Positions 1 through 64,000 of a stretch of DNA of 64,000 nucleotides are shown here, in pieces. The stretch's first letter is position 1. Every line of letters begins with the position of its first letter. Below the pieces are notes generated by a model. It saw nothing but the letters and a program-made list of their open reading frames with translations, was not told the origin of the DNA and made no database searches. Origin of the DNA: Cloeon dipterum. Lineage: Eukaryota; Arthropoda; Insecta; Ephemeroptera; Baetidae. A program made the translations under genes and the position numbers. The DNA lies in NCBI RefSeq assembly GCF_949628265.1, contig NC_088787.1, positions 7,182,501 to 7,246,500 on the forward strand, given 5' to 3'.

Positions 1-193
1 TTTTTAATAACCTCAAAAAACAATGGTTTTCAGAGTTTTAATTTTTTTTTAAAAATATGAGGCAAAAAGCGATTCCAAATTTTAACGTTTTTTAACTAAT
101 TTTTTGTGCTCTACAAAATGGCTATGAAAAAAATTAGAAATTTCGATTTATTCATTTTCAAATTTGAGTTTAAAATCCAAAAACCAATTTTTA

Positions 194-212
194 TGACCTT
201 GACCTTTGACCT
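194..212. promoter_or_regulatory. Composite nuclear-receptor site
   Basis: Three TGACCT half-sites (AGGTCA on the - strand) lie head to tail, the first pair with no spacer and the second pair with one base between. The last two form a perfect DR1, the type bound by RXR/USP, HNF4 and COUP-TF/Seven-up receptors. On the - strand the outer site reads TCAAGGTCA, the extended half-site used by FTZ-F1 and ERR receptors. It lies about 850 bp upstream of the sarcolamban ORF. Function is inferred from the motif only. Confidence 0.4.
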
Positions 213-940
213 GCCACTTTGAGATCAACATAAAAGTTGTTTGGCTTGTTGGGACGAGTTAAATGGTTTTTTAATTTCTGTTCTAGGACCACTCTGAGCA
301 AAGTTATAAGGTACCCAAAATTCCCAAAACGCCCGAAAAACCTGCATAAATTGTTAAGTCGGATTTTTCTCAACTGTTTTGTCGGCCAATCAGTTTACGC
401 AAAAAACTTAAACAACAACTTGCTGTTTTGAGAGATTCTGGCTGAAGTATATGAAAAAATTATCGGTTATTAGTGTTAACTTTTCATGCAAAATCCATAT
501 TTAAAATATACAATCCCTATCATTCCAATTTAAATTAATTTGGTCTCGTTTAACCTTTTGTAATCAATCATCCAAAATAGTTGCATCGTTTAGAAAATCG
601 CATTTCAAAAGCTAACAGCCAACAAGTCAGTCGTTGGGCCTGCGTCTTACTTATAGCTCTGGAAATACCCTGCTTGTGTTGAATGAATGGTTGACAAAAT
701 AAAATAGAGTGAAATCGGCGTGCGAAATGGCGCGCGCGGGCGTCCGGACAAACGAACGAACGGACGCTTTCCATTTCGCGGCGGCCGGGTGTATTTTGGC
801 TCCAGCGCAGCACCTTCGGATGTGCTGGCCGCCGGCGCAATTTGGCTGCTGGGCGAGCGAGCTCGGCCGCTGGAATTAGCCCCCGGCGGCGCTGAATAAT
901 GATATTTTTAAAAATGGGTCCGGCTGCACCTTGGCACCCG
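213..940. other. Non-coding flank upstream of sarcolamban
   Basis: AT-rich to about 690, then an abrupt GC- and CpG-rich island that continues to about 1170. Open frames in the island are present on both strands and look like consequences of GC content. The island is probably the promoter and 5' UTR of the sarcolamban transcript. A TCAGT initiator-like sequence occurs near 946, with no TATA box in front of it. Confidence 0.4.
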
Positions 941-1047
941 GCACTTTCAGTTGGCGTTTGTCGCTCTCGCCTGCCGCTCGTGTCCCTGCCGCGCTCGCCG
1001 CCGCCGCCGCATTTTCACTCAGGTCGCCCGCCCGCCCGCCCGCCAGC

Positions 1048-1137
1048 ATGAACGAGACGTTCAACATCTTCACCACCTACTTCATCCTCATGTTCCTGCT
1101 CTTCCTCCTCTGGCTCCTCTACTCGGGCATTTTCTAG
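1048..1137 (+). CDS. Scl: Sarcolamban-like SERCA-regulating micropeptide, 29 aa
   Basis: A small ORF encodes a 29-residue peptide that opens MNETFNIFTTYFILMF and ends YSGIF. It has a short polar N-terminus followed by one hydrophobic helix (about residues 10-29). This matches Drosophila sarcolamban A and B (28-29 aa) in length, in the N-terminal polar stretch followed by FTT, and in the Leu/Phe-rich helix. Sarcolambans sit in the sarcoplasmic reticulum membrane and inhibit the Ca2+ pump SERCA, like vertebrate sarcolipin and phospholamban. The start codon has A at -3. An in-frame upstream extension back to 931 is Ala/Pro/Arg-rich, unlike the family, and is probably 5' UTR. A GTGAGC donor follows at 1155, just after the stop, so the whole ORF fits in one exon. 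Drosophila encodes two such peptides per transcript; I found only one here. Confidence 0.85.
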   Translation: MNETFNIFTTYFILMFLLFLLWLLYSGIF

Positions 1138-1458
1138 ACCCGCCGCCCGCGTATGGTGAGCTTTTGTTTGCTTTGTGGTTTGCCGCCGCCACTCTCTCTC
1201 TCGCAGTAACGCCCGCCTGCTTTTGGTTTCGGGACGAGATTTCCGCTTCGGTTTTATGGATGAACATTCCATTGCAATCGAATGGACTGTAAATCTTTTC
1301 GTGGATAGGGTAATTTTCTAATAAAAACCTTGGAGTGTGTTTTTTTAATAAGAAAACTTAATTGTTAGGGTCGAGAATTTAAAATTTAAAACGGTATATT
1401 TAATAAGGATATTTTATTATCAATTGATTTAGTAGCCGATCTAGATTGTTTTAGACCT

Positions 1459-1900
1459 TTAAAGAGGAATGATACTGGAAAAGCCTGGAAAATGCTTGTT
1501 GCCAATGAATGAACTCATCTCTTAGGATTCAGTTGAAGCCTTAATTGACCTAAGAAGCACTGTAATTTTTTGAGAAAATTGGCTGGAAAGTTAGCGTGCT
1601 TTTCACATGGCAATGGCTGTCTCCTTACTTGAAATCCGATTTAATTTCAAAACCAAGAGTTTGCCCAATAAGTGGCTTACACCGTTGAACAGATCTCGAC
1701 GAGAGGAATCGGAAAATGCCAAGAAAATATGTTCAAGCACTGTAAATTTTGGAGAAAATTGGCAAAATTTGAATTTTTACTATAGGAAGGTCCTTTTTTA
1801 TTATTGCAAATTGTTGAAGGAATTGTTTATCGGTCAATTGTTTAAGGTATCCAACAATTTAAATAATTTTCAATTGTTGCCCAGTATTATTCCACTTTAA
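1459..1900 (+). mobile_element. TTAA-ended MITE, near-complete copy
   Basis: A 442-bp non-autonomous element. It opens TTAAAGAGGAATGATACTGG and closes with the inverted form (ATTCCACTTTAA), giving terminal inverted repeats of about 20 bp. Six other near-complete copies in the window share these ends and an internal block centred on CAGATCTCGACGAGAGGAAT. No transposase is encoded. TTAA at both borders suggests a piggyBac-like target, but TTAA may instead be part of the repeat. It lies in the proposed intron of the sarcolamban transcript. Confidence 0.8.
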
Positions 1901-4403
1901 GAGAATCTTCTTCGCTGTTGCTAGCAATATGTTCTTTCTAAAAATGCGAGATTTAGTAAAATTCAGGTGTTTTCACTCAAGAAAATTAATCAAAATCAGT
2001 CGAAAGCAAGCGTGACCAAATAGGAAAATTCATATTATTTTGTTGAATGAATCAGTGCAATAAACCAATTAAGAAAAGCGCTTTTCTTTTCAAAAGCATT
2101 ATATATTTAAACTGTGGGCTTTTCAGGGGATTAAGATTATTTTTTGTCTTGTTCGGATCGCTCCAAAGAGGGCTTAACAAGGAGAGCGCACCAATATATA
2201 CGAAATAAATTTACAATTTCTTGCTACCATCAAACAGGATATTTCAAAACTTGCCAATACTCGTAGTTTTCAAGCTATGGACGTTAAAATTTTGTATATT
2301 TTCTAGGGCAGTAATAGCTACCAGGTTAAATTTTTAAACCTCAAACATTGACAAAATATTCTGATTTAAAAAAAGGACACGAGCTTGGCGTTAAAATCAC
2401 GGTCTACGAAAATCACGGTCAGCTCGGAAAGATGGGGAAATTTATTTGTCTGTCATATTGCAGAATTTTCCCAATTTCCAGAAAAATACTGTTTTAAAAT
2501 ATTTCGTATTAACACCTGCAAGTTATGCAGCACGCAAAAGAATTTTTAATATAGAGCTTGATTTTATGAAAACTATCGGAAATAAAATTAAACTCTCCTT
2601 CTAAGCCTTTATTTTTTACGGTCGTTTTTCCCCAAGAACACTTTTGTCGGAAAGTTTTGGAAAAATCACGAATTTTCGATTCATCTCGCTGGCTGAGCAG
2701 ATTATAAAATAGTGAAATCCGTTTTGTTTTGAATAAAAATCTTTATTGGATAGATTGTGAAGAATCAGGCAAAAAAATCATTGATAAACCGTTTAATTCT
2801 TTGAGAAATGAGGCAAAATTTGAAATTTCGTTATTTCACATTGCACAAACTACTTGCAAGAGTCAACAAAGCTCTACTTTAAGCGTGCAAATGAGACAAA
2901 ATGAAATTATGTTGAATTCCAATTCCATTTTTAATTCTAGTCTAGATGTTTTACTTTCAACTTTACGAAAGGAAATGCAGCAAAATAAAAATGTGATTTT
3001 GAATGATGAATTTTCAACCTATCACACATATTTAATTTAATTCGTTTATGATTGTGGAATAAAATGCTGCCATGGATTCAATTGAAATTTAAATACCGCC
3101 AGTGAAGGTATTCGCATAAAAATGGCAATATGATGTATGCGTTAAAGCATATTCCGTTTGCAAACATATTCTGCTATAATTAGTTATAATCAGAGTAATA
3201 GAAGGATGATAATAAAATTGTTTAATAAATAGATAACAAACACGCCAACGTACCCTTGGATATATTTTTGATAAATTTATGGGTGACAACAAATGGTGGC
3301 AAAATATAAAAATTTTAGACACTATCTTTTAAACTATTTAAATAAAAACTTCATCAAAAACTGAAATATTAATTACTTGTGGTAAATATAATTTATTTAT
3401 TTAATAAATATAAATTAAAATTAAAAAAATAATAATATAAAATTATTTTTTAATTAATTTAAATAAACAAAAATTAAATAATATTGCAATAAATGTTAAT
3501 AAATTATTACGTTATGTTTTATATTACAAAATTTATTTTGCTATCAGAGCGATAATAAAACAAAAAATGAGAATAATTTGTTAATGAACATAAAAGGCGA
3601 ATTAATAGGATTTCTGTTAAAATATTTGTTAGAAAAATTGAAAATGATTGTCACTCTAGGAAATAATAATGATTGTTTTAAACAATGCTCACCTGTCGCA
3701 CGTTGATTCTTCGTCAACCACAATCAACTCCATTATAAAGGATTCTGATCAGATGTTGACATTTTTTAGGTTTCAATTGAAACCTTTAATACCTGGTGCG
3801 TGTTTTAAAGGTCCCCTGGCGGTGACCCTTTTCACATTTTTTATTTAAAATTTTTAGTTTCTTAAAAACCTCTTGTTGGGAATAAATTATTTGGGATCAT
3901 TGACAAATCTAGTGCCAACAGATTGCCGACAAAAGCTCATCGTCAGGGTGCGTTTTAATATACCGCTTCTTATTTTGATGATCTAAAAAAAAAATTATTT
4001 GTTTGTGAACAAAAAAATCTCAAATTATAAATTGAGTCTGCCAATATATATATTTTTTTGTTTTAAAGCAAGAAGAGACATTTTTGAAAAGGGGAATAAA
4101 CTTAATTTAGTTATTTTTGGACTTTATTTAATCGAATTAATGTTCTATTTTGTTTTTAAAATGTTCAGTTTAATTTTGAACACAGGGAATTTCAAAATTC
4201 TAATAAACACTTTCAAAAATTTTGTCAGAAAATAAAAAAGCGATAATTTTGGCGTACTTGTTCTTCTCCTTTCAAGTTGCAAACATCAATTTTCTATTAA
4301 TATCTCAAGAAACAATTAGCTTCTAGTTCGACTGGCGAACCCTGCTTTCTCGAGTGTTACACGAGTGGAGCGGCACAGAAGTAACGTATTTATGGTGTTG
4401 CAG
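1901..4403 (+). other. Proposed sarcolamban intron, AT-rich
   Basis: This is the larger part of the stretch between the donor at 1155 and a TTGCAG acceptor ending at 4403. It is mostly AT-rich and becomes simple A/T sequence at about 3340-3560. Apart from one unexplained open frame (2708-3040) I see no coding signal. The intron assignment rests on splice-site appearance and gene order. Confidence 0.35.
2708..3040 (+). other. Unrecognised open frame of about 110 codons
   Basis: An uninterrupted frame in AT-rich DNA, which is longer than expected by chance at this composition. The product is polar, rich in Asn, Ser, Lys and Gln, with segments such as KNLYWIDCEESGKK and LRKEMQQNKNVILNDE. The first ATG falls late, at about 2891, and upstream in-frame stops leave no obvious start. 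The AG at 2699-2700 would join out of frame. It may be a decayed transposon ORF, an orphan exon or chance. I recognise no domain. Confidence 0.2.
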
Positions 4404-4870
4404 ATGGAGGAGGCGGTCGAGGAGGAGGCACCTGTCCGCGAGGCGTGACGGATTTGGAGGCAGCAGACCGAGAACGTAGGCAAACCGCGCGCACCGAGTG
4501 AGTGAGCGAGTGAGAGATCGAGCAGCCGCCAACCGACAACCAACCGACCCCCGACCGCCTCCTAATTAGATAATACTGCGGTCGCGCTACCAACTTCGCC
4601 CGGGCACCCCCTGAAACAAACCACCCTCCTCGGACGCACACCCTTTCCTGCTTCATTAGAGAGCCCCTTTCCCTCCCTTACCCCATTGTCAGCCAACGCT
4701 CGGGCCTCTTGTAAATTCACACGCATTTTTATATAATTATCTTGTTATACAAACAAACGAAGAACGCAAAACGCAAGACGGATTTATGTACACAACCATA
4801 TGTATATCTAACCTTTGTTTCTATAGAGCGAGAGAAAATAAATAAATAAATATGCAACCATGCAATTGAG
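4404..4870 (+). other. Likely 3' terminal exon (3' UTR)
   Basis: It begins after a good acceptor (GTGTTGCAG) and is GC-rich for 300 bp. It then becomes AT-rich and ends shortly after three overlapping AATAAA signals. Right after the acceptor there is a 14-codon ORF, MEEAVEEEAPVREA, with mostly G/C third positions. That could be a terminal coding segment or chance. The only upstream + strand donor I can support is the one behind the sarcolamban ORF, so I read this as the 3' UTR exon of that transcript. Transcript data would be needed to confirm it. Confidence 0.4.
4837..4850 (+). terminator. Cluster of three polyadenylation signals
   Basis: Three overlapping AATAAA hexamers, followed within about 30 bp by T/G-rich sequence. 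This is typical of a cleavage and polyadenylation site. Confidence 0.5.
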
Positions 4871-5320
4871 AAGAGTGATTTGAGTTTGGTCGAATTTTAA
4901 CATCGATGATTGCAGAGTTGCAATTTTTTGTGTTTAGTTTTAAATCTGTGTTTTATTTCTCTTTCCCTTGAACCAGGCAGAAAATAATTCTTGTTAAATA
5001 AATTTTGAGCTGATATTTTTTCTCCCTTAAATGAAGTAAAACAGCTGATTTGTTGATTTCTAATATATATGTTTGTACTGAAAAAATAAAAACTGTTAGA
5101 TTTAGTTTAATTTGAGAACAAAGATCTCTAACCATGCAATGCGCAGTAATTCATAATGAAATGTTGTCTAAAAAAACCCTTTCCACGTTTTTTTTAAATT
5201 TAACTCCATAAATAAATGTCAAATTTTGCGCCAAACAAGACAGACTATGCGAAATTTTGATTTTTTTTAAAATGAGATATTATTTATCCAACGCATTTTT
5301 ATGTTATAATTTATGATCTA
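4871..5320. other. AT-rich intergenic DNA
   Basis: AT-rich sequence with no coding signal or repeat that I can recognise. Confidence 0.5.
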
Positions 5321-5328
5321 ATTTACTC

Positions 5329-5581
5329 CAGCGGGGGCCAGATGTGCGATAAAATTGGTTCGAACTGCGCAAATCCAAAATGGCGTCTGAGTGTGGGAAA
5401 CAAAAAAGCTCTCTTTGGATTGCCTTACGAATGTCAAAAGTTTGTTTTTACGATACAAAAGACACAATTAGTAAAAGTAATGCCAATTATGTCACAATAT
5501 TGACGAAAACTTGCTTCTTTTCACGTGAACATACTCCACCGGACGCCATATCTGCGCGTCGCACGAATCCGGTCCCTGCTG
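5329..5581 (+). mobile_element. hAT-type MITE with perfect 8-bp target duplication
   Basis: A 253-bp element bounded by CAGCGGGGGCC and GGTCCCTGCTG (imperfect inverted repeats). It is flanked on both sides by the exact 8-bp direct repeat ATTTACTC (5321-5328 and 5582-5589). Eight-base duplication and CAG-type ends are typical of hAT transposons. Its right end (GGACGCCATATCTGCGCGTC) is shared with the longer elements at 6452, 49130 and 55575, so they belong to one lineage. It carries no transposase. Confidence 0.85.
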
Positions 5582-5589
5582 ATTTACTC

Positions 5590-6451
5590 GATAATTAGGA
5601 AAAATGCTCAAAAATGCGAGAAATATAAATGTTTAAATTGTGCAGTTGGTTTTTCTGGATAAAACACATGGCTTGTGTTTAAATCTTACAAAAGACGTCA
5701 ATTCTATTTATTTACAAACTTCGCGGCATTGCAATGTAATTCTAGATTCAGCTGCTCTTTTCATAACGTAAAATGCAATCGTGTAATGTAAAGAATGCTC
5801 ACGCAGTTCAAGTAAAATTGCAAATTGTTGAGTCTGAACTCTGAACACCAAGGTAAAAATAGACATTTATTAATATTTTAAAATAACAACTCCCTACCTA
5901 ATTATAAATAATTTTTTCCTTTAATTAAAAAGGGTAACATTTCCGTGCGTGCGTGTACATGTTGGAGTAGCAAAGTTTTGGTGCTGACAATGAGCTTCTC
6001 GCAGCGTGCGAAATGGTAAGTTTTCAACAAACAACACCTCTGCTGCCGGCCAAAGCACTTCCGCGTCTGTTCATTTGCGAAGGTGACCTGAGGCAGTAGC
6101 TCTGCGATATGGACATCAAGCAACGAACTGGATATATATACTACGTCTCGGCTCCTTGTTTTGATCCATTAAAATAAATGTCATCACTGCAGAGAAAGAA
6201 CAACTGCCTTGCGTGACCGCGGTTCTCATGAATTGGCCTTGGTGCTGTAAAACAACGAGCTTGGTAATAAAACAATTCACTAGTATACTAGTAGTTTCTG
6301 TGAAATTCATTTCTTTTAGTTAGTTGAATTTTGTCTGTTAGATTGTACCACGAAGCTTCGTATTCGAATTAATTTATCGATTGAAATAATAACAGATATA
6401 AAAAATTGTACTGAAACTAGAAAAAAATAATTTATTGTCTCTTGGTTGAAA
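5590..6451. other. Intergenic DNA, no gene seen
   Basis: Mixed-composition sequence. Short - strand frames around 5900-6310 lack splice context and recognisable products. Nothing further supported. Confidence 0.4.
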
Positions 6452-6826
6452 CCACTGGGGGCCGGATTCACGTGACGCACAGACATGGCGTCTGGTAGAG
6501 TACGGCGGGAAATTTAGAAACGTAAAATTGAATTGGCTTGGAAAATTTATCATGAAAATACCCTCAGCATATAGTGAATTTTGTTGTTATTTTTTCTTTA
6601 CCAACAGCTGATTAGCCCGGTAATTGGCGAATCGACCGTTAGATGGCACATCAGGCTAAAGGAAATGTAACGAAATACGCGGGAATGAAATTATTAGGTC
6701 AGCACGCCTCTTTTCCGACGCTTCTGATTGGCCGCTGGACTGTCTCCTGATTGGCCTGCATTATTTCGACGTCATATTGACTTCTGACCGGCGGGAACCA
6801 ACACAGATCGCCACCTGGCCCCCGGT
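6452..6826 (+). mobile_element. hAT-type MITE, long form
   Basis: A 375-bp element with ends CCACTGGGGGCC and GGCCCCCGGT, flanked by the exact 8-bp repeat GGTTGAAA. The interior is shared with the copies at 49130-49518 (opposite strand) and 55575-55911, including the block GATGGCACATCAGGCT. It is non-coding. Confidence 0.8.
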
Positions 6827-6834
6827 GGTTGAAA

Positions 6835-8760
6835 TTAAATGGCTTTTAGTGGATCTTTCCTGCAACTCAAACTCTGCTAATTAATTTTGCTTGGTTTTGC
6901 TTTGATCTCATAATTAAAAATGCAAGAAAATCGAAAGAGTTAATTATAAAAATTGATGAATATTCTCTTTTTTATTCAGTATAATTAAAATTAATTTCAA
7001 TAAAATCTTGGATGTTAGAGAAATCTAAGAGTTAAAAGAATTTGTGAGAATTCCGAATAAATTATTTGAAATAAATATTTTCAGAAGGATTTATTTTGAA
7101 TTTTAGTACTTGATAAATTAATAAAAAATGATATATTGAAAAGGGAATATACAAATTTAGAGCACTGCAATCGGATGTGTATATTTGAATGGAAAACAAA
7201 CAGATTGTGTGGTAAGAAAAATTTATAATGAAAATAATTATTTAACTCGAAGGAAAATGTGGACTGGAGTCGTGCTGGTTTTGCAATTTATCTTCTTCGT
7301 GCTGAAGACGCAACAAATTATCCATCAAGCTAAATGTACTGAGAGAAGCGAGCAAGTAAGTAGAAGTTTCGTCGCGGCGAAGCTAAATAGTTTCGAAAGG
7401 AGATCATTTGAACGGCGGAATGTGGCTGTGCGCGAAAACAAACAAGCAGCGTGCCAATTGTCGAGCAGCGGCGAGATATTCTGCGGCGTGGAAAAATAGC
7501 TCGACCCTTTTAAATCTGCGTAGTGCGTGCACGCTGGCTCGCTCGAGCGGTGTTTGGTGTTTGGAGGGTGATGAAATTCAAGAGGTTGCGAGTAAGCGGA
7601 TTTGCGCCGGCGACCGACGACGCCAGAGCAAATATCCTCCCTTTAGCCGCAGAAAGCTGCAAAAATGTTGACTTTGCTGCTCTCCGGCTCTGATTTAATA
7701 AACGTAATCGCAATATTTTATCGCCCCAGCAGCGTGCAAACTGAAACGAAGCGAAAAACTCTCGCGCATTGTTTGCTCGTTCCTTCATGCGCTTTTCCCG
7801 ACCCTTTTATCTCGGCCTGTTTATCGTGTCGCGCGAATTATGAGACCAGAGAGCAGAGAGCTCTAGTTTGTGCAAGTCGTGTGTACCAACGAGTGAGATT
7901 TATGCAACCAGTTGAGCGTCTCCGCCACGCAGGTTGCATAGCCCTTTTGTAATCTGGAATTAAATCAGAGAGTGACCATGGGATTTGTGAGGATTGATGA
8001 TTCTGATGCAAAAATAAATCTACCTTTCAAGCACTTGCTGATAATTAAAAAATATTATGACTGAAAATAAGAAGGAACAAATTAGCTGGTATTTTTTTCT
8101 AAACAACAATTTTTAAACAAGAATTTCAAATCCCAGAGTTTGACAGTTAATTAATTTTTTGTTCAATTTTTTTAAAGTAGAATGAGCGATTTTTTATGAA
8201 AAAAGTGATATTAGAGGAAAGGTAACCTTAAGCGACCATTTTTTAATGCCCCAAAATCCAATTTTTCTAATTTTACTGGTTACGCCCTCTTTTTTGAGCA
8301 AAGGAAATTAATTACTTCCGGGGTTGAGAAAAATTATGAAAATTTTAAAGTGAGAAGACAAATAAATAGTACTTTTGAGTCTTGAAAGTTATTTTGTATT
8401 TTTCAAAAATTGCAGATTTTCGAAAGCGGTCTGTGTTTGGCCTCATTAAAGTTCTCCAGTTTAAAGTAGCGTCAAAAACTGCCTAAATTCAGAAAGCTGA
8501 TTAAATTTACAGTTATTTTCCTATTGAGAAAAAATTACTATTTTCCCACAAAATTTGTCTGAAAATTTCAACTGTCCGTTAGAGAATTTGGGATGAACAG
8601 AAAATTAAATTAATTCCTTAAATCACGAAATAAAAAAATACGAAAGAAAATTTCAAAACGGTAGTAAAAGAAAGCTTTTTGTTCAAGCACGTATGAACGG
8701 CCTCGAAGTAAGTCACTTTGGAACAAGACACGCGCAATTCAGAGTGGACGTCCCTGACGA
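6835..8760. other. Intergenic DNA with a GC-rich island at about 7320-7950
   Basis: AT-rich flanks surround a GC-rich island with overlapping open frames in several phases. None shows a consistent third-position bias or a recognisable product. The island could be a promoter or 5' exon of an unseen gene. Confidence 0.3.
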
Positions 8761-8866
8761 GCAATCAGGCAACTCAATTAATTAGTGCTCTGCGCAACAC
8801 ATGCGGAATTCCAAGTGCAGCCTGCTCTCCAGCTGTGCGAGCACATATATGAAGCCTCTTGACCTG
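8761..8866. promoter_or_regulatory. Duplicated non-coding module, copy 1
   Basis: Contains three blocks repeated in the same order in the module at 9666: CAATTAATTAG (8775-8785), CGGAATTCCAAGTGCAGC (8804-8821) and GCCTCTTGACCTG (8854-8866). The first holds a TAAT homeodomain-type core; the third ends in a TGACCT half-site. Matching order with variable spacing suggests a duplicated regulatory element. Function is inferred. Confidence 0.4.
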
Positions 8867-9665
8867 CGTCTCGCCGCTGCCGGAAATTGTTCTACTTCTT
8901 GTCTCGACCCCTTTTATCTACAACTCTAACAACGGAACATATATGTCTTACTATGGGCATGTTTAATTAATTCAAGGGTAAATTAATCTAAAAGAAAATG
9001 TTTGATATTATTTTCATGTTAAATTTGAAGATCCCATTTCGATTAATCTAACAAGAATAATTAAATGAATTTATTTCTCCTTGGTATCATGCCATAAATT
9101 CCAGACTGAATTTGAGATTCAAATGGCTTGTGGTTTAGAAGGAGCAGAAAAATAGAAAAGCGGCAGTTTTTGGAAGAAATTTAATCTGTTTTAACGGAAA
9201 AAGAGAAATTGCCTGATTACGTACCCATGCACTTTTATTTAAATATCAGTTTTATTCGGATGTTATTTTAATTAATTTTATTTTGAATTATGAGACTTGA
9301 ATTTTAAGTGATTTTTTTGCTATTCAGAACGAGGATAGATAGTAAAAACTTGATCATATATATATTAATACTGAGTAACAGTTAAGAATAATGGTCGCAT
9401 TACATTATTTAAAATTTTTAATTTTGTATATTAAATGTATTTATAAAACAAATTTATATCGGCAAAATTCATTAAAATAAATTTATTGAAAAATCAAAAT
9501 ACTATTAAATAAAATAATATGATTTCTTTTTACAATTTTTTTGTAATTATTTTAATCAAATTTTGAAACAAATATTTACCAAAAAAGAACAATTGTATCA
9601 TAAGTTTCTAACGATCATGTAAAGCACAAAAACAAACTGCCTAGTCGTTGCGTCCCATTGAAATC
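8867..9665. other. AT-rich spacer between duplicated modules
   Basis: Very AT-rich, especially 9240-9620, with no gene or recognised repeat. Confidence 0.5.
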
Positions 9666-9750
9666 GGGCAATCTGGCTGGCCAATTAATTAGAACTGCGA
9701 GTGTTCATCCGGAATTCCAAGTGCAGCTTTGCAGATGGCCTCTTGACCTG
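9666..9750. promoter_or_regulatory. Duplicated non-coding module, copy 2
   Basis: Second copy of the module at 8761, with the three identical blocks at 9682-9692, 9710-9727 and 9738-9750. The first gap is nearly unchanged (17 versus 18 bp), while the second is much shorter (10 versus 32 bp). Confidence 0.4.
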
Positions 9751-10318
9751 TCCCCTCGCGCGAGCAGCGCCAACAAATTAATGTAATTCCCTCCGTTCTC
9801 CGGCGTCCTCCAATTTATCGTCTCTGCGTGTTTGCCCTTCTCGTGCATATACGTGCGTACTCACAAACAGCGGCGAACTATATATGGACATTGTCTGATT
9901 CTCGCGGGAATTTGTACGCGCACTCGGTCGATACTCAGCACCAGAACATCCCCCCAATCACACCCTCGGCCGCAAACCTCAACCCGAAATTTTCACACCG
10001 AAAGTTTCCCTCCCCATTGGGACAATATATTGTTACATTATACATATTTTTTTTATAATTACATGAAGCAAAGTAGAAAAAACTAATGGGAATTAATTTT
10101 ATTTTTTAAGATGTCCAACTTTTGGTTTTAAGATGGTGCCAGTTTTTTTCATATTTAGCTAGAAAATAAAAAAGCAGAAAGTTCTAGGCATATTTTGATT
10201 AAGACATTAAAAAAATTGAAACAAGAACTATTAATCATTGAAATTTCGTTCTAAAATTCGCTTATTTAAGCGGTGTTCTGTAGCCTATTTATTAACTTTT
10301 AAAATGCCTCTCCTTTTT
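9751..10318. other. Intergenic DNA upstream of the GT92 pair
   Basis: A GC-richer patch to about 10020, then AT-rich. Short + strand frames near 9830-10080 lack conserved features. No gene supported. Confidence 0.4.
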
Positions 10319-10324
10319 TATAAA
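10319..10324 (+). promoter_or_regulatory. TATA box of the first GT92 gene
   Basis: TATAAA about 90 bp upstream of the chosen start codon, a suitable distance for a short 5' UTR. A GATAAG motif follows about 35 bp downstream. Confidence 0.5.
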
Positions 10325-10414
10325 GTGCAGGCCGGAGGTGACAAGTTAAGTGCTGATAAGACAGCACGCACATCTGCGAGCGTAGTCTGAAGTATCGGGA
10401 GTTACGTCGAGGGA

Positions 10415-12908
10415 ATGAGGTTGAAAATTGGCCGCCAGTGCTGTGGAAATAATTTTGCGGCGGTTATTTCTTTAAAATTAATTTTAATTCTCTTCTACTT
10501 GACCTTAAAAGAGATTGAAAAGTTGCACACAATGGAGCACAGAAGCAGAGCGGATAAAAAGGTTTATTTTAATTTTAAATTATTTTACATCTAGAAATTT
10601 AAATCAGATTCGTCAAGCTCACCTAAATTATCCTCCACTGGACTGGAATCTGACAAACCCGAATTCTTCGTGCGCCTCTTTCGTGTCTCCGGAGGAAGTT
10701 AAGTACAATAATATTTACTGGCAAGTGCAACAGACGTCGAACGAAAAGTACTACTTGTACGGCGCCTACTTCGACAACAGGACGCAAAGTGGAATCGGGC
10801 CTGCAGTTCGCATTTTGGGAATGAGCGACCGGCTTCTTAGCCAGGAACGAAATATGTTTTGCCAGTTTTGGTTTTCTGGAGAAATAGAACCGTTCTCTTC
10901 GCAAGTGAGAATCCACAAAATCTTTATTCACTTAAATTAAAAAATAAAAGCAACAAGAAATAATTAAACATTTAACACACAATAAAGAGATTATTTTTTG
11001 CAAATTATCTTGGTGATAATTGTTGTATTTTAATTAATATGAAATATTCATCATGACACAGAGCAATACATAAAATATAAAAAATTAGTTTTCGGCTTCG
11101 AGCATAGAAATTTCAATAAACACCATAAAATAAATCTTGAAACGCAGGTTTCGCAATTCACCTACTTATGGGACGTCGGTTGGGACTTCGCGGACCTGAA
11201 GCTGCAGCCGTACCTGATAACGTGTGAGCTCCCTGAGGGGCACAGCCACCTGGTGCCGAGATCCGTGTCGTTGGTGGAGCACCAGTGCGACAACGCCAGC
11301 AACAATCTTCTTGTCGTGCACAATCCGCTGCCCCCCGGCCAGAAAAGGAAGGATTTCGCTGTTTGCGTTAAAGGGCTCTATTTCTATCACCAATCCATGT
11401 ACGCCGTCCGCGTTGCTGAGTACGTCGAACTGCTCAAGATCCTTGGAGCCGAACATATCACTATATACAGATTTCAGGTGGGATTTTTGGAAATTTTAAA
11501 GTAATGAAACTATCAAATAAATTAGGAAACACTATGATTTAAAATTTAAAATTTTATAAACTACCATTTGTCAGCAATGATAGACATATAAAATTCATTA
11601 ATTACTCAAATGTTCGAGTTGAAATAAATAGAAAATAACTCAAACGACATTAATTTCAGGTACACGCCAATATTTCCAAAGTGCTCGATTTTTACGCTTT
11701 AACAGACGTGGCGGTGGACTTAGTTGACACCACGATGCCGGGTCCCTTCGCCAACATACCTGACTTTATGGAAAGGTACTTGAAGGCCCACCCCAGGAAG
11801 CAGTACGTGCAGGAGGTCATTCACTACAACGACTGCATGTACCGACAGCTCGACTTGTTCAACTACTTTGTTCCTATCGACATTGATGAAGTAAGTTTTT
11901 TCTTAATTTCGTTGGATAAGTGGTAACACTGATGCGATACATGAAAGAAAAAATTACGCTGGGGAATTATTGTAATTAAAATGTGTTAAATACGGTATGG
12001 AAATTTAAAAGAAAAAATATTACGTGATTTAAAATATAATTTTGAAGACATTTTTCGTTTTTTTTTTAAATATAAAATATTTTCCAACGTTTCTACGGTG
12101 AATGGATGGACTGATTTTGGTTTTCAGCACGTCAAAAGAAAACATATTAAGTGGAGGATGCATAGTGGCAGGATTGAGTCCGAAATCGCAGCGGCAGTGC
12201 CTTAAAATAAATTTATTATGAAAATGTACGGTAGCGCCATCTGTTAATTTAAAATTTTTCAAACAATATGATTGTCTCTTTAAATAATCCAACAAATTCT
12301 CAACGCTATAATCAAAACTTTAGGATAAGAAAAAATAATTTTTATAATTTTTTAAAGTTCCAATAAATTTGAAATTATTTATTAAAATTTTCAAATTTCA
12401 ATTAAATTTATTTCAGGTGATAATGCCCGTGAGCACAGACAACTGGCACGATCTAGTGTACAAAAAAGCCATCCCAGCCTCTCAAGGACAAAATGTGTCT
12501 GCATTTATAGCAAGAAACGTCTTCCTCGCGGACTCGGAGGTTCCAGAGCACACGGACGTGATTCCGTGGTACATGCACATGCTGCAGAATGTGCGTCGTG
12601 CTCGCAACATCGACCCCGCTGATTATGTTGGAGGTCTTCTGCACCAAAAATCGTTCCACGACGTGCAGAAGGTGCTCACACTCTACAACCACTCTCCACG
12701 GGAGTGCTTCGATAAAAGGTGTAAGGTGCACGTTTTCGAACCTGAAGACGCGTTTCTCCAGCACTACTGCATCGGAAGGACGCGACCTGAGTGCAGAAAC
12801 AATAACCTGACCGTGGACACGACCATTTGGAAGTTTAAGAATGAGCTCATTCGCAATACAAATCGAGTTCTGCGCCGAGTTGGAATTTTGGGTGCAAATA
12901 ATCCCTAA
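10415..12908 (+). CDS. GT92 family glycosyltransferase, copy A (498 aa, 5 exons)
   Basis: Exons 10415-10561, 10608-10904, 11148-11477, 11660-11890 and 12417-12908, all joined in phase 0 at GT..AG borders. Exon 1 encodes a short basic N-terminus and a signal anchor (FAAVISLKLILILFYLTL, about residues 14-31), as expected of a type II Golgi enzyme. The rest matches glycosyltransferase family 92 (DUF23). Landmarks in order are YWQVQQT, CDNASNNL, FAVCVKGLYF, LLKILGAEHI, HYNDCMYRQ and DIDEVIMPVSTDNW. The DxD-type DID is the expected metal and nucleotide-sugar site. The C-terminus keeps the family's NHxPxxC (NHSPREC) and LQHY features. The characterised member is C. elegans GALT-1, a beta-1,4-galactosyltransferase acting on core fucose; the substrate here is unknown. 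All expected motifs are present, so it looks intact. A paralogue follows 780 bp downstream on the same strand. Confidence 0.88.
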
Positions 12909-12969
12909 TTTTTATGACTAACACACTAATCAGAATTAGATCAGAATATTTTTATTATATTTTTTAGTA

Positions 12970-12975
12970 AATAAA
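12970..12975 (+). terminator. Polyadenylation signal of GT92 copy A
   Basis: AATAAA about 60 bp after the stop codon. Confidence 0.6.
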
Positions 12976-12979
12976 TGCA

Positions 12980-13610
12980 TTACATATATAACACTATACA
13001 ATATAATTTATGGTTAAAAAAGTAACATTTAAAAATGTATACTTTAAAAACTAAACTAGCGTTAAAAATTTTATATACATATTTTTATTTTATTTTAAAG
13101 TGTTTTTTCATTTAAGAACTTGTCAATAAATCTTATTAAATATGTTTGGGCATCAATTAAAATTATATTTTATATTAATTTTTGAGTTTTCACGTAACCT
13201 AATAATACTAAACTGCTCATAATTGTTACTTGTGTAGATTTCTTTCAGGTATAAAGATCGTAACTGTGGTAATTCACTCTTTCACCTTAAAACAATTAAA
13301 TAGAATAATACCTCAATAATTTATGCGGCACCAAATAAATTAAACCATCGAAAAATCCAAACGCCCTCGGACAGCCATCAGTCTACGTCTACACGAAGCC
13401 CTTTGTCGTTTTTAGAGCCTTCATTGACCCCATGAGAGCCCACCTCCCCCCACTCCATGTTCGTTATTTTAAATTACAAGGTGATGCATTTTCTGACTTT
13501 TTGCCATTTTTAAAGTTGTTTATACAATTTTTCCTTTGGCCGTCGCAGTAAACGTGAAATAAAAAATTCCTCGTTTTTCTCAGCCCTCGGCCGAAGTTAT
13601 CAAGCGTGTG
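12980..13610. other. Spacer between the two GT92 genes
   Basis: AT-rich first half and more balanced second half. It contains no gene and ends in the promoter of copy B. Confidence 0.5.
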
Positions 13611-13616
13611 TATTTA

Positions 13617-13628
13617 TTTGATAAAAGG
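13617..13628 (+). promoter_or_regulatory. TATA-like/GATA box of GT92 copy B
   Basis: TTTGATAAAAGG about 60 bp upstream of the start codon combines a TATA-like core with a GATA site. A second GATA (GCGATAGCC) follows within 20 bp. The same TTTGATAAA string precedes two of the DUF229 genes. Confidence 0.45.
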
Positions 13629-13687
13629 CACGCCTGCGATAGCCAACTCTTTTTCCTTTTTCCCGAAGCGAGTGTCGATATTCGAGC

Positions 13688-15689
13688 ATGGACATCAGCG
13701 GTCTGTTTGTAAAATCGCAGCGAGGGCCCAATCTCATTTTTTACGTGCTGTTCATCGGCATCACGCTGGTCTTGCTGAATCTGAAAATCCTCTTTCTTCG
13801 ACACTACCTGCGCACGCCGAAACTGAATCTGGACGACACCAATATTTCCACTTCTGACGTGGTACAAAGGGTAAAAATATTTTAAAAAAATTTATATGAT
13901 TATTTCAGTCATAAAAATTAAGAAAATTCTTCAGGCTGAGAGGTCAAACCCGAACGTTCCGTTCGTTCTCTGGAACCGGATGGACCCGCGCGACTTCCGC
14001 GTGAACACCAGTTGCGCTTTGTACGTCACACCGCTGGAAATCAGCTTCAACAATTTGTACTGGCAAGTGCAGCAAACCGTAGATGCGAATTTATATTTTT
14101 TTGGCGCCTACTACGACATACGCCCTTTGGATGGACCAGTTGTGCGCATCTTGGCGACGGTTGACTCGCGCCAGGCAGAGAAGAAATCGCTTTTCTGCCA
14201 GATTTGGTTTGTTGAGACCACGCCGTCTTTTAGCCAGGTGAGATTATTTTTATGAATTTTGTTATAACTGCACTAGACCTTAACCGAGATTTAATTAATA
14301 TTTAAAATTAAAACACGATATGTTCGATTCAATTAATTCGAATTAATGACATTTAGGTTTATAATGAGTAAGGGATAAATTGACAAAGAACATTATAATT
14401 AATTAATCCTGAAAGGTTTAATGTGATTACGATAATTTTAAATTAATAATTATATTTAAAATAACGCTATGTTGGTAATGAAATTAAATTGATAAATAAA
14501 ATATATGAAAGCTAGCTAAAAGTTAATGAATTAGTTGCTTATGTCAAATTTGTCTTTTACTTTCTTCCCTTTTAATTAAAAGGTGTCCTTTCATTACCTT
14601 GGAAATGAAAATTGGGTTGGCAAGGACGTGAGAATGCAGCCGTACATGCTAACATGCAAGTTACCAGCAAATGGAGAGATTCCGAAATCAGTTTCGATTG
14701 TGGCAGACCGTTGTGACAATGCGACAAATAACTTGAAGGTCATCTACAACCAATTGCCTCGAGAAGAGAAGAAAAAGGCATTTGCAGTTTGCGCTAAAAC
14801 GCTATTTTTCGAAAATAGAGATGAAAGTTTCCCGACGAGACTGGTCCAGTGGATGGAAATGCTCAGGATTCTTGGGGCGAGCAATATCTCTTTTTACACG
14901 TTCCAGGTAAAATATTGTAGAATGGCAAAAATATATTCCTAAGAAATTTTAAACACCCCACAGGTTGGTGAAGACGTGAAGAGAGTGTTGAATTATTACC
15001 AGGACACCGGATTTGCTATTATTTTCCCTATCACAATGCCAGGGTCCATCGTGAACGTTCCTGAGCTGCTCGAGATTTACCTGCGGAAGCACCAGCGAGA
15101 ACGAGAGGCCCAGCAATTAATTCACTACAACGACTGTCTCTACAGAAACATGTATTTGTTCGACTACATCGTACCCTTGGACGTCGAAGAAGTAAATTTT
15201 CAATTTTCATTTATTTAAATCTCTCCATTTAGAGAAATTAACTGTTTCCAGTTAATCGTCCCTGTCAGCACAAACTCTTGGCACGAGTTGTTTGCTCTGA
15301 AAACGATTTCGGACGCATCGAATAAATCTTCAGCGTTTTTAACTCACAATAAGAACGTCCTGTACCTTTTAGAAGAAAAAAATGCATCAAATGAGTCTCT
15401 TCGGGATTTTCCACGGCTGCGGAATGAGGAACGCAATGCCATGGCTGAGTTTAAATCCTTCCAAAACACGAAGAAAGTTGTTCTGATGCGCGAACAGGAA
15501 CCCAAAGAGTGCTTCGGTGCTTGTGAAATGTACGTTTTCCGACCGGAAGAAGCGCGACTGCAGCGGTACAAAAGGAGCCTCTCCAGCAAGGCAAATAATG
15601 TGAAGACCGACAAAACACTTGGGAAGTTTAAACATGAGCTGATCGAGAACACGAACAAAGTGTTGAAAAATGTTGGTTTCAGCCCTTGA
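13688..15689 (+). CDS. GT92 family glycosyltransferase-like, copy B (491 aa, 5 exons, altered active site)
   Basis: Exons 13688-13870, 13935-14237, 14583-14906, 14964-15191 and 15252-15689, with the same number and phase-0 junctions as copy A. A signal anchor lies at about residues 16-37 (NLIFYVLFIGITLVLLNL). Shared GT92 landmarks are YWQVQQT, CDNATNNL, FAVCAKTLFF, LRILGASNISFY, HYNDCLYRNM and LIVPVSTNSWHEL. Two things are odd. The acidic metal motif reads DVEEL where copy A has DIDEV. The last exon has also diverged: NHSPREC becomes REQEPKEC, and LQHY becomes LQRY. All reading frames are open, so it is not an obvious pseudogene. It may have changed specificity or lost catalysis. This is inferred from motif comparison only. 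Confidence 0.85.
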
Positions 15690-15780
15690 AATTATTTTCT
15701 TGTCAAATGATTTGATTAAAGCCACTGGAGAGAGAGATTTTTAACTTGGAAATTAAACCGAAATGTAGTCTTAAGCAGCA

Positions 15781-15786
15781 AATAAA
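15781..15786 (+). terminator. Polyadenylation signal of GT92 copy B
   Basis: AATAAA about 90 bp after the stop codon, with a second one some 15 bp on. Confidence 0.6.
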
Positions 15787-15799
15787 TGTGTTTATCAAA

Positions 15800-17105
15800 T
15801 AAATGTAATTAAATTATTTAAATGAAACTAAAAAACAAAATTGAGAAATTTTCTTTGAAAATAATTTGGTTTTTTTATTTTACAATTTTTTTACTTTTTT
15901 TGAATTTAATTTATATGGTTCAATTTTATTTTAATCATAACTAACTGTTTGCTCTAAAATTTAATAATATCACGGAAATGACAATATTTCGTTATGTAAA
16001 CTTATGTCAAATAAGCAGGTTTGGTCAATGATATTTGTTTGTTGTGTCTAATCCAGAATCCAGGATCAATTCATCTCTCCAATGTTCAATAATTAAAATA
16101 ACTACTCAACAACAGTTAGATTGCAGCTATCAAACGATGTGCTATATTTTCCTACAGCAGAATTAAATTAATTTTCAATTGGGAGGCAGTGCCCATCGCT
16201 GGATTAGCATGCCAACTTTGGCAGTATTTTTTTTTTAAATTAAACAGCTTCAAGAAGAAAATTTAACCTTTAGTGTTTAATAGAATAAGTTAATAAAAGG
16301 TAAAATAATTTTTATGATTTAAGATTAATTTGTTGCAAAATTAAAAATGGTACAGATCCTTATCCTTCGATGCAATCCACGATCCAAATTAAATTGAGTT
16401 TAGTTCGCCGGGTTCTTGCCTTCTCCTCGAAAGGACAATTATACAGCTTGTAAATTTTCGCCGATATTAATACCATCAGTAGCTCGAGCTGAGCCAATTA
16501 CAAGCCGAACTGCTGCTCCTGGCAACTGCGATTCGAGCTGTGTCTGTGTGGGATGCATTCAAGGCGCAGCATTAACTTCGGGAGAGAGAGAGACACGGCC
16601 CGTTAAGATTTCTGCACGAAATCTGTTGCTGGCACAAAACAGGGAGGCAGCGCCTGTTTGGTATGCACGCCCCATTGCAGACAGCCGCTTCTTCGTTCGA
16701 GTCATTTGTTTCGCTGCGTGTGTGTAATCCTCCGCAAAAGCGGCGTCATTAATAATAATCATTTGCATACGGTGGCCTGAATTATGCTGCCGACACAATT
16801 CCAAGCCCTAGAAACGCTCGGCAAAATGCACATGGATGGAATTTCAAGGGTCTTTTAATTATGCAAGCTGGAATTTCAAGCGTAGAGATAATTTTCGTCT
16901 TATTCATTATTTAATGAACTAAATTTATATAAAAGTTTTATACGTAATTCTTAGCTTTATAATTTGCGAATGATTTAAATTAATTTGGATCATTTTATTA
17001 CAAAAACCTTTGATCCCACTTTTTAAATTCACGGAAATTATTATTTTAAAAATCAGCAACTGCATAAATTATGTTACGTCAATTGTAAAAACAAACATTA
17101 TAAAA
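15800..17105. other. Intergenic DNA between GT92 and Star-like clusters
   Basis: AT-rich, with a more balanced patch at about 16400-16800 holding overlapping frames on both strands. None resembles a known product. It separates convergent gene clusters and may hold only 3' flanks. Confidence 0.4.
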
Positions 17106-17111
17106 AATTTA

Positions 17112-18780
17112 TCAAGGTGGGGTGTTTTTATTTTTCTTATTGACAAAAATAAAATCTAGTGAATTTTTTGAGTGCAGTTTGAACCCGTTTTCATCCATCA
17201 GTTCAAGGATTTCGTCCAGTCGATCAGCTGACTGCGTGTACTCAACTGTCATTGTCTGCAATTAAAAAATTAAAATCTGTTCCCCTGCAAATAATTTTAG
17301 TTAAAAAACCCACCCTGATGAAGAAGCGTTCAAAATCGATGGTGCTCAATATTTCCAGTTCGTGTCCCTCCACGTCAAGGCTGAAGTAGTCGATTGTTGT
17401 TTGGTTCAGGGCGGCCATCAGGGTGTTGAAGGGAATGCACAGCTGGGAGACAAATGACACGTGCGACATGCCAGGTAAATTCATTCCCTGAGGACCGATG
17501 ATGCGTCCCGCGTAAGAATTATCCATGAAGGAAACCTTTAAATTTAAATTAATTTTAAATTTTTTTAATGATTTATTTGTTACAATCATGGAAGAAGTGC
17601 TGGTGCTCATGCACACCGGCGCGAGCCACGCTTTCCTGTTCTTGGTTTTTATTATTTTTGACTCGGTCGGCGACCCTTCCACCAGCAGGCCAGTCCAGTT
17701 GTAGCGTTTCTCCAGCATCAATGTGTTTGAGTCTCTTTCACCGTCCCAAACACCGCACTCGACGAAGAATCCGTTTTTCTGGATTAAAATTTAGTTCAAA
17801 CTTCACCGGCTTATTTTTTATAAGAATTATATTGGAAAGAAAAGTGCACATACATAATGGAATTATTTATTACCCCTCCTTTTTATTTATTATTTTGAGA
17901 TACTGAAGGTTGTTCGTGGTTATATGGCCTAGCTAGGGCTGGATTAGACGATTATATAAAAATATTTTTTTCTCTTTTAGATTTTTTGGCAATTTCAAAC
18001 TCACACCAGTTTATAATTAATTAAAGTAGTATTAAAATCTCCTGCACTTAATTAACTATAGATCCAAAAGCTAAGCTCGTTTAAATAATAGTTAAAAGGG
18101 TTATAGAAACATTTGTATCTCTATTAATTTTCAAAGAATTAACAAAAAATTTATTGGGAGTTTTATCCCTGCTTTTAGGCTTTATGAGTGTAAAAAACAG
18201 TTTTATAAGACAAATTAAACAACAATTTGGTTGATTACCTCTCTTTACCAAATTTTGTAAAAAAAGGAATGAAATAAATACCTTAAAAATACTTATTTAT
18301 ATAAATAAGATTGACAGCCGTTTCCTCAGTCCTCATGAGAAACGTTTTTCATAAAGGTCATGTAAAAAGGTTCTATTTTAATAAATAAATTTACCATTCT
18401 TCCTAATATTGTGTGAATAGTGGAAGCAACTTGGTTTTTTGAGTTATCCTTCTCGGACTCGTTCTCCAGGTTGTACGGAACGCTGCGGCTGCTTGGCTGA
18501 ATTAAAACCCTCGATTTCGTGAATTGAATCAATTCTTCGTCAGTGTCGAAAAGTCTATCCATTTGCTCCACTGAAATTAACATTAATAAATCATTTTGAC
18601 GCTAATTTGTCAATTTAACTTACTCTCTTCAGGAGAAATTGGAGCATCAGGACCGTCTGAAACGTTGCGCCACACATATTTTAGTAGAAAAATTGCACAA
18701 ATAGTTATAAAAATTAAATCCCCGTGTTTCTTCAGTACTTTGAGTGTAAAGAGGGCCATCCTTCTGTTCGTCGTGCCCAT
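17112..18780 (-). CDS. Star-like FkbM-domain methyltransferase, copy A (297 aa, 5 exons)
   Basis: Read on the - strand, the exons are 18780-18624, 18570-18395, 17778-17584, 17535-17314 and 17255-17112. The first junction is phase 1 and the others phase 0. Exon 1 encodes a short cytosolic tail and one membrane helix (DLIFITICAIFLLKYVW, about residues 20-36). Exons 3-5 carry a methyltransferase-21/FkbM fold: GFFVECGVWDGERDSNTL is the expected S-adenosylmethionine-binding region, NWTGLLVEGSPTES follows, and YFSLDVEGHELEIL is the conserved LDVEG motif. The C-terminus ends in a DFIFVNKK strand. This architecture matches arthropod Star-like proteins, type II proteins of the secretory pathway. Drosophila Star escorts the EGF ligand Spitz, but most paralogues have unknown roles and no enzyme activity has been shown for this type. 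A near-identical exon plan recurs in the next gene. Confidence 0.85.
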
Positions 18781-18845
18781 TTTTTAACGTTGCAATCAAC
18801 TGCCGCGCTCACGGCTGCCGCTGTCACGCTATCTAAACGAGAACC

Positions 18846-18853
18846 CTTATAAA
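18846..18853 (-). promoter_or_regulatory. TATA-like box of Star-like copy A
   Basis: TTTATAAG on the - strand, about 65 bp upstream of the start codon and followed 15-20 bp later by GATAGC. Copy B has AAAAGG followed by GATAGC at similar spacing. Confidence 0.4.
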
Positions 18854-18859
18854 TTCAAT

Positions 18860-19520
18860 ATCTATCTCATGCGTCACGATAAGTAATAAAACAGTATATT
18901 GATATACCGTTTCGTCAGTAAAATTCTTTTAATGTTGGCTTGGAAATTAAAACTGGAGAATTGGGATGAAATTAATTGTTATCTTTTGTTAAGTTCTTCC
19001 TCTCGCTAAATAGAATCTGAGTAATAGTAGATTTTTGGTTTATAAAATATTATGTAACGTTTTTCAAAATATAAATTTATATAATATTTAAAAAATTTGA
19101 TACCACTTTCTTTATTGATTTTTATTATTTATTTTTTTTTAATTTTAAATTTCCATTTAATTACCATTTTTGTTTTTTTGATAAATATTTAGGTTTTTTA
19201 TAGCATTATTTATTATAATTTTCATTTTGTTACATATTTGTTAGCTCAACAGAGCCTAGGTCAATTTAAAGTATAGATTGATTGCTTTCCGCGGTATAAT
19301 TTTTTAATGATATTTACTTGAAATTTTTTTCTCCAATTCTAACTAAGAATAATAATCAATATTGTCGATTAAATCCCATTTCCTGAAAAGGAATGTGCTT
19401 TATTATCTTTCGATCTACTCTGGAATTAACTAACTATCAATATTCCTTTTATAATGTAATTGTAAAAAATAATAAAAAGAGCGTAAGTTGAAATGATGAA
19501 AGCAATAACAAATATCAACA
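18860..19520. other. AT-rich spacer between Star-like genes
   Basis: Very AT-rich with long A/T runs. No gene or known repeat seen. Confidence 0.5.
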
Positions 19521-19527
19521 CGAAAAT

Positions 19528-20620
19528 TTAATCTTTCATTGTATTATTTTTCTTATTAACAAAAATAAAATCCAGATCATATGTCGATTCCAATTTAAAC
19601 CCGTTTCTTTCCATCAATTTAATTATATCAACCAGCTTATTCGTCGACAGTGTGTGCTCAACTGTCATCGTCTGCAATAAAGAAAAGAAAATATTCTGGA
19701 AAATTTAAAACCATTCCAAAACCCACCCTGATGAAGAAGCGTTCAAAATCGATGGTGCTCAATATTTCCAATTCGTCTCCCTCAACGTCCAGACTGAAAT
19801 AGTCGATTGTTGTTTGGTTCAGGGCAAGCATCAGGGTGTTGAAGGGAATGCAGAGTTGCGTAACAACGTCCGACTTCTTCATCCCCTGCGGACCATAGAT
19901 TCGTCCAGCGAACTTGTTGTCCAGAAAGGAAACCTTTAAATTTATTAAATAAGAAGGAAATTATGAAAATTTTTTTTAAAAAATTACAATCATGGAAGTG
20001 TTATTAGTGCTCATGCACACTGGAGCCACCCACGCTTTTCGATTTTTGGTCAAGATCTTTTTTGACTCGGTTGGCGACCCTTCCACCAGCAAGCCAGTCC
20101 AGTTGTAGTATTTCTCCAGCATCAGAGAGTTTGATTGTTTTTCACCGTCCCACACTCCGCACTCGACAAAGAACCCGTTTTTCTATTTTAAATTTGTTTA
20201 GAGGGGTTAATTGCAAAAAAAAAAATCGTTAAAAATTTGAATCTGTTCACCATTTGGCCTAAGAGTGAATGGATCGTGGAGGCAACTTGGTTTACAGAGT
20301 TGTCCATCCAGTTCTTCTCCTCCAGATTGTATGGAACACTGCGGCTGCTTGGCTCAATCAAAACCCGCGACTTGGTGAACTGCACTAACTTGTCATCAGT
20401 GTCCAGAATTCCAACCATTTCATTTTCTAGATTTTAAAATATGGTAGTAATCAAGAACATACATACAAAATTTATAACACTTACTCTCTTCAGCGGTAAG
20501 TGGATCTTTTGGCCTTTCTGAGCTTCTCCACTCATATATTAGGACGAAAAAAGTGCAAAGAGCAAGTAATATTAATGCTAGATTGCGGAGCTTCCTAAAT
20601 ATATTGAGAACCGCCATCAT
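19528..20620 (-). CDS. Star-like FkbM-domain methyltransferase, copy B (about 285 aa, 5 exons)
   Basis: Exons on the - strand are 20620-20485, 20426-20251, 20182-19988, 19933-19727 and 19671-19528. Exons 2, 3 and 5 have exactly the lengths of those in copy A (176, 195 and 144 nt), so the two are tandem duplicates. The membrane helix is in exon 1 (LALILLALCTFFVLIY). Key motifs are GFFVECGVWDGEKQSNSL, NWTGLLVEGSPTES and YFSLDVEGDELEIL. Exon 4 is five codons shorter than in copy A, in the loop after GRIYGPQGM. I chose the start at 20620 because it aligns with copy A. In-frame ATGs at 20617 and 20659 are alternatives. No break is seen. Confidence 0.83.
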
Positions 20621-20817
20621 TATAATATATGTTGCCCACTTTTTCGGGTATAACTGCACACTCTTTCCGCTGGCGTGCTATCAACGAATACGTGTTCCTT
20701 TTACCATTTCTGTATGGTTAACTTTTTTGATTATTTTGTCGTCTCTAGAAAAAAAACACCAGTGATAACGTCCAACCAGTAAAATATTTATTAGTTTGCA
20801 AACATTTTAATTTTTCA

Positions 20818-20823
20818 TTTTAT
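20818..20823 (-). terminator. Polyadenylation signal of the acidic-tail gene
   Basis: AATAAA on the - strand, about 27 bp after the stop codon of the gene ending at 20850. Confidence 0.5.
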
Positions 20824-20849
20824 TATTAAAACAAATAAACTACCTTACT

Positions 20850-22033
20850 TTAAGAGGTATCGAGTTTTCTTTTGAGAATTTTAAATTTCTGCTTCAATTC
20901 TTGAGTTTTCTCTTCAATCTTTTTATCAGCTGGCTGATTTTCTTCTTTTCCAGCCGCTTCTAATTTATTAAAACTTGTTCCTAAGCTGTCCATATCTTTG
21001 TAGTCCACAAAATTACTCTCTGATTTCTCATCAACTGATGGGTTTGCGTCGACCGATTTCTGGACTTCCTCCTCGACAATCTTTCCTTGTGTAGTTGTTG
21101 GCACTTGAGCCTTCTCTGCTGATTCCGGTACATTTTTCTCGTCGTCTGAGACTAGCTGAGGGTCTTTGACTTTATCTCCAATTTTCATAAATTTTGTTTG
21201 GTCCTCGTTCTCTTTTTTCTTCATTTTCCCGAATTTTAGTTTAAAATCGACACTGGATTCTGCTTTTTGTTCATCAATTTCTACGTGATCTTCAGCATTT
21301 TTTATGTTGTTCAATGTTTGGTCATGGTATTCTACCTGTTCTTTATCATCATTTTCAATTTTTTGATCGGCGACAAGATCTAAATGTGTTGCATTTTTGT
21401 TTTTATCAACATTTTCTGTGTTATTTTTAGTTTCTTCAACTTTCTGTTCAGCCTTTTCTGATTCTTGTTGCTCTTTATTGACGCTTCCATCATTTTTTAA
21501 GTTTACTTCTTGTTGTTTGGTAGTGTTTTCTTGTGTTTGAGTATTTTCTTCTTCCTGTTTGTCATTGTCATCTTTTTCTGTTTCTTCCACTTCATTTCCA
21601 GCTTCGTCCTTTTTACCCTCTACCTGATCCTCATCGTCCTCCTTTTCTTCTTCTTCAACTTTGTCACCTTTCTCATCCCCCTCTCCACCTTCCTTGTTCT
21701 CCCCTCCATCCTCCTTCTTAGTTTCCACATAGAAAGTACCAGGGTCGATTTGCTCGAGGCTGTTCTTTTTCACCGCTGAATTTCCACCCTCAGAGTTGAA
21801 ATCAAAATCCACAATTTGTTCTTGTTTGGCCGCTAGGGGTTCAGCTGGAAATTCAAATATAAATTATTGCAGACCGTGCATGAAATATTATTTAAAAAAT
21901 TCTTACGTTCATCAGTGGTTGGAACCAGGTCATCTGAAGGTTGGGAAAACCTGTACCAAATGTACAGGGTGGCCGCAGTGGCCAGCAAAGAAACGCCAAT
22001 CGCAGTTTTAAAACGCATTTTAAACGCTCGCAT
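20850..22033 (-). CDS. Single-pass membrane protein with acidic K/E-rich tail (373 aa, 2 exons)
   Basis: Exons on the - strand are 22033-21907 and 21844-20850, joined in phase 1 (GTAAGA donor, TTCCAG acceptor). Exon 1 gives a short basic N-terminus, a membrane helix (TAIGVSLLATAATLYIWY, about residues 10-27) and an acidic stalk ending TTDE. Size, membrane helix, TxxE stalk and phase-1 junction all match exon 1 of the two neighbouring Star-like genes. Exon 2 encodes no methyltransferase. It encodes about 330 residues of low-complexity Glu/Lys/Asp/Asn/Gln sequence, with sequons NTT, NNT and NAT, which fits a lumenal or extracellular side. KEKE-type lumenal tails occur in junctin and triadin, but composition alone does not prove kinship. 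The function is unknown. Disordered acidic proteins evolve fast, so homology searches may fail. Confidence 0.7.
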
Positions 22034-23063
22034 GTCGTACTGGCCGGTCTGGTGGAGAAACGTAGACGAAACGAGCGTCCGGTTGATAACACGCGGCGAT
22101 AAAAGGGCGTCATTAAAAGAAAAAGCGGCGCTTTTTAGACGCGTACGCTCGGCAGGAAAGTGCGCTGCGAGGCGAGCGGCATCTGTATGCATGAACGAGG
22201 GAAAATTAGTTGAATTCCCGGGCGACGCACCGCGAGAGGAAATATAATGAGACACGAGCTGTTATCACTCCATGAATATAAATCAGCCGACGTCTGCCAT
22301 GGCGTGTGTTGTGTATGATGTGGCTGTCAGCCGCTCGCCTGTTTCCCGGGGCAAATATTCCCATAGCGATCAACATCGACGGCATATATACAATAGCAGC
22401 TAGGCAAAGATGTTTGCCGCATTTTCCTACTCGGGCTTCTGTTAATTATCTCTGGGATGGAAACTAAAGTTACTATAGCGATGGTTGTGATTTCAAAGTC
22501 AAATTGTTCTAAAGTTAATTATGAAAATCCTCTTTACCTTCAGCAAATACCTCGAATTTTGGGACAGAGTTACAAATTTCGCAGACTGCCGTACCGATTA
22601 ATTTTGTGAAAAAATGGAGTGCCAATCAAGCGGCGAGCTAGTGAAAATCGCAGGATTCATTTCGCCAAAAGGGAGATTTATCTCATAAATCGCACACTGT
22701 TTGATGAATCGCAACGAGAGGAGAAAAAAATCAAGCGAAAGAGCACTGACAAACCGATAAAATCTACGAGGAATTTAGGTAAATTCTGAAATTTACTGAT
22801 TTTAATATTAGATGCATCCAAGATGAATATTTTTACTAAATTCCAAACACAGTAGAATCAATAAACCACTACTATACTAGCTGTTGCCAACAATAATCCA
22901 AAATGTTCTTAATTTTTTCACCCTAAGCTCCACTTTCGGTCGATTGAATTGTTCTGTGCATCTTATTAAATTTTAGACGCCAAATTTTAAGATTTTTAAG
23001 TGACCCAGAAAACTATCTTTCCTTTAAAACTCTAATAAAACGTGGAAAGTCGTTTAAATTTTA
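22034..23063. other. Upstream flank of the Star-like cluster
   Basis: GC-rich to about 22400, with frames open in several phases, then AT-rich. No convincing exon. The GC-rich part is probably the promoter of the gene starting at 22033. Confidence 0.4.
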
Positions 23064-23160
23064 ATCGTAAAAACAAACTCTTGACTCACGTACGGCAATC
23101 CAAAGAAGAGCTTTTGTTTCCCACATTCAGACGCCATCTTGGATCATCTGGACCCCGCTG
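23064..23160 (-). mobile_element. Fragment of a hAT-type MITE
   Basis: Matches, in reverse, the left part of the element at 5329. It includes the complete terminal repeat (CTGGACCCCGCTG at the right edge) and the blocks GGCAATCCAAAG and CCACATTCAGACGCCAT. The other half is missing. Confidence 0.7.
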
Positions 23161-24600
23161 CAAGAAACAATTTGTTTAGAAATAGCAAAAAATTAAAATT
23201 AAATTTCAACTAACTATTTTTTTTAAATTTAATTATATAAACAATACAAAATTTTAAATGTCTCTTATAAAATAGAAAATTTTATCAGCTTGAGGAATAT
23301 TTAAAAGGAACGGAGAATTTTTTGTCCACAGTCCAAAACTGGAAAACAAATACTGGTTAGAACAGAAAAGTTTCGACAACAGGATCATGTTTGCAGCACA
23401 AAAGTTTTTTTTGTAAGAGTGAAAACGACCGCCGGGTTTTGATTTCCCAACTCGAGCAATTAAATTTAACCAGCAAAAAGAAGAGGAAACTGCGTAGGTG
23501 TTAAATTATTCATGATGGCGGCAGAAAACGTCCATCAGCGCCATAAAAATGATCATTCAAGATGGAAATCCTGAGGGCAGGCGACGAAAATCCGCACTCG
23601 GTGTATCGCTTCTGAAAGGGAGGGAGACACGGCCATTATTGCCGATATTGCCTATGGACGTGATAAATTTAAAAGCGAATCGAGAGCCAAGAGGGCTTTT
23701 ATGCGGGGATCAAGAGCATCGACGCGCATTTGCCGCTTCTGCACGTCCCGCCGAGTGTGCACGTTGTTGCGAATATAATGCCAAATTTCACACGCGAACG
23801 TGTCCGAACACTCCAGCCTGAGATAAATTTATAACTACGAATATGTCCTTTGAGCCAGGCACTTTGCTTTGTTCGTCGTCTTCAAAATGCTAAAAAGGGA
23901 GGGTTGGAAAAAAATTCCTGTCGATTTCGCAATCAGTTTTAGAAAAGTTACAATCTTACTATGGCGCCCAGTGAATTTTTAGAAGCAGATGGGACTGCTT
24001 GGATATTAATTTCATCTATTTTGTGTCCAAACAACCAAAGTTCCACCATTTGTCCGTATTTTTAAACAAAATAAAAATGTAAGTTTACGTGTTTCGGATT
24101 AATGGTAATATTTTTGGAAATTTAAAAACTTTACTTGAATTCTATTTTTTTTCAATTTGAAATCGAGTTTTAGGATTCCTCCCGTCATGCCGAGTCGAAT
24201 GAAAACTGAATTTAAGGTCATTGCACATAGCCAATGGCATTTTTGTGACTTTTAAATTATTTTACCATTTTTTTTTAAATGTGAAAACTATTAAAAATAA
24301 TTTCCAAAGCACGTGTTAACATTTTGTGAATATGTTAGAGCACTTAGAATTTCAGTTTTCGAAAAATTCCAATTTAAAATTAACAAAACTTGAATTTTTA
24401 GTTATTTCAAATATTGTCACCACTAAATCGCGAGTTAAAATTGTCACGATTAAAAAAATGAATGCCGTTATCCTCGCCTTAACCTCCCCTAACGAGGTAA
24501 AAGAGGTGTTCGCCCCCACAATATTAAAAAATATTCCATAAGAACATTAACACAACAATAAAAAATTAATGAATTCAAAAGATCTCCACTATTGATCTGT
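23161..24600. other. Intergenic DNA, no gene seen
   Basis: A moderately GC-rich patch at 23500-23820 has one 90-codon frame with no recognisable product and no splice context. The rest is AT-rich. Confidence 0.4.
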
Positions 24601-25033
24601 TTAACGAGGAATGATACTGGAAAACGTTTGTTGCCAATGCATAAACTCATCCTTTAGGATTCAGTTCAAGCCTAAATTGACCTAAGGGGCGCTGTAATTT
24701 TTTTGAGAAAATTGGCTGCAAAATTAGCGTGCTTTTCAAATGGTAATGGCGGTCTCCTTACTTGAAATCTGATTTAATTTCAAAACCAAGAGTTTGTCCA
24801 ATAAGTGGCATACACCGTTGGACAGATCTCGACGAGAGGAATCGGAATATGCCAAGAAAATATGTTCGAGCACTCTAAATTTTGGAGAAAATTAGCAAAA
24901 TTTGAATTTTTACTGTAGGAAGGTCATTTTTTACTATTGCAAATTGTTGAACAAATTGTTTATCGGTCAATTGTTTAAGGTATCCAACAATTCAAATAAT
25001 TTTCAATTGTTGCCCAGTATCATTCCACTTTAA
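24601..25033 (+). mobile_element. TTAA-ended MITE, near-complete copy
   Basis: About 433 bp, with TTAACGAGGAATGATACTGG at the left and ATTCCACTTTAA at the right. The full interior order is conserved. Confidence 0.8.
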
Positions 25034-25679
25034 TATCATGCTTTTTGTTGAAATAGTATGTAGTATAGAAAATAAACTAAAAAGAAAATATTCGCAATGA
25101 ATATTTCCCATTTATTTTCCGTGCAGAACAGGTGCCTTACGAGCTTCGTTAAAAAGTAGTTTGAATAACTACGTACTTGACAGGGAAATGAGAAGTGCAC
25201 TCGGGCTGCATGTTGTTTGTCAGCTCCATTTTACGCTCAGTGCTCGAGTTCAGAGTTATTAATGTTGCGCGCTGCACCTGTACGCCTGCAGCAGCTCTCC
25301 ACGCGCTCTCCTGCGTTTTTAATTGCATGCCAGCGCATAGTGCGGCACACGTGCAGCAAAAACTTTGCAATTAACAATTGCATCACAGACAGAAAGGCTA
25401 AAAGGATCTTGTGCCATTTAGACCGAACGGAAATAATAGTTTTTTGTTATTTGAATTTTTCAGCTGAGGATTCTGGTGATATTTCAATGTAAAAATCAAG
25501 ATGAATGTTCAATTTCTTCTATAATGGAATTTAAGTGGATTTATTTTTGCTTTTTATCCTTGTCCGGGGACCGGGATGCCAGCACGAATGCCCGATAACT
25601 GAAACCCGATAACGATAATACTGCAGAACACCAGGAAATCCTTGTTACTAAATTCATAGGATGCACAGTAAAACTTTTA
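25034..25679. other. Intergenic DNA
   Basis: A small GC-richer patch at 25200-25360 lies in AT-rich DNA. Overlapping frames on both strands lack conserved features. Confidence 0.4.
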
Positions 25680-25831
25680 AATAATTGGTTGCAATTGGTG
25701 AGGACTGTCTCCCTGCTTGAAATATTATTTTATTTCACAATAATAAGAGTTTAAATACATGGTGGCATATACCGCTTCATAGATTTTAACCACAAAAACT
25801 GCCAAGAAAATATGGTCGTTAAGCTCTGTTA

Positions 25832-25890
25832 AGTTTGGAAGAAATTAGAAAAAAAGTATAAATGATTTGTTATAAAAACAAATTCTTAAA
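25832..25890. repeat. Direct repeat flanking the nested MITE, left copy
   Basis: About 58 bp beginning GTTTGGAAGAAATTAGAAAA and ending AACAAATTCTTAAA. It closely matches 26317-26374 on the other side of the nested element and is far longer than a normal transposon target duplication. Confidence 0.65.
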
Positions 25891-26316
25891 ATGGAATGAT
25901 ACTGGGCAACAATTGAAAATTATTTAAATTGTTGGATGCCTTAAACAATTGACCGATAAACAATTTGTTCAACAATTTGCAATAATAAAAATGACCTTCC
26001 TACAGTAAAAATTCAAATTTTGCCAATTTTCTCCAAAATGTACAGTGCTTGAACATATTTTCTTGGCATATTCCGATTCCTCCGGTCGAGATCTGTCCAA
26101 CGGTGTATGTCACTTTTTGGGGAAACTCTTGGTTTTGAAATTAAATCGGATTTCAAAAAAGGAGACAGCCCTTACCATTTGAAAAGCACGGTAACTTTCC
26201 AGCCAATTTACTAAAAAAAATTACAATTTAGGCTTTAACTGAATCCTAAGGGACGAATTTACATATGCATTGGCAACAAGCTTTTTCCAGGCTCTTGCAG
26301 TATCATTCCTCTTTAA
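25886..26316 (-). mobile_element. TTAA-ended MITE nested in an older relative
   Basis: A near-complete, little-diverged copy in reverse orientation. It has TTAAAATGGAATGATACTGG at the left and ATTCCTCTTTAA at the right. It interrupts an older copy of its own family. Confidence 0.8.
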
Positions 26317-26374
26317 GTTTAGAGGAAATTAGAAAAAAAATTAAAATTGCATTGTTATAATAACAAATTCTTAA
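26317..26374. repeat. Direct repeat flanking the nested MITE, right copy
   Basis: Partner of the repeat at 25832. It begins GTTTAGAGGAAATTAGAAAA and ends AACAAATTCTTAAA. Confidence 0.65.
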
Positions 26375-26455
26375 AACTAACAATTTGAACAACGGCTTTC
26401 AGCAGCCAACAATTGAATTTTTTTAATTTTACCCTGTATGAATCCAATTCAATGG

Positions 26456-27898
26456 AATATGGGCTTGGCTGATGTAGCACAATTTTTTAGATGTTAAATA
26501 TTGAAATAAATCTTAAGATGGAATCCGACATTGTTCCAAGATTCACAACCATTTTAAAACAATTAAAAAAAATAAAGATGATTCCAACAGTGCTTGATTA
26601 ATTGTTACCCTCTCTATGCAATTTTGTTGTTACAATGTTTACAATAATACTTTAAATTAACACAATTATTACACAATACAGTTTTAATTAGTTAATAGTA
26701 TTATAACGTTTTCAGTGTTATTAATATATACAGTATAAATTTATTTAATTTAAATATTAATACTTATAGGGTTTAAAAATCTAATTTAATTTAAAAAATT
26801 TATTTTTTTCTTTTTAGTATGAAAAAACTAGAACGTTTTGGTAGTAAAAAATTGTAGTTTAAAATATGATTTTTTTATATATAAAGTTTGAGGAATGACA
26901 CATTTAATCAATAAATTTAATTAAATATTTTGATCTCTCTTGATTTATCTACATATTATTTATGGCGTAATATACAATTATTTGTTATTTTACTTTAACA
27001 ATCTCAACATTAATGGAAATAGACTGCGTGGTTTTTTACTCGACTGATTAAACTGCCGCAGCAACGGCGGTCGGTGTATGAAATGAAGTTGCCTTTTATT
27101 ATTAACTAATTAATATCGGTTGGCGTGTGCTTTGTCAAGGCACACATAATGGAGCTCGTTGAGTTAATTAAAACAAGAAGGCTGCCGTTGAATATACGCG
27201 CACCAGTCTCTCCCCAGAGAGGTACATTCGTGCGAGAGTGCTCGAATTACCGCGTGCATTCAAATAATGCATTCGCAAACTGATGTTTTTTATTTGAATT
27301 GGCTGCGTCGTCCTCATTCAGTTCGTTAGGGCAATCAGTCGAGAGCCGATATCGCTCTCACATTGGTTTAATTATTGCATCGGTCATTGACGAGCATGAC
27401 GTGAATGGAAAATTGTTAATAGGCTGAATGTAATGGGAAATAATGTGTATTCGAATTTGAGAGCATGCACCAAAGGTTGAAATAATGACAGTCAGTTTTC
27501 AAGCACACTTGTCTCTTTAAAATAAATTGAAATATCAATTTATCAATCCCATTGCTCGGGAACTGTCAATTTGTGTGGCTTAAAAATTTGCAAAAATATA
27601 GTGATACAAAATTTGATCTAAAAATTGATTTCTTTGAATTTTTGCCCGTGGTTTTTTTCCAATTCCATGTTCAAAATTATAATTTTTAAAAGAACCATGC
27701 AGCAACAGAAAAATATGGGCACACCAGTCAGATTTACAAGTGTTGTTCGAGTATTTTGAAAATTTATTAAAATGAACAGTGGACAGAAATATTTGAAATC
27801 ATGTGAAAGTTAATCTAAAAATATAAGGTAAGATGAATAAATTAGCGAAAATATTACATAAAAATTAATAAAATAAAAACAACAAAACTGAAGATGAT
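26456..27898. other. Intergenic DNA
   Basis: AT-rich, with a more balanced patch at about 27020-27420. No gene, RNA gene or repeat recognised. Confidence 0.4.
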
Positions 27899-28292
27899 TT
27901 TAAAGAGGATTGCTGCTGCAAAATTCTGGAAATTCTTGTTGGCAATACACGAACCCTTTGAATTCAGTTTTAGCCAAAATTAACCTGTAAATTTTTTTGG
28001 AAAGTGCCTGCAAAGTTTTTTGAACTGATGAGGATCGTCTCCTTGTTTGAAATCTTATTTTTTTATCAACAAAGGGTTGCCCTAAAAGTTTTCACACGCT
28101 GTTGGACAGATCTCGACGAGAGGAATCGAAATCTGCAAAGAAAATGTGGCCAAGCGCTGGAAATTTTGGAGAAAATTCGAATTTTAGCTGTAGCAAGCTC
28201 CTTTTTGGATTATTGCGAATGTTGAAACACATTTTTTACTGCATCCAAAAATTCAAATAAATTTCAATTTTCACCCTGTATCAATCCACTGT
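27899..28292 (+). mobile_element. Diverged TTAA-type MITE
   Basis: The family order is clear but substituted and shortened. Landmarks are TTTAAAGAGGATTGCTG at the left, CAGATCTCGACGAGAGGAAT inside and CCCTGTATCAATCCACT at the right. Confidence 0.65.
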
Positions 28293-28353
28293 AGGTTTTA
28301 ACTAAAATTTATGAGAACGGATTTTATTTTGGATTAAAATTTATTAATAACAA

Positions 28354-28590
28354 CGTGGGCGACGCGCAGGTATGGCGTCCGGTGGAGTATGGTCACGTGA
28401 AAATGCGCGAAAAGAACCAAGTTTCGTCAATATCGTGACATAATGTGCATTAATTGTACTAATTGCGTCTTTTAGATCGTAAAAACAAACTCTTGACATT
28501 CGTACGGCAATCCAAAGAGAGTTTTTTGTTTCCCACATTCAGACGCCAACTTGGATCTGCGCAGAGGGAACAAATTTTATCGCATTTTAC
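28354..28590 (-). mobile_element. Decayed hAT-type MITE
   Basis: A reverse copy of the 5329-type element. It has GACGCGCAGGTATGGCGTCC at one side and CCCACATTCAGACGCCAA then AATTTTATCGCAT at the other. The terminal repeats are worn and no target duplication is visible. Confidence 0.65.
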
Positions 28591-29990
28591 CTCATTGATA
28601 AATAATATAAAAGAAAACGATGAAAATAATTTAAAACAGGTTTGGTTGCCTGCGCACGAATCTAGTTTGTAAATTTTATAACCTCCGTTGCCATAGTAAT
28701 AACTAATGCAGTTCAAGAGGAAATTCCCAATACGCTGCTTGACGTCGACATTGTTCTCGCGAGATTGAGCAGAGGAAATAAGTAGCGTACGTAGAGTGCA
28801 GAGCATGTCAGTTTCTTGTGCAAAGAACTTAACGAGGCCAGCGTGCTGCGCTGTGCCTCGCTCGTGCACGGCGGAAAATGCAAGAGTGGCTTATCGAGCG
28901 GCGTCCGTAATGCACTTTGATGCAAAAAGAGCGAAACACGAGCAAAAAACCGCAGCTCGAATCGCCGGCTCGGCCGCTTTATGCATTTTGGATGAGGCGC
29001 GCGCGGTGTGGCCTGGAAGCGATTGCGGCTTTGCTCCTTCATCTTTAATCACTGCATCAGGGGCCCCGAGCGTGTGCACACACGAAAGGGTCGACCCTCG
29101 TGACGCCACCGCAGCTCCAGCGTTGCCACGCGCGATTAGCATTTGTTCCGCCAACGCAAAAGTCGCACCGGCTGTGCAATTAGACGCCGTGAAATCAAAT
29201 TTGCGCGCGGTGACAACGGAGCAAGCAGACCTTAATTAATGCAGAAGTAAAGAGAGTTAGCAAAGCAGGCATGGAAATTAAATCTATCCTTCTCACCTTT
29301 AATCTTGAAATTATTTTTAGACAAAAAACGCTAAAAATTTCGACAAGTGGGTGTGTACTGTAATATTTCATTAATTTTATTTTTCCTTCAGTTTAAAATG
29401 GAAATTAATGTTTCAAAAAGCTACATGGCAACAAATTAAATTAAATTCATACCATCTGCTAATTAGTATAAATATGCTGAATTAATCATTTACATAAATA
29501 TAGAGCCGCAGCTTTTATACCTGAGTTCCTTTATTTTAAAAATGGGAAAAGAGCAAAATTTTCCCAGAGTGTCTTATGAGTTTGCGATGAAATAGGCCTA
29601 AATTTTTGAATGCAAATAAAAAAAGTAATCTTCAGAATGAAAACTAACGATTTTGTCTCTTGAAGGGAAATAAACCCCATAATACGAACTCTGTTGGGTG
29701 CAATTTGCGAAGAAAGGAATCAAAATCAAGTTAACAATCATTTACAAAACGGTACAATTTTATATTGAGCTGTAACTTGCTCCTGATTGATTTTTTTTTA
29801 CAATGTGGAAATAAACTGTTGCTAAATTTCATGAACCAGTTCCTTTAGCCAACAATGCAAAAATTTTCTCTATTGGTTGGCGTGTAAAAAGGTCTATACT
29901 TTGATAGTGTTTCATGTCGAACCAATTCAACTATTTTTCAACCGCTGAATTTGCACGATAAATTAGTGAGACCGTTAATGGGATATCAAT
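28591..29990. other. Intergenic DNA with GC-rich island at 28740-29240
   Basis: The island has long overlapping frames on both strands (up to about 147 codons). They are Ala/Arg-rich with no consistent codon bias or recognisable domain, so I do not call a gene. The remainder is the AT-rich 3' flank of the first DUF229 gene. Confidence 0.35.
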
Positions 29991-29995
29991 AATTA

Positions 29996-32853
29996 TTACA
30001 TCTTGCAAAAGCAGAACAGTATTAAGGAAACATCATTTATGCATGTGGACTGATTCCCGTATTCGTTCAACCTATTCACATCTCCGAGAAGTCTAGCCTT
30101 GTTGCCGTTGATTTCTAGAGTTCCCTCCAGTATTGCGTTCGAAGGTTTAACAGTAATCATGATTCTTAATATTTTCGATCTATTATCGAACTGTCCAACT
30201 GCCTGAGTTGGCAACAGTTTTTGTGCTCCTTCGATATTTTTCAGCTTCAAACGAGAACACAGCTTTTCCTTGTCTCTTTTTTCCAATATGTTGTTTAAAA
30301 GGGTTACAAATTGGTAGGCGCCTATTTTTGTGTTTGTTTCAATAACATTCAGCTCTTTTTCGATCCAGCAAACACAGTAGACAATAGGAATCCCAATTTC
30401 CAGGCAGGTTCTGTTGCTGGGAATCGGCCTGAAGAGAGACAAGCCCTTGAAACCGTGGCGACGCACTTTGGATTCCGTCTCGAGGTTGTTCATGGCCACA
30501 TCGAGCAGCGTTTCTCGTACGTCATGCCAGCTCGTCAGGACTTTCGCGTTCGCCTCCAGAGCTTGCCGGAAATGCTCCAGCGAAGGAGGAATCATGATTG
30601 CTAGATTCGGCATTCGATCTTCTACCCTGCCGATGGCAGTGCGTCTCGCATCGCCAAATCGGTTGCCATGGTCCCCCATGATGAGCATGACGCTGTTGTT
30701 GAAGATGTTGTGCATCTCAAGGTCTTGCAACAGTTTTAGCAAATCGTCATCAGCTACCTGAAAGGATTTAAAATTAAAAAATCATGTTGAAATTCTCGCT
30801 GCATCAAGCTTATTCTAAGGCACTGGGAAATTGTTAAACAAAAGAGATGATTTTAATAAAAATTAAAACGTCTTCTTAATTTTTTTCAACAATTATTCTA
30901 CACCTGACAGTTTTAGGGGGCTGCAATTATTTTACCTCCCCCACTTGTGCATGTGCTCGTGCCCCCTGTGCTCACCCCCACTGGCTTCTTCATTTACAAG
31001 TCATATTTTTTTTTTAACTAAAATGCTAAGAATTTATGATTGAGTCCCACCTGCACGGAGTTGATGTGGTCGTGACTTAAAGGAGTTGAAAAAGTGAGGG
31101 AGAAGAATGCGCAGCCCTCCTTTTGCATTTTCACCGCGAAGTCCCTCGTGTAATTGAAGAGAAACATGTGCTTGGGAAGGTGTCCATAGCATCTTCTATC
31201 TGATTTTAAGTCCTGGCGACCCACGGTGAACTGTTCCATGGCTTGCCAAAACGGTCTCATGACATAGTCGGTCTGAGGCACGTGAAAACCACGCTCTTTG
31301 AAACTAAATGTGTCGACATCAGGTTGATCCTCTGCGAACATCGTCACGTAACCATGCTCGGAAAAATATTTCCAGGCAATGGGGAGCAGGTAATTATCGA
31401 ATTTCCCTGTTGTATCCTGCCAAAATGGTCCTTGGGATTCATCAGCGCCGCCTTCTGCACCATCGGAGTAACCGCTGAGAAAGGCCAGCATGTTCGGATA
31501 GGTGTTGTCCCCCACCTTCAAGTAAAAATTAAAATATAAATAAATCATTTAAAAGTTGTTTTGAATAAATAATGCACAATTGTATGGAAATAATTTAAAT
31601 CTTCATTAATATCTGAGAAAAATTATTCTAACATTTTCATGCTGATTAAACGGCGGGAATTGTTTCTCATTAAAAAAGGTATGCGAATTATTTAGCTAGG
31701 AAGAAAATTCCTCGTAATTCGCAAATCATATCTCTTCTACACACGTGCAATAATTAATACCTTTGTGAGACCTTCCAATACAATGCCCTTGGCGCGTTCT
31801 GTGATAAACTTGCTTGTCTTTGGCAATTGTCGAATGAAATTCAGCCTGGATGTAGAGTCAAGCACGAAAATTAGAACGTTGACACTATTATTATTAAACG
31901 CTGCTTTTCCTCTCTTTGGCACCTCCTTGACTTTCGCATACCCAGTTGCATAAATCTTGACTCCAGTTGATTCCAATTTACAATTTACAAAATTGAATTC
32001 GTATGGAAGCCGCTCAGCTTCAGTAATTTTCTGTAAATATTAAAATTATATAAGTTTTTTATTCTTTAACAGCTCTATATTGATGCATGTAGGGTTGGGA
32101 TTTTTTAGACAATTTTTTTTTGTTTATTTTGTGGACTGTTTTTAGTCTACCAAATGATTAATCTCTTTTGTACTATGTATTTCGTTGTCTCGAAAAATTT
32201 AGTTTTTAGGAATCGTCGGGAATTCCAGTACAATATATGTAAATCTTTACTTGATTTTTTATTAAAAAAATAGTAATCTGTCTTGAATTTCCTACCCTGC
32301 AACGTTGATTTGGTGGTTATGTTAATGTTTATTGAAAAATAGATTTATACCTTTGCTGGGCCAAATTTGACCTTTGATTCATCATTTTTCAGTTGAGTAA
32401 CTTCATGTATGTAGCAGGACAGGCGCCCGATCAACGAAACAGCTGTTTTGTTAATTTGTAAAAGTTCGTTTTCGTCCAAAAAAGTGAGTGGGGGCTGTTT
32501 TCTCTCGCAGATAATCCTCGGCCAGGTCTGGATGTGTGGTAGAATCGACGGGTCGAAGGGATCATATTCAGGCAAATTACAAAATGTTGTGTTGCTATCT
32601 GTTTGATTTTCTGACTGTGAAAGGTATTCCTCTTTCTCATTCTCTTCGGATTTCCGGAACGCAAAAATTAATAAATACGCTGACATCACCACAGAAAGCA
32701 GTTTGCGGGAACGCCTCAACCGAAACAATCCCTGGAAATAGAAAATAGTATGAAAATAAATAATGGTGTTATGCGATAAATATTAGAATAAATTTTGGCA
32801 AGCATTTTTTGCAAATTAGTAATTAATTACAGAATCAAAAACCTTCCAACCAT
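29996..32853 (-). CDS. DUF229 protein, tandem copy 1 (about 626 aa)
   Basis: Exons on the - strand are 32731-32351, 32030-31761, 31515-31051 and 30757-29996, all in phase 0. A proposed exon 1 ends with the ATG at 32853-32851. The product starts with basic residues and a membrane anchor (LLSVVMSAYLLIFAF), then the DUF229 domain of the alkaline-phosphatase/sulfatase-like superfamily. Landmarks are NVLIFVLDSTSRLNF (metal and nucleophile region), VGDNTYPNMLAFLSGYSD, FFSLTFSTPLSHDHIN, LIMGDHGNRFGDAR (the metal-binding DHG) and SNRTCLEIGIPIVYCVC. About 600 residues is usual for the family. Substrates are unknown in animals, and a lumenal or extracellular hydrolase is inferred. The frame of exon 2 excludes simple read-through from the upstream ATG, so the start depends on an intron placed directly behind the ATG. 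Confidence 0.8.
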
Positions 32854-32924
32854 TTTCGTTCGACCTGCAGTGCTTGAGTGCTTTTCAAGGTAGACCCTCA
32901 CAAGCGCAATCAGTACAACCCATG

Positions 32925-32933
32925 TTTATCAAA
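32925..32933 (-). promoter_or_regulatory. TATA-like/GATA box of DUF229 copy 1
   Basis: TTTGATAAA on the - strand, about 72 bp upstream of the first ATG. It is followed by GCGCTTGTGAGGGTCTACCT, which is shared with copy 2. Confidence 0.45.
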
Positions 32934-33426
32934 TGCCCCCAAGACTCGTCACCAATGCTTGCGTGAAACAGGAAAAAACAGTTCTAACTCCAACACGAAC
33001 GCTCTGGCCAATAAAAGCAGTAAACAAAAATATAAAAAATATTTAATATGTATTTGCAAGAAAAATAAAATAAAACAATGACTGTGCACTGCTGTTATTT
33101 GTTAGTTGTAATAAACTTTTATTCTATTTTCCGTGTGTATTGAAAAAATATCTCGTTTTGATATTTCAGATTGTTTTACTAAAGTTATTGAGTTTAAAGA
33201 ATTTTTATTTTACTTAAACCATTTAATTGGAGAATTCGCCAAAAGGAAAAAGCCTTCGATGTTTGGAGTCACTGACTGATGGCATTACTGTTCATGTACA
33301 GCTTTTGGGTACTGCAATTTTTTGTTTTAATCTTGCTACTGTTTATTCATGGCGTTAAAATAATTGATTCGACGTGCTGGAATAAAAAAAATCGGATCAG
33401 TCAATCGCGGTAAAAACGGTAGCTTA

Positions 33427-33560
33427 TATCCCGACGAGAGGAATCTGCCAAGAAAATGTGGTCAAGCGCTGTGTGAATATTGGAGAAAATTTGGACTAGT
33501 GCAATTTTAAGAACAAATTCTTTATCCATAAACAACTCCTTTTTGCATCAAGGATAAATT
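33427..33560 (+). mobile_element. Remnant of a TTAA-type MITE
   Basis: CCCGACGAGAGGAATCTGCC and GCCAAGAAAATGTGGTCAAG match the interior of the MITE family, but both ends are gone. A homologous remnant sits at the same relative position upstream of DUF229 copy 2, so it was present before that duplication. Confidence 0.5.
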
Positions 33561-34080
33561 ATTTTCAACTGGATTATTTGTAAGTTTTAACTAAAATTGT
33601 GAGAACGGATTTTATTTGATATTAAAATTTATTAATAAAAATAATCAAACAATGAAAACTCGCACATATCATATTGTTCTTCGCAATTATAGCTGACACT
33701 GAAATTGCAAGGAAATTCCCCCATAAACTCCTTGATGTCGACATTGTTCACTCGAGATAAGAGAATATTATTCGTACAAAATGAATAATGAAGAGATTAA
33801 TAAAAATGATAAAATTCATATCTCTATCCCTGAATGACTTCATTGTCCACTATAATCACAAGCTTTTACCTCTTATAGACATATATACAATTGATTTCAG
33901 CTACAGACATGAAATTTTTTTCTTACATCTGAGGAATGGGCTAATTTAATTGGTGTATTTTATGCATAAAGAATGATTGTCAAATAATAATAAGAATTCC
34001 TTGAGCACCACCAAAAGAGGTAAATCCGTTTCTTACTTTCTGGAGCTACCAAACCAATATGGCGAGAAAGATAACGCGTT
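33561..34080. other. Spacer between DUF229 copies 1 and 2
   Basis: AT-rich. The part from about 33930, including GAGCACCACCAAAAG, recurs near 38550 before copy 3. It therefore belongs to the duplicated unit. Confidence 0.5.
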
Positions 34081-34085
34081 ATCAA

Positions 34086-37000
34086 TTAGTACATCTTGCA
34101 AAAGCAGAACAGTTTTAAGGAAGCAACATTGATGCATCTGGACTGTATCCCGTATTCGTCCAACCTGTTAACATCTCCAAGCAGTCTAGCCTTGTTGCTG
34201 TTGATTTCTAGAGTTCCCTCCAGTATTGCGTTCGAAGGTTTAACAGAAATCATGATTCTTAATATTTTCGAACTATTATCAAACTGTCCAACGGCTTGAG
34301 TCGGCAACAGTTTTTGTGCTCCTTCGATATTTTTCAGCTTCAAACGAGAACACAGCTTTTCCTTGTCTCTTTTTTCCAATATGTTGTTTAAAAGGGTTAC
34401 AAATTGGTAGGCACCTATTTTTGTGTTTGTTTCAAGAACATTCAGCTCTTTTTCGATCCAGCAAACACAGTAGACAATAGGAATCCCAATTTCCAGGCAG
34501 GTTCTGTTGCTGGGAATCGGCCTGAAGAGAGACAAGCCCTTGAAACCGTGGCGACGCACTTTGGATTCCGTCTCGAGGTTGTTCATGGCCACATCGAGCA
34601 GCGTTTCTCGTACGTCATGCCAGCTCGTCAGGACTTTTGCATTCGCCTCCAGAGCTCGCCGGAAATGCTCCAGAGAAGGAGGAATCATGATTGCTAGATT
34701 CGGCATTCGATCCTCTACCCTGCCGATGGCAGTGCGTCTCGCATCGCCGAATCGGTTGCCATGGTCTCCCATGATGAGCACGACGGTGTTGTTGAAGATG
34801 TTGTGCATCTCAAGGTCTTGCAACAATTTTAGCAAATCGTCATCAGCTACCTGCAAGGATTGAAAATTAGGAAATTTATAATTGTTGCGAATTATCCCCT
34901 AAAATATACTGGTCGTACACTCTACTAAGACTTTTATCACATCAAAACCAAAAAAGACACTAAAAAAATTGGACGACCAACTATTTAAAGTAATTTTCTC
35001 ATACAAACCTAATAATGGCACTTAAAAATTTTAAATTTTCAAGTCCGATGCCAAGAATTTTATGATAAAATCACAAACCTGCACGGAGTTGATGTAGTCG
35101 TGACTTAAAGGAGTTGAAAAAGTGAGGGAGAAGAATGCGCGGCCCTCCTTTTGCATTTTCACCGCGAAGTCCCTTGTGTAATTGAAGAGAAACATATGCT
35201 TGGGAAGGTGTCCATAGCATCTCGTATCTAAGGTATTGCGGCCTGTCATGAACTGTTCCATGGCTTGCCAAAACGGCCTCATCACGTAGTCAGTCGGAGG
35301 CACGTGAAAACCACGATCTTTGAAGCTAAAGGTGTCGACATCAGGTTGATCTTCTGCGAACATGGTCACGTATCCTTGCTCGGAAAAATATTTCCAGGTA
35401 ATTGGGAATCGCCCTGTTGCGTCCTGCCTAAACGGTCCTTGGGATTCATCAGCACCGCCTGCACTATCAGAGTAGCCGCTGAGAAAGGCCAGCATGTTCG
35501 GATAGGTGTTGTCCCCCACCTTCAAGGAAAACAATTATAATCCGTTTGCATTTTTTTATGCTGTGCAATGATTGGGAAATAGCTCAAATTGTCTTATTTC
35601 CCTTTTTGATTTCTGCGAAAAAGGACTCAATAGTTTTCATGCACTGTTTTCTCATTAAATAATTAAATGGTTAATTTTACCAGCAAGGAACTTTCCATGT
35701 AATTTGCAAAAAAAAAATAGAGATTGTGACAAGAACAATTGAAATCAAGCAGAAAAAAATTTACGAGAAACATGGTCCTGATTTGATTTTTGGTGATTGT
35801 AGAGATCCATTGAAAATATAATAAATTTAAACGGACCACTACTTATAGAGCTATTCAATTTTTGGCCCTTCTACACATGTGCAATAATTAATACCTTTGT
35901 AAGACCTTCCAATACAATGCCCTTGGCGCGCTCTTTGATAAACTTGCTTGTCTTTGGCAATTGTCGGATGAAATTCAGCCTGGATGTAGAGTCGAGCACG
36001 AAAATTAGAACGTTGACTGTGTTATTATTATTCGCTGCCGTTCTTCTCTTTGGCTCGATATTCGGCACTTCTTTGACTTTCGCATACCCAGTTGCATAAA
36101 TCTGGGCTCTAGAAGGTTCCAGTTTACAATTTACAAAATTGAATTCGTAAGGGAGGCGCTCAGGTTTAGTAATTTTCTGAAATTATGTAAATTATGTAAA
36201 TTTTTTTATCTTTTATCAGCTCTAAATTGATGCATAAGTTTAAGATATTCAGAAAGTGTTTATTTTTTATTTTTCATTATTTGAAGGAATGTTTTAGTTC
36301 CATCAAATGCTAAGTTACCTTTTATAATTACATTTCTGTAAATTTAATATACTATTTTACTAGAGTTAAACATTTTTTGCTTTCCGGCTAAATAGCCAAT
36401 GTTATCTTGGGAATTATTTATAGAAATTAAATTAGAAGGAAGATCACAATTTGCTAAATTTTCCTTTAATGATTCAAGCAACAAAGTGGTTATTGTTTAC
36501 AGGTGCAAAAAACTAAAGAAATATAAACATCGTCTGGAAATATGAATTTTAGTTAAAAAATCATTACACCAATTAAAGGGCCATTTATACGGATCTTTAA
36601 TTGGTGTGTCATAAAAGTAAAACGTTTTTGAAAATTTGATTAATGAATAAATATCGAACCAATTCATACAAAACAGTCATGATTTTTATTGAAAAAACGA
36701 AAACTAGCTTCGATTAACTGTCTGGGATCTCAAAACAACATAGAGAAAAAGACCTATTGTTATAGGATATTTCAGTAAAATACCAACCCTATGCTGCAGA
36801 TTTTGTAGCTCTTTTTAGTGAAAAATTTACTTCATACCTTTGCTGGACCAAGTTTGACCTTGGATTCGTCATTTTTCAGCTGAATAACTTCACGTATGTA
36901 GCAGGAAAGGTGACCTATCAACGAAGCAGCTGTTTTGTTAACATGTAAAAGTTCGTTTTCGTCTAAAAAAGTGAGTGGGAGCTGTTTTCCCCTGCAGTTA

Positions 37001-37334
37001 ATCCTCGGCCACGTCTTGATGTGCGGTAAAATCGACGGGTCGAAAGGATCATAGTCAGGCAAATTACAAAATGTTGTGTTGCTATCTGTTTGATTTTTTG
37101 AGTGTGAGTGGTATTCATTTTTTTCATTCTCTTGTAATTGCCGGAACGCAAAAATTAATAAAAATGCTGACATCACTACAGAAAGCAGTTGGCGGGAACG
37201 CCTCAACCGAAACAACCCCTGGAAATAGAAAATAGTTTGAAATTCAATAATGATAGCAGTTCGAAAAATATCAGAATAAATGTTGCCTTGCTCTCGAAAT
37301 GCAACTTGGAGAATGAAAAACCAATTCCAACCAT
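34086..37334 (-). CDS. DUF229 protein, tandem copy 2 (about 623 aa)
   Basis: Exons on the - strand are 37218-36838, 36176-35895, 35519-35079 and 34850-34086. A proposed exon 1 ends with the ATG at 37334-37332. Structure and phases match copy 1, with the anchor LLSVVMSAFLLIFAF and the landmarks NVLIFVLDSTSRLNF, VGDNTYPNMLAFLSGYSD, LIMGDHGNRFGDAR and RTCLEIGIPIVYCVC. Exon 4 is eight codons shorter than in copy 1 and reads MTGRNTLDTRCYGH where copies 1 and 3 read VGRQDLKSDRRCYGH. Exon 3 carries a four-residue insertion shared with copy 3. No break is seen, so it appears functional. Confidence 0.8.
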
Positions 37335-37412
37335 TTTCGGTCGACCTGCAGTGCGTGAGTGCTTGTCAAGGTAGACCCTCACAAGCGCAATCAGGAAAGT
37401 GTGCAACCCATA

Positions 37413-37421
37413 TTTATCAAA
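37413..37421 (-). promoter_or_regulatory. TATA-like/GATA box of DUF229 copy 2
   Basis: TTTGATAAA on the - strand, about 80 bp upstream of the first ATG. Further GATA sites (TTATCTTTTATCTG on the - strand) lie just upstream. Confidence 0.45.
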
Positions 37422-37899
37422 TACCGCAAGACTTGCGTGAAACAGATAAAAGAAAAAAATAATAAAACAGTTATAACGCTGAACAAATAATGCACTACTC
37501 CAACACGAACGCACTGGCCAATAAAAGCTATACACAAAAATCACAAAAAATTATTGTACATTCATTTGCAGGAAAAATAAAATAAAACAATATGCATTAC
37601 TGCTACTTGTTTGTTGTTATGAACTTTTATTCTATTTTCTATGTGACTTTTAAAATTACTCGTGGAATTTTCAGATTTTTTTTTAAACGATTTAATTGGA
37701 GTATTCGCCAAAATTCGATATTTGGAGTCACTAAAACTGATGGCGTGACCCTTCATTTACAGATTTTGAGTACTGCAATTTTTTTAATTTTGATCGTGCA
37801 ACTGTTTATTCATGGCGTTAACATATTGATTTGACGAACTGGAATAAATAAAAAAAAATCGGATCAGTCAATCGCGGTAAAAAAAACGATAGCCTAGAT

Positions 37900-38100
37900 C
37901 CCGACGAGAGGAATTAAAATTTGCCAAGAAAATGTGGGCAAGCGATGTAAATTTTGGAGCATATTGGAAAAATTTGGATTCATTTTTTATTGTTGCAAAT
38001 TGTAGAACAAAATATGTATTGTTTTTATCGGTCAACAAACGCTTATGTATTGCATCAAGCATCAAACAATTCAAATAATTTTCAATTAATGCATTTATAA
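37900..38100 (+). mobile_element. Remnant of a TTAA-type MITE
   Basis: CCCGACGAGAGGAATTAAAA, GCCAAGAAAATGTGGGCAAG and AATTCAAATAATTTTCAATT align with the interior and right part of the MITE. It is the counterpart of the remnant at 33427. Confidence 0.5.
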
Positions 38101-38645
38101 GTTTAAACTAAAATTGTGATAGTGGATTTTATGCATTTTAGAATTAAATTAAAAAAACGATAAAAATGAGTTATTACTTCTGCACGAATCTAATTTTTAA
38201 GTTATATCCTTCGCCAATATAACTGATACTGAAATTGAAAGGAAATTCCCAATACGCTCCTTGATGTTGACATTGTTCTTGCGAGATAAGATAATGTTAT
38301 TGGTACAAAATATAGAAGGAAGAGATGAACAAAAATTATAAAATTCCAATCTCTAACTCTTAAATGTTTTCATTTTCCACTAATCGCAATCTTTCACATC
38401 TTTTAGGCATTTATACAATTGGTGTTAACAAACGGCATGGAAAATATTTCAAATTTCTGAGTATTGGGCTTAATTTAATTGGTGTATTTTTTGCACACAA
38501 AAGAGTCCAAAATTGTCAAAAAATAATTAGTGTTCTTTGAGCACCACCAAAAGTGGTGTCCGTTTCTTACTTCTTTCAAAACCAATACAAAATTTTTTCA
38601 ACCGTTGAATTTGCACAATAAAATGGCGAGAAAGATAATTGGAGT
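38101..38645. other. Spacer between DUF229 copies 2 and 3
   Basis: AT-rich and homologous in blocks to 33600-34080. No gene. Confidence 0.5.
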
Positions 38646-38650
38646 TTGAA

Positions 38651-41600
38651 TTAGTACATCTGGCAAAAGCAGAACAGTTTTAAGGAAGCATCATTGATGC
38701 ATCTGGACTGTTTACCGTATTCGTTCAGCCTATTAACATCTCCAAGCAGTCTAGCCTTGTTGCCGTTGATTTCTAGAGTTCCCTCCAGTAGTGCGTCAGA
38801 AGGTTTAACAGTAATCATGATTCTTAATATTTTCGAGCTATTATCAAACTGTCCAACTGCCTGAGTCGGCAAGAGTTTTTGTGCTCCTTCGATATTTTTA
38901 AGCTTCAAACGAGTACATAGCTTTTCCTTGTCTCTTTTTTGTAATATATTATTTAACAGTGTTAAAAATATATTTGCACCTATTCTCGTGTCTGTTTCAT
39001 CAACATTAAGTTCTTTTTCGATCCAGCAAACACAGTAGACAATGGGAATCCCTATTTCCAAGCAGGTTCTGTTGCTGGGAATTGGCCTGAAGAGAGACAA
39101 GCCCCTGAAACCGTGGCGGAGCACTTTGGATTCCGTCTCGAGGTTGTTCATGGCCACATCGAGCAGCGTTTCTCGTACGTCATGCCAGCTCGTCAGGACT
39201 TTCGCGTTCGCCTCCAGAGCTTGCCGGAAATGCTCCAGCGAAGGAGGAATCATGATTGCTAGATTCGGCATTCGATCCTCTACCCTGCCGATGGCAGTGC
39301 GTCTCGCATCGCCAATTCTGTTGCCATGGTCCCCCATAATGAGCACGACGGTGTTGTTGAAGATGTTGTGCATCTCAAGGTCTTGCAACAGTTTTAGCAA
39401 ATCGTCATCAGCTACCTGAAGGCATTAATAATTAGAAAATGTTCAAAGGTTGTGAATTTTTTAATAAAAGAGGTTAATATTGTGGAGAAAATAATTATGT
39501 TTTCAATTTCAGGGGGCTGTAACTATTTTTTTCATGAATTTAGCTGATAACAGCCGGGTAGAATTCCAAATTATTTTAAAGAAATTTCTCTGGCACCAAT
39601 CTTTTAACAAGATTTCAGTCAGGAATAAGAATATCTTCTTTATTTTACAATAGGACGAAAAATAATCGGGAGAAAATTCCCCTAAATTGTACAGGTCGTG
39701 TAAAATGTACTAAAACCAAAAAAGAAACAGTAACAAAAATTGGACGAGCAATTATTTACAGTATTTTTCTTATACAAACCTAAAAACATCCCTTAAAAAA
39801 TTTTAATTTCCACGTCAAAACCAATTTTACTATTTTTTGAGCCAAAATTTTATGATAAAACCTGAACAGAGTTGATGCGGTTGTGACTTAAAGGAGTTGA
39901 AAAAGTGAGGGAGAAGAATGCGCGGCCCTCCTTTTGCATTTTCACCGCAAAGTCCCTCGTGTAATTGAAGAGAAACACGTGCTTGGGAATGTGTCCATAG
40001 CATCTTCTATCTGATTTTAAGTCCTGGCGACCCACGGTGAACTGTTCCATGGCTTGCCAAAACGGTCTCATGACATAGTCGGTCGGAGGCACGTGAAAAC
40101 CACGCTCTTTGAAACTAAACGTGTCGACATCAGGTTGATCCTCTGCAAACATCGTCACGTAACCATGCTCGGAAAAATATTTCCAGGTAATTGGAAAACG
40201 CCCTGTTGCGTCCTGCCTAAACGGTCCTTGGGATTCATCAGCGCCTTCTGCACCATCAGAGTAGCCGCTGAGTAAGGCCAGCATGTTTGGATAGGTGTTG
40301 TCCCCCACCTTCAAGAAAAAATTAAAATTTAAATCACGTAAGTGGTTTTTCATAAATTATTTGCGCAAATATCCAATTTTGATGTCTGAGAATAATGATT
40401 AAAACATTATCATGACGATTAAACGGAGAGCATTATTTCTCATTAAAATAAGTTACGCGATCTATTTCGCCAGGAAGAAAAATTTCCTCGTAATTCGCAA
40501 ATCATTCACACGTGCATTTATAAATACCTTTGTGAGACCTTCCAATACAATGCCCTTGGCGCGTTCGTTGATAAACTTGCTTGACTTTGGCAATTGTCGG
40601 ATGAAATTCAGCCTGGATGTAGAGTCGAGCACGAAAATTAGAACGTTAACATTACTATCATTAGACGCTGCCTTTCCTCTCTTTGGCTTGATTTTCGGCA
40701 CTTCTTTGACTTTCGCATACCCAGTTGCATAAATCTGGGCTCTAGAAGGTTCCAGTTCACAATTTAAAAAATTGAATTCGTAAGGGAGGCGCTCAGGTTT
40801 AGTAATTTTCTGAAATTATTAAAATTATGTAAGTTTTTTTTATCTTTTATCAGCTCTAATTTGATGCATAATGTTGGAATATTCAGACGATGTGTTTTTA
40901 ATTTTTTTATTATTTGAAGGAATGTTTTTAGTTCCATCAAATGTTAATTCATCTTTTATAATTACATTTTTAAAAATTTGATTATTATTTAAAGTGGAAT
41001 GATACTGGGAAACAATTGAAAATTATTTGAATTGTTGGATACCTTAAACAATTGACCGGTAAACAATTTGTTCAACAATTTGCAAAAGTAAAAAAGGACC
41101 TTCCTACAATAAAAATACAAATTTTGCCAATTTTCTCCAAAATTTACAGTGCTTGAAAACATTTTCTTGGCATATTCCGATTCCTCTCATCGAGATCTGT
41201 CCAACGGTGTATGCCACTTATTGGGGAAACTCTTGGTTTTGAAATTAAATCGGATTTCAAGTAAGGAGACAGCCATTGCCATTTGAAAATCACGGTAACT
41301 TTCGAGCCAATTTTCTCAAAAAATTACAGCGCTTCTTAGGTCAATTTAGGCTTTAACTGAATCCTAAGGGACGAGTTTATGCATTGGCAACAAGCATTTT
41401 CCAGGCTTTTCCAGTATCATTCCTCTTTAAGCCTCCAATGATTATAATATACATATAAAATTTATTAGAATTTACCAAATCCTAAATTTATGACGCTTAT
41501 TAAACAAGAGAAAATCAAAATTTGCTTAATTTTCTTTAAATAATTCAAACAACAAATTGAGTGTCGTGTACAATTGCAAAAAAACTATAGAATTATGACA

Positions 41601-42431
41601 GTCGTCTGGAAATTTGAATTTTAGGGAAAATATCACTAAACCAATTAAAGGGCCATTTATACGGATCTTTGATTGGTGTTTCATAAAAGTCAACCTTTTT
41701 TGAAATTTTGATTCCTGAATAAATGTCGAACCAATAAACACCAAATATTTGCGATTTTTATTGAAAAAAAGAAAATTAGCTTCGATTAGCTGTCCGCCCG
41801 GGATCTCAAAACATTATATAGAGAAAAGAACCTATTGTTATAGGATTTATGAGTAAAATATCAACCCTATGCTGCAGATTTGGTAGCTCTTTTTAGTGAA
41901 AAATGCTCTTCATACCTTTGCTGGGCCGAGTTTGACCTTGGATTCGTCATTTTTCAGTTGAATGATTTCCTGTATATAGCAGGACAGGCCTCCGATCAAC
42001 GAAACAGCTGTTGTGTTAATTTGTAAAAGCTCGTTTTCGTCCAAAAAAGTGAGTGGGAGCTGTTTTCCCCCACAGTTAATCCTCGGCCACGTCTTGATGT
42101 GCGGTAGAATGGACGGGTCGAAGGGATCATAGTCAGGCAAATTGCAAAATGCTGTTTTCTTATCAGTTTGATTTTTTGAGTGTGAAAGGTATTCTTTCTC
42201 AATCTCTTGGGATTGCCGGAACGCAAAAATTAATAAAAATGCTGACATCACCACTAGAAGCAGTTTGCGGGAACGCCTCAACCGAAACAACCCCTGGAAA
42301 TACAAAAGATTATGAAATATAATAATGATATATAGCAGTTCGAAAAATATCAGAATAAATTTTAGCTTGCTCTCGAAACGCAAGCATTTTTTTAAATTAC
42401 AACTTAGAGAACAAAAACCAAATCCAACCAT
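38651..42431 (-). CDS. DUF229 protein, tandem copy 3 (about 624 aa)
   Basis: Exons on the - strand are 42293-41916, 40809-40528, 40308-39862 and 39415-38651. A proposed exon 1 ends with the ATG at 42431-42429. All family landmarks are kept (NVLIFVLDSTSRLNF, VGDNTYPNMLALLSGYSD, LIMGDHGNRIGDAR, RTCLEIGIPIVYCVC). Exon 2 is one codon shorter than in the other copies. Part of exon 4 resembles copy 1 (VGRQDLKSDRRCYGH) while other parts resemble copy 2 (DATGRFPITWK, VPPTDY), suggesting past gene conversion. The intron between exons 2 and 3 is enlarged by a complete MITE at 40989-41430. The frame is intact. Confidence 0.8.
40989..41430 (-). mobile_element. TTAA-ended MITE in an intron of DUF229 copy 3
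   Basis: A complete 442-bp reverse copy with TTAAAGTGGAATGATACTGG and ATTCCTCTTTAA at its ends. The homologous introns of copies 1 and 2 lack it, so it arrived after the copies separated. Confidence 0.85.
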
Positions 42432-42515
42432 TTCGCTCGACGTTCCGTGCTTGAGTGCTTATCAAGAAAGCCCATCAAATGCGGTGTTTAATTACTAAAG
42501 GAAGTGCCATTAAAA

Positions 42516-42523
42516 TTTATCAA
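42516..42523 (-). promoter_or_regulatory. TATA-like/GATA box of DUF229 copy 3
   Basis: TTGATAAA on the - strand, about 86 bp upstream of the first ATG. It corresponds to the boxes of copies 1 and 2 with one difference at the first position. Confidence 0.35.
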
Positions 42524-42848
42524 GTAACTCTGGAGAACAATAGAACAATTCTTGCGCGAAACTGATAAAAGGAAAAAAACACAAAGTCAAACACGTGCTC
42601 ACTGGTCAATAAAGGCTATACACAAAAATCACAAAAACAATTTATTTTTATTTAAAAAAAATGTTCATATTTGTTAGCTGTGATAAACTTTTATTCTATT
42701 GAAATATCTCGTACTAAAATCATAGAGTACTGAAGTATTTTTTATTTCACTTGAACGCTTTAATTGGATAGTTTGCCACATAAGAAAGCCATTGATGTTT
42801 TTGGAGTCACCAACCGTTCATTTATACTACCTTTGGGTGCTTAAATTT

Positions 42849-43756
42849 TTAGTTTCAATCTTGTTAATTAAGGAATAAAACAGAGTTTCCTGTCTGTCCC
42901 AATTTTTCCACAGCTAGTTTTGTTTCAGATAAGAAAAACTGCAAGCCGAAAGCCTAGATTTCTCAAAATATATACGTATTTTATTTAATCTTTGTCAAAT
43001 TCGCCGATTTTAAAATGATCGCAATTAATAATTTTAATTCCTTTCTGTGGAACTAGCAGATGATTCGTTCAAGCTACTAAAATGTATATGATAAGCTCAA
43101 TTAAAAAAAGAGAATTAATTTAGAGGAATTTGAACTTTCTGTACAGCTTCTTGTAACGATGTGGAACAGTAAAAAATAAAATTAATTAACAGCTTCAGGG
43201 TTAACTATGCGTTAGAAAGACTCAACAGGGGTAACTATATTTTTCACATTAGTACTATGGAAAGTTACGGCTGCAAGGAGAAGCTTTTGGGTTCATTAAA
43301 ATAACCCTTAATAGATTAAACGGTTTAAGAAATATTATATAAAAAATATACAGAGAAACAATAACAAATAAAAATCAGCCAAATAAGCAGTTTATATAGT
43401 TTGATAGTTTTAAATAGTTTTACTTTTCATTTACATTTTGTAATAAATGATATTTAAAAATTTATTTGTCTTTAAAATAAATTTATATTTAACAATTAAA
43501 AATTTAAAATTATATTGTTTTAACTTCAAACGTGATGTATTTTATACTTGCTGGCTTTAACTTTGTAAAATTTGTTTAAAGAATAAAATATAATTTTTGT
43601 GCCTGGCATTAACTAAATAGTTTTGCGAATTTCAAATTGAATTACTGAATGTGGGATATGTAGCTATTTTAATATGAAAACTACGAAGTTATTATGCAAA
43701 TTAAATACTGTTACTTCCTTAACAAAAAATAATATTTATTAGTTTCAATCTTGTTA
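42849..43756. repeat. Insertion of about 870 bp bounded by 18-bp direct repeats
   Basis: TTAGTTTCAATCTTGTTA occurs at 42849-42866 and again at 43739-43756. In the homologous upstream regions of DUF229 copies 1 and 2 (near 33330 and 37790) the equivalent sequence is single and continuous. The DNA between the repeats is therefore an insertion with a long target duplication, as non-LTR retroelements make. No reverse-transcriptase frame is visible. About 350 bp of it (42906-43257) recurs at 53551. Confidence 0.55.
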
Positions 43757-44676
43757 CTGTGCATTCTTGGCGCAAAAATAATTTATTTGACGTCCTGGAA
43801 ACTAAAATTGTGTGTGTCAATCTCGGTAAAAGAGGCATAGCTTACGATATTTTTGCTAAAAATTTGGTGTTAGGGGGTCTGTCGCAATTTTCATTTTCTT
43901 CAAGTCTAATAAAATCATTTCATACCAATAATATTACGAACACATTTATGACTTTTTATCAATTGGGATCGTATATATTTGATGCTGATTTTAATTTCAT
44001 ATTTATTTATTTTTAATTTAAATGACACATTTTTTGCCTGTTCAATACAATATGAAGATGCATTTTGTTCGAGGATGTTTTGTTGTGGGTCATTTTTCTC
44101 CGTTCCAAAAATAATTCCCAAATAAACCACCATGTTTCTTCACAGTTCCATTATAAATAATTAAACTCGCGCACATTTCAATCCTCTTTCCAGCAAATTA
44201 CGCAAGAGTATTGAATAAACAGTCGAGTTTATTTAAGAAAGACGACGTTCCTTCAACTGTTTCTCCGGAAATACGGAAGCAGGCGAAATATCCTCATTAA
44301 ATGCGATGGCACGCTCCGCGAGAACATAAATAAAAAGGTGTAATATGGCGGCGGTAATGCGAGCAGACAGATACAATCATGAGAAATGAGACGCGATCGT
44401 GCCACTTTCCGGGCCGCGATCAATTTCAATATTGCATTTATGTACATATAATGCTCGGCGGAGGCAGCGCAAGATAAGAACAAGTCACGTGTTTTGCCAG
44501 TGAAATTAGGCTCGGAATAGTGCAAAATTTCACAGGATATTTTTAATGAAGAATGTGTCTCACAGCAGTAAAAAATGAAGACATGAAAAATTTACCACTA
44601 ATCAGTGATAAAACAAAAATTGAGACTTTATTTGTTATTAGGAAATTTTGGACCCTCTAACCCCAAATGACCATAT
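43757..44676. other. Intergenic DNA
   Basis: The first 100 bp continue the duplicated upstream flank of DUF229 copy 3. The rest is AT-rich with a more balanced patch near 44260-44520. No gene recognised. Confidence 0.4.
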
Positions 44677-45118
44677 TTAAAGAGGAATGATACTGGAAAA
44701 GCCTGGAAAATGCTTGTTGCCAATGCATAAACTCGTTCCTTAGGATTCAGTTAAAGCCTAAATTGACCTAAGGAGCGCTGTAACTTTTTGAGAAAATTGG
44801 CCGAAAAATTAGCGTGCTTTTCAAATGGTAATAACTGTCTCCTTACTCGAAATCCGATTTAATTTCAAAACCAAGAGTTTCCCCAATAAGTGGCAGACAC
44901 CGTTGGACAGATCTCGACGAGAGGAATTGAAATATGCAAAGAAAATATGTTCAAGCACTGTAAATGTTGGAGAAAATTGGCAAAATTTGAATTTTTAGTG
45001 TAGGAAGGTCCTTTTTTACTATTGCAAATTGTTGAACAAATTGTTTATCGATCAATTGTTTGTGGCATCCAACAATTTAAATAATTTTCAATTGTTGCCC
45101 AGCATCATTCTACTTTAA
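44677..45118 (+). mobile_element. TTAA-ended MITE, near-complete copy
   Basis: A 442-bp copy with both terminal repeats and TTAA at both borders. Confidence 0.85.
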
Positions 45119-45960
45119 AGCCTCTGTAAGAATAAAAAACTTAAAAATGCTGCATTTATTAATATTATTTTTTCTTAAATTTAGAAATGAACCAAGGAAA
45201 TGGAAGGAAGGTGGCAATCCAGAGTCAGTTTCGGATGAATTAAATAATTATGTCATTCGGTTAGTGATGAAAATTAGTAGGATGTTTTTGCAATTAAAAT
45301 TGAAAAAGGGTGGAAGTGAGCACCTTTTAAACCCGCTCGCTGTGCATTTTGCAGGAAAAAAAACTATAACAACTTTATTGCCAGCAACTCTAATTGCTCT
45401 TAATTGTTTTACCTTAAAAATGTGGACCGACTTTTTTTTAAACCTGAAATTGCAGTGAAGGTAATCAAAAATCTCAATTAAAAACTTTGTAGGATATCTT
45501 TCCTTGTTCCACATCGTGATCGAATTCCGATATATCCTCTTCTGAGAAATGTCAAACGTGTGGGAATACAAGTAACACGATCCAAAAGCAGCCTGCCAAA
45601 TTTCGCCCAACACGCTTTGTAACAAGGTCCAACACAAATTACTTGGAATTCCCTCTCCCCGAGCGCCGTTTGCACTCACTTTTGCTGGCTGGCAACGTGT
45701 AGTAATAAACCGAGTGGTGTAAATGTAATTCGGCGGCAACCGAGCCACTGGCTGATACAAAATTGATTCCACGCAGCGCTGACTTTATTCCTGCGGCGGC
45801 GGCATTTCCATTTCCAGCGATTGCGCCACACTTCAATAAGCATAAATTGAGGAATGGCAGTGAAAGACAACTCAGCCAACTGAAAACCGAAATGCTGGCA
45901 ATGTGTCGGTTTCAATGAGAATTCTAATTAATTGGGGGAGTTTTTTTCCACTCCCAGAGA

Positions 45961-45963
<3 letters not shown>
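45119..45963. other. Intergenic DNA
   Basis: AT-rich first, then a balanced stretch (45500-45900) with overlapping - strand frames of up to 174 codons. These have no recognisable domain or splice pattern. Not called as a gene. Confidence 0.35.

Positions 45964-46017
<54 letters not shown>
45964..46017. repeat. (GA)n microsatellite, 27 units
   Basis: Uninterrupted GA dinucleotide tract of 54 bp. Likely length-polymorphic. It can bind GAGA-type factors if in accessible chromatin. Confidence 0.95.
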
Positions 46018-46020
<3 letters not shown>

Positions 46021-46084
46021 TTTAAAATAAGAGCAGGTTTGTTTATTAAAAAAAATCAAATGGTCTGGTGCGGTGAGCTTTTTA

Positions 46085-46302
46085 GACGCTTTGCTTATTT
46101 GCGAGCTCCTTTCAGGGAAACCCTTTGTTGGGAAATAAAATAGGATTTCAATTAAGGATGCAGTCCTCACCATTTGAAGAGCATCCTCTGACTTTGCAGC
46201 CACTTCGTCAAAAATGTCCAGGCCTTTGGCTTCAACTGAATCCTGAGGGAAGAGTTTATGCATTTTCGAGGATTTTGCAGTTATCAATCCCTTTTAAGCA
46301 GA
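46085..46302 (-). mobile_element. Diverged, truncated TTAA-type MITE
   Basis: Reverse orientation, with GGGAAACCCTTTGTTG, CTTCAACTGAATCCTGAGGG and GAGTTTATGCATT in family order. The half beyond the internal core is missing. Confidence 0.6.
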
Positions 46303-47219
46303 TTAAAATAATCTTTAAAATACTCTTTCGCGGTGTGTGCACTTATCTGGACGCTGGCTACAAGTGATGAGTGCGTTACACAAGATTACAAGTGGCGATA
46401 GCGTTCTCCAACACTGTATGGGATGGGGGCACATGGAAAAAATTGCAAGAGAGGAATCAATTGGTGCGAGAGCCCGCGGGAATCGGCTGCAGAGCAGTCT
46501 GTCTGTCTGTTTTGTGTGCACGACGAGAGAGAAAAGAAAATCCCACTTATTTCGCTGGCTGCTTTCTGGCTAGCGAGACCCGAAGCGAGCGGGCGAGCGG
46601 CAGAGAGAAAGAGAACAAGTCGTAATTGATCGACTTTGCTGTCTCTCTCTCTCCTCTCTCTAAAATCTCTATTGAGCCGAGCAACGAGAGACCGAAAGAC
46701 AGAACTGGAAAAAAAGGAAAGAAAGGGGGGAATGGATTAATCCCGCAGGAAATAGTGTAAATACCGAGGGCGAAAAAGTGTTCGCGCAGGGAAAAAAGTC
46801 TCGTCCTTCTTATTTATTGGCCGAGACAGCGGCGGCGGTGCCGAGTGGCCGGGCGCAGCTCTGCTTGCAGCAAAAACTCTCAGACGAACGTCCCTTGGCT
46901 CGGAAAAATCATTTTACTGCCACGCCACTAGCGAAACTCGTCGCCCGTGTGTGCCTATTTGAGCGAAACGGTGGGTTTAACGGGCTTAGCCTGTACGAAA
47001 TAAATTGTTAATTTAATATTTCCATATTTTTACATTTTTGGAGCTTCATAATAAAAAATAATGAGAGTAAGAAGCTTGAATAAATTTTTTTCTGAAGTCT
47101 GATTTACTTTTACATATTTAGTATACCAAAGGAATAAAAACTTGCACATTTTTAAGACCTTTGGCACCCAAAAACGTTGTTTAATTTGAGAAAACGAGTC
47201 TATAACCGTTTTAATCACT
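46303..47219. other. Intergenic DNA with purine-rich GC island at 46370-46990
   Basis: Rich in GAGA/CTCT tracts and CpG. Several overlapping frames are open and none stands out. It could be a promoter or 5' UTR region. Confidence 0.35.
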
Positions 47220-47525
47220 TGATACTATGGGCAACAATTGAAGATTATTTGAATAATTGTTGGATGCAATAAGCAGTTGATTGATAAACAATTTGTTCTA
47301 CAGTTTATAATAATAAAAAGGACCTTGCTAGAGTAAAAATTCAAAATTTTTAAAAAATTTCCAGCGCTTGGCCACATTTTCTTGGCAGATTTCGATTCCA
47401 CTCGTCGAGATCTGTCCAACAGAGTATGAAACCTTTTAGGGAAACTCTTTGTTGCGAAATAAAATCAGATTTCAAGAAGGGAGACAGTCTTCAGCTTTAA
47501 AATCATACTAATCTTGCAGCATTTT
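47220..47525 (-). mobile_element. Truncated TTAA-type MITE
   Basis: Begins TGATACTATGGGCAACAATTG, so it lacks the outermost bases. It runs through the TCGTCGAGATCTGTCCAAC core to GGGAGACAGTCTTC and then decays. Confidence 0.65.
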
Positions 47526-49129
47526 TTTCTAATACAAATTACCCAGCTACCTAGCTAAATACTGGTATGAAATTAATCGTTTTTGGGGATTAAATTATGC
47601 ATTAAATTGGCAGAATAATGATTTTCTGGGGTTTCGCAGCATTGGTTGCGCCGTTTTGGAAATAAAATAATTTTCAAACTTTTCACTTCGAAAATTATTT
47701 AAATTTTAAGAATCATCTGTTAATGCAAAATAAATTATATTCTCACAAGAGAAAAAATGGACTTCCCCTTCGAAGTACCAAAAATTCCAAAAATAAAAGT
47801 CGTGTTTATAACAGAACAATTGCGTTCAAAACTTTCGTCAACAGTCAGAAAAACCAATACAATGTTAAGAGTTCATCGTAAAATGTATTGTTGTTATTTC
47901 CAATAAAAATCCTTCCATACTGAACCTTAATAAATGCAAAAAATGCACCACGTCGAGTGCCAATCCACTTGAAGCAATCGATTGCTATTTATTTTATATA
48001 ATTTCATTCGCATCCAATTTCGTCCATTCCATTGTCTATTTAATTCGCCGCGTTAGCTTTTCCGTGTGTGTTTGTTTGTTTGTTTATTTGCTTTGAAATA
48101 GGGCGTACTGCGAGCCAAGCACTATTTATTCCGTGCTGATCGAGAATTCCGTTTCATGCAAAGCGAAAGCAGCTTTCTCTGCGCCACACATACACACACG
48201 CGCGCGCGAGATCGATTTCCTCTCTCCAAACACACGACAGCAGATATGCATTCCTCGTTTTTTGATATGCACGTTGCTTACATTTTATCAGGCAACACGT
48301 ACGGCGAAAGGAAAGAAGTCGCTGCTGCTGCTGCCGCCGCCGCTGCTTTATCTGCTGCTTCAGATGCAATTTATTCGCAGGTATATCGCGCGTTCGGAAT
48401 ATTTGAATACACACGCTCGGCGCATGCATGCAGCTTTTATAAGGTGCTGAGCCGGGTGCACGCCGCCGGAATAACAAATCCGCGACACTGATCAGCCCCA
48501 ACAAACCAGATTACATGCATCCAATCCCTCTGTCTCAAGTATATCAAGCCAATATCGAATTTATTCACTAGGAAAATTGCTCGGAATAAGCCAGAGTAAT
48601 TGCACTTTAAGTTGACCCGTAATATGGAGCAATTGCTAGAGACATTTTGTGTTTGGTAAACAAGAGTATCAGTTTTCCATCTCACAATAAGAGAAGAAAA
48701 ATTGCATTTTTTATTATTATTGGCCATTTGAATAGTATTGATTTATCAATGGCTACGCCCCTGGGTGAAAAACAAGAGATGAAAAAGGCTGTAATAATCC
48801 TAAAATAAATAGATTAAATAATTTTAGCAGTTTTTTCACCTTTTTAAAACAGTTTGAATAAAAAATATATGGGAATTTTTAGTTAAATTCGATTGTGTTC
48901 AGAGGAACCTTTTGTCAAAGGGAGATACAAGTTAAGGGACTGTCAAGAATTTTATTACTAATTTTTTTTCGTTGGCAAGTGGACGTTTTTAACGATTGCT
49001 AATTCAAAATTATCTCCAGCTATTACTGAGCATTATATTTGTTTTATTTTCGAGTTTAATTACTGCTTGTTAATAAAGTCTGCAGGGCCGGAACAGCTGC
49101 TGTTCGTTAAGTATTAATTAATATTTCCA
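47526..49129. other. Intergenic DNA
   Basis: AT-rich, except 48050-48500 which has CA/CG runs and a GCT/GCC trinucleotide tract (48321-48346) encoding poly-Ala in one frame. No supported gene. Confidence 0.35.
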
Positions 49130-49518
49130 TCACCGGGAGCCAGGTTGCGATCTGTGTTGGTTCCCGCCAGTCAGAAGTCAATATGGCGTCGAAATAATGG
49201 AGACCAATCAGGAGGCGGTCCAGCGGCCAATCAGAAGCGTCGAAAAAGAGGCGTGCGACCTAATTATTTAATTTCCGCGTATTTTGTTACATTTCCATTG
49301 GCCTGATGTGCCATCTAATGGTCGATTTGCTAAATTACCTGGGCAATACGTTGTTCAGTTAATAAATAACAACTAACAACAAAAACATTTATTGTGCTTA
49401 AGTTATTTTCATGTAAAATAAAAAATTTTCCAAGCCAATTTCATTTTACGTTTGTAACTTTCCCGCCGTGCTCTACCAGACGCCATATCTGCGCGTCGCG
49501 TGAATCCTTTCCCCAGTG
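49130..49518 (-). mobile_element. hAT-type MITE, long form
   Basis: Reverse copy of the 6452-type element, from TCACCGGGAGCCAGG to TTTCCCCAGTG. It shares CAATCAGGAGGCGGTCCAGC and GATGTGCCATCTAATGGTCG. The flanks keep a partial duplication (TTTCCA on both sides). Confidence 0.75.
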
Positions 49519-52500
49519 TTTTCCACGTCTTTTTTTCAATTTTTAATCTTTTCATTCGTTTAGCAACTGATTGTGAGATAAAAATCCTCATTTAAATTTT
49601 TCAAGAAAGCATCATCCAATTACGAGAGCACATTATATTTAAATATTATTTTTACTCTTAGAGAAAACACTCCTACATTATTACGAGTATTACAAAATAA
49701 AGAGCTAATTAAAATCCATTCAAATTCATTTCCTCCTAAACTCTAAATCAATCATTTCATTCCGTTTTTAAAATTAAAAAATAACTTGCAGACCAATAAT
49801 GAGCAATTTTCCATTTTTTACGTCTGTGTGTAATTTGTGTTACTAACAAAAACGTTGAAACCCATGCATGCACACATAAATTTATTCTCAGTCGCAGCTT
49901 AACGATTCTGGGTACAATTATTGCAGCATTAGGCACTAGCAAAAAGCCTTCGCGAGATATGCCGTCGTAATGCTGCAAAACAAGGCAATTGCGAGTTTTT
50001 GCACGTGAGCCACTCGAGACTGCGTGCTCGTTTCTGAGTCTTAAGTGGCGAACGGTGCTGCTGCAGCCGGCGGCGGATCTGCGATAAGGACGCGTAATCC
50101 CACACTCGACTTCAACGCGGAGCCCTGCCTGCCTGCCGAACAGACTCACTCACTCGACGGCATAAACACACACGTTGCAGCGCAAACGACGTGAGACACG
50201 AGACAGACACACGCAGACGAGCTCCGCGCCGGAAATTCGGCTCGGATGAGCGGGGTTAAGCAACGCGGCGCACCTGAACGTCGAGCAGGTTGCATAACCA
50301 CCGCTGACGAAAATTCAGATGATAAAAGACTGTATCAGGTCGTATTGCACTAACAATTATTTTGTAAAATATATTAATTTATTTCTGGATTGCAGAAAAT
50401 AAAAACAAGCCCCCTTTTTACAAAACGATGCATAACGGAGGATAAAACTGGCATGATGTCGAGAAAAAATAACAAATTTCGCACTAACTAAACAAGAAAA
50501 TTACGTGATAATTAGGACTGTGAGTTTTAGACAGTCACTATTAATAAATAGTTAAAATTAGGTGCAGAAGATTGCAAATAAAAAAAGATGAAGATGAAGA
50601 AGTCATGATATTGGGGAATATTTTAAAATGCAAATATTTAACTTTTTTCTGTTAAAGTTGGGGGTTATGTTGAAGGGTTGGTTAACAGTAACAAAGAAAG
50701 CATGATTTTGGTTCTCTTTTGCCTGAAAAATTTCCTTAAAAATTAAAACCAGAGAAAATTCCTACTTTTGATGCAAAATTATGCACTTATCCACACATTT
50801 TGAATTAATTTAGACGGGTTTCGCAGATTTATACATTTTTTAACGATTTTAATTTTGGTTCAAATGGCTTAAAACTGCATGATTCGTGCTCACAACGATT
50901 GGAAGCACAGAAAAAATGGCCAATAATCTGAATTTCACCGCCCTAGGCATCATTGATCAATCATTTTGCTGTTTTCCAAATGTTTAAGATTATTAATTCA
51001 GGTTAAAAAGGATTTTTTTCAATTATTTATGTACAACTTCAATTTTAAACAGTATTTAAAAAATTTAAGTTTATTTTTCAGTTCAATGCCCCGGAGAAAC
51101 CCGCGATCTGTAGCTATGTATATTCGCCACAATCCAGTGTTTAAAGATAAACTGTTTGCGAACTGCATATTAAGTGTTTCATCATTCGAAGCCGGACTAA
51201 AATCCAGGCGCGGATGAAGCAAACTGGAAACAGTGCATATACAAGCCATAATCCGAAAACAACAAAACAAGCAGAGCAGTAGTTAGTAGTTGCCAGGTAC
51301 AACTCGGGGCAAAAAGTCTGTGTGTAATACACATGCAGCGAGCGAGCGAGAGCGAGAGATAACGGCCGGCGTGTCGAGACAAACTAAAAGCTCGCAGCAT
51401 CATTGCGAATGATAAATAGCTTGGTGCAGATAAACGCTTTCTGCCTGTTTGCTGTGTGTTCGATACACACACAGAGAGAGAATTTATCCGCGAAACTTTG
51501 GCTGCGCGCGCGTCGGTTAAAAATTAATCCCATTTATCACTTTTATTGGAGGCGAGACAGTGACAAATTGTATTGCCAGTGTAGCTCATCGGCCTAATTT
51601 TTTTTCGCTGCTGCCGCCGACCACGATTACTATTATCATCGCACCGACAAGTGGAAAATAACCAGCACACTGCTGCTTTTGTGTACCTGGGCATTATTTT
51701 TATTTTGTGTTTTGCTAGCTGACAAATTTCACCGTGTTCGCGAATTGGGTATTAATTGGCAAACGTGTCGAAACGAACTTTGTGAATTTTTTGTGTGTTT
51801 TCAACAGGAAAATAATGAACTTGGATCAAACTGTGAAACAAAATCGACTAGTTTTTCATTTCTAAACAAATGTTTTTGGTGGTCAACCAAAAAATTGTAC
51901 AAAATGACATTTTTTAAAAATTCTGGGACAAAAAATTAAGTGTGATTTTTAAACATCCATTGAGAAAGTGATAAGAAAATCCCTCCCGTAATATATTTCT
52001 TCTTTAGATTAGAAATGGCGAAAAGTTCCGACTGTGGCTGTAAATTTTAGCTTCTAAATCTTCATGAGGTTATTTAATGAGTACAATTACATTTAAACCA
52101 GGGTTGTATTTTTATTCACGGATTTTTCCACTCAATTTTTACCAATTTCATGCGCAAGAAATGAATTTTTCCCATTTCCCCCTTGGAAAATCTAAAATTT
52201 GTGGTCGGAGTGGTCAAAATTTCCTCTGCTGTGCAGTTTTTTTCTGAAATGGAATGTCAATAAAGCCCTGGATAGAGTAAGTCGTGCTGCGAACGAGATT
52301 ATTTGACGAAAAATCCAGAGTTGCGGAGATTTTTGTCTGCGATCATTTAATTTTTTTTTCAATTTTCAATTTTTTTATTCAAAATTCAGAGTTGTGCCCA
52401 CCATTTTTGAATTATGCACCCCGTTTCAGAATTTTCAACAAATTCTGAAATGGATCAGTGATCAAAATTTCCTCTACTGTGCTGATTTTTTCTTTTAAAT

Positions 52501-53343
52501 TTTCATATTTGCTTTGCTGGCTCAATTTCTCCAAAAATTTATCTCATACAATTTTCAAGTCGAGGTGGCGAGCAAATAATTAGAAAATCGCTTAAAACTG
52601 AGCCTGCAAAAGACTGGAAAAAATGGAAAAAAACGGCTTCTGCCAATGCACACTTAAAAATGTATTTTAATGAAAATGCGAGCTTTTGTAATCCAGTTTA
52701 AAACTAAAAAATATTATATAGTGTGGTGTTTAAATGGATCAACGTTTAATATTGCAAATAAATTCGAACTATGGCCTGTTTTAGGTTTCAGTAATTTAAT
52801 TTAAAATAAAAAAGGAATTTTATCCATCTTTTACTGTCTTTTTTTGTGGATGAAAACATTTTACACCCGCCAAAACCTGTTTTGTCCTTTCGTACCCTGT
52901 TGCAACAAAGCTTATTACGAAATCAATGTGCCGAAAGCAGCAAATCGCGATGCTGGGCCAAAGGACGGAATATATATCTATATGATACATTCCACGGCCA
53001 TTTCTACATAATATATTATACATCCCTGCTCCGACACAAGGGGCAGAGAGAAACATTTCCCCATTTGGATATCCGCAGAGCACATCTCATTGAATTAGCC
53101 TTAATTCGGTGCCAAGTTCGAGAGCAAAGGCTGCGCACAACAAAGGGCGAAAATCCAACGGGAAAGTCGGCGGGCGCCGAGCGGGTTGCAGGCATGCGCG
53201 GCGCTGGCGGCTGGCTGGCTGCTTGTTTTGCCCGAGACGCACGCCAATTGGGATCAGTCTGCGATCGGCCGTGGCTGCAGCGAGACGCACGTGCCCCTGG
53301 TCCAGCTGCTGCAAGTCGCGTGTCCGATTCATGCTCGCCGAGC
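49519..53343. other. Gene-poor DNA with GC islands
   Basis: GC-richer patches lie at about 49960-50300, 51230-51660 and from 53080, within AT-rich DNA. None holds a recognisable product except the last, which leads into the exon at 53344. A short duplication (TCAAAATTTCCTCT blocks near 52210 and 52460) is visible. Confidence 0.35.
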
Positions 53344-53437
53344 ATGTTCCTCTCTGAGTCGCCCTACTGGTCCAAGCCGCCGCGCGACGGCTTCTGGAGC
53401 AGCCACAAACGCCTCACCGTCAACGTCATCAGCGACG
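53344..53437 (+). CDS. Orphan first coding exon of an unidentified gene
   Basis: An ATG with A at -3 opens a 94-bp frame ending at a strong donor (ACG followed by GTAAGT), leaving phase 1. The peptide includes SESPYWSKPPRDGFW and HKRLTVNVISD. Almost every codon after the first four ends in C or G, while upstream codons in this frame do not. This marks the segment as genuinely coding and supports the start at 53344. It sits in a CpG-rich island. No downstream exon is recognisable within the window, so the gene probably has a long first intron and continues beyond 64000. I do not recognise the family. Confidence 0.5.
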
Positions 53438-53550
53438 GTAAGTCACACAATTTTTGCTAGAAAAATGATTTTTTTGTTCGTTGAATAAAAGGCAGGAAGT
53501 AAATTAAAAAGGAATTTACTCGCGACTTCGACTTTTCCCCAGCTAGATGT

Positions 53551-53825
53551 TTCGGATAAAAAAATGGAAGAAAACTCTAGGTTTCTCAGAATACATACGT
53601 ATTTTTTGGTCTTTGTCAAATTCACCGATTATAAATTGATCGCATTTGATAATTTTAATTCCTTTCTGTGCGACTTGCAAATGATTCGTTCAAGCTACTA
53701 AAACGTATCTGATTAGCTCAATTTAAAAAAATGAGAATTAATTTACAGGAAAATTTGAATTTTCTGTACAGCTTTTGGAAACAATGGGGAACAGTAACAA
53801 ACGAAATTAACTAACAGCTTCAGGG
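53551..53825. repeat. Segment homologous to 42906-43210
   Basis: Shared strings in order include ATTTTAATTCCTTTCTGTG, ATGATTCGTTCAAGCTACTA and AACAGCTTCAGGGTTAA. The similarity resumes for a few bases (CAACTATATTTTT) after the MITE at 53826. It is a dispersed repeat of unknown type. Confidence 0.65.
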
Positions 53826-54267
53826 TTAAAGTGGAATGATACTGGGCAACAATTGAAAATTATTTAAATTGTTGGATGCCACAAACAATTGATCGATAAA
53901 CAATTTGTTCAACAATTTGCAATAATAAAAAATGACCTTCCTTCAATAAAAATTCAAATTTTGCCAATTTTCTCCAAAATTTACAGTGCTTGAACATATT
54001 TTCCTGGCAGATTTCGATTCCTCTCGTTGAGATCTGTCCAACGGTGTATGCCACTTATTGGGCAAACTCTTGGTTTTGAAATTAAATCGGATTTCAAGTA
54101 AGGAGACAGCCATTACCATTTGAAAAGCACGCTAATTTTCCAGCCAATTTTCTCAAAAAAATTACAGCGCCCCTTAGGTCAATTTAGGCTTTAACTGAAT
54201 CCTAAAGAACGAGTTTATGCATTGGCAACAAGCATTTTCCAGGCCTTTGCAGTATCATTCCTCTTTA
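53826..54267 (-). mobile_element. TTAA-ended MITE inserted in a dispersed repeat
   Basis: A complete reverse copy with TTAAAGTGGAATGATACTGG at the left and ATTCCTCTTTA at the right. The related sequence at 43208 has no MITE there and gives a paralogous empty site. Confidence 0.85.
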
Positions 54268-55574
54268 GGCAACTATATTTTTTTCAGATTTTTGTTTGTT
54301 GAAAGTGCATGACAACGTGATATTTATTATTGTCACTGCAATTCTTGGGGTAGAAGAGGGATGAGGTTTGGTCAATGGTAGCCACGAGTATCCAAAAAGC
54401 CATTCGAATATCTATAGGATTTTGAGATGAGTCGAACGCTGTGTAATTTTTGCATTTCTGATTATTAGATCTTGAGATTTGGTGGTAACAATGTTGGAAC
54501 AATTTTTGTCTCTCATCACAGAACATATAAATACAATGAAAAACATGGGTGTTAAATTGGAACAAATCTTTATTTTTACCGAGAAAATCATGGTTGAAAA
54601 CTGACTAACGCAAAACTGGACAAATTTGGAAGCTTTTTAGTCTTTTTGGATGGTTTTGGCAAATTTTTAGACCGTCTTTTGGTATAAATGAGTCGCTCTC
54701 ATTTAAAGGTCTCGCACCGATTGGAAGCTCCAAGAAAAAATATAGTCGACCGTCTAAAATAAACTGCCTTAGGCCCTAGGCTTCACCGTGGAGCGAAAGT
54801 GTTTCGTCGGTCATGACTGCGGCAATCAAAATAAAATTGTTTTTCCGAGAGCTCAACGTCAAGCGTCATTACCGTTTAAATAATAGAAAACGGCATGAAT
54901 TGCGCACGGTCGAGGGCATCGTTCGAGATGAATAATTCAGAAATTTTGGTCCGTCACGACCTGGATGGAGCAATAACTCGGGCCACGCGCGGACAATTTT
55001 TCCGAGGCGCAGCTGAAAAAGCGAAATTTATGCCGTGCGCCCAACATCTGCCACCGTTCCCGTTGAGAAAAAAAGAGAGAAAAGAAAAGGAAAATCCAGA
55101 TGCCGTTTCATTTCGCACTGCCGTTTTATGGTTATCTTTGCGAATGGACCGATGCCAGCCAGCTCTCGCGCTGAACAGCCAACGAACGACATTTGCATTT
55201 TAAGCGGGCGATGCCGCACGTTTCGCAACAAGTTTGTTATGTGCCGCCAGATTAGCCTATTCCCCCGACTTTTTATCTCGTTTGCACTGCAAGAAAAGCA
55301 GGGTCGCGCGCGCTCCTCGTTTTCTTGATCAACGCCACGCATCTCTTGCGCCTTTGACACCTATCTTTTGATCAATCTGCCGACTTGTTTGCTTTGCCTC
55401 CTCGTTTTCTCTCTAACTAATTAGTTTCAACCTCCAGCCCCTACACTTCAAATTCTAAAAGTTATTATTGGCCCATGGTTATTCGACTGACAGTGAGAAG
55501 CGTAAAGTAATGAGTTTTTTATATTTGCATCGGATTAAATAACAGTTTAATAATTTATTTTGAAAACTACGAAG
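54268..55574. other. Intergenic or intronic DNA
   Basis: AT-rich with a more balanced patch at 54830-55330. Overlapping frames have no recognisable product. It is possibly intron of the gene whose first exon is at 53344. Confidence 0.35.
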
Positions 55575-55911
55575 TCACCGGGGGCGGGATTCACGCGACG
55601 CGCAGATATGGCGGGAAAGTGACAAACGTAAAATTTGATGAAAATACCATCAGCACAATGAATATTTTTGTCGTTATTTCTTTACTAACAGCTTATTAGC
55701 CCGTTTAATTGGCGAATCGACCATTAGATGGCACATCAGGCTGATGGAAATGTAACAAAATACGCGGGAATGAAATTATTAGATCGGCACGCCTCTTTTT
55801 TGACGCTTCTGATTGGCCACTGGACTGTCTCCTGATCGGCCTCCATTATTTCGACGCCATATTGACTTCTGACCGGCGGGAAACAACACAGATCGCAACC
55901 CGGCCCCCGTT
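55575..55911 (+). mobile_element. hAT-type MITE, long form
   Basis: 337 bp with ends TCACCGGGGGCGGG and CGGCCCCCGTT. It is flanked by CTACGAAG and CTACGAAA, a 7-of-8 match to an 8-bp target duplication. The interior matches 6452-6826. Confidence 0.8.
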
Positions 55912-57611
55912 CTACGAAATAAAATAAATGAATTTATTTGCACTCATTAAGTCTGTTGGAAGCATGTAATTGGTTCAAAGACGAGAATTCCATTGTGGTT
56001 TTCAGCGCTTTCGCTTGAGCCAATTTCGCCGTCACAGCTTGAATTTCACAAAAGGCAAATCAACATTGTGGCGAATCAATGGAACAGTTATTTGCAGACG
56101 TTTCCAATTAGGTGCCGAGCTGCTCTGTGTTGTCGGTTGGAGGAAAAGAGCGAACACGGCGCGGAAAAGCGAATTTATAACGGGCATTAACCCACTCGGG
56201 CTGAGCCAAACCAAGAAACAACGCGCGAGAAAGAAATAGAAGCGTAATTGGCCTGCATTTGCAGCTGCAAAGTGCAGAGCTCCAGCTAGGCTTTCGTCTG
56301 TAAGCAGGGGTTCAGCCAAATTGGATTAAATATGCTGCCGAGGCGATAAAACGCGCAGCACTTTGGCCGGCTCCAGAGAGAAACGGAGGCCGGGGCCGCT
56401 CGGGAATTCAGCTCAGCGGCCAATCAAATTTGTCACATCTGATAATTCGCTCCCCGTGCCGCCGCCGGCCGAGGTCAAACAACAGCTTTATTTGAGCAGA
56501 AAACAACTTTCTTTTTTTCTCTCTTTCTACGCAGCTAAACGACGCCGAGAAACAAGCAAATTTGATCAGCAAACAGATCAGAAAGGAAATGGTGCGACAG
56601 TCGAAAAGTCGTAAGCTGTGCTCCAGATCGATTTTTTCTTTATGGACTTCAAAGCCTTGCTGAAATGTGCTGAGTTTTTCTTTATTTCAGGCTACACCAG
56701 GCCAAAAATTGGATTTTTTTGACTATTTTCAAACAAAAATGATTCCTTTTTTACCACCGGGGTGGAACAGTTTCAAACGTCAAATGAAATTTGAAAATTT
56801 ATCATGAAAATAGCTTCAGCTTCTATGCATGAAATAGTCCATTTTCTCGAAAAATGTGAAGTTGGGTTGGAAACAACTCCAGAGTGTATTAAAATTTTGC
56901 TCCAATTTAAAATGAACCTCGATTTTGCAACAAAAATGATTTATTTTTCAACTCTCTGGAACTTGTTGTAAAATCTTATTTTTCAGCCATGAATTTTCCC
57001 CCAAATTTCGTTGTTCCTCCGTTCTTAATTAATTGCACTCAGGGACACACTCGCACACACAAAACGCTGTGACGGCATTCTCCGTGAAATTCCTCTCAAA
57101 ACGAAGAATTAGCGAGGAGAGCAGTGGGCCGGCGCGCATAAATCTTGGTCGCTGTTTCTGGCCAGCAGTTAAGAAGCTTAAACGGCCGCTCCTTTCCCCT
57201 ATCCTGGCCCGGCAAAAAGCTAAATATTTAATGCATAATGAGCAGCGGGCTAAAAGTCAAGCCGGCCGGTCGCCCGGCAGCATATAATTTAGCCCCTTTA
57301 CGTCGGCGCCGGGATTAAGGATTAAATTTTCATTATTGGTGCTCGACAGCAGCGAAAAAAAGCTGCTAATAACTTTTGATTACGCAAGCGGCGCGCGCTC
57401 GGTAATGACCAAATGATTGCTCCCCTTTTTATTAATGCCGCCGAGATTTTTTTTTTTTATTTTATTTTTCGTTCGCTGCGGGAATCACGGAGCAAAAAAA
57501 ATACAGAGGCCATAAAATCAATTTGTTCCCCTCTCGGCCGATAAATTATTATTATTGCTGCAGCGCGTCCGGTGCTAATTTATTGCGGGGAAAGTATTTC
57601 GCAAAGAGGAG

Positions 57612-57613
<2 letters not shown>
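55912..57613. other. GC-mixed non-coding DNA
   Basis: Balanced islands near 56000-56630 and 57030-57420 hold overlapping short frames without splice or domain support. Confidence 0.35.

Positions 57614-57614
<1 letters not shown>

Positions 57615-57650
<36 letters not shown>
57615..57650. repeat. (CT)n microsatellite, 18 units
   Basis: Uninterrupted CT tract embedded in a CpG-rich island and followed directly by CGTTCGCTCGGGCGG. GAGA-factor-type promoter context is possible. Confidence 0.95.
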
Positions 57651-57651
<1 letters not shown>

Positions 57652-57654
<3 letters not shown>

Positions 57655-58523
57655 CGCTCGGGCGGTCGGTCCATTCGCGTCGATGGCTCTTTGCACACGA
57701 GCGAGCATCGGATTTCGGTGCGCTTTGCAGACCACTTGGACGGAATAATACTCTCGTCGCCGCCTGTGTGTAATCAAAATGGAAAACAGGCTAATTGCAC
57801 CGCCGGATATTTGCGGTTTGCAGATTTTCCCGGCTTAGCCCAGCTTTGCCGATAAATTCTGAGAAATACATTCTCTGTTTCGTCCAACAAAGATATTTGA
57901 TAATGGGTATTAAAGTGTATTGAATAAATTATGTAACTATACATAAAAGGTATTGCGGCAACTTCTTTATTTGTTTAAATAATGAAGATAAAAAATGAAG
58001 TTTTTGTGACTGACATTTTTTTAGTTTTGACGGAAAAATTCTCGTTTTATCTATCATTCATTCATTCATGTTGAACGAAAAATAAAACCGAATAAATCCA
58101 AATCAGGAACAGGGTTTGCAAAAAAAGCATTTTCCCAGAATATCCCACTGCATTGCAAAATACTTTTCTTTTGCTGGGTTGTCTGCAATTTTGCGAATTT
58201 TTTCCGAAACACGGTGCATTTTTATTGATAATAAAAAATTCTCACGTTGGATGACCAAAAATAGGAATATATACAAATCAGTAAAAATGCCACTGGTTTC
58301 CCCAAAACACCGAAAATTCTAACACTAATCATAATTTTCCGAAATTTCTGATTTTTTTTTGGTGTGAAATTCAGAAAAAAAAGGAAGAAACCCCCTAAAC
58401 TGCGGTGGTAAATCTGCCTATAAAAATTAATTGGGTTAACTGAGGCCTGGAAATTTTATTCCGACACGGAAAACGAATTAATTCCAGCCTCCAGGTATTC
58501 CGGGTCGCAGGTAAAAATCGCCG
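57652..58523. other. Non-coding DNA
   Basis: A GC-rich start to about 57860, then AT-rich. No gene seen. Confidence 0.4.
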
Positions 58524-58720
58524 AATTAAGGTTACACGAATATTCCAACGGGAGTACGCTTAAAATAATTAATTTGGTCTGCATTACGTTATTTTCTGCA
58601 GCTCTGAGTCCCTTGCGTTTTGAATTAATTAGTTTTCAGCATCAGAGTTTAATTTTGCTTGTACTCTAGATCAAATTGATTATTTTAAGCGTATTCCCGT
58701 TGGAAAAGTCGTGTAACTTT
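58524..58720. repeat. Fold-back (inverted) repeat with arms of about 50 bp
   Basis: Left arm 58524-58580 and right arm 58669-58720 are near-perfect reverse complements, separated by about 90 bp. Both contain CCAACGGGAATACGCTTAAAA with one mismatch and GTTACACG at the outer end. RNA from it would form a long hairpin. It may be a fold-back MITE or a hairpin-RNA locus. Confidence 0.75.
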
Positions 58721-61470
58721 AATTAGTTGATTATTATCTACGACGAAACAGCGAGCTTTGAAGTACAAAAACATGAGATGTATTATTTTTCTCTTCAAAT
58801 TTGTCATTAATATTCCCATTTTGTGTAAAAAGATGTCGTACCAAAAAATATCAACTCAAATTATTTATTTTAATTAATAAGATGGAAATTATTTATATAA
58901 ATTGTAAAGGATAGTAGGAAATTGATTGATCTCCTGCGAGTCCTTTATTTCCGCAAAAATTAAAAGGTTGTAATAATTTAATCTTGTAACAAGAATTAAT
59001 AAAGGTGAATTCACGCGAGGAAATTAGCAAACTGGAAGACTTTGCAGCAACTCTCTGCTATCTCTCTGCAAGACCGAGAGGAATTTACTTATTCTAAGCG
59101 CATTACGGAGCCGCTGAAAAGGAAAAGTAGAAAATTATGCATCCCGCGAAGCACGCGTGCCCGGCGCAAAGCCCAACTTCTGAAATGTAAGCCGGGCGCG
59201 TGTCTTGCTCGACACAGATTTCTCAGCCGACAGAGTTTGCTCGCTTAAGACGGATTATTCGAGTGCACAGCAAGTATAGTCTCGGTGCACCGGGGGTGCG
59301 GGGGTTGGTGGGGGCGAGTCGTTGTGCAAGAAGGAGCAGTGTGCGGTCGGCGGCGCCTGCTGCATCCGATGGCACTCCTCGCCCGCCCGCCATAAATTAC
59401 CGCTTCTTTCTGCCCGCTGAGTGAATTTTCTTGTTGCTCTCGCGTTGGCTGGGCTGGCACCGTGCTCTCGCCACTAATGTCATAATAAACCGCTCGCTTT
59501 TTGCTTGTTTCCCTTCTGCAGCCGCCACCGCCGCCGCCGCCCGACGCCGTCCGACGCCGCTGACTAACTCGAGCAGAGGCTCGATTAACGCCGGCCACGC
59601 CTCCGAATTACCCACTTCCCCGCGAGCTGGCAGGCTTTTGTGCAAAAAGAGAAAGTCTGTCGCTCGCCGAGCTAGCCCGAAATTACTTTCTGTTAACCTT
59701 GATGGAGTAGAATATTATTTTCTCTTTGGGTTAAATGCGTTCTCTCGGGTACGACAGTAAATTCTGGGTTTAAAATTTATGGTGCTTTTTATATATAATA
59801 AAGATTAATATTTTTGGACGGCGAAAGACTGTTTTTATTCAATATCCTAGTGGATTTCTTGCCAAAAAGGAAAATTCTTTTATAAAAAATATTTTTTAGC
59901 TTCAAATTCAAACCTAAAACCATTCAGATGGTTCAACAATAATAAATAAAATATTTCCCATGATCTGATTCTTCTGTTAATTTTCTAGAGCTTTTTGGAG
60001 CCCAGCAACTGATTAAAATTATTACTCTGAAATAATTGTTTTCGATAAAAAAATTAAAACGTGGTGGGAAAATGAAATGAAGAAAATTAAATTATTTTAT
60101 AGATGATAAAATACTTATTTTGCTTTGCAAATTCGGTTAAAAAATTATTCGCTGGAAAATTTTAAATACCTTAATTGCACGCAAATACTGCAAATTAAAT
60201 CTTTCTACGACATGCTTTCAAGTTATTTAGCTTTTTATAATTTTATTTGATGGTGTAAAGCATGGTTTCATGGAACTTTACACTTATATGATGGTTTTCC
60301 CGATGTGGTTTTTTTTTATTTTAAGATATAGCTTGAAAATTCGGGGAAAATGTAGCTTATGAAGCTCAAAAGCAACTAACTTTTGCTTGGTTAATTATGC
60401 TGAATGACAAAGTGACATCCACCTGTGCCACTGAATAATTGAGAGGCCGAACTATTCAAAAACAGCGGACGTGGGCAAACAGGTAATTTTGTTTGTTTAT
60501 CCAGTCGCACGCGATCAACGGCTCTATTAATCTCGGGCTGTCGTGCCCGCAGCTGCTAAATTGGTTTAATTTGGAGCGCGGGCGGCGCTCTCACACACCG
60601 ACGAGTTAGGCTGCGAGAGGGAAAGTCGCACAATTGCCTTTTTAATTAAAGCGCTGACGTGCGGAGTCGAAAAGCCGCCTTTTGGCGCGTGATTCGGCGA
60701 ATTCCTCGTTCCAACAAACAAATCCCCGCGAGTTTACCTTGGAATGCAAAGCGTGCGCGCGCGCTGTTTGCTGCTCTCGACGTGCGTGCGTGCTCCTCTT
60801 TTTTCCTCTGCACTACTTGTTTGCTCGCCCGGACGGACAAACAAGCTCGAAAGACATTACACGTCCTCACGGCCAACTGCTTTTTATGTCAAATTTTCTC
60901 TCTTTTTTAGCTCTGCACTCTGCGTTGGCAGAGAAATTAGATCGTGCAGCTTTAGCCAAGAAAAAAGTGTTAAAATTTTATAATTAAATTTTTTATCAAA
61001 TATGCTAAAATAAAAAATATTTTTAGGTTTTCATTTATTACATATTAATAAATAATACAATTTTTTTTGTTTTAAATTTATTTCATCATAATTAGGTAAC
61101 TGCTAATAATTAAAGTTTTGAATGTTTCAAATTTATTTGAAAGTAATTTTATGTTAATAAAAATAATAAATAAAATAGAGCATGTAACCAGGAAATTAAA
61201 ATTAATTTTCTTAAAATTTAGTTATGGAATATACAATTAATTTTCTTGATATAATATTTAAATATACGCATTCTTCTTTGCCCACACCTTAGCTGCGAGT
61301 AAGAGTGACGATCTTTACTTGTTAGGCGCACAATGGCCGCTTACTTTATATCTGGCAGCTGCATTTGAATGAGTACGTGGCCTGTTTTCCGAGTGGCTGC
61401 AAAATGCTCTAGACACTCATCCAAACATTTTTCTTTGTAACACATTTTACGGAGCTCGCAGGAGAGGAGG
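58721..61470. other. Gene-poor DNA with GC islands
   Basis: GC-rich islands lie at about 59000-59700 and 60440-60960, with frames open on both strands. These may be promoter or UTR sequences. The rest is AT-rich (58740-58990, 59760-60420, 60980-61260). Confidence 0.35.
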
Positions 61471-61495
61471 GCTGCTGCTGCTGCTGCTGCTGCTG
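61471..61495. repeat. (GCT)n trinucleotide repeat, 8 units
   Basis: Short GCT/CTG tract in a moderately GC-rich patch. In one - strand frame it would encode poly-Ala, but no gene is supported there. Confidence 0.9.
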
Positions 61496-61499
61496 TAGG

Positions 61500-62175
61500 C
61501 CCTCTAATTTTGATGTCACAAAGAAACTTTTGATCATTTTGCAGCAAAATGCAGGAAAAGCACTAGATCAAAGTAATAGGACTAATTTTACGAGAAAATT
61601 CGAAGCGTACGTGGACAGGCAAAAATCCAGGGAATAAAATGGTGGATGCAAAATTAGATTATTTTCCTAAAAATTATTTACGGGAAAGAAAACAGTTGAT
61701 TTTTGCTGGAGATAACCGAGAGTTCTGGGTTCTCTAACGAAATGAGTTTGGAGAAATCCAATCTATAGAATAGAATCTTTTAACTTACTAGATTTCCTGC
61801 GTGCTCGTTTCCAGGAATAATGGTAAAACGAAATTTACCCTAAGAAAAATTATAAAATCATTTCAAATCTGTATATCTTTGAAACTTTATCCCCATTTAC
61901 TAGATAAATTGTTAAAAGGACTGGCACATGATTCGTTAATGACTGACCACTGGTAAGAAAGAATAAACTCGCGGAAAATTTCAAAACGGGGGCGTTTTAC
62001 AGACGTTAATAAAGGAGTTTAGCAGGTGCTTAAACTTGCGGGAAAATTAAAAAAATTAATCGTTTTTAATTAAATTTTCGTGTAAATTTTGAAAAAATTC
62101 CTTAGAAATCGCTGCCACATTGGGAAATAAGAAGAATTCGTATTAATAATCGATGCGTAAAAGTAGTTTAAATTT
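61500..62175. other. AT-rich non-coding DNA
   Basis: AT-rich sequence with no gene, RNA gene or repeat that I can support. Confidence 0.4.
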
Positions 62176-62510
62176 GTTTAAAGTGGATTGTTGGATGGTG
62201 ACTGTTGAAAATAACGAAAATTATTAGAATTGTTGCCAACAATATGATGTTAGATACACAAAGCGTAATAATCAAAAGGGGAACTTGCCACAATCTAAAT
62301 TCTAACAACTATACAAATTTTTCTTTAAAATTTGCAATCCAAATTTTGATAAAAATCAAGTAGGGAAGAAGTCTTCACCATTTTACAAGCATTCTAATTT
62401 TGCAGCGACTTTTTCCAAATATTTTCAGTGCTTCCTACATAGTTAAATTGTGGCTTTAACAGAAATATTAAGCATTAGTTTATCCATTTTGGCAACAAGG
62501 AGTTTTTTCA
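62176..62510 (-). mobile_element. Strongly diverged TTAA-type MITE
   Basis: Reverse orientation. Decayed but ordered matches include AAAGTGGATTGTTGG at the left, GTCTTCACCATTTTACAAGC in the middle, and TGGCTTTAACAGAA followed by TTGGCAACAAGG at the right. It is older than its neighbour at 62598. Confidence 0.5.
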
Positions 62511-62597
62511 CCAGTGTTTTTTCCCTATTCAAAATACTCATATCGTTATTGGGGCTTCAAGATGTCAATTTATTTAAAAATATTTATCTTGAGATTG

Positions 62598-63042
62598 TTT
62601 ATAGAGGAATGATACTGAAAAATCCTGGAAAATGCTTGTTGCCAATACATAAACTCGTCCCTTAGGATTCAGTTAAAGCCTAAATTGACCTAGGAAGATC
62701 TGTAATTTTTCGAAAAAATTGGCTGGAAAGTTAGCGTGCTTTTCAAATGGTAATGGCTGTCTCCTTACTTGAAATACGATTTAATTTCAAAACCAAGAGT
62801 TTCCCCGATAAGTGGCATACACCGTTGGACAGATCTCGACGAGAGGAATCTGAATATGCCAAGAAAATATGTTCAATCACTGTAAATTTTGGAGAAAATT
62901 GGCAAAATTTGAATTTTTATTGTAGGAAGGTCCGTTTTTTATTATTGCGAATTGTTGAACAAATTTTTTATCGATCAATTGTTTATGGCATCCAACAATT
63001 CAAATCATTTTCAATTGTTGCCCAGTATCATTCCACTTTAAA
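62598..63042 (+). mobile_element. TTAA-ended MITE, near-complete copy
   Basis: About 445 bp. The right end is intact (ATTCCACTTTAA), but the left border reads TTTATAGAGGAATGATACTG, without a perfect TTAA. Confidence 0.8.
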
Positions 63043-64000
63043 AAAAATCAATCATAAATCCTCAAAAAGGTATCTTGTAGGGATGAAATCTTATAGAAAA
63101 TGATTTAAACTAATTTGTCCCACGCATTGAAGCCGTCTGATTAACTTTGCTCTTCTCGTTCTCAATCTCTCTTGACGTCGTATATATATTATATAATTTA
63201 TTCCCTTCCACGGCTTCAATTACCGTGCAGGCTATTCAAATGATTTTGCATTCAATAAGTAGCAATCTCATCGGCAAGTGTGCGCGTCTCGTGCGCGCCT
63301 GATTGGACGGCGCGGCGAGTAGTGTGACTGAGCTGCTCATTCCACTTACTTAATCTGGCCTTTCTCGGCAGAAGAGCAGGTCGCAACTACGTAACTAAGC
63401 GCTTTAGACTCCGGTGCAGCCCGTCGTCAACACGAGAGCTAATATATAGGAGCCGACATAAATTAATTAGCCGGCGGCAAGTTTCAAGCTAGCAAACTTT
63501 CCGAAATACATATAATCCGGTGCAGGCAACGAGACTTTTTGCACCGGCTGCAAAAGTTAATCAAGAAAACTAACTTGCAGCTCAGCATTCCTCGAATTTT
63601 ATTTTATTTTTTCCTCCACTTCAAATGATAGATTTCGTGCACGCCAAACTTTTCCGCTTCCATTCATTCCAAGCTGCTTTTTCTTTCGTCCCCGGCGTCT
63701 TGCGAGAGCAGAAAATTAATAAAATTGCCGGTGCCGCATATAAAAGGAAGAGGGGAGCGGGGCTCACCTCTTCTTTCAATACGCCCCGGCTTCTTTCCAA
63801 CTCTTGCGAGGACAAAAAGAAACGCCCTCCAGACTTGTGCAATAAACGTCACTCGCGTCTCGGGAGGAAAGATGATTCCAAAGGACCCAAATTTCCACCA
63901 AAGCTGCCCAGAGGATCATCTGATACGCTTCAAATTGATCTTATTTTTCTTGTCCGGTGCGTGCAAGTTGGATGTTGTCGTAGAAAATGCAATATTTTTT
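63043..64000. other. Non-coding DNA to window end
   Basis: A balanced-composition island (63220-63860) contains homeodomain-like TTAATTAG and CpG-rich sequence. A frame opening with the ATG at about 63876 stays open to the end of the window, but it has no recognisable motif or codon bias. It is not called as a gene. Confidence 0.3.

Follow-up and report, generated by a model that had tools for sequence, protein, structure and literature searches.

A 29-codon open reading frame of the insect Cloeon dipterum as a very probable and apparently single-copy sarcolamban gene

Introduction

Sarcolambans belong to the regulins, as stated in PMC8396278. In Drosophila, the sarcolamban (Scl) peptides are described in PMC9338278 as lowering the activity of SERCA and as being located in the ER and outer nuclear membranes. 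According to the same paper, loss of Scl impairs the calcium transients and leads to arrhythmia, and the luminal end of the peptides is cleaved by Nep4. The Drosophila gene is bicistronic and its peptides are redundant (PMC11475943). No paper on sarcolamban copy number across insects was found among the publications, judged by their titles and the openings of their abstracts.

In the present study, a stretch of 64,000 nucleotides of Cloeon dipterum (contig NC_088787.1, positions 7,182,501 to 7,246,500; hereafter the window) has been analysed, for which an original prediction had proposed an insect sarcolamban micropeptide near the beginning. It is very probable that this open reading frame (ORF) is the sarcolamban gene of the insect, apparently its sole copy, and that it gives a SERCA-regulating peptide; its transcription, translation, membrane insertion and the binding and inhibition of SERCA would follow by analogy with the described members of the family.

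Results and Discussion

Open reading frame and encoded peptide

The ORF was found with exactly the bounds and the length that had been predicted (Table 1). Its reading frame is intact and encodes MNETFNIFTTYFILMFLLFLLWLLYSGIF. Of the FTT motif and the Leu/Phe-rich helix, which had also been put forward, FTT was recovered at residues 8-10 and a hydrophobic stretch from residue 11. The Kyte-Doolittle mean over 19 residues is 2.32 for the window peptide (from residue 11), in comparison to 2.57 for Drosophila SclA and 2.38 for SclB. From hydropathy alone we infer a single C-terminal transmembrane helix, and by analogy the N-terminal head of the peptide is expected on the cytoplasmic side. The second codon position carries T in 18 of the 29 codons, which is the expectation for a membrane helix, and the third position carries C or G in 28 of them.

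Table 1. Coordinates of the sarcolamban ORF and of the candidate transcript features around it (window positions).
Feature	Position	Strand	Remarks
Candidate initiator TCAGTT	947-952	+	Identified by eye
Sarcolamban ORF	1048-1137	+	29 codons followed by TAG stop (1135-1137); PF21898 match
N-terminal head, MNE....FTT signature (residues 1-10)	1048-1077	+	M1, E3, F8, T9 and T10 invariant in comparison to Drosophila SclA and SclB
Predicted transmembrane helix core (residues 11-25, YFILMFLLFLLWLLY)	1078-1122	+	Best 19-residue hydropathy stretch begins at residue 11
Candidate 5' splice site GTGAGC (ATG/GTGAGC, junction 1155/1156)	1156-1161	+	8.5 bits; 18 bases from the stop codon
Candidate poly(A) signal AATAAA (1320-1325) followed by GU-rich tract GTGTGTTTTTTT (1335-1346)	1320-1346	+	Rival to splicing at 1156

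Comparison with the fly and vertebrate peptides

A close relative of the window peptide is Drosophila SclB, with which it has 55% identity in the alignment and shares the length of 29 residues, the MNE start, FTT, the C-terminal F and the one hydrophobic helix. The differences lie in the luminal end, which is WLLYSGIF here and YAFYEAAF in SclB as printed in PMC9338278, and in the partner peptide, for which no counterpart has been found in this genome. With SclA the identity is 50%, and FTT as well as N at position 6 are common to both peptides, whereas SclA has 28 residues and the luminal end YLIYAVL (PMC9338278). Twelve columns, including M1, E3 and FTT, are invariant among the window peptide, SclA and SclB. 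If the family role holds, the peptide would also resemble vertebrate sarcolipin (SLN) in being a single-helix regulator of SERCA. The luminal WLL is common to the window peptide and to SLN (WLLVRSYQY in PMC9338278), a likeness noticed by eye and without statistical support. A phmmer search of the window peptide against the PDB chains gave no match at E up to 10, a search that has little power for short helices.

Assignment to the sarcolamban family

In a Pfam-A scan of the 29-residue peptide, the sole family obtained was PF21898 (Sarcolamban), with 31.3 bits and an E-value of 1.7e-7, the match covering model positions 1-26 of 28. The curated cut-off of this family is 27 bits, so the peptide stands only about 4 bits above it. 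When PF21898 was searched against the whole 190-Mb genome, the window ORF was the sole match (29 bits, E 2.8e-4). Among 14 prokaryote genomes used as controls at E up to 10, two had matches below the cut-off and none had a match above it.

SclA and SclB, which served as reference sequences, score 68.8 and 65.4 bits respectively under PF21898, and PMC9338278 shows the same luminal ends for them. BLASTP of the window peptide gave 14/26 identities with SclA (E 3e-8 as a single comparison), and with SclB alone it aligned the first 13 residues only (E 0.004, again as a single comparison). In the whole-genome searches the single fly peptides reach the window ORF at E 0.285 (SclA) and 0.0535 (SclB), which is below genome-wide significance, and hence the family profile is required. 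A two-sequence profile made from SclA and SclB was searched against 214 kb around the locus, consisting of the window and 15 further stretches (the SERCA locus being left out) with 7071 stop-to-stop segments of at least 20 residues; it gave the window ORF 27.1 bits (E 1.1e-6), with the next best segment at 11.2 bits. A complete ORF of 28-29 residues with an N-terminal E and FTT, features which we take from the two fly peptides to define the family, is found in full in the window peptide.

It may be argued that a hydrophobic ORF has arisen by chance in a GC-rich promoter and is sarcolamban-like by accident. The peptide is short and rich in Leu and Phe, GC content is 0.60-0.65 across 751-1200 around the ORF, and other frames over it are open too, with a segment of 126 amino acids on the plus strand and one of 100 amino acids on the minus strand. 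Such an origin is exceedingly improbable in view of the whole-genome E-value of PF21898 and of the shuffling experiments. When the residues were shuffled with the composition preserved, the ungapped score was not attained in any of 200,000 trials, either against SclA or against SclB. The non-hydrophobic head (M, E, FTT) matches as well, and when residues 2-10 and 11-29 were shuffled apart, as high a score was obtained once in 200,000 for SclA and never in 200,000 for SclB; scored by the SclA and SclB profile, 0 of 20,000 such separately shuffled peptides were as good.

A second reading would be that of a sarcolamban copy which has lately lost its function or is losing it, the functional version being absent from the assembly. 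The PF21898 score of the window peptide is indeed far under the scores of the fly peptides; however, its reading frame is intact and no other copy has been found in the genome through protein, family or DNA search, due to which we consider a dying copy very unlikely.

The curated profile, the whole-genome search, the identities to the fly peptides and the shuffle controls thus bear out the proposal of an insect sarcolamban micropeptide. Judged from its sequence, the window ORF is real and represents an ordinary ortholog within a micropeptide family that is already known. The proposal that standard annotation would miss it is less well supported, since the sarcolamban family is present in Pfam and an annotation that takes account of families could detect the ORF.

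Copy number of sarcolamban in the genome

The window peptide, PF21898, SclA and SclB each gave one match as whole-genome queries, all in the identical place, and by DNA search the sequence of 880-1340 occurs once in the genome. No second sarcolamban ORF was detected at E up to 10 in six-frame searches of the whole genome with PF21898, SclA, SclB and the peptide, searches which are blind to ORFs that are split by introns, much more diverged or removed by the first-pass filter. A second copy at a comparable distance would probably appear among the matches with E up to 10, because the SclA and SclB searches reach the window ORF itself at the E-values given above. The claim of a single visible sarcolamban accordingly holds within the limits of the six-frame search.

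It can further be asked whether the gene has the bicistronic organization known from Drosophila, with a second peptide that lies on a downstream exon and escapes notice because it is too diverged or is split by an intron. This arrangement is compatible with the sarcolamban assignment. The strong donor past the stop codon suggests more exons, and ORFs broken by introns escape six-frame searches; on the other hand, none of the four queries has a second match in the genome, and no second Scl ORF was found by the SclA and SclB profile in the 214 kb around the locus. The ten local runner-ups in this region (E up to 5) do not combine the head and the helix in any case, and the best of them (L011, the minus-strand segment with 11.2 bits) matches the head only. 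On balance, a second peptide of this kind appears improbable, and the preferred reading remains that of a single-peptide sarcolamban gene.

The pattern M-x-E-xxx-F-T-T-[FY] gave three matches genome-wide, all of which were rejected; its spacing is one codon short of that of the family, so the window ORF itself is unmatchable and the result says little. The first match contains a stop within the motif and the second has polar sequence after the motif. In the third (L027, 27 residues), charged residues are followed by a terminal run of only about ten hydrophobic ones.

Transcript features around the open reading frame

The ATGs present in 700-1060 are those at 727, 820, 899, 914 and 1048. If transcription starts at the candidate initiator, the ATG at 1048 would be the first of the mRNA. 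The possibility that AT-rich sequence at 902-915 serves this initiator as a TATA box was dropped, since by the usual TATA-initiator spacing it lies too far upstream. A sigma-70 and terminator scan was disregarded because its consensuses are bacterial.

Behind the stop codon, the strong donor of the original prediction is present. With a generic weight matrix, 21 of the 63,991 plus-strand positions score at least as high, the donor itself included. The donor fits a gene in which one exon holds all of the coding sequence and the later exons are non-coding. The description of the ORF as a self-contained coding exon is nevertheless weaker than had been proposed, as the donor is a predicted one and the poly(A) signal competes with it. 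Cleavage after the signal at 1320 would plausibly give an mRNA of some 400 bases without splicing. AATAAA or ATTAAA occurs 20 times in 1138-4000, the copy at 1320 being one of these occurrences, which makes this poly(A) candidate weak.

The window contains 46 MEF2-type sites (consensus YTAWWWWTAR), whereas 100 shuffles had 23 on average, and the excess perhaps reflects just AT-rich tracts. None of these sites lies within the ORF or upstream of it inside the window. As the first of them is at 3174 and there are so many in the window, no argument about the promoter can be drawn from them.

SERCA as the expected target

The genome contains the expected target with well-conserved pump exons. A SERCA gene with five exon matches is located on the same contig as the sarcolamban ORF, about 1.5 Mb away (contig positions 5680600-5686838, minus strand). 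The TIGR01116 model has 13 matches genome-wide, none of which reaches the whole-protein cut-off as the exons were scored singly; five of these matches are at the SERCA locus and the three strongest are among those five. Two of the five contain stops, which are taken to be intron sequence.

The groove of SERCA that binds sarcolipin and phospholamban is formed by M2, M6 and M9. A 172-residue piece aligns over 171 residues with the solved SERCA1 (335 bits), and the M6 stretch is identical. The M9 piece matches SERCA2 as well as SERCA1, and its two tryptophans are in register with theirs; the second one corresponds to chain position 932 of SERCA1. The M2 piece matches SERCA with 254 bits and has one residue as L here and F in the solved SERCA2 (FVEPL vs FVEPF). 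A further piece, which falls at 955-989 of the chain and was assigned to M10 on this ground, matches SERCA too.

In the proposed mechanism, translation from the first ATG of the mRNA would give a peptide of 29 residues with one helix, located in the sarcoplasmic reticulum. Its helix may then sit in the intramembrane groove of SERCA between M2, M6 and M9, in the way that vertebrate sarcolipin and phospholamban do, and the SERCA-bound peptide would lower the calcium uptake in muscle and heart.

Other features of the window and the genome

Just downstream of the sarcolamban ORF, at 1458-1900, lies an interspersed repeat some 440 bases long. Six more copies of 417-448 bases with 89-93% identity are present in the window (e.g. 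40989-41430, 53826-54267 and 62598-63041), besides four shorter and weaker matches. The region 29996-42458 (minus strand) apparently holds a DUF229 (PF02995) gene that is present three times in tandem. In the first copy, matches to PF02995 were obtained for two segments (E 1.2e-42 and 1.6e-36), and the second and third copies were judged by their closely similar translations, the segment 36832-37365 of the second copy having no DUF229 match.

On the plus strand, 10509-15689 probably contains two adjacent genes of glycosyltransferase family 92, with exons seen in the six-frame translation; among three segments compared with PF01697, one is above the cut-off, one is below it and one has no match. 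An FkbM methyltransferase (PF05050) exon is found above cut-off at 17242-17790 (minus strand), and the translation of 19658-19960 (minus strand) is very similar to it. At 20850-21863 (minus strand) there is an open segment of 337 residues with a high content of E, K, D and Q, for which Pfam gave nothing at E-values up to 0.01. The odorant-receptor family PF02949, which is not known outside insects, has at least five exon matches in the genome, all above the cut-off and one of them with three internal stops, as would be expected of a winged insect with few such receptors. A search for COX1 gave a single short fragment, which scores below the cut-off and is interrupted by stops.

Implications

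This study leaves the knowledge of the sarcolamban family itself unchanged, and its value lies in an intact and apparently single-copy insect sarcolamban that could help to date the duplication behind the fly pair. It can tentatively be suggested that ancestral insects had a single sarcolamban and that the two-peptide transcript of Drosophila is the result of a later tandem duplication, the one-peptide state being preserved here together with a luminal end (WLLY) that is nearer to vertebrate sarcolipin than the luminal ends of SclA and SclB are. With other insect orders surveyed, the apparent single copy would inform how old the Drosophila pair is. Moreover, the window peptide is a natural variant which can be used to ask which helix and luminal residues matter in the control of SERCA.
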